Under the pieces are notes generated by a model. That model had not been told where the DNA came from. It was given only the letters and a program-made list of their open reading frames with translations, and made no database searches. Source: Anaeromyces robustus (Eukaryota; Neocallimastigomycota; Neocallimastigomycetes; Neocallimastigales; Neocallimastigaceae). Taken from it: a stretch of 36,736 nucleotides of DNA. How positions within the stretch are numbered: position 1 is the stretch's first letter; each line of letters begins with the position of its first letter. Made by a program: the position numbers and the translations under genes. This document shows, in pieces, positions 1-36,736 of the stretch. The DNA lies in the NCBI GenBank assembly GCA_002104895.1, contig MCFG01000211.1, positions 82,501 to 119,236 of the forward strand, in the 5' to 3' direction.

Positions 1-247
1 TATTTTATTTTATTTTATTTCATTTTATTTTATATTTTCATTTAATTATGTATTCTTATTTGTACTACTGAGGTTAATAACCCTAGTATTAACAATATAA
101 CAATTTCAGATTTTTTTTTTAAAATTGAATATATTGTTGTGTATTATTTAATTTCAAATTATTATTAATGTGAATATTTTTCATATTATATATATTTAAT
201 TATTTATAATAATGAAAAAATATTTTATAATTTATATATATATTTTT
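1..247. other. AT-rich intergenic, 3' flank of the NRPS locus
   Basis: Positions 1-33 are an imperfect TATTT pentanucleotide repeat, interrupted once by TTTCA. The rest is unstructured A/T sequence with a short T run near 110-120. No reading frame of interest is visible. It lies just 3' of the minus-strand NRPS stop codon, so it should hold that gene's transcript end, but no specific polyadenylation signal can be singled out in this composition. Confidence 0.7.
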
Positions 248-2833
248 TTAATTAAAAAATCTTTTAATTTTTTTAAATAATTTATGTAGTGTTTTTTTGT
301 GTTTTTTACTTTTTTTATTATTTGATACTTTAGATTTTTCATTTTTATTTTCATTATTATTTGAAATTTCAAATTCTTTAGTTTTGCTTTCATTATTATT
401 TGAAATTTCAAATTCTTCAGTTTTGTTTTTATTATTATTTGATATTTCAAATTCGTCAGTTTCATTTTCATTTTTAATTTTTAAATTATTTTTTTGTTCA
501 TCATTGTGTGATATTGCATTTTCTTTATTGTATGATGGCATACAATTAATTAAATTCATGTTATTACATAAATTATTATTATTATTTTTAATTTTAATAC
601 TTTCTATTATATAGTCTAATGATTTATTAAGATAATCCTCATTTTTAATAATATCAATAAAACTATAAATGATATTTTTAAGTAAAGTTTCTTCATAAAC
701 ATCTTTTCTATATGAAAAACTAATATCATAATAATTTTCTCTTTCAGCAACACAGAACGAAAGATTATTTACGTCTCCAAAATCAATTTCATTAAGTTCT
801 TTATTGAACATCTTATAAACATCAAAACGATCTATATATTCCAAATAACTGAAATCATCTTTACTGTTTAATTCATATGGGTCAAATTTAAATTGTGAAT
901 GACATTTTGAAAAGTTCAATTTTTCTGAAAGTATTGAATCAGGAATATCATAACTAAATAATGTGAGTAATATATTTTTATATTTATTTAAAAAGTCAAT
1001 TAAATTAACATTTTCCATTTTTACCAATATTGGTGTTAATTTCATAAATAATCCAATTAACATCTCAGTATATGTATTTTTTCTATTTGAATTAATCATT
1101 TCTACATAAATATTTTTCTGTCCTGAATAAATTGACATAACTAAACAATAAATAGTTAAAAAGAATGTTGTTTTTGATATATTATTTTCTTTTATAATAC
1201 GATTTACATTATTATAAACTTCTGTATCAGTTTTGATGGTTACAATATTATGCTTTTTATTATTATCTTTATTATTATTATTATTAATTGTTGGTAACTT
1301 TATGTTAGTATATGGTTCATCAAATATTGAAGAATAATATTCAATTTGTTCTGTATAGTCCTCTTTACTTATTTTTTTATACTGATGAATAGCATAATCA
1401 CTATATTGAATTGGTAAATCTTCTAATATTTCATCATTATAAATTTTGAATAATTCATTAATTAATATACCATAAGAATAACCATCACAAATTAAATGAC
1501 TAGTTTTAATCACTAAAATATCATTTTCTATAATAGCTACTTTAATTAATAAATCTTTTGTAAGATCTATAGGTTTTTCCAATTCCATGAAATTATCTTT
1601 TGTATAATGTTCAATTTCAATTTTTGCATCTTTGATAATTCTTCCAAATACTTTATTTTCTCCATTAATATTTTTCACAATAAACTTTGTTTTTAATACT
1701 TCATGTCTATTGATTAAGATGTTAAATGAATTAGCTAATTTATTAATATCAATAGGACATTTTATTTTATAATAAAATAAAATAATATATTTTGAGTTTT
1801 TGTATGTATCAATATTTATTTCTTTATTTTCATTATTTTCTATATTTTTTAGGTCTAAAGTTGGTGGTAATATATAAGATGTTGGATATTCATCACTATT
1901 ATATTTTTCAATGAATTCGATTTGATAACGTTTATCATTATTTTCTAATATTTCATCAATCAAGCTTGATATTAAATGAACTTCGGAATTATTCATGATA
2001 TCTTTCATATATATTTTAATTTTAAAAGTAGTTTTTATATATGCTATTATTCTAATTGCATTTAAACTATCACCTCCTAATTCATAGAAGTCACTTGTTC
2101 TTCCAATTTCATTATACGGAACATTAAATATTTCACTGTAAATTTTACAAATAGATTTTTCAGTATCTGTTTTTGGTGCTTCATATTCTTTCTTAACTAT
2201 ATCTTTAATTGTTGGAACTGGTAATGCTTTTCTATTCAATTTACCACTCATAGATAATGGGAATTCAGATATACGTATATAATAATTAGGAATCATATAA
2301 ATTGGAAGTTTACTTTTTAAACTACTACGAATTATTTTACCATCAATTTCTTTGTTACTTATATAATAACAAACTAAGTATTTGTCCTTATTTTCTTTTT
2401 CCTTATCAATAACAACACATTGTTCAATACCGTCAATATCCTTAATTATATTTTCAATTTCTTCTAATTCAATTCTATGTCCGTGAATCTTAACTTGGAA
2501 GTCCATTCTTCCTAAATATTCAATTTCACCATAGGATGTCCATTTACCAAGATCACCAGTTCTATACATTATTCCATTATGTTCATCATCATCAAAGTTG
2601 AATGGATTATTTATAAACTTTTCTTTAGTTAATTCATCACGATTAAGATATCCTCTACCTACACCATATCCTCCTATAAATATTTCTCCTTCTACTCCTA
2701 TAGGAACAAGTTTTAAATAGTTATCTAATATATATATTGTATTATTATAAATTGGCTTTCCAATTGTAATTTTATTTTCTTTTTCTTCATTGATTTCTTT
2801 ATAGGTACAAGTAACTCTACATTCGGTAGGTCC
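248..2833 (-). CDS. NRPS fragment 5: second half of A4, T4, terminal C5, Lys/Asn tail
   Basis: This continues in the same frame as fragment 4 after the TAA, beginning GPTEC; the first Met is at 2567-2569. It carries YRTGDLGKW, GRMDFQVKIHGHRIEL, YMIPNYY and SGKLNRKALP. T4 has LGGDSL (Ser 2066-2068). A final condensation-like domain (about 1930-610) has the motif SHLICDG, keeping the second His and the Asp but not the first His. After it comes a low-complexity tail with a 13-residue repeat of the type EFEISNNN-x5, and a strongly basic end (KKSKKHKK, then KLFKKIKRFF). No thioesterase is present. In fungi a terminal C domain can release or cyclise the peptide, so this one might do so; that is inference. 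A4 pocket residues read by eye are DINNIIGVTK. Confidence 0.85.
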   Translation of the reverse strand, partial: GPTECRVTCTYKEINEEKENKITIGKPIYNNTIYILDNYLKLVPIGVEGEIFIGGYGVGRGYLNRDELTKEKFINNPFNFDDDEHNGIMYRTGDLGKWTSYGEIEYLGRMDFQVKIHGHRIELEEIENIIKDIDGIEQCVVIDKEKENKDKYLVCYYISNKEIDGKIIRSSLKSKLPIYMIPNYYIRISEFPLSMSGKLNRKALPVPTIKDIVKKEYEAPKTDTEKSICKIYSEIFNVPYNEIGRTSDFYELGGDSLNAIRIIAYIKTTFKIKIYMKDIMNNSEVHLISSLIDEILENNDKRYQIEFIEKYNSDEYPTSYILPPTLDLKNIENNENKEINIDTYKNSKYIILFYYKIKCPIDINKLANSFNILINRHEVLKTKFIVKNINGENKVFGRIIKDAKIEIEHYTKDNFMELEKPIDLTKDLLIKVAIIENDILVIKTSHLICDGYSYGILINELFKIYNDEILEDLPIQYSDYAIHQYKKISKEDYTEQIEYYSSIFDEPYTNIKLPTINNNNNKDNNKKHNIVTIKTDTEVYNNVNRIIKENNISKTTFFLTIYCLVMSIYSGQKNIYVEMINSNRKNTYTEMLIGLFMKLTPILVKMENVNLIDFLNKYKNILLTLFSYDIPDSILSEKLNFSKCHSQFKFDPYELNSKDDFSYLEYIDRFDVYKMFNKELNEIDFGDVNNLSFCVAERENYYDISFSYRKDVYEETLLKNIIYSFIDIIKNEDYLNKSLDYIIESIKIKNNNNNLCNNMNLINCMPSYNKENAISHNDEQKNNLKIKNENETDEFEISNNNKNKTEEFEISNNNESKTKEFEISNNNENKNEKSKVSNNKKSKKHKKTLHKLFKKIKRFFN
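314..469 (-). repeat. 39-bp tandem repeat in the NRPS C-terminal tail
   Basis: Four imperfect copies of a 39-bp unit start near 314, 353, 392 and 431. In the NRPS frame each encodes 13 residues, of the form EFEISNNN followed by five polar residues. The first copy in plus-strand order (last in the protein) is the most diverged. Copy number is likely to vary between alleles. Confidence 0.85.
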
Positions 2834-5197
2834 TTATCCATTATAAATAATACATTCAGAATATTGATGTATATTCTTACATAAGCTTAAAGGTAATTCT
2901 TCTCCAATAAATATTATTGATTTTATAATTTTTAATGATTGTCTAAACATTTCATTTTCCATAAATAATTTAAATCTAGTTGGAGTAGTATTAATTAAAT
3001 CAACTTTATTTTCCATTATATATTGACTTAACAAACTAATATTCTCACTAACATTTTCATCAATTAAAATAGATGTTAATCCATGAATTAAGCAATAAGT
3101 TATTTCATTATGTGAAATATCGAATGAAAAGTTTGTAATTGCCAAAATATTATTAATATGATTCTTTTTCATTAATTCATCTAAACATAATGTTTCCATT
3201 TCATTTTTCCTGTTAAATGTTTTTAAATAATTATAAATATTAAAATGATTAATTAATGCTCCTTTAGGCTTTCCTGTAGTTCCTGAAGTATATAAAACAT
3301 AACAAATATCATTTGATGAATTAATATTAATTATTCTATCTCTCTTTAATTCATAATTATGATGCTTTAAATCATATATTATGCTTTTATATTGAGTTAT
3401 TTTTTCAAATTCAATTTTGGAATTCTCATATAAAATTATTTTAGGTTGAACTTCTTCTAAGATAAATTGAATACGATCAATTGGTAATTTTGGATCAATT
3501 GGTAAAAATGCACCTCCTGCTTTGGAAATTGCAAGAATACTAATAATATAGTATGGAGAACGATTACTAATTATTGGAATAATATCATTTCTTTGAATTC
3601 CATTTTCACGTAAGTAATGTTCTAATGAATTACTCATTTCATCTAATTCCTTATAATTTATCTTCATATCGTTGAATACAATAGCACAACGTTTAGGATA
3701 TTTATTTGCTATTTTACAGAATTCTTCATGATATAGTTTATCACATCCAAATGTATTAATGTTTGAATTAAATTTATTAATAATTTTTTCCTTTTCTTCT
3801 TTTGGAATATATTCTATTTCATTAATATTTTGTTCATAATTATAATTAATATTTTTAATTACTTCATTAATACTATTGAGAATATTTTCTATAGTTTTTA
3901 ATTCATATTCATTTGGATTAAATTCAATCAATATTGAATAATTTTTCTGTTGTTCATTAACTGTGAAAGAAATGTCAAATTTAGAATTATTTTGCATATT
4001 ATCATTTGACTCATATGTGAATAAGTTCATACTATTATCATTATTATTAAATATATTAGTTTCATTTTTATTTGATGAAGGTATATATGGTTGGAAGATA
4101 AATGTATTATTAACTTTTTTCAATTTAATTAATTCTGTTAATTCTGAAAATGAAATATCTTGATTATTATAAACATCAATCATCATATTCATATTACTTT
4201 TTATAACATCAATGAATGTAATATTTTTATTTTCGAAAGATAATAAAATTGGAAGAGTACTAATGAACATACCAGCCATATTTTCAACATATTGATTATT
4301 TCGATTAGCACTTATAATTGATGTATATATTAATTCTTGTCTACAATATTTCGAAAGAATATAACCATAAATAGTAAGGAAGAATGCTGCTTTTGTAATA
4401 CCTTGGTTTTTAATAAATTCATTAATATTTTTACTCATTTCTTCATCAATACTTTTTTCACAAGTATTTGAATATGATATAATTTCTTCATTTTGATTCA
4501 TTTTATCAATATTTTTATATTTTTCTGGAATATTTGGAATTTCATATTCTTTTGAAAACATTTCTTTATAAAATTCAATTTGTTTTTCAAAATGTCCATT
4601 ATTTTTCTTTTCATTCATATGAATAGCATAATCACTAAATTGAATATCTAATTCATTCATGACATCGTCATTATAATATTTATTCAATTCATTCATAATA
4701 ATTAATGATGTTGCTCCATCGGAAATAATATGATGTATATCAACTAATAAATATTCATTTCCAATAAATCCAACTCGTATTAATGGTGCTTTTGATAAAT
4801 TAAATGGACGAATAAATGATGAAGCATTATCATAATTATATTCTTCAAATACTAATTTACAATTATCATCAATAAATCCATAAATTTCAATATTACCATT
4901 GACTTCTTTTTCTAAATATTTAGTTCTTAAGATTTCTTGATTTTGGAATATTTTATTAAATCCTTTTTTAATTTTTTCAATATCAATATTTTCATTTAAT
5001 TTATACCAACTTGGTATATTATAAATAATATTATTCTTATGTTTTATACTGTCAATATAAACACCTAATTGCTGTGATGTAATTGGGAATTCTTTACTAT
5101 TATATCTTTTAATGATTTCAACTTTATTTTTGATTTCATCTGAATTAAGTAATTCTTCTATATATTTTCCAAAATGAGAAATTTGTGAATAATTCAT
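2834..5197 (-). CDS. NRPS fragment 4: C4 and first half of A4
   Basis: 787 codons, starting with ATG at 5195-5197. That Met is simply an internal residue (IEDIMNYSQ) at the end of T3, and the ATGA overlap with the previous frame is a by-product of the 13-bp loss, not translational coupling. C4 has an intact HHIISDG and is very close in sequence to C3. A4 follows with TSGTTGKPKG and is very close to A2 over the first half of the A domain. The frame ends at TAA 2834-2836, exactly where the Tyr of the A5 motif should be: the protein reads NG-stop-GPTE, against NQYGPTE in A2 and NGYGPTE in A3. A single change from TAT or TAC to TAA explains it. Confidence 0.85.
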   Translation of the reverse strand: MNYSQISHFGKYIEELLNSDEIKNKVEIIKRYNSKEFPITSQQLGVYIDSIKHKNNIIYNIPSWYKLNENIDIEKIKKGFNKIFQNQEILRTKYLEKEVNGNIEIYGFIDDNCKLVFEEYNYDNASSFIRPFNLSKAPLIRVGFIGNEYLLVDIHHIISDGATSLIIMNELNKYYNDDVMNELDIQFSDYAIHMNEKKNNGHFEKQIEFYKEMFSKEYEIPNIPEKYKNIDKMNQNEEIISYSNTCEKSIDEEMSKNINEFIKNQGITKAAFFLTIYGYILSKYCRQELIYTSIISANRNNQYVENMAGMFISTLPILLSFENKNITFIDVIKSNMNMMIDVYNNQDISFSELTELIKLKKVNNTFIFQPYIPSSNKNETNIFNNNDNSMNLFTYESNDNMQNNSKFDISFTVNEQQKNYSILIEFNPNEYELKTIENILNSINEVIKNINYNYEQNINEIEYIPKEEKEKIINKFNSNINTFGCDKLYHEEFCKIANKYPKRCAIVFNDMKINYKELDEMSNSLEHYLRENGIQRNDIIPIISNRSPYYIISILAISKAGGAFLPIDPKLPIDRIQFILEEVQPKIILYENSKIEFEKITQYKSIIYDLKHHNYELKRDRIININSSNDICYVLYTSGTTGKPKGALINHFNIYNYLKTFNRKNEMETLCLDELMKKNHINNILAITNFSFDISHNEITYCLIHGLTSILIDENVSENISLLSQYIMENKVDLINTTPTRFKLFMENEMFRQSLKIIKSIIFIGEELPLSLCKNIHQYSECIIYNG

Positions 5198-7176
5198 AAT
5201 ATCTTCAATTGTAATTCCTTTTCAATCATAGAAATAAGTCTAATTGCATTTAAACTATCTCCTCCTAATTCAAAGAAATCACTTGTTCTTCCAACTTTAT
5301 TTTCAGAAATATTAAGTATTTTACTGTAAATTTTGCAAATAATTTTTTCAATATTTGTTTCTGGTGCTTCATATTGCTCGTTAATCATATCTTCAATATT
5401 TGGTACTGGTAATGCCTTTCTATCTAATTTACCACTATTTAATAATGGAATTTCAAATATTCGTTTATAGTAATTAGGAATCATATATTTTGGTAATTTT
5501 TCTTTAAGATATTCTATTATTTTTTTATTTTCTATTTCATTTGAAGAAATATAATAACAAATTAAATATTTATCTCCATTTTTATATTTTTGATCAATTA
5601 CAATGGAATATTCAATTTCTTCCATCTCTTTAATTGTATTTTCAATTTCATTCAGTTCAATTCTTTGACCATGTATTTTAATTTGGAAATCAATTCTTCC
5701 TAAACATTCAATTTCGCCTTCTTCATTCCATTTACCTAAATCACCTGTTCTATACATTATACTTGGTTTACCATTAATACTATGATATGGACATTCAATA
5801 AATTTCTCTTTTGATAATTCTAGTTGATTAAGATATCCTTTTCCAACACCATATCCACTAATAAATATTTCTCCAACTATTCCAATAGGAACTGGTTTTA
5901 GCATTTTATCTAAAATATAAATTTTATAGTTACAATTTGGTTTTCCAATGGTCACATTATCATTTTCCTTTATTTTTATATTATAATATTTAATAGTACT
6001 ACAAACAGTTGTTTCTGTAGGACCATATCCATTTAATATTGCTGAATTACAATTATTATTTATTATTTTTATTAAATTATAATTCAATTTTTCACCTCCA
6101 AATAGTATCCACTTCAAATTTGTTAATGATTTTAAAAATTCTTCATCTGTAATATAACTTTCTAATCTTGATGGTACAGTATAAATACAATATACATTGT
6201 AAAGTTTAATTAATTTGTATAATAATTTTGGATTATTATATTCATCTTCATTATATAATATTATTTTGCATCCTCTTAATAATGGAAATTGAATTTCTGA
6301 TAATGACATATCAAATGTAAATTTGGAAAATGCTAATATATTATCAAATCCATCTCCATAAATATCTTTTCCATTATATGTTTGAGCATATAAACAATAA
6401 TTAATCAAATTGTTATGTGTTATTAATGTTCCTTTAGGTTTTCCTGTAGTTCCTGATGTGAATAATATATAACATAAATCATCACTTTCATTAATATTAT
6501 TTATGCTTGTTATATTTTTATCATAATCATGGTGATCAAGTGAATATATATTGACGTTTTTAAATGTAACTTTGTCATTGTTTTCAGTTTTTGAAATATA
6601 TTTCAAAATAAACTTAGCGTTAATTTCACTAATCATATATTCAATTCGTTCTTTTGGGAAATCAGGGTCAATTGGTAAATAAGCGGCTCCTGATTTCAAT
6701 ACACCAAGAAATGCAATAACATAATAATATGAGTGTTCACAAATAATAGGAATAATATCTCCTCTACCAATATTTTGGCTTCTCAAATAATGTGCCAAAG
6801 AATTACTCATTTTATCTAATTCAGAATAACTTATTTTAATACCATTATAAACTATTGCTATTTTATTACCGTTTTCTTTAGCTACTCTACTAAATTCTAT
6901 ATGGTATAATTTATCACAATCATATTCATAACTGTTATCATTAAATGTAGTAATAATCTTTTCCTTTTCTTCTTTTGGAATATATTCAATTCTTTGAATA
7001 CTCTCATTGAATATATTTATATGTTGAGTCATTTCTATAAAACTATTCATTATCTTTTCAATTAAAGAAGAATCAAATTTTCCTTTATTGTATTCCATAG
7101 TTAATAAATACCCATCTTCACGTTCAATAACATTAAATGTAATATCAAATTTTGTGGTATTATTAGAATTATTTAA
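5194..7176 (-). CDS. NRPS fragment 3: end of C3, A3, T3
   Basis: This is the in-frame continuation of fragment 2 beyond the TAA at 7177-7179. The codons from 7176 down read LNNSNNTTKFDITF, a normal C-domain segment, and the first Met of the piece is at 7096-7098. A3 is complete: TSGTTGKPKG, NGYGPTETTVC, YRTGDLGKW, GRIDFQIKIHGQRIEL, YMIPNYY and SGKLDRKALP. Pocket residues read by eye are DMSYLGGVCK. T3 carries LGGDSL (Ser 5254-5256). The frame ends at TGA 5194-5196, within the last helix of T3. Compared with T1 and T2, whose spacing from EKE to the IKxx segment is constant, this T3 lacks four residues plus one base, a net loss of 13 bp. A3 itself looks catalytically intact. Confidence 0.85.
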   Translation of the reverse strand, partial: LNNSNNTTKFDITFNVIEREDGYLLTMEYNKGKFDSSLIEKIMNSFIEMTQHINIFNESIQRIEYIPKEEKEKIITTFNDNSYEYDCDKLYHIEFSRVAKENGNKIAIVYNGIKISYSELDKMSNSLAHYLRSQNIGRGDIIPIICEHSYYYVIAFLGVLKSGAAYLPIDPDFPKERIEYMISEINAKFILKYISKTENNDKVTFKNVNIYSLDHHDYDKNITSINNINESDDLCYILFTSGTTGKPKGTLITHNNLINYCLYAQTYNGKDIYGDGFDNILAFSKFTFDMSLSEIQFPLLRGCKIILYNEDEYNNPKLLYKLIKLYNVYCIYTVPSRLESYITDEEFLKSLTNLKWILFGGEKLNYNLIKIINNNCNSAILNGYGPTETTVCSTIKYYNIKIKENDNVTIGKPNCNYKIYILDKMLKPVPIGIVGEIFISGYGVGKGYLNQLELSKEKFIECPYHSINGKPSIMYRTGDLGKWNEEGEIECLGRIDFQIKIHGQRIELNEIENTIKEMEEIEYSIVIDQKYKNGDKYLICYYISSNEIENKKIIEYLKEKLPKYMIPNYYKRIFEIPLLNSGKLDRKALPVPNIEDMINEQYEAPETNIEKIICKIYSKILNISENKVGRTSDFFELGGDSLNAIRLISMIEKELQLKIL

Positions 7177-10100
7177 TTATAATTCATTACATTCTTCATA
7201 AAGAGTATATGTTTTGTGGTCATTTTCTTTTGAAAATATTGATTCACCTGATTTGTTATTATCTAGAATATTCATAGGTTGGAATATAAAAGCATTATTA
7301 ACTATTTTTATTTTTAAGCTATTGACAAGTTCAGAAAATGATATATCATGATTATTATATAATTCCATTAATATTTTCATATTATTTTTAGCAATATCAG
7401 TAAATGAAACATTTGATTGATCATATTTAAGAAGAATTGGTTGAGTACTTACAAACATACCTATCATTTTCTCAAAATAATGATTGTTTCTATTGGCATT
7501 CATAATTGTAGTATATATAATTTCTTGTCCACTATATTTACTTAACACATATCCATATATACTTAAAAATAATGCTGACTTACTAATTTTATTGATCTGG
7601 GTATATTTATTAATTTTTTCATTCATTATTTTATCAATAAATTTAATGCAATTTCCTATTTCATTATTTTCTTTTCTATTACTGTTACATTCATTCTTTT
7701 TTTCTTTCTGAGGAATATTTAATAATTCATAATCCGTATTAAATATTTCTTTATAAAATTCAATTTGCTTTTCATAAAATCCATTATCTTGTTTTTCTTT
7801 CATATCAATAGCATAATCACTAAATTGAATTTCTAATTCGGAAATATTTCCTTCATTATAATATTTATTTAATTCATTCATAATAATCAACATAGTTGCT
7901 CCATCGGAAATAATATGATGCATATCAATTAATAAATATTCATTTCCAATAAATCCAACTCGAATTAATGGTGCTTCTGATAATTTGAATGGACGAATAA
8001 ATGATGAAACGTTATCATATGTATAATCTTCAAATTTTAAAATACATTCATCATCAATAAATCCATAAATTTCTTCTTTTCCATTAATTTCTTTTGAATA
8101 ATATTTAGTTCTAAGTATTTCTTGATTTTGGAATATTTTATTGAATCCTTCTTTAATTTTTTCAATATTTACATTTTTATTTAATTTAAATGATTCTGGA
8201 ATATTATAAATAATTGTTTCAGGATTTTTAATTGAATCAATATAAACACCTAACTGTTGAGATGTAACAGGAAATTCTTTACTATTACGTTTTTTAATAA
8301 TTTCAATATTTTTGGAATTATTATTACTATTTAATATTTTTTCAATATATTGACTTAATTGAACAATTAAAGAATTTTCATAGATTTCTTTAATATTTAT
8401 TTTAATTTTCCATTCTTTTTCAATCATAGAAATTAATCTAATAGCATTTAAACTATCACCTCCTAATTCAAAGAAATCACTTGCTTTTCCAATTTCATTT
8501 TCATTAATATTAAATAATTGACTATACATATGACATATACATTTTTCAATTTCAGTTTCTGGTGCAATATATTCTTCTTTAATAATATCTTTAATATTAA
8601 TTTCTGGTAATTCTTTTCTATTTAATTTACCATTTACTGACAATGGAATTTCATTAATCTTTTTATAATAATTAGGAATCATATAATGTGGTAATTTATT
8701 CTTTAAATAATTACGAATATCTTTTCCTTCAATTTCTTTAATACCATTATCATTATTATCATTACTATTATTATTATTATCATTCAATTGATAATAACAA
8801 ACTAAATATTTTTCTCCATTTTCTTTCTTTTTATCAATTACAATTCCATGTTTAATTTTTTCTATTTCATTAATCAAACTTTCAATTTCTCCTAATTCAA
8901 TTCTTTGTCCATGAATTTTAACTTGGAAATCAATTCTTCCTAAATATTCAATTTCACCATTTCTTGTCCATTTTCCAAGATCTCCTGTTCTATAAATTAT
9001 TTTATTATGTTCATCATCGTCAATGTTGAATGGATTTTCGATGAACTTTTCATTTGTTAAATCTTCACGATTAAGATATCCTTTACCTACTCCATATCCT
9101 CCAATAAATATTTCTCCTGAAACTCCTACTGGAACTAGTTTTAAATATTCATCTAATATATATATTTTATAATTACAATATGGTTTACCAATATTTATCT
9201 TATTTTCATCATTTACTTCATCAATTAATTTCATAGTAGTTCCGATTGTACATTCAGTTGGTCCATATTGATTATAAATTCGACAGTTTGAATATTGATG
9301 AATATATTTACATAAATCAATTGTTAATGCTTCACCTCCTAATAAAATTACTTTAATTAAACTAAGGCATTTTCTAAATTCCTCATTTTCCATAAATAAA
9401 TTCAATCTTGAAGGTGTAGTCTGAATAAAATCAACATTATTTTTAATTATATATTTTGATAATGATGAAATATTATTACTAATATCTTCATCAACTAGTA
9501 TTAAATTCAATCCATGAATCAAACAATTAATCGTTTCATTATGTGATGCATCAAATGAAAAATTAGTAATTCCTAAAATATTATTGACTTTTTCTTTTTT
9601 AATTATATTGCTAATGTTATCAAATTGAGAAGATTCGTCAAATTCTTTTGTGTAATTGTGAATATTAAAATGACTAATTAATGCTCCTTTAGGTTTACCC
9701 GTAGTACCTGATGTGAATAAAACATAACATGTATCATTTGGTTCGTTTATATTTCCAATAGAATTAATATTTAATTTATAGTCATGTTGTTGTACATTGT
9801 ATACTTTGTAATTTTCATTTAAAATTAATAATTTATCAATTATTTCTTGAGTATTATTATATAAAATCGTTTTTGGATTAACTTCATTTAAAATAAATTG
9901 AATACATTCAATTGGTAATTTTGGATCAATTGGTAAAAATGCACCTCCTGCTTTAGAAATTGAAAGAATACTAATAATGTAGTATGGAGAACGATTACTA
10001 ATTATTGGAATAATATCATTTCTTTGAATTCCATTTTTACGCAAGTAATTTCCTAATGAATTACTCATTTCATCTAATTCTTTATAACTTATTTTAGTTT

Positions 10101-11958
10101 CATTGAATATAATGGCATATCTATCTGGATATAATCTAGCCTTTTTACTAAATTCTTCATGATATAATTTTTCACATTCATTTTTATTTGTATCATTATT
10201 AAAATCATAAATTATTTTTTCTATTTCATCTTTAGGAATATAGTCAATCGTATTAATATTATTTTGATATTGATCAACATTTTTAATAATTTCTATATAA
10301 CTACTAAGAATTTGATTTATTAATTCATATTCGTATATGTCATTGTTGAATTCTATGGTAATATCATAATCATCAAGATGTTCATGTATAGAAACGGTTA
10401 TATCAAATTTTGTATCATTTCTAATATCTTCATTTCTACTTTCAATATTTGAACTTAAATCTTGGTAATCTTCAAATATTACTTCATTAGCGTTATGATG
10501 GAATATAGATTTTGGCTGGTAAATAAATGAATTATTAACTTTCTTTAATTTTAAAGTATTTAATAATTCTGAAAAAGAAATATCAGAATTCTGATAGATA
10601 TCCATTAATATATTCATATTATTTTTAATATTTTGTAAAATATTAACACCATCATCATACTCTAATAGTAAGGGTAAAGTAGTAACAAATAAACCTATCA
10701 TTTCATCAGTATAACGATTATTTCTATTTGTATTCATCATTGAGGTGTATATCCTATTTTGACCACTATATTTTGATAAGATATAACCGTAAGTACTAAG
10801 GAAAAATGCTGTTTTACTTATTTTATTACTTTTAGTATAATTATTAATTTTTTCACTTATTTCTTTATTAATAGTATTACGGCAAACACCAATAGGTTTT
10901 CTCTTTTTGTCATTGATTTCACCTTTACTATTGCTTATATTAGCATTATCCATTTTTTTTGAAATATTTAATAATTCATATTCACAATCAAACATTTTTC
11001 GGTAATATTCTATTTGTTTGGCATAATGAGCACTGTTTTTTTGGTCATTTATGTAAATAGCGTAATCTTTAAACTGGACCTCCAATTCTTTAACCTCATT
11101 ACCATTATAATAATTATTTAATTCGTTTTGAATGATTACCATGGTAGTACCATCGGATATAATATGATGAATATCTAAAAGTAACACTTCATTATTAATA
11201 AAACCTACTCTTATTAATGGTACCTTTGAAATATCAAATGGTTTTATGAAAGTATGAGCATTTTCCTTGGTATAAGATTCGAAAATGAGGGTACATTCAT
11301 TATCAATCCTACCGTATATTTCAATATTACCATTTATTTCCTTTTCATAATATTTACTTTTTAAAATTTCGTGCTTATTGAATAACTTGGTAAATCCATC
11401 TTTAATTTTTGAAATATCTGTATTTTTCTTTAAACGAAAAGCGACAGGATTATTATAAATGATACTATTTGGATTTTTTATGGAATCAATGTATATACCT
11501 AATTGTTGTGACGTTATTGGAAATTCTTGACTATCATATTTTTCAATTTTTTCTATTTTAAATAATGAATTTCTATTGTTATTATCATCGTAATGCCCTA
11601 TTATACCTTCCATAAATTGTCCTAAATCATGAATGCTAGAATAATAAAATACATCTTTAATATTTAATCTCACATTAAATTCTTTTTCAATGATTCCTAA
11701 AACTTTGGTTGCTACTAAACTATCACCACCTAATTCAAAGAAATCAGAATTCCTACCAATTTTTCCAATATCAATATTAAATATTTTTCCAAAAATAATA
11801 CATAATTTCTTTTCATAAGGAGTTTTAGGTGCTTCATAATCTTCCATGACGACTAAATCATTAATATTTGGTTCTGGTAAAGCTTTTCTATTCAATTTTC
11901 CATTAACATTTAATGGAACTTTATCAATTTTAATGAAATATTTTGGAATCATATACAA
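7177..11958 (-). CDS. NRPS fragment 2: A9/A10-T1-C2-A2-T2-C3 (part)
   Basis: 1593 codons. It opens at YMIPKYF (A9) and NGKLNRKALPE (A10), the tail of A1 after the deletion, then T1 (LGGDSL, carrier Ser 11719-11721). C2 has an intact HHIISDG. A2 is complete: TSGTTGKPKG, NQYGPTE, YRTGDLG, a GRIDFQVKIHG stretch, YMIPNYY and NGKLNRKELPE with the catalytic Lys. T2 follows (Ser 8452-8454), then C3 with HHIISDG. C3 is cut in its second half by TAA at 7177-7179. The A2 pocket residues read by eye against the GrsA Phe pocket are DANQLGQIGK, which I cannot assign to a substrate. A run of Asn and Asp sits between A8 and A9 (about 8745-8790). The first Met of this open frame is internal, so this would not be a natural start. 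Confidence 0.85.
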   Translation of the reverse strand: MYMIPKYFIKIDKVPLNVNGKLNRKALPEPNINDLVVMEDYEAPKTPYEKKLCIIFGKIFNIDIGKIGRNSDFFELGGDSLVATKVLGIIEKEFNVRLNIKDVFYYSSIHDLGQFMEGIIGHYDDNNNRNSLFKIEKIEKYDSQEFPITSQQLGIYIDSIKNPNSIIYNNPVAFRLKKNTDISKIKDGFTKLFNKHEILKSKYYEKEINGNIEIYGRIDNECTLIFESYTKENAHTFIKPFDISKVPLIRVGFINNEVLLLDIHHIISDGTTMVIIQNELNNYYNGNEVKELEVQFKDYAIYINDQKNSAHYAKQIEYYRKMFDCEYELLNISKKMDNANISNSKGEINDKKRKPIGVCRNTINKEISEKINNYTKSNKISKTAFFLSTYGYILSKYSGQNRIYTSMMNTNRNNRYTDEMIGLFVTTLPLLLEYDDGVNILQNIKNNMNILMDIYQNSDISFSELLNTLKLKKVNNSFIYQPKSIFHHNANEVIFEDYQDLSSNIESRNEDIRNDTKFDITVSIHEHLDDYDITIEFNNDIYEYELINQILSSYIEIIKNVDQYQNNINTIDYIPKDEIEKIIYDFNNDTNKNECEKLYHEEFSKKARLYPDRYAIIFNETKISYKELDEMSNSLGNYLRKNGIQRNDIIPIISNRSPYYIISILSISKAGGAFLPIDPKLPIECIQFILNEVNPKTILYNNTQEIIDKLLILNENYKVYNVQQHDYKLNINSIGNINEPNDTCYVLFTSGTTGKPKGALISHFNIHNYTKEFDESSQFDNISNIIKKEKVNNILGITNFSFDASHNETINCLIHGLNLILVDEDISNNISSLSKYIIKNNVDFIQTTPSRLNLFMENEEFRKCLSLIKVILLGGEALTIDLCKYIHQYSNCRIYNQYGPTECTIGTTMKLIDEVNDENKINIGKPYCNYKIYILDEYLKLVPVGVSGEIFIGGYGVGKGYLNREDLTNEKFIENPFNIDDDEHNKIIYRTGDLGKWTRNGEIEYLGRIDFQVKIHGQRIELGEIESLINEIEKIKHGIVIDKKKENGEKYLVCYYQLNDNNNNSNDNNDNGIKEIEGKDIRNYLKNKLPHYMIPNYYKKINEIPLSVNGKLNRKELPEINIKDIIKEEYIAPETEIEKCICHMYSQLFNINENEIGKASDFFELGGDSLNAIRLISMIEKEWKIKINIKEIYENSLIVQLSQYIEKILNSNNNSKNIEIIKKRNSKEFPVTSQQLGVYIDSIKNPETIIYNIPESFKLNKNVNIEKIKEGFNKIFQNQEILRTKYYSKEINGKEEIYGFIDDECILKFEDYTYDNVSSFIRPFKLSEAPLIRVGFIGNEYLLIDMHHIISDGATMLIIMNELNKYYNEGNISELEIQFSDYAIDMKEKQDNGFYEKQIEFYKEIFNTDYELLNIPQKEKKNECNSNRKENNEIGNCIKFIDKIMNEKINKYTQINKISKSALFLSIYGYVLSKYSGQEIIYTTIMNANRNNHYFEKMIGMFVSTQPILLKYDQSNVSFTDIAKNNMKILMELYNNHDISFSELVNSLKIKIVNNAFIFQPMNILDNNKSGESIFSKENDHKTYTLYEECNEL

Positions 11959-14300
11959 TTATTAATAGGACTACCCAAAGTAGCTGCATTTCTATCTAAT
12001 ATTTCTTCATAATCAATATTTTCAAATGTACAAAGTGAAGACAATTCAGTACAACCATAACCACAGAAGTATTCACGAGGACCAGTATATTGACGTAAAT
12101 TTTGTAAAAACTCAAGAGTTACTGTTTCACCACCAAATCTAAAGTATTTAATATACTTAAGTGAATCTCTGAAAAGTTCAAAATTTAAATAAAATTTTAT
12201 TCTTGTAGGAGGAGATATGATAATATCAACATTATATTTCTTTATAATATTTCCAATTAATGCCGGATTATTATATTCATTATTATTACATAAAGTCACC
12301 ATTCTATTTGTTATTAATGGATGGAAAAGTTCAACAAATGATAATACAAATGAAAATGGTGTGAAACCTAACATATTACTATGTTCAAAATTTTTTCCAT
12401 TTCGTTCCACCCCATATCTACAAGAATTATATAAACATTTATGAGAAATTAATACACATTTTGGAAGACCGGTAGTTCCAGAGGTGTAGAAAGAACAACT
12501 TATATCATCAATTTCATTAATATTTATTAATTCACTTTGACGATGATTTTTAAAATCATGATTTTTTAAATCATATACATCTAATGAATTATTTTGGTTT
12601 AATGATACTAATATATCATTAACATTTTGTGAATAATTCAAAACAATTCTTGCTTTAACATTATTTATCATATACATAATACGTTCTTTTGGAAATTCAG
12701 GACTAATAAAAACAAAAGCTCCACCTGCCTTCATCACAGCTAATGACGCAACAAAAAAGTAATAAGATCTTTCACATAAGATAGGAATAATTTCATTTCT
12801 TGTAATACCATAATTTCTTAGATAATAAGCTAAAGAATTACTCATTTCATTTAATATTTTATAAGTCACTTCACGATCTTCGAACACAATAGCACATTTG
12901 TCAGGATTTAATTTTGCATTTTTACTGAATTCCACATGATAAAATTTTTTTCCAAAATCAATTTTATTCCTATTAAAGTCATAAAGAATTCTTTTCTTTT
13001 CTCTAGGAGAAATATATTCAATATCAAATATATTTTTATAAATATTTTCCTGATTTTTAATAATTTCTAAATAACTGTCCATAATATTTTTAATGATTTT
13101 ATTTTCGTATAAATTGTTATTATATTCTATTGTAAATACGTATTTGTCTTCATCATCAATAACTTCAAAAATAAAATCAAAATTGTACAACTTATTAAGA
13201 AATAAATGAAAATCATTCCTATTATCATACATATTTATTTCTTCTATAAATGGATTAAGATTAATTTTTGATTTATTATTATTTGACTTATAAATAAATA
13301 TATTATTTAGGGATAATAAATTAGAATTCTTAAATTTATTCGATAATGAATTCTTCTGTTCATCATACTGAATTAATAAGGAATTCACTTCATTTATTAA
13401 ATCATTTAAAACAATATTATTATTAATATAAATTAGTAATGGTTGAATTAAATCAAATTCTCCAATAATATCTTTATTAATACTATTTCTTCTATTATTG
13501 AGAATTGAAGTATAAATATATTCTTGTTCACTATATTTAGTCATGGTTAGTCCATAAATAGAAATAAAAAATGAATATGGATTAAAGTTACAATTAATAA
13601 AATTCTTTAAAGTTTCGTAAATTTCACCACTAACGATGAAAGAATATTTTTCAGTAATTTTGTTATTACCACTAAGTTTAATATAATTATATCTTTTAGG
13701 AAGATTTAAAACATTATATTCATGATTAAACAAATTATCAATAAATTCTAAATTCATATCAGAATTCATATTATCAATATTTTGATTAAGATATTTACTA
13801 ACTTGTAAAGTCGAATCTAAACAAACATCACCATCACAGAAATTAATAAGTTTATTGATTAAAATATCAATAGAGGTTGAATCGGCAATAATTCTATGAA
13901 TATCAATCATTAAAATAGAATTTTCTACAAAACCTACTCTTAATAATGGAGACTTTGATAAATCAAAAGGTCTAATGAATTCATGATAATCATCATTTGA
14001 ATAATGTTCAACATTAATATTACTATTATCATCAATTGTATGAAATACTTTATCTTCTTCATTAAATTTTATAACAGAAAATTTGCTTTTCAACAATTCA
14101 TTCTTTTTAAAAATTTCATTAATTCCTTCTTTTAATTTAGTAATATCATGAACATTTTTAATATTATATTTTTTAAAAATATTAAATTTGGTTTTATCTT
14201 CATTTTCAAAGTAAGAAAAATAAATCTCACTTTGTAATGAAGTAGCAGAATAATATATTAAATTATTATTAATAATTTTTTCCATTTTAAAATAATTCAA
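11949..14300 (-). CDS. NRPS fragment 1: degenerate C1 and truncated A1
   Basis: This is the 5' piece of the NRPS, 783 codons, beginning MNYFKMEK at an ATG that directly precedes a C-domain N-terminus, so this is the probable gene start. Residues 1 to about 430 are a condensation domain whose HHxxxDG motif reads HRIIADS (catalytic second His replaced by Arg, codon 13893-13895). The A domain follows. Its A3 loop reads TSGTTGLPKC (last Gly to Cys), A5 reads GYGCTE, and the Asp that normally grips the substrate amino group is Val (12345-12347). The frame ends at 11949-11951, right after GSPINNC, where motifs A6, A7 and A8 should follow but are absent. The downstream piece resumes in another frame at motif A9. 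Module 1 therefore looks dead both by point change and by deletion. Confidence 0.8.
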   Translation of the reverse strand: MNYFKMEKIINNNLIYYSATSLQSEIYFSYFENEDKTKFNIFKKYNIKNVHDITKLKEGINEIFKKNELLKSKFSVIKFNEEDKVFHTIDDNSNINVEHYSNDDYHEFIRPFDLSKSPLLRVGFVENSILMIDIHRIIADSTSIDILINKLINFCDGDVCLDSTLQVSKYLNQNIDNMNSDMNLEFIDNLFNHEYNVLNLPKRYNYIKLSGNNKITEKYSFIVSGEIYETLKNFINCNFNPYSFFISIYGLTMTKYSEQEYIYTSILNNRRNSINKDIIGEFDLIQPLLIYINNNIVLNDLINEVNSLLIQYDEQKNSLSNKFKNSNLLSLNNIFIYKSNNNKSKINLNPFIEEINMYDNRNDFHLFLNKLYNFDFIFEVIDDEDKYVFTIEYNNNLYENKIIKNIMDSYLEIIKNQENIYKNIFDIEYISPREKKRILYDFNRNKIDFGKKFYHVEFSKNAKLNPDKCAIVFEDREVTYKILNEMSNSLAYYLRNYGITRNEIIPILCERSYYFFVASLAVMKAGGAFVFISPEFPKERIMYMINNVKARIVLNYSQNVNDILVSLNQNNSLDVYDLKNHDFKNHRQSELININEIDDISCSFYTSGTTGLPKCVLISHKCLYNSCRYGVERNGKNFEHSNMLGFTPFSFVLSFVELFHPLITNRMVTLCNNNEYNNPALIGNIIKKYNVDIIISPPTRIKFYLNFELFRDSLKYIKYFRFGGETVTLEFLQNLRQYTGPREYFCGYGCTELSSLCTFENIDYEEILDRNAATLGSPINNCI

Positions 14301-14680
14301 ATTATAATTTTATTTATTTTAATCAAGAAATTATTCTAAAAAAAATCTATACGTAGAATAGTTATAACTAAACTATATAATTTAATTAATTTTTAGATTT
14401 ATTACTATAATTATTTATATAATAATTATTAGTTGTATTTTATAATAATTATTATTACTATTATTAATAATTATAATTATTAATTATTGTTTATGTAAAT
14501 ATATATATAAATAAAAATTTTATATATTACTTTTTAAAAAATATTAATGAAAAATGGTCTTATTTATAAACCATTCAAAAAAATAATACTTTTTATAAAA
14601 TCTATATACATATTATAATTATTAATATATAATTTATTATTAATAAAATTGATTATTAATATATAACTTATTATAAAAAA

Positions 14681-14948
14681 CGATTATTAATATTATAATT
14701 AAATAAATAAATATATTTTGTTTTAAAAAGCAAAAGCTAATTAAATTATTAATTATTGTATTTCTATATAAAAAAAATAAAACTTGTATATATAATGTCA
14801 TTATTATTTATAAGTTTTATTTATAGAACAATAGAACATTCTATAGCATTAAAACTTTAATTATAATAAAAAAAATAAAAAAATAAAAAATAAAAATAAA
14901 GAATAAAAAAAATAAATAAAACTTATATATATAATAAATAAGAATGTA

Positions 14949-15002
<54 letters not shown>

Positions 15003-15456
15003 GTTAAATTTATTTTATTTATATAAATACATAAAAAATGGTATTTTTATATATAAAATGAATTACAATCTATATTACAAATACATAATATTTTTAATTC
15101 TATAATAGTTAAATGTATATAAAAATTCTTAGCATTAAATATAAAATACTTTAATCTTTTTTTTTCGATAATTATTTCTTTTGTAATTAATTTATTATAG
15201 GAATTAATATTTTTATCAAAAAATAAGTAAAAAAAAAAAAAGATCTGGAAAAATGAAAATTTAATTTAGTGATTAATTAATTTTTTCGGTATACATAAAA
15301 TGTTTAATAACTTAAAAATATAATTAAAATTATGTTTTGTATTAAATAAAAGAATTTTCTTAATTAATATATTCATTTATAGATTTATTAAAAATATTTT
15401 AATTAATTTTTAACACATATATGTTTTACACTTATTAAAGTATTTTAATATATAAT
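14681..15456 (+). repeat. Diverged non-coding duplication, copy 1
   Basis: 14681-14766 matches 15850-15933, and 15065-15456 matches 15936-16310, in the same order and orientation. Shared landmarks include acaatctatatta, the segment ending in tactttaatctttttttttc, an A-run followed by agat(at)ctggaaaaa, and aacacat...gttttacacttatt. Copy 1 carries about 300 extra bases (14767-15064), including the (ATT)n array, relative to copy 2. The two copies differ at many positions, so the duplication is old. Confidence 0.7.
14947..15001 (+). repeat. (ATT)n trinucleotide microsatellite
   Basis: About 18 uninterrupted ATT units lie inside the insert that distinguishes copy 1 of the flanking duplication from copy 2. 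Length is likely to be polymorphic. Confidence 0.9.
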
Positions 15457-15550
15457 AATTAAAAGCCTTAGTTATTAAAGTATTTTATTATATAATAATT
15501 AAAAAACTTAGTTATTAAAGTATTTTATTATATAATAATTAAAAGCCTTA
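15431..15550 (+). repeat. 40-bp tandem repeat, three copies
   Basis: Three head-to-tail 40-bp units start at 15431, 15471 and 15511. Each reads (c/g)ttattaaag tattttatta or close to it, then tataataatt and aaaa(g/a)(c/a)ctta. Units 2 and 3 are nearly identical and unit 1 differs at a few bases. Confidence 0.9.
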
Positions 15551-15849
15551 TTAATATGTTTTAATATGTTATAAAAGTTAAAACTTTATTAAAATATTAT
15601 TTTATATGTAAGTAAACTCAAAATGATTTTAATATATATATGTTAAAATATTACTATCATTCATAATGTATACATTATAACATATATATATATATAAACA
15701 TGTATATATTATATACATATATTATTATATGTATAATATTATAAGTATTTGTAATTATTAATAAAAATTTTGTTCCATAATAATATATTTTTTTTTATTG
15801 CTTTCGTTTACATATTTTATTTTTTTTTTTTCGTTTTATTAAAAAAAAT

Positions 15850-16091
15850 CGATTATTAATATATAATTAAATAAATAGATAAATTTTGATTTAAAAATCA
15901 AAAGCTAAATAAATTATTTATTATTTTATTTCAATACAATCTATATTAAAAATATATAATATTTTTAATTTTATAATAGTTTTACTATATATAAGAATTC
16001 TTAACATTAAATATAAAATACTTTAATCTTTTTTTTTCAATAATTATTTGTTTTTTATTAATTTTACTTATAATAATATTTTAGTCAAAAA

Positions 16092-16124
<33 letters not shown>

Positions 16125-16310
16125 GATATCTGGAAAAATTAGAATTTTAATATAGTAATTAATTAATTTTTTTTGTACATATATTAACTTAAAATTAAGT
16201 TGAAAAATTTTTAATAAATCTCCAAATGGATATATTAATAAAAATTTCTTTTATTTAATATTAAAGTTTCAACACATCATATTTGTTTTACACTTATTTA
16301 AGTATTATAT
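15850..16310 (+). repeat. Diverged non-coding duplication, copy 2
   Basis: This is the partner of 14681-15456, shorter because it lacks the insert. It contains a 26-base A run near 16099-16124 in place of the 13-base run of copy 1, followed by the same ctggaaaaa landmark. No terminal repeats or target-site duplications could be identified, so I do not call it a transposon. Confidence 0.65.
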
Positions 16311-16465
16311 TATTATCAATAATATTAATATAAAGAAATAAATATAAATTTTATTAATTATTAAATTTGTTTATTATTTGATTATTATGAATTATGTTAC
16401 AATAATTTATTTCACTGGATGTGGTACATTTCGACATAATTTATATGTTTGATGGTTTATTAATG

Positions 16466-16700
16466 TATTTTTATTTTATTTTATTTTATTTTATTTTATT
16501 TTATTTTATTTTATTTTATTTTATTTTATTTTATTTTATTTTATTTTATTTTATTTTATTTTATTTTATTTTATTTTATTTTATTTTATTTTATTTTATT
16601 TTATTTTATTTTATTTTATTTTATTTTATTTTATTTTATTTTATTTTATTTTATTTTATTTTATTTTATTTTATTTTATTTTATTTTATTTTATTTTATT
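16466..16700 (+). repeat. (TTTTA)n pentanucleotide microsatellite, about 47 copies
   Basis: About 235 bp of essentially perfect TTTTA repeats. The frame across it translates as FYFIL repeats and is not a gene. The same pentamer begins the window and recurs in the synthase intron. Confidence 0.95.
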
Positions 16701-17005
16701 TATATAATAATATAAAAGTTAAAAAAAAATTATAAATAAAAAAATTAATTATATTAATCATTATTTTTTTTTAATTTATTTCGAAATTTCTACTAAAATG
16801 TTACATAAATTAAAAAAAAATTAAAATTATATTTTATAATCCGATAATAAAAAAAAATAAATTTTATTATAATTTTAAATAAAATTTTATTAATATATAA
16901 ATAAATCAATATTAATTGTTTAAAATAATGTTATTATTATTTTATTTTTTAGTAAATAATAATATAATAATAATTATAATTATTATTATATTGTTTATCA
17001 AAAAA

Positions 17006-17041
<36 letters not shown>
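17006..17041 (+). repeat. (ATT)n trinucleotide microsatellite
   Basis: About 12 ATT units, preceded by a less regular AATAATAAT stretch on its 5' side. Confidence 0.85.
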
Positions 17042-17042
<1 letters not shown>

Positions 17043-17493
17043 TTATTTATTATTTTATTTATATTACTTTTATATATTATAATTTATTACATTTGTTTTT
17101 ATTTTTTTCTTAGCGAAAAAATCTTAATATTTAGTATTTTTTTTATATTGAAAAAAAAAAAAACAAAATTTATTTAAGAAATATATAACATACAGAATTC
17201 ATCTTTTTTTTTTTTGGAAAAAAAATAAAAAAAAATAGAAATAAAATAGAAATAAAAAAATATAATTATATTTTAAATTAAAATAACAATATTTATAAAA
17301 AAAAGTTTAATATATGAATGTTATTTTTTATTTAATAACAATTCGTTATAATTATTATATATAAATCTATTTTTTTTTAATAGAAATAAAAATTAAAAAA
17401 ATATAAATAAAAAACATTATATTATGATTAATGATTAGTTTTTTAAATTATTAAAAATGTTACCAAAATTAATTGTAGTTTTAATTTCTCTCA

Positions 17494-17596
17494 GTAAGTA
17501 TAAAATAAAAAATAAATAAAAATTAATAATAATAATATTAAATTAAATAAAAGTTACTAATATTTTGATTTTATTATCTATTTATCTATAATATAG
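17494..17596 (+). other. Intron 1 of the CotH gene
   Basis: 103 bp, GTAAGT at the 5' end and ATATAG at the 3' end, with a branch-like ttactaat upstream of the acceptor. It splits an Ile codon (A + TT) and joins the two halves of the signal peptide in frame. Confidence 0.8.
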
Positions 17597-18179
17597 TTTA
17601 TTGTATTAATGCAATTTCAACTTTTGTTGATAAAGGTAATCGTCCTGAATTTTTTGAATTAACTGATAGTGTGGTAGCTACTTTTAGAATTACTATGCCA
17701 TCAGAACAATTTAATGACATGAAAAAATCATTAAATATAGGAAGTACTCCATTAATTGATAGTTTTAATGAAAGAATACAAATGGCCAATTTCTTTGTTT
17801 CAAATTTTATTGATGGATTAACAAGAATGAATTATACTTTACTTAGTCCAGAATATCCATTAAAGGATTTATTTCCACAATTAAAAATTGGGGATGACGG
17901 CATGTCTCAAATAAATAAAGAAGAAATTATTAGTGGAATGCACTTTGAACCTGAATATTATATAAATATTAAGGATAAAAATGGTATACTTATGCAAGCT
18001 ATTACATCCAATCCAAATTTTGATATTTATAATCTTGTTATTGCAATCACTTCTTTAAATTTGCTCAATAATCCTTATATAGATCCAATTATTAAAGAAT
18101 TACTCTCATACTATATTTCTTCAGAAGAATTATTTGAATTTAAAACTAAGAATAGTACTTTGGAGGTTGAAATTAATTC

Positions 18180-18437
18180 GTAAGTAATGTTTTTTTTTAC
18201 ATATTAAATAATAATATGTGTATAATAATTTATATATAATAATATGTTTTAAGATTTTATTAATATAAATAATTATATATAAAAATCATTACAAATTTTT
18301 ATAATTAATTCTAATTAATCTTTGATTTATTAATGAAATTTATAATCTATTTTTATAAAAATTTATTTATTAACTATATTGATTATTAATTATTTTTATT
18401 ATTAATATAAAAATTTTTAAAAAAATATAAATAATAG
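18180..18437 (+). other. Intron 2 of the CotH gene
   Basis: 258 bp, GTAAGT donor and AATAG acceptor, A/T-only apart from a few bases. Exon 2 ends with TC and exon 3 supplies T, restoring a Ser codon and the reading frame into VKKSFNKVTF. Confidence 0.75.
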
Positions 18438-20844
18438 TGTAAAAAAATCTTTTAATAAGGTAACTTTTTCTGTTGGTGGTCAATCTTCTCGTTATTTAAA
18501 TAAACCTGGTTATAATATAAAGATTCGTGGTAATAAAGATTTATATGGACGTACTCAATTTAAATTACGTTCAGATGTTGTTGAACCAACATACTTAAGA
18601 AGTAAGTTAGCTTCTGATATTCATAAATCATTAGGCCTTAAAGGTATTAGTAGTAATTATGTTACTTTATATATCAACGATGAATATTTTGGTTTATTTA
18701 TTATTAGTGATGCTTATAAATTATCTTGGATTGAATATGAATATTGTGAAAAGGATACTACTTCATTATATAAATGTCAAGGCAATTTAGAATCAAGTTA
18801 TCCATATAACTCGTTTATCAATCAAAATGATAATGTTACTGATTTAACCGAAATTATGGAATTATTAAAAATATTTGATAAGGCACAATCTGCTTCTGAT
18901 ATTAAAGATATTTTTGATGTTAATAATTTCTTAACAGAAATTTCTATTGAATATTTATTAGGTAGTTGGGATAACTTTAATAATATGAATAATTTCTTTT
19001 TATATAAACAACCCACTGGTAAATGGATTTATCTAACTAATGATTATGATAATTCATTTGGTGCAAATATGGAAATAGTGTTCTGTGGATATGTTTATGT
19101 TGATTTCCCAGAACGTATGGCTCAATGTCTTAAGGATTATACAAGTTACAACCTCGAGGAATATTATAAACCATTATATAGAGTTAATAATTTCCATATG
19201 ATTGATATTTTAATTTTGAAAGATCCATCTCATTTTGAAAAGATTATATCAAATATCGTTAAAAAAGTATTTAATCCAGCTACTCTTTATCCACATATTG
19301 ATGAATTAAAAGGAAAAAATTCGTAATGAAAATGGAATTTATCCAGGAGGTTATAATTTAAATGCTGATACCATTAATTCATATGATGAATGGGATGCTA
19401 ATTCCAAATTTACTGCAGTTAAATCAATGTGCGGTTTAAATGTTTATGGTATTAAATACTGGATTCTTGCTAAATATAGAAATGTTTGTAAAACTTATAA
19501 AATGGAATGTGATCCAATTTATATGGATGAAAATTATCAATACTCTGTTAATAAAGAAGTAGAATTCAAAGGTTATAATATTTCAGATGTACTATTATTA
19601 TCCAATGATACTAATACCACTATTGAAACCCCAATAACTAATATTACCACTACTACTACTGATATAACAACACCAATTCCAACGATAACAAATAGCTTCA
19701 AATGCTGGGCTGAATTAATTGGTTATTCATGTTGTCCATCTAATATATAAATAGTTTATGCTCAAGATGAATATGGAGATTGGGGATATGATTTCACTAA
19801 ACAGGAATGGTGTGGACTTACTCTAATTGTTGATACTGATAATAGTAATGATGAATGTTGGTCAGAAAGTTTTGGATATCCATGTTGTAAAAAATGTAAA
19901 GTAATTGAAATTGATGACGATGGCAACTGGGGTTTTGAATATAATCAATGGTGTGGAATTCCAACCAGTTGTAATCTTTAAAATTAAAAATTAATAATTA
20001 AAAATTTAAAAAAAAATAAATTAATAATTAATTTATATTTTTCAATTATATTGTTGTAAAAAAAAGAAAGAAATATAATACAAAATAATATAATAAAAAT
20101 ATAAATATAAATTAATAACTAATTCATTATATTTTTTTAATTATTTTTTTAAAATAAAAAAAAAAAGAAAGAAAGAAATATAATAAAAAAATAATAATAA
20201 AGTAAAAATAAAACCATTAAAAAAATAAAATATTTGAAATAAAAACGAAAACTATTTCTATTTTTGTTTTTTTTGTATATTATATTTATAAATCTTTTTG
20301 TATAAAAAATTATTCTTATTATTTTATAAATATTCAAAATGTTTTAAAAACTCAAGTTTCTACTTTTTATAAAAAAAATATTTATATTTTTATATTAATA
20401 TATTAAAATGTAAATATAATGTGTAAATTTTATTACGTAATACATTTTAATACATTATATATATACTTGAATTATTATTTCACAAATAAAGAATTCTTTT
20501 ATTTTTTATTTTAGAAAAGCTTAATTATTATTAAATATTATATATATAGATTAAAACAAAAAAAAAAAATTAATTTAACTAAACAACAATACATTAAATT
20601 TGTCAACACAAATATTAATTAGGTTTTAATAATAATTGTCAGAAATAAAATTTAAAATATCTTAAAAATATATTACTATAATATAATAATAATAAATAAC
20701 TTACATAATAAATATTATTTATGATAATTATAAAGTATTATTCTAATGTATTAGTGGCGCATGTATGATATATATAATTAATCTCTCTTAATAAAAATTA
20801 ATCTCTCTTAATAAATAAAGTATAAAGTAAACAATAATTCTAAT

Positions 20845-21285
20845 GGGAGTATTGCATTTCGCAATGTTGCAATTTGTTAATTTATTTTAATATGAAAGAA
20901 TCAAAGACTTCAAGAATTAAAAAAATTATTGTCAGGTGAAAATATAAAATAGAATATATCATGTGAACACATGACTTTACATAAAATAATGTATAATACA
21001 TAAAAATATAATGATTCCATAAATTTAAGATATTTACATAAATAATGCTAATAAAACATAAATATATTATTTACATGTGATCAATAAAATAAAGTTATAA
21101 ATTTAAATATTAACAATTATATATTATTTTATTTTATAACGTAGCTTTCATAATTTGTGTTAAAAAAATTTCATTTTTAAATTTATTTTTGATGTGCCTC
21201 ATTGCAAAAATTTAATATGCGCCCCATATCATATTAAGAAATGAACTTTTATACGAAATACAAGTTTCTGAAATAAAACACTCCC
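20845..21285. mobile_element. Possible decayed MITE-like element
   Basis: The left end reads GGGAGTATTGCATTTCGCAA. The reverse complement of the right end reads GGGAGTGTTTTATTTCAGAA, matching at about 15 of 20 positions. The 441-bp interior has no reading frame and is less A/T-biased than its surroundings. No target-site duplication is seen, so the call is tentative. Confidence 0.2.
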
Positions 21286-21429
21286 AAAAAAAAAAATTGA
21301 AAGATGGAATAAAAAAAAAAGGAAATTATTAAAGTAATTAATATTCTGTATATATATTTTAAATGTATGATTACAAAAAGAATAATATTATTAATGTTTT
21401 ATATTTTTTACTACTTTCTTATTTGTATT

Positions 21430-21465
<36 letters not shown>

Positions 21466-22389
21466 TTATGTTTATTAAGAATTAGAATTATATATATAAT
21501 ATATAAAAAAAATTATAACTCTCCTTACTTCAAATTCAAAGCAATTTTTTAAGCAATTATTTTGATTATTTTCTTTAATCTTTCAGTATAAGTTTATTAA
21601 ATTCTTATATTTTTCAAGAGTTTTTTCAATAAAAAATTTAATGTTAAATATTGAATCGATACTCTTTTGTTTTGAAACTTATTAATTAATGACCATGTCT
21701 ACTTTATTATAAATAATATTATATTTTTTTTATTTTTTTTTATAATACCATTTTTTTTGGGAATTGTTTAAAAGTATCTTTTATATGAGATTAAATCATA
21801 AAACCCTTTTTCGACTTTTTTTATTAATTTATGTAATATTTTTTTTTCATGCTCATTACTGAATATTATTTAATCCATCAAATTAATTAATAATTTTCTT
21901 TTTCTTTTTTTTCCTTTTTTTTTTTTAATTATCGACTTATTATTATTATGAAACACATGAATTTATTGGAATTTAATTTCTAAGGTTCAATCATACATAT
22001 TTTAAAAAAAAAGGTTTTGTTTTTAAAAAAAAAAAAAAACAAAAAACAAAAAAAAAAAAAAAAAGGTTTTGTTTTTACCCTTTTTAATTATTTATTATTT
22101 ATTAATATTTATTAGTCAACATTTTTTCCCTTTTTTATTATTAATATTTATTAATATTTATTAGTTACTTTTCCCTTTTTTAATTATTTATATATTTATA
22201 TATTTATATATTTATTTATTTATATATTTGTTTATTATATTAAATTTATAGTATTAATGATAAACAATAGAAAAAAGAGAAAAAAAATTTTTTTTTATTT
22301 TCTACATAAATCATTGGTTACAAAATCATTTATTTATTAATTTTTTTATTTAATTATTTAATTATATATATTTAATTTATTAATTTATT

Positions 22390-22466
22390 ATTATATTATT
22401 ATATTATATTATTATATTATATTATATTATATTATATTATATATTATTATATTATATTATATTATT
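22390..22466 (+). repeat. ATATT-type pentanucleotide microsatellite
   Basis: Alternating TATTA and TATTATTA units across about 75 bp, containing only A and T. It is not coding. Confidence 0.85.
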
Positions 22467-22498
22467 TTTTAATTAATTTTTATTTCTTGTTTTAGTTA

Positions 22499-22540
<42 letters not shown>

Positions 22541-23983
22541 TTTCATGTATATTACATTTAATCTGTTAATAAAAAAATTAATTATCTTCGTGTAACATTT
22601 TATTAATAAAAAAAAGTTAAAATATTTATTAATATTTAAAGTTATTTTTTTTATTTAAAATGTCATTTATGCATAAATTACTAAATAAATAATATTGAAT
22701 GTAATCAACATATATTATAATATACTATTATATATTACAATTATAATAATAATATTTTTTTTATCTTTTTTTTTTTTTTACTTTTTAAATATAATTAATG
22801 GTTATCACAATATTTATTATTGCTATATATAGTTATATAGTTATTATAAACCATAAAAATATAAAGATCTATTTCCTATGAAAATTTTATAAATTACTGT
22901 TTTGGTAATTAAACTAGTTATAAACAATAATTTAAAAAAAAATAAATGAACTTTTGATGTTATTTATTTATTGATTGATTTATTAGAATTTGTTTAATGC
23001 TATTTTATAATAAAGGTTTTTAGATTTTCACTTTATTTTTATAATGTTAAAAATGATATTATAAAAGGTATTTTCATATAACCTTTTTAATTGTTTTTTA
23101 AATATATAATTATAAAAGAAAACCTTTTTTTTTGTAGTTATGACATGATTTAGGAAAAAATAATATTTTTTTTATCATAATATTGTATTCAAAAAAATTT
23201 TTAAAACAACAAAATTCTAATTTTAATTTTTATTTTAATTCTATATACAACAATATATATATATAATAATTAATATAATAATTAATATAAATTTATATAA
23301 TAAACTATATAATTAAATATATTATTATTTATTATTTAAATATTTGGTATAATATAATATAATATAATATAATATATAAAGTAAAATATTTTTTTTTATC
23401 ATTTTTTTTTATATTTTTATTATTTTATTATTTTATATTATAATTAAAATATTATTAGTTTTATTAAATCAAATTAAATTAAATAATTTATTATTTATAT
23501 ATTTATTTATATTTATATTTATATATATAATACATTTAATAAATGATTAATTATTTTTTTTTTCTATTTCATTTTCATTTTCTATTTTTTTTTTTTATTT
23601 TATTTTATTTTTTTTTTAATTTTCCTAATTCATTTATTTAAAATCACATTTATGTATAATGCTAATATATTATAATTTATTGTTAATATATTTGGAAACA
23701 ATTTTATAAATGTTTCAGATCCAAAAACTAAGAAGGATAAGCAAAAGTATTTCCATAAATGGTTAAATGTAGATAGAATTTCTATAACTATAAATTTGTA
23801 ATTTTTAGTAATTTATAAAATAAAAAAAAAATAATTTTAATATTTATTAATTACAATGGAAAATAAAAAACTATGTAATAAAAAGTTTAAACAAAATTTT
23901 CTATTAAATAATTAATATAAAAAACTTTTTTTTTTTTAATATTTTATGCTCATTTTGTTTACTTTTTTTAGAAAATGAAAATA

Positions 23984-24017
<34 letters not shown>

Positions 24018-24975
24018 AAAAAAGGAAAAAAGAATTATAATATAAATATAATAGAAAATTATAAATTTAAAGATTTAATTATATTATTATTGAATATGTA
24101 AAGTTAATAATAATAAAATAATTAAGGAAAAAAAAAAAACTTTTATATTCATAGTTTATTCTATTCTATTATTTATTAATTATAATTATAATTATGATTT
24201 TATTAATAGCTATTAGTTATATAGTTCGATTAATTAATAAATAAAATTGATACAAAACAAAACAAAAAAAAGACAAAAAAGAATGAAAATTGATATATTA
24301 TATTAATAGAATAGAATAAAAAAAATATAGAAAATATAGAAAAGAAAATGTAAAAAAAAAAAAAAATAAATAGAAAAAAAATTTTTTTAATAAAAATAAA
24401 AAATCAATCAAATATTCAATAAAATATAAAATATAAAATATAATTTATTTGTGTAACTTTTAAACTAAATATAAAATTTAATTATCAAATATTTATTTAA
24501 TATAATATTTATAAAAAGAAATTGTTTTTTTTTTTCTATATAAGAAAGAAAAAATATTTATAAAAAATTTTTTAAAAAAGTAATTCAAGCAATTCATTGT
24601 AAATTTAAAAAGAAAAAGTAAAAAAAAAAGAACATAAAAAAAGTTTATATTTATTAATATAAATATTTATAATTTAGAATTACTAAACTTTTTGTTTTCT
24701 TATTATAAAAATATAAATAATTAAAAAGAAAAAGAGTATCAATAAACAATAATAATATATGTATAAAAAAATTATAATTTAGAAATTTATTTATTTCCTT
24801 TTTTTTTTTCATAAATATATGTAAAGTAAAGATTTAAAAAAAAAATAAAATAGAAAATTAAGAATAAATACATACAGATAAATTAGTTATAATAACAAGA
24901 AAATAAATTTACCTAGACAATTGTATATAGATATATAAAAGAATTATTTGAAATTTTAAAACATAAATTACAAAG

Positions 24976-27900
24976 ATGGTTGGTGGTATTAACTTCGACG
25001 TTGATCCAAGAGATTATGATAATTTATATGATTTAGGTAAAGCTCTTTACCTTAATGACCAATATAATCCAGAAATGTAAATATTTTATTATATTTATTG
25101 TTTATATTTAAATAATTTTAGTATGAAAATTTAAATTTTAAAAAAGATTGTTTATTAAAAATTTTATGTATATAATATATAATATAAATAAAATATATTA
25201 AATGGGTGTTAATTGTTTTATTTATTGAAATATTTAATAATATAATATTAAATGAATTTAATGGTTCTTAATACATTTAACATATTAAATACTATACCCA
25301 AAATTATATATACTATAATATTAATTCTTAATTATATAAATGTAATTATTAACAATATTATTATATTATATTATATTTTATTATATAAATATATTAATTA
25401 ACAATAATATTATACTGTACTATATTATATTATATTATATTATATTATATTATATTATATTATATTATATTATATTATATTTTATTTTATTTTATTATAT
25501 TTTATTTTATTTATTTTATTTTATTTTATTTTATTTTATTTTATTTTATTTTATTTTATATTATATTATTTTATTTTATTTTATGATTATGGTTAATTTG
25601 ATAGTGATGGCTTACTTAAAACAGAAACTATATATGAAAAGTTGAAATTTTATTATGATATAAAAAAAGATAGTAATGATCCAATTTTTATTGCAAAACC
25701 AAATCTTTTTGGTTTACCCTTTAAACCTGAACCACATCCAGATTATCCTTCACCTTGGTTAACTGTATCTTATAAACAATTTTATGTATTATTAAAAGCA
25801 TTTGCTTATGTTTTAAAAAAAAGATTTGATTTAGAACCTCATTCAAGAGTAGGTATTGTTTCTAATGCTTCACCAATGAATATTTTACTTATTCATGCTT
25901 TATGGTTAAATCGTTGTTGTGTCATTGAAATATCACCAAAATTAAGTAATAATGTTAAGCAATTTTGGGTTAGAATGTTAGATATGAAAATGATTTTTTA
26001 TGATTATACTTTAAATATTTTTAATGAGGAAAAACAAAAGGAATTAAATGAAAAAGGAGAATGGATTTGGGAATGGGAATATCCTTTAAAAGAAGACGAA
26101 TATGATTTATCTGCTGGTTTTCGTGGTATTCCAATGTTCTTTATGGAAAATGTGGAATTTTGTGAAGAAATTTATCAATGTAGTTTAGAAGGTAAATCCT
26201 TTATTCGTCCTGGTCATAAAGATGATATTATTATAATGTTAGGTACTTCTTCTTCTTCTCAAGCTATTATTAAAGATGGTAATTGTTCAAAAATGAAGTT
26301 TATTCCTTACAAGGCAATACATTGTGGTCATCTTTTCCGTCACTTTTTATATAATAAAGATAATCTTCATCCTAAAGTTATGGTTGTTGCACCACTTTAT
26401 CATTCTTTGGGTTCAGGATGGTCAATGGGTCAGATTATGAATACTGGTAGTCCTTTAATTTTCCGTACTCAAAAAAAATATGATATTGGATTTGTACCTG
26501 AAAATATATTAGATGATATTATAGAAACTAAACCAGATGTTGTTCCACTTTTCCCAATTAATTATGTTGAATTTAAAAGACTTTTTGATGAAAACCATCC
26601 AAAATGTGAAATATGGGAAAAGGGTATCCGTTCTTTACCAAGAAGATGTTTCCTTTGTGGTGGTGCTCCACCAAATTATGATGTTATGTGTTGGTTTGAA
26701 AAAAAATTTAAAATACCTATTAATAATGTATGTGGTGCCACTGAAGGTGGTCTTTTCTTGTATAAAAATATTGATAAACCTCAAGTTCCAGGAGAAACAA
26801 ATTATATTAGTCGTTGTCCATGGCTTCATTTCCATTTGGAACGTGTGTCCGATGATCCTAATGAAGGTGAATTATATATTTATAATCCTTTCAGTATAAA
26901 GGGTTATGCTACTAGAGCTAAAAAGGGTGAATTCTATGAATCCACTTTGCCAAAAATACGTCTTGATTTAGAACATGATGAATTGTATAAAACAATTAAT
27001 GGACTTGAATATTACAAAACGAATGATATTTGGAAACGTAGTCCTGTATCAGGTGATTATGGTTATGTTTCTAGAGCTGATGATGTCATTAATTTTAGTA
27101 ATGGATTAAAAATGAATCCATTACCATTTGAATCTACAGTTACTTATGAATGTAATGATATTAAACAATGTTGTTTACTTTTAGATGATACTCAATGTGA
27201 AGTTGTATGTTTTGTTGAACCAGAATGGTCTAAAATTATTATGGAGAATGGTAAACCTTTTGATACTACCATTAATCCAGAAAGTTTATCAAGAGAAGAT
27301 CAAAATAAATTTAAAAAAATAGCTCAATCTCAAGTTTGGGATAGTATTTATCAAGTATTATCAAGAAGTTCTCAAAATATTAGTAATTGGGCTAAACAAC
27401 TTACTATTCATAATATTTATGTTGTAGATTATGGTAAAAGATTCCCAACTACGGATAAAGGATCTTTATCTAGAAGAGTAGCCAAATTAGAATATTCTGA
27501 AGTTTTAAAAAAGATTTCTAAACTTATTAATGGTGAAATTGATAGTTTTGATGAAGATATAAAGGAAGAAGAAGAAGAAAAAGAAAAAGAAAAAGAAAAA
27601 GATGAAGTTATTGAAAATAATAATACAAAAGCAAAAGAAATAAAAACAAAAGATTCTACTACTCAAAAGGAAATTTCAAAGGAACAAGAACAAGAACAAG
27701 AACATGAAAATGAAAATAAAAAATCTCAAGAAGAAATTAATGAAGAAATTCAAGAAGCTATTAAATTAATTTATGAAGCTATTAAAGAAATTGTACCTTC
27801 TACACCTGAATTTGAAGAATTTAATATTAATGCTCCATTTACTATTTATAGTATTGATTCTATAGGTACACGTAAATTAACAAATATTTTAGGTAGAAGA

Positions 27901-29726
27901 ACAGGAAAACCATTTACTACATCTACTTTATTTAATTATGGTACTACTTATGATCTTGCTAAATATATTACAGGTTATACTGATAAAGATAAATTTGGTA
28001 AAGATTTAATTCCAAAATCTATTGTTGCTAATAAAAAGGATATTAATAGTAATAAAATTGCTATTATTGGTATGGCTTTACGTTTACCAGGAGCTATTAA
28101 TAATGCTAAATCTTTCTGGATGGCTTTAGCTAAAGGTAAAGATTGTATTTCTACACCAGTTAAAGATAGAAAATTACATCTTGGTTATGTGGATAAGCCA
28201 TCCCATCTTTTAAATGAAAATGAACATAATATTCCTCGTTGTGGTTGTTATGATTCACGTTCAAATGTTGCTAAACCTTCTGAATTTGATGCAGAATTCT
28301 TTAATTGTCTTCCAGAAGAAGCTATGGCTCTTGATCCAAGACATCGTTGGATATTAGAAACAAGTTGGGAAGCTTTAGAAAATTCAGGTATTGCACCAAA
28401 TTCATTAGAAAATACCATTACTGGTGTTTTCCTTGGTATAAATGATAGTCATGATTATCATGATTTAATGAAAGAAAATGGTATTACACCACCTATTGCT
28501 GCCCATTCTACACCAAGTGGTATTGTTGGACGTCTTAGTTATTTCTATAAATTATTTGGACCTTCTTTCACGATTGATACCGCTTGTTCTACTGGTGCTT
28601 CTGCTTTACATTCTGCCTGTCGTTCATTACAATTTGGAGATTGTGATTTATCTATTGTTTCCGGTGTTAAATATTTATACACTTCAAATGATTTCCATAG
28701 AACAAGTATTGCACGTATGACTTCACCAAAGGGAAGATGTGCTACTTTTGATAAAGATGCTGATGGATTTGTTCCAAGTGAAGGATGTGTTACTTTTATT
28801 CTTAAACGTTATGAAGATGCTATTCGTGATCATGATAATATTCTTTCTGTTATATTAGGTACTAGTAGTGGACAAAGTGGTATTAGACAATCTATTAGTG
28901 CCCCATCTTCAGATGGACAAGTTATTAATTTAAAAAGAGCTCTTCATTTTGCTGGTGTCGATCCATCCGATATTTCATTTGTTGAAACTCATGGTACAGG
29001 TACACCACTTGGGGATGCTATTGAAGTTAATGCTTTAAATCAAGTTTATAAAGGAACTCATACTTCTGAGAATCCATTAATTATTGGTAGTGTTAAAACT
29101 AATATTGGTCATACAACAGAAGTTGCAGGTTTAGCAGGTGTTGCTAAAGTTATTTTATCTATGCAACATAAATATATTCCAAAGAATTTACATTTCAATA
29201 CATTAAATCCAGAAATTGATATTGAATCTATTCCAATTCAAATTGCTACTAAAACTATACCATGGGAAAATAAAAATAATAAACCACGTATTGCTCAAGT
29301 TTCATCCTTTGGTTTACAAGGAAGTATTGTTCATATTATTCTTCAAGAATACCTTCCAGAAAAGGAACAAAATGAACCAAAGGAACCAAAGGAACCAAAG
29401 GAACCAAAGGAACAAAAAGAACAAAATAATGAAATTGAAAATATGGAAAAGAATAAAGATTGTAAAGATAGTAAAAAAGAAGAAGATCATATTTTAACTA
29501 TTAGTGCTAAATCACCATTAGCTTTATTAGAATTAAGTAATAATTATTTAAATATTTTAGAAAGTATGGAAGATAATAATGAAAATATTGAAAATCTTTG
29601 TTATACTTCTAATATTGGACGTCAACATTTCAATTATAGAATAAGTGCTATTGGTAAGAATGCTAATGAATTTTATGAAGATCTTGAACAAAAAATTGAA
29701 ACTTATGAACAACAAATTGAATTATC

Positions 29727-29763
<37 letters not shown>

Positions 29764-30657
29764 ATTTCAAAGAATAATCATGGTCTAACTCAAAATCTTG
29801 AAGTTTATATTGAAAATGCTAAAAATATTGATATTTCACCAAAGATTAATGAAACTGTTGAAAAACTTGTTTCCACAAATAATATTTTCAAACAAACCTT
29901 TGAAAATTGTGAATCCGAAATTCAAAATATTTTTGAAAATATTTCATTTAAAGAAACCATGGATGATACTGTAAGTCAATTATATATTCTTTCCTTCTAT
30001 TATAGTTTACAACAACTTAATGAATCATTAATCATTAAAGATAATAGTAGTAAAATTATTTATGGAGGTTTTGGATTTGGTGAATTAGTTAGTATTGTTA
30101 TTGGAGGAGGATTAAATATTACATCAGCTTTCACTTTAATTAAATTATTATCTAATGATAAAATTAATGAAAATGAAATATCATCATGGTATAATCAACA
30201 AGATATTCCTAAATTCCAAAAAAGTGCTTATATTTCATCCCTTGATAAAGTATTTAAGAATGGTGATACTCTTTCTCAAAAGGATATTCTTTCTATTATG
30301 GAAAATATTCATGAAATTAAGAATATTTCATCCTTTATTGAAAATTATGGTAACAAGAGTAATACTATGACCTTATATAGTATGACTGGTCATAATGAAG
30401 AAATTAAGAAAGAAAGTAATTCAAAATATCCAAATCTTTCTATTACTGAATTTGTTGTTGAATCTTCTACTACCGAAAAATCATTAATTAATCAATTCAT
30501 TATGAATGAATATAATCAAGGAAAAACTATTAATTGGGATATTTATAATTCTAGATTTGAAAATGAAGAAGGACATCAAAAATCACTCCAAAAAATTGAA
30601 TTACCAAATTATCCATTCCAACGTTCCACTTATTGGCCAATTTCACTTAATAATTAA
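24976..30657 (+). CDS. Hybrid synthase: adenylate-forming domain - ACP - ketosynthase - degenerate acyltransferase
   Basis: Exons 24976-25076 and 25605-30657 join in frame (AT + T) to give about 1717 residues from an ATG reading MVGGINFDVDPRDYDNLY. Domains in order: an ANL adenylate-forming domain (about 60-690) with GATEGG at 411 and a C-terminal TTDKGSLSRR holding the expected Lys, but a poorly conserved phosphate loop (GTSSSSQ, 247). A Glu/Lys-rich linker follows, then an ACP (about 745-815, carrier Ser 786 in IDSIG). The ketosynthase (about 850-1275) has a full catalytic set: Cys 1028 in DTACST, His 1163 in HGTGT, His 1203 in NIGHT. Next come an EPKEPK linker, a KS-AT linker and an 11-Gln run, and an AT-like fold whose GHSxGE is GFGFGE (Ser to Gly, 1524). 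The end, LPNYPFQRSTYW (1700), is the usual post-AT motif. There are no KR, DH, ER or thioesterase domains. It probably loads an acyl acid onto the ACP and extends it with a unit supplied in trans; this is inference. Confidence 0.9.
25077..25604 (+). other. Intron of the hybrid synthase gene
   Basis: 528 bp, donor GTAAAT, acceptor GATAG. Without splicing, a TAA follows the donor directly, and the region from 25605 is open only in the frame that splicing joins to exon 1. Its 3' half is filled by the microsatellite at 25421-25585, which leaves only about 20 bases of ordinary sequence before the acceptor. Confidence 0.8.
25421..25585 (+). repeat. Compound ATATT / TTTTA microsatellite inside an intron
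   Basis: An ATATT pentamer array (about 25421-25490) grades into TTTTA pentamers (about 25484-25585). It lies wholly in the intron of the hybrid synthase, close to the acceptor site. Confidence 0.9.
29731..29763 (+). repeat. CAA repeat encoding 11 Gln
   Basis: Eleven CAA codons in the synthase frame (residues 1410-1420), in the linker between the KS-AT adaptor and the AT-like fold. Pure CAA coding suggests recent slippage. Confidence 0.95.
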
Positions 30658-30776
30658 ATAGAAAAAAAAGTTTTCTTAAAAATAAAAGAAAAAAAAAAAT
30701 TAATAATTTAATAATTTAATCATTTAATAATTTAATCATTTATAAAAAAAATTGTTTTATAAATAATGAGACTTAA

Positions 30777-30884
30777 AAAAAAAAGAAAAAATTATAAAAT
30801 TATTTTATTGTATAAAAATTATTTTATACAAAAAAAAAGAAAAAATTATAAAATTATTTTATTGTATAAAAATTATTTTATACA
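30777..30884 (+). repeat. 54-bp direct duplication downstream of the synthase stop
   Basis: Two near-perfect copies of an A-rich segment followed by attataaaattattttatt and a gtataaaaattattttata stretch, offset by 54 bp. It lies about 120 bp past the stop codon, so it is probably within or near the 3' untranslated region. Confidence 0.85.
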
Positions 30885-31501
30885 ATTATAAATTAAAATA
30901 ATAATATTAATAATTAAATAAATTTATTAATTTTTTTAATTATTGTTAAATATATATAAAAAATAAATTTATTAGATTAATTTTTTAATTATTTGTTAAG
31001 TATAAAAAAAAAAACAAATCAACACAAAACAAACGAACTAAACGAACCCAAAAAAAAAAAAAAAAAAAGGATTAATCATTTTTTGATTTATGATTCTTAC
31101 ACATTATTTAGATAGTAATAAAAAAAATAATATATATATATAATTTACAATATTTTAGAATATTATTAAAAAAAAAAAAAAAAAGAAAATAATAAAATGA
31201 AGTTTTTTTTTTAGTTTTTAGTTTTTTTTTTTACAAAAATAAAAAATAAAATATAAAATATAAAGAGATATAAAAAAAGAATTTATAATAAAAAATATAC
31301 ATATGTAGATAAAAAATAAAAAAAAAATAAAAAATAAAAAAATAAAAAAATAAAATTAAGAAACAAATATGATTACATTGATCATATTTATAGAGTATAG
31401 TTTTAATAATATATTTACATTTTGCAGTGTATTTTTGGATTTTTTCTTTGAAAAGGACAAGAAAAATAATCTATCAATTGAAGTCGAATTCAATAAATGT
31501 G

Positions 31502-31537
<36 letters not shown>

Positions 31538-31620
31538 AAGGGATTAAGTTAAAACTATATATATATATAATATATTAAATACAGCAAAAGACTTAAGGTT
31601 GTTAGTTAAATAAGAAATGA

Positions 31621-32110
31621 GAATCTATAGACGCTGAAGGTGCTAATGCTAAAGATGTGAAAATGATTGATAACTCCTTTCTTACTATTGTTCTTATTAA
31701 AAAAGAATTAATAATTAATTTTCAAACTGTCCTTTTTTTTTTTTTTTTAAGAATATTCATAAAAAAAATATTTAAAACTAAAATTTTTCTTTTTCTTATT
31801 TTATTTTTTATTTTTTTTTTTTGATAAGTTTTTAATAGTATTATTGAAAAGTAATATGAATCATAGTGTAAGTATATTATTGAGATAAATAGTGTTAATT
31901 ATTTTAATTATTATAATAATGAAAATAATTAAACATGATGCTAATACTGAAGATATATATTTTTTTCATTTGTGGAAGTGCGATCATACTTACTTTCATT
32001 GATAGAAACTTTCAATTTAAAATGAATAAAGAAAATTTGTATAAATTGTTTGTTAAAATCTTGGTTATTATACGGATGTCCATCCATTCTTCATTCTTGA
32101 AAGAAATCGA
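31621..32110 (+). pseudogene. Possible decayed gene scraps
   Basis: Two short stretches look more like coding sequence than their surroundings. From 31630 the frame reads DAEGANAKDVKMIDNSFLTI, preceded by an acceptor-like CTATAG, and runs about 40 codons before poly-T. Around 31950-32110 another frame reads about 45 codons, including FIDRNFQFKMNKENLYKLFV. Both are followed by stops and homopolymers. GANAKD vaguely recalls an ankyrin repeat, a family common in these fungi, but the match is too weak to name. Confidence 0.25.
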
Positions 32111-32396
32111 ATAAATTAATCTTTTTTTTGATTTTTCCATTAAAAACTTCTAAATTATTTTATAAATAATAAAGTAAATATAATAAAACTTTCTTAGTGG
32201 TGCATTAATATTTGTGAATTATTATTGTGTTAAAAATAAATCTAGATTGTTATATTACTATTATTTATTATTAAGTATTATTTAGTATTTATTTTTTTAT
32301 TTATTTTTCATTATTCTTTATTTATTGATTTCTTGATTTACCGTTTATTATCTATTTATTATTAAGTATTATTTACTATTTATTATTTATTATTTA

Positions 32397-33760
32397 GGAA
32401 AAAAGTTCCAAGAATTTCATGCAGTACAATTGGCTAATTTTTAATTTATTTTTATGTAATTTTTATTAAATTTTTTTTTTTTTTGTTCATATTTATTATT
32501 TTTAGTATTATTTATTTATTAATATATACTATTTTATTATTTATTATTTATTTATTAATTAGTATGATTTTATTAATTATTATTTAATTAAATAATTATG
32601 TAAAATAATAATAATTTATTTTCACAAGCCACACTATGTATACCACATTCTAAAATATAATTATCTCTTGTTTTATTATTTATTATTTATTTATTGTTGA
32701 TATATATAGAAAATTTAATAGATTTAAGACAAGCCACAAATATTAAATAATAATAAATGTATATTTATTCATGTAAATGTATTAATAAAGAATAATTATA
32801 AGGTTTTATTAATAATTAAAGTTACTAATAAAACCTAAAACAAAAAAATTTATTTTTAGTATTACTTAGTATTTATTATTTAGTATTATTTTACTATTTA
32901 TTATTTATTTATTAACAAGTATTATTAATTATTTATTATTTTTAGTATTATTTCACTATTTATTATTTATTTATTATTAAGTATTATTTTACTATTATTA
33001 TTTTTAGTATTATTTATTAATTACAAATAATAAAAAAAAAAAACAATAAAAAAAAGTCAGGAACAAATTTACAAGGGCCCTGAAATAGAATTCTTTTAAT
33101 TTTCCAATTAAAATATTTTTTATTTTATCAAATTTATTATATAATATTATTTATTTATTAATAAATAATATTTTAATATTTATTATTTATTTATTATTTA
33201 GTATTACTTATTAATTATTATTCATTTATTATTTAGTATTTATTATTGAAACATTTTAAGTCGAGTGATCAGTAGAACAAATTAGAAATTAGATATGATA
33301 AATGATTTTTATGAACTAGTATTTAGTTGCATTTATTAATAAAATAAAGTTGCATTTTCTTCGATATTTAAATTATATCTAATAAAATACAATTATTATT
33401 CTATTATTTATAATTATTTTATATAAAATAAAATAAAAAAAGACTTTTTAAATATATATATTTTTTACTTAAATATATCTATAAATTCTTTATATATGAC
33501 TAAAAAGTATTATTATTTAATATTTAAATATTACTAAATTAAATAAAAAATTCTTTTAATATTGGTAGAACGAATACTTTAATTTATTATTGATTTATTA
33601 TTTATTATTTATTATTTATTATTTTTATTTAGCATTATTTTATTAACAAAAAAACATCAGCAAAAAAGCAAAAAAAAAAAAAAAAAAAAATTAGGAACAA
33701 TTTTCCAAGAATCCACCAATTAAATTGATTAATCTTTAATTAATTTTTTCATTCATTCAA
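32397..33760 (+). repeat. Three diverged modules spaced about 650 bp apart
   Basis: At 32397, 33060 and 33693 a similar string occurs: ggaa-caaa-tttccaaga or a close variant, preceded by an A-rich run (short at the first copy) and followed by a variable stretch and a TTTTTAATT-type end. Between them lie TTATT-based degenerate repeats of the atttagtattatttactattt type. This suggests an old higher-order tandem array. Confidence 0.5.
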
Positions 33761-33784
33761 ATAAATTTATTATTAATTATTTTT

Positions 33785-34420
33785 AGTATTACTCTAGTAT
33801 TTATTATTTATTTATTAATAAGTATTACTTTAATATTTATTATTTATTTATTAATAAATATTATTTTATTATTTATTATTTATTTATTAATAAATATTAT
33901 TTTATTATTTATTATTTATTTATTAATAAATATTATTTTATTATTTATTATTTATTTATTAATAAATATTATTTTATTATTTATTATTTATTTATTAATA
34001 AATATTATTTTATTATTTATTATTTATTTATTAATAAATATTATTTTATTATTTATTATTTATTTATTAATAAATATTATTTTATTATTTATTATTTATT
34101 TATTAATAAATATTATTTTATTATTTATTATTTATTTATTAATAAATATTACTTTAATATTTATTATTTATTTATTAATAAATATTATTTTATTATTTAT
34201 TATTTATTTATTAATAAATATTATTTTATTATTTATTATTTATTTATTAATAAATATTATTTTATTATTTATTATTTATTTATTAATAAATATTATTTTA
34301 TTATTTATTATTTATTTATTAATAAATATTATTTTATTATTTATTATTTATTTATTAATAAATATTACTTTTGTATTTATTATTTATTTATTAATAAGTA
34401 TTACTTTATTATTTATTATT
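33785..34420 (+). repeat. 36-bp minisatellite, about 17.6 copies
   Basis: Head-to-tail 36-bp units made of aataaatattattttattat followed by ttattatttatttatt. The central units appear identical and the first two and last two are variant (for example aagtattactttaat). Each unit contains the 12-bp palindrome TTTATTAATAAA. Apart from an occasional C or G it is pure A/T. No reading frame uses it. Confidence 0.9.
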
Positions 34421-34493
34421 TTTAGTATTATTTTTTTTTTAATAAATTTTTTCCCAATAACAATTGAAAATAATTAAAAAATAAATATGAAAT

Positions 34494-34538
34494 AAAAGTA
34501 TTTATTTAAATGTATTAAATATTTAAATAAATACTTTT
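34494..34538. repeat. Perfect 18-bp inverted repeat
   Basis: Arms 34494-34511 (aaaagtatttatttaaat) and 34521-34538 are exact reverse complements around a 9-base loop. The hairpin lies about 690 bp upstream of the transporter start. Such arms are not rare in A/T-only DNA, but perfection over 18 bp is notable. Confidence 0.8.
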
Positions 34539-35230
34539 TTTTTATTAAATAGCTTTTTCTATTTTTTTTTAAATATATTTAAACTTCAATTATGAATTAC
34601 TATATTATAATCAATAAATACTCTAAATGTAATAATTCGATAAGAATATTATAACATCTCGAATAAAGAAAAAATTATTTTTTTTAGTAATATTTTTTTT
34701 TAATTTTGGATTTAATATTTTACTACAAGTATCATTAATTTCCCACATAAATGGTTTAGTCATTTAATTGGTTTATAATAATTCTATTTTTTAAGGTTTC
34801 TTTCTAATATTTATTTTATTATTTCAAATAAAATGAAGTTTTACATTATTAAATCTATTTATAAAAAAGAATTCAAGTTTTTAATATTTTTGTAACTCTC
34901 CTTTAAATTGATTCTAAATATCAACATGTTTTTCTTTTAAATTGATTTTAAATATTTTAATATAAATTTTTAATATAAAAAATTACTCTTTTCATATAAT
35001 AACAATAATATTTAATTTAATAGATTTTAATATATAATATTTATAAAATAATATATATATTTTTAATTTATTAACATATAATATTATTTATAATATCTGT
35101 AACTTTTTATTTAGAAAAAAATAATTTTGAATTTTTTTTTTTTTTTTGTATAAAAAGAAGAAAAATTCGCAAAAAAAAAAATAAAAATCAATAATAATTT
35201 AAGAAAAAAAATTAATTTAAGTAAAAAAAA

Positions 35231-36736
35231 ATGAACTCATTTCAATTGTTAGTTTGTGTTACAGCCTCATTTTGTGGGCTTCTTTTCGGTTATGAAGTTG
35301 GTGTCATGAATGTAGTTAACACTATGGATGCCTTCAACATTTACTTTGGTTTAAATAAATGGGATGGTTCTTCTGTTAATGAATATGGTAAGAACCCAGC
35401 CGAAGATAAGGATCACCCAAATGCTACCGAATTATTCTACCGTTCATTACAAGAAGGTACTGATAAAGATTGGAGATCAGGTATGATTAATTCAGCTTTC
35501 CTTTTAGGTTCTGTTCTTGGTGCTCTTGTTGCCACCTACTTTGGTGAAAAATACGGTCGTAGAAACAGTATTATTGTTGGTGCTTGTATTTTCATTGTTG
35601 GTATTTTCCTTGAAGCTTTCTCTCCAGCAAACTACCTCTTCATTTCCTTTGGTCGTATTGTTGCTGGTATTGCTATTGGTTTAAATAGTGTCATTGCTCC
35701 AACTTATATTTCTGAAGTTGCTCCAGCCAAATACAGAGGTACTCTTTCTTCTTGTTATCAACTTATGACTACTTTCGGTATTGTTATTGCTGCTGCTATT
35801 AATTCTATCATTTGGTACAAGACTAATTTCAAACCAGAAGGTTTAGCTAATGCTAAAGAAACAAGAAAAGGTCATGAAGAAGATCAACTTGACAATATGG
35901 AATGGAAACTTGCTCTTTTAATGCAACTTGTTCCAGGTATTGGTCTTGCTGTTCTTATGTTCTTCCTTCCAAAATCACCAAGATGGTTATGTTCCAAGGA
36001 TCGTGATGAAGAAGCTGCTGAAGTTCTTGCTAAGCTTAATGCTACCTCTTCTTCTGACTCTCTTGTCCAAGAAGAACTTAAAGCCATTCAAGAAGATGTT
36101 GCTGCTACTCGTGCTGCTGGTTCTTCCTCTGTTAGTGAACTTTTCAGTTCAGTTGTTCGTCGTCGTACTTTCATTACCTTCCTTATGCAATTATTCCAAC
36201 AATGGACTGGTATTAACCAAATTATGTATTACCAATCTCAAGTATACGAAAGAATGGGTTTCACTAAATTCACATCTACTTGTGTTTTACCAATTATTAA
36301 CAATTTAGTTAACTTTGTCTCTACCTTCCCAGGTATGTGGGGTATTGAAAAGTTAGGTCGTAAAACTTTATTAGTTATTGGTGCTATTATGATGGCTGTT
36401 TTCCATTTAGGTGTTTTCATTTGCTCTACTCAAACTCAAAAGGAACAAGATAATCCAGCTATTAAGGTTGCTAATTCTTGGAAGATTGCTGCTGTTATCT
36501 GTATTTTCTGTTTCGTCTTCTCCTTCGCTTGGACTTGGGGGTCCAGTCCCATGGGTCTACCAAGCTGAAGTCTTCCACTCCGTGTTAGAGTTAAGGGTTC
36601 TGCTGTTGGTAGTTTATCTAACTACTTCAACAACTGGATTCTTACTTTCCTTGGTCCATACCTTATGACTCACTGGAAGAAATATACTTTCCTTCTTTTC
36701 GCTGTCTGCTGTTTCATTGCTTGGGCCTACTCTCAA
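35231..36736 (+). CDS. MFS sugar-porter family transporter, partial at the window end
   Basis: The start MNSFQLLVCVTASFCGLLFG enters the first membrane segment directly. Sugar-porter hallmarks: GEKYGRR between TM2 and TM3, GRIVAGIAIG, PAKYRGTL, PKSPRWL after TM6, QQWTGINQIMYY in TM7, and EKLGRKT after TM8. It should be a plasma-membrane hexose or disaccharide transporter; the substrate cannot be told. The frame from the ATG ends at TGA 36566-36568, but homology continues: the next stretch reads GPVPWVYQAEVF after dropping one G from the G5 run at 36537-36541. The original frame then returns after adding one C near 36570 and runs PLRVRVKGSAVGSLSNYF to the window edge through TM11 and TM12. The two indels compensate and both sit in homopolymers, so sequencing error is likelier than decay. 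Codon use is richer in C-ending codons than in the synthases, which fits high expression. The gene continues past 36736. Confidence 0.85.

What the first reader, a model, noticed from the sequence alone, without database searches (positions are those of the whole stretch)
24976..30657. Compact adenylation-ACP-ketosynthase-dead acyltransferase protein in a gut fungus
The protein is intact, with a complete ketosynthase triad (Cys 1028, His 1163, His 1203) and a carrier Ser, yet the acyltransferase nucleophile is gone (GHSxGE to GFGFGE) while the AT scaffold and the post-AT LPxYPFQRxxYW motif remain. An ANL-type domain leads the protein, and there is no reductive or release domain. A synthase that activates its own starter acid but must get extender units elsewhere would be an unusual fungal design. 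Established: the role of each motif in PKS families. Inference: trans loading, or a starter-forming role.
Basis: partly seen in the sequence, partly recalled or inferred. Interest (0 to 1): 0.75.

Follow-up and report, generated by a model that had tools for sequence, protein, structure and literature searches.

The report
Starter-activating synthase with dead acyltransferase
A gut-fungus-like genome carries at least nine copies of a polyketide enzyme that can probably activate its own starting acid and still has its chain-joining part, but whose building-block loader is dead in every copy, so it probably works with a partner enzyme.

Summary
The gene is two exons (24976-25076, 25605-30657) encoding 1717 aa: ANL-ACP-KS-acyltransferase(AT)-like region. 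KS Cys1028, His1163, His1203 and ACP Ser786 are present; the AT nucleophile motif reads GFGFGE.

The same genome holds at least eight relatives with the same order and an open main exon. The AT serine is missing in 9 of 9, and so is the segment that carries the AT histidine. KS triad and ACP serine are present in 9 of 9. The region is AT by descent (hhalign 100%, E 1.4e-40, against two active ATs of this genome). Long-term omega is about 0.11 (synonymous sites saturated); between recent copies results are mixed.

No stand-alone malonyltransferase was found: six AT matches, all in ORFs of 2099-4215 aa. The sister synthases C445 and C32 keep AT, KR, ACP and a thioesterase-like end; C445's N-terminal ACP-like domain lacks the serine.

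Best reading: the protein activates a starter acid, primes its KS, and takes extender and carrier from a partner synthase; the pseudo-AT is scaffold. The order is that of hispidin synthases, minus a working AT and the last ACP. Partner, substrate and product are inferred. No other gut fungus could be searched.

The parts
24976..25076 (+). exon 1 (ATG start; 33 codons plus 2 bases)
   Evidence: GT donor at 25077; joins in frame to exon 2; tblastn finds similar 34-aa exons upstream of the three near copies, 68-85% identical
25077..25604 (+). intron, GT...AG, very A+T-rich
   Evidence: predicted from sequence only, no transcript data
25605..30657 (+). exon 2, rest of the 1717-aa protein, stop at 30655-30657
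   Evidence: single open frame
25753..27513 (+). ANL (adenylation) domain: AMP-binding 25753-26907 and AMP-binding_C_3 27079-27513
   Evidence: Pfam 63.3 and 26.9 bits, both over cut-off; P-loop reads GTSS[ST][ST]QAI[IV]K and the C-terminal lysine (role recalled) is kept, both in 9 of 9
27814..27969 (+). acyl carrier domain, Ser786 at 27859-27861
   Evidence: PP-binding 17.9 bits, below Pfam's cut-off of 20.8; serine in 9 of 9 family members
28048..29196 (+). ketosynthase; Cys1028 28585-28587, His1163 28990-28992, His1203 29110-29112
   Evidence: Pfam 215 + 120 bits; best PDB-sequence relatives are PKS KS domains, 7zma and CurL 4mz0
29206..29382 (+). KS C-terminal extension (KAsynt_C_assoc), followed by low-complexity acidic/Lys stretch
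   Evidence: Pfam 37.6 bits
29488..29685 (+). KS-AT linker (CurL-like_PKS_C)
   Evidence: Pfam 58 bits
29719..30609 (+). pseudo-acyltransferase: AT scaffold without the nucleophile and without the segment that carries the histidine
   Evidence: hhalign prob 100, E 1.4e-40 vs active ATs of C445/C32, linker included; hmmsearch CurL 3e-30, ZmaA 3.6e-13; alignment
30067..30084 (+). GFGFGE, the position of GHSxGE in active ATs (Gly1524 where the Ser should be)
30610..30636 (+). post-AT motif YPFQRSTYW
   Evidence: YPFQRxxxW in 8 of 9 family members and YQFQRSYYW in C110

Best explanation
The gene encodes an acid-activating, KS-bearing starter protein. Its ANL domain probably adenylates a carboxylic acid and loads it onto the adjacent ACP, and the intact KS takes that acyl group. 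The AT-like region cannot load malonyl: both catalytic residues are gone. It is kept as a structural platform between KS and post-AT linker (shown: loss of residues, AT homology, long-term conservation; inferred: scaffold role). Extender units, the carrier for the extended chain and its release must come from another protein (inferred). The best candidates are the KS-AT-...-KR-ACP-thioesterase synthases of the sister clade (C445, C32).
For: Nine genes of one genome share the order and the AT lesion, with KS Cys-His-His in 9 of 9 and ACP Ser in 9 of 9. The lesion is ancestral to the family: in a KS tree the nine lie on one side of a branch (support 98/93), next to C445+C32, joint node 100/100. 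Long-term codon-model omega: KS 0.065, ACP 0.057, pseudo-AT 0.114, ANL C-half 0.096. Homology of the region to AT. No fabD match for the window or C434 protein, while C445 and C32 match fabD at 168 and 149 bits. No stand-alone AT found in the genome. C445 and C32 have GHSLGE and AFHS, KR and a downstream ACP, and end in a thioesterase-like domain (C445 76 bits, over cut-off; C32 22.9 bits, below its 26.4).
Against: No physical or expression link to any partner; C445 and C32 lie on other contigs than the nine genes and look able to work alone. The ANL P-loop is non-canonical in 9 of 9, so acid activation is not assured. Between recent copies the pseudo-AT evidence is mixed: window-C121 omega 0.73, not distinguishable from neutral (p 0.41), and faster than KS (p 0.017); C109 pair 0.42; window-C214 0.08 on four changes; window-C537 no change. 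ANL omega 0.76-1.18 between recent copies, p 0.31-0.67 against neutral. The structure model of the pseudo-AT is mostly low-confidence (pLDDT 63, pTM 0.42, under 50 at 182-194, the nucleophile loop, and at 240-326).
Confidence: 0.5

Rival explanations
1. TAS1-like: the terminal KS does not elongate but closes or releases an acyl or hybrid intermediate brought on the ACP, so no extender and no AT is needed and the AT was free to decay.
For: TAS1 is a fungal enzyme with a lone terminal KS that cyclises and has no AT (PMC4640141, abstract and passages read). Here too no C-terminal ACP, reductive or release domain was called.
Against: TAS1's triad is Cys-His-Asn; this family keeps Cys-His-His of condensing KS domains in 9 of 9. 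No condensation domain was called in front. The AT remnant is kept rather than lost.
Confidence: 0.18
2. Self-contained synthase loaded by borrowed malonyl transfer: an AT of the fatty-acid synthase or of any PKS loads malonyl on the single cis-ACP, and the enzyme extends alone.
For: Two further AT matches with GHSLGEYAAL motifs lie in ORFs of 3843 and 4215 aa, FAS-like by the motif as recalled. The pseudo-AT could be a docking surface, as AT remnants in bacterial trans-AT PKS are said to be (recalled; papers not read).
Against: One ACP would have to hold starter and extender at the same time (inference); no stand-alone AT found.
Confidence: 0.17
3. A decaying, recently amplified family without function.
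For: ANL and, for window-C121, pseudo-AT changes near neutral between recent copies; a scrap with stops on C42; segmental duplication.
Against: Nine open main exons; KS constrained even between recent copies (window-C121 omega 0.21, p 1.4e-4 vs neutral); long-term omega 0.04-0.16 over the domains.
Confidence: 0.1
4. The AT is catalytic through another nucleophile or fold.
For: G..GE around the site is conserved in the 7 members aligned.
Against: The residue at the nucleophile position varies (alignment-dependent: Gly, Glu, Asp, Asn or similar), and the segment that carries the histidine is missing in 9 of 9.
Confidence: 0.02

Closest known systems
Hispidin synthase (HispS) and related basidiomycete PKSs (ANL-ACP-KS-AT-[KR, DH]-ACP)
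   Same: Order ANL-ACP-KS-AT as written in PMC9866795 (passages read); fungal; a starter acid used by an enzyme with its own AMP-binding domain.
   Different: Here the AT is dead and shortened, and there is no C-terminal ACP.
Gut-fungal KS-AT-...-KR-ACP-thioesterase PKSs C445 and C32 of the same genome
   Same: Nearest KS clade (joint node 100/100); same KS-AT linker and post-AT motif; C445 has a homologous N-terminal ACP-like domain.
   Different: No ANL found in the 3-4 kb upstream held (tblastn), N-terminal ACP serine missing, AT intact, KR, downstream ACP and thioesterase-like end present.
FadD32-Pks13 (mycobacteria)
   Same: The NCBIfam Pks13 model matches window ACP-KS-linker (396 bits, well under its 2100 cut-off). 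An ANL enzyme charging an N-terminal ACP in front of a KS is the working order there (recalled; only titles and abstract openings seen).
   Different: There the ANL is a separate protein, the AT is live, and a second ACP and TE follow (recalled).
TAS1 (tenuazonic acid synthetase 1)
   Same: Fungal, terminal KS, no working AT.
   Different: C-A-PCP-KS, Cys-His-Asn triad, no AT.
Bacterial trans-AT PKS with AT docking remnants
   Same: KS followed by an AT remnant without catalysis (recalled).
   Different: No stand-alone AT found in this genome; best PDB-sequence match of the remnant family is CurL, a PKS with its own AT.

Membership tests
Type I PKS condensing module | KS with Cys-His-His | tested here: met
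   9 of 9 family members
cis-AT type I PKS module | AT with GHSxGE Ser and the catalytic His | tested here: not met
   0 of 9 have either; no PF00698 match to the window protein or to any of the nine genes at E 0.01
Hispidin-synthase type PKS | Order ANL-ACP-KS-AT-ACP | tested here: not met
   ANL-ACP-KS present; AT dead; no second ACP before the stop
Hispidin-synthase type PKS | Makes styrylpyrone from a cinnamic acid | not testable with these tools
   No substrate or product data
trans-AT PKS | Stand-alone AT in the genome | tested here: not met
   Six AT matches, all in ORFs of 2099-4215 aa; assembly may be incomplete
trans-AT PKS | KS of the trans-AT clade | not tested
   KS matches 7zma ('putative polyketide synthase') and CurL best; no trans-AT reference set was put in the tree
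TAS1-type NRPS-PKS | C-A-PCP-KS with Cys-His-Asn | tested here: not met
   TAS1 features
ANL superfamily (adenylation) | AMP-binding fold motifs incl. P-loop and C-terminal Lys | tested here: inconclusive
   Pfam 63 bits; Lys kept, P-loop GTSS[ST][ST]QAI[IV]K non-canonical, 9 of 9, while an NRPS A domain of the same window reads TSGTTGLPK

The most novel reading that the evidence does not exclude
A split polyketide synthase born by duplication with reciprocal domain death. An ancestor of the ANL-ACP-KS-AT-...-KR-ACP kind became two cooperating gene lines. In one (nine genes here) ANL and ACP live and the AT is dead. In the other (C445, perhaps C32) the N-terminal ACP is dead, the ANL is gone, and AT, KR, a second ACP and a thioesterase live. 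Each protein would supply what the other lost, with the multiplied starter genes feeding different acids to a few shared extension and release enzymes.
Probability: 0.25. Interest if true: 0.75.

Novelty: new variant of a known kind. Interest (0 to 1): 0.5.

Why it matters
It would be a fungal assembly line divided between proteins by complementary loss of domains, with a many-copy starter set and few extension enzymes. That is testable in vitro and relevant to the largely unassigned polyketides of anaerobic gut fungi (Swift et al. 2021, PMC8106346, report a putative baumin with no gene assigned; abstract, section 8 and passages read). It also warns that AT-based searches miss such genes: PF00698 finds none of the nine.

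Tried and rejected
Stand-alone malonyltransferase: searched, not found. Relatives outside this genome: genome contigs and viral-contig scans with the single protein gave none (the peptide patterns fell in variable stretches). A second genome-contig scan with a KS alignment gave 46 bacterial loci at 29-40% KS identity. None was checked for an ANL in front of the KS.

Structure: the pseudo-AT stretch folded alone gave a worthless model (pLDDT 36). With 18 bacterial AT sequences it reached pLDDT 63, good over the linker and much of the N-terminal AT part, under 50 at 93-114, 182-194 (the nucleophile loop), 240-326 and 381-388. Foldseek then listed PKS KS-AT and AT structures first (50 of 202 rows seen, 2 with E 0.001 or less), but with TM 0.23 or less. 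That is weak support, and biased because the alignment was made of ATs. The window pseudo-AT alone found nothing in PDB sequences at E 10; only the family profile did.

Positive selection on ANL among the four near copies: considered, not supported (binomial p 0.31, 0.44, 0.67). For window-C121, ANL differs from KS in Nd/Sd (p 0.007), but relaxation explains it equally well. ANL against 3' half in synonymous differences: window-C537 16.5 vs 1 (p 1e-5), window-C214 14 vs 6 (p 0.02). This fits gene conversion of the 3' half; the tests use rounded counts.

C32's N-terminal domain as a dead ACP: not established (5.8 bits, 7 of 1000 shuffles as high, hhalign prob 3). C445's is better (15.8 bits, 0 of 1000 shuffles, hhalign prob 91). 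The real downstream ACPs score only 3.4 (37 of 1000 shuffles as high) and 11.0 (0 of 1000) with the same profile, so the score itself is a weak yardstick.

Caveats of the controls: of the 37 bacterial AT stretches (24 of 46 loci, spanning more than 250 model positions), 36 had GHSxG and 28 had the [AS]FH[ST] string, so the histidine control is weaker. Of the six own-genome AT matches, three (C32, C177, C445) showed that string. The structure alignment used 18 of the 37. The tree used 42 of the 46 bacterial loci (the other four had no KS match covering model positions 60-380) and 13 own-genome KS; it warns that the letter make-up of several rows, the window's among them, departs from the rest. 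The pseudo-AT profile used 7 of the 9 family members (near-copies C537 and C214 left out). The five distant relatives were read by exon; their splicing is not established, and some genome matches cross one stop, as an intron would give.

Full report
What is there. The window is G000:C126:82501-119236 of a 70,169,043-base assembly in 769 contigs. G+C is about 8-33% by kilobase. Very A+T-rich DNA, NRPS genes and 101 matching stretches for the CotH gene of the window (lower bound) fit an anaerobic gut fungus; the species is not known to me and the phylum is inferred. On the + strand a two-exon gene (24976-25076 and 25605-30657) gives a 1717-aa protein. Pfam calls AMP-binding, AMP-binding_C_3, PP-binding (below cut-off), KS N and C, KAsynt_C_assoc and CurL-like KS-AT linker, but no acyltransferase, reductase or thioesterase.

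The family. Searching the own genome with the protein found three near copies (C537, C121, C214; 93-98% identity) and five more distant relatives (C109 twice, C157, C434, C110; 31-55% in the pieces of the main exon). ANL exons lie upstream in all five, and all nine have a long open main exon ending shortly after the post-AT motif. In an alignment with the active ATs of C445 and C32, none of the nine has the nucleophile Ser (window GFGFGE; others GFGLGE, GNGILGE, GREFGE, GYDIGE, GGENIGE), and the stretch from the helix after the nucleophile to the SNVTG region, which carries AFHS and the small subdomain (named from memory), is missing; C157 keeps some unrelated residues there. The N-terminal and post-AT pieces remain; G193, G197 and E198 of the aligned region are invariant in the 7 members aligned.

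It is an AT by descent. Profile-profile comparison with the two active ATs: probability 100, E 1.4e-40, but the KS-AT linker contributes. Against PDB sequences the family profile finds CurL in three blocks (linker 55 bits, AT N-half 30 bits, post-AT 23 bits) and the excised ZmaA AT-domain structure 4qbu (E 3.6e-13). The predicted structure adds little.

It is maintained in the long run. Codon-model omega over nine genes: KS 0.065, ACP 0.057, KS-AT linker 0.043, ANL C-half 0.096, pseudo-AT 0.114, post-AT 0.162 (synonymous sites are saturated, so these are rough). Between recent copies the picture is mixed. Window against C121: KS omega 0.21 (p 1.4e-4 against neutral), pseudo-AT 0.73 (p 0.41), ANL 0.76 (p 0.31). 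The C109 pair gives 0.42 for the pseudo-AT; window-C214 gives 0.08 on four changes; window-C537 has no change there. The C121 result counts against a strongly constrained scaffold in the newest copies.

Other domains. KS Cys, His, His are present in 9 of 9, and the ACP serine in 9 of 9. The ANL keeps its C-terminal lysine in 9 of 9, but its P-loop reads GTSS[ST][ST]QAI[IV]K in 9 of 9 in place of the canonical form, whereas an NRPS A domain in this window reads TSGTTGLPK. Whether it activates acids is open.

Where could extender units come from? A search of the genome with the AT family gave six matches, none stand-alone and none in the nine genes. Two of the six, C445 and C32, are KS-AT-...-KR-ACP proteins (no dehydratase was called) that go on to a thioesterase-like end: C445 Thioesterase 76 bits, C32 22.9 bits, below the cut-off of 26.4. 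They form the nearest group to the family in a KS tree with 42 bacterial rows (family 98/93, joint node 100/100). C445 starts with an ACP-like domain that matches the family's ACP (hhalign prob 91, E 1e-6; 0 of 1000 shuffles as high) but has no serine there; for C32 this is not established. Neither shows an ANL in the 3-4 kb upstream that I held. So the two lines carry complementary content: the window protein lacks AT, second ACP and release domain, C445 has them and lacks ANL and a working first ACP. That they cooperate is an inference; C445 and C32 could also work alone.

Mechanism proposed. Acid to acyl-AMP to acyl-ACP (cis), then acyl-KS; the condensation partner malonyl-ACP would be supplied by a C445/C32-type protein, which would also carry and release the product; the pseudo-AT holds the KS-linker-post-AT unit together. 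Shown: domain content, lesion, family-wide state, homology, long-term constraint. Inferred: every reaction step.

Comparison. The order ANL-ACP-KS-AT-ACP is that of hispidin synthases, and orthologues in related fungi add KR and DH (PMC9866795, passages). TAS1 ends in a lone KS with Cys-His-Asn (PMC4640141, abstract and passages). Swift et al. 2021 catalogued PKS and PKS-like genes of four gut fungi and found the PKSs conserved (PMC8106346; abstract, section 8 and passages); a 2025 review cites that work (PMC11747023, passages). In what I read of these, this architecture or an AT lesion is not described. The searches listed no paper whose title or abstract opening suggested a fungal PKS family with a dead AT; listings 19 and 78 were capped (20 of 305 and 8 of 26 papers), supplements were not open, and most listed papers were not read, so this is no proof that it is not in print.

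Verdict. A real, family-wide variant of a known kind: confirmed as a pseudo-AT synthase by sequence, with its partner and product unknown.

Noticed in passing
window 35225-36736 and C214, C741, C536, C42, C30: The sugar transporter next to the gene has six copies (its own included) at 99-100% identity, and the window ends at the contig end, so a recent segmental duplication reaching beyond the synthase gene probably broke the assembly.
   Followed up: partly
L084 3283-3551 (C42): Only a 3' scrap of the synthase gene with stops lies beside a transporter copy, a sign of birth and death of copies.
   Followed up: partly
window 25606-30654 against C537 and C214: Near copies are mosaic: KS to end almost identical (window-C537: 1 synonymous difference) while the ANL differs (16.5), as gene conversion of the 3' half would give.
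   Followed up: partly
window 248-14309, - strand: NRPS domains (condensation, adenylation, carrier) spread over five adjoining open frames; the 3 kb searched has many relatives, most at about 70-82% DNA identity.
   Followed up: no
window 17569-19981: CotH-kinase gene with a cysteine-rich dockerin-like tail (tail named from memory); 101 matching stretches in the genome.
   Followed up: no
window 33740-34477: Long A+T-rich repeat open in two frames, not examined.
   Followed up: no
L019 (C177): PKS frame that holds a segment looking like an alpha-oxoamine synthase at the start of the stretch held (recalled resemblance).
   Followed up: no
L037 (C124): AT match of 72.6 bits without a GHSxGE string in the stretch held; another possible damaged or spliced AT.
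   Followed up: no
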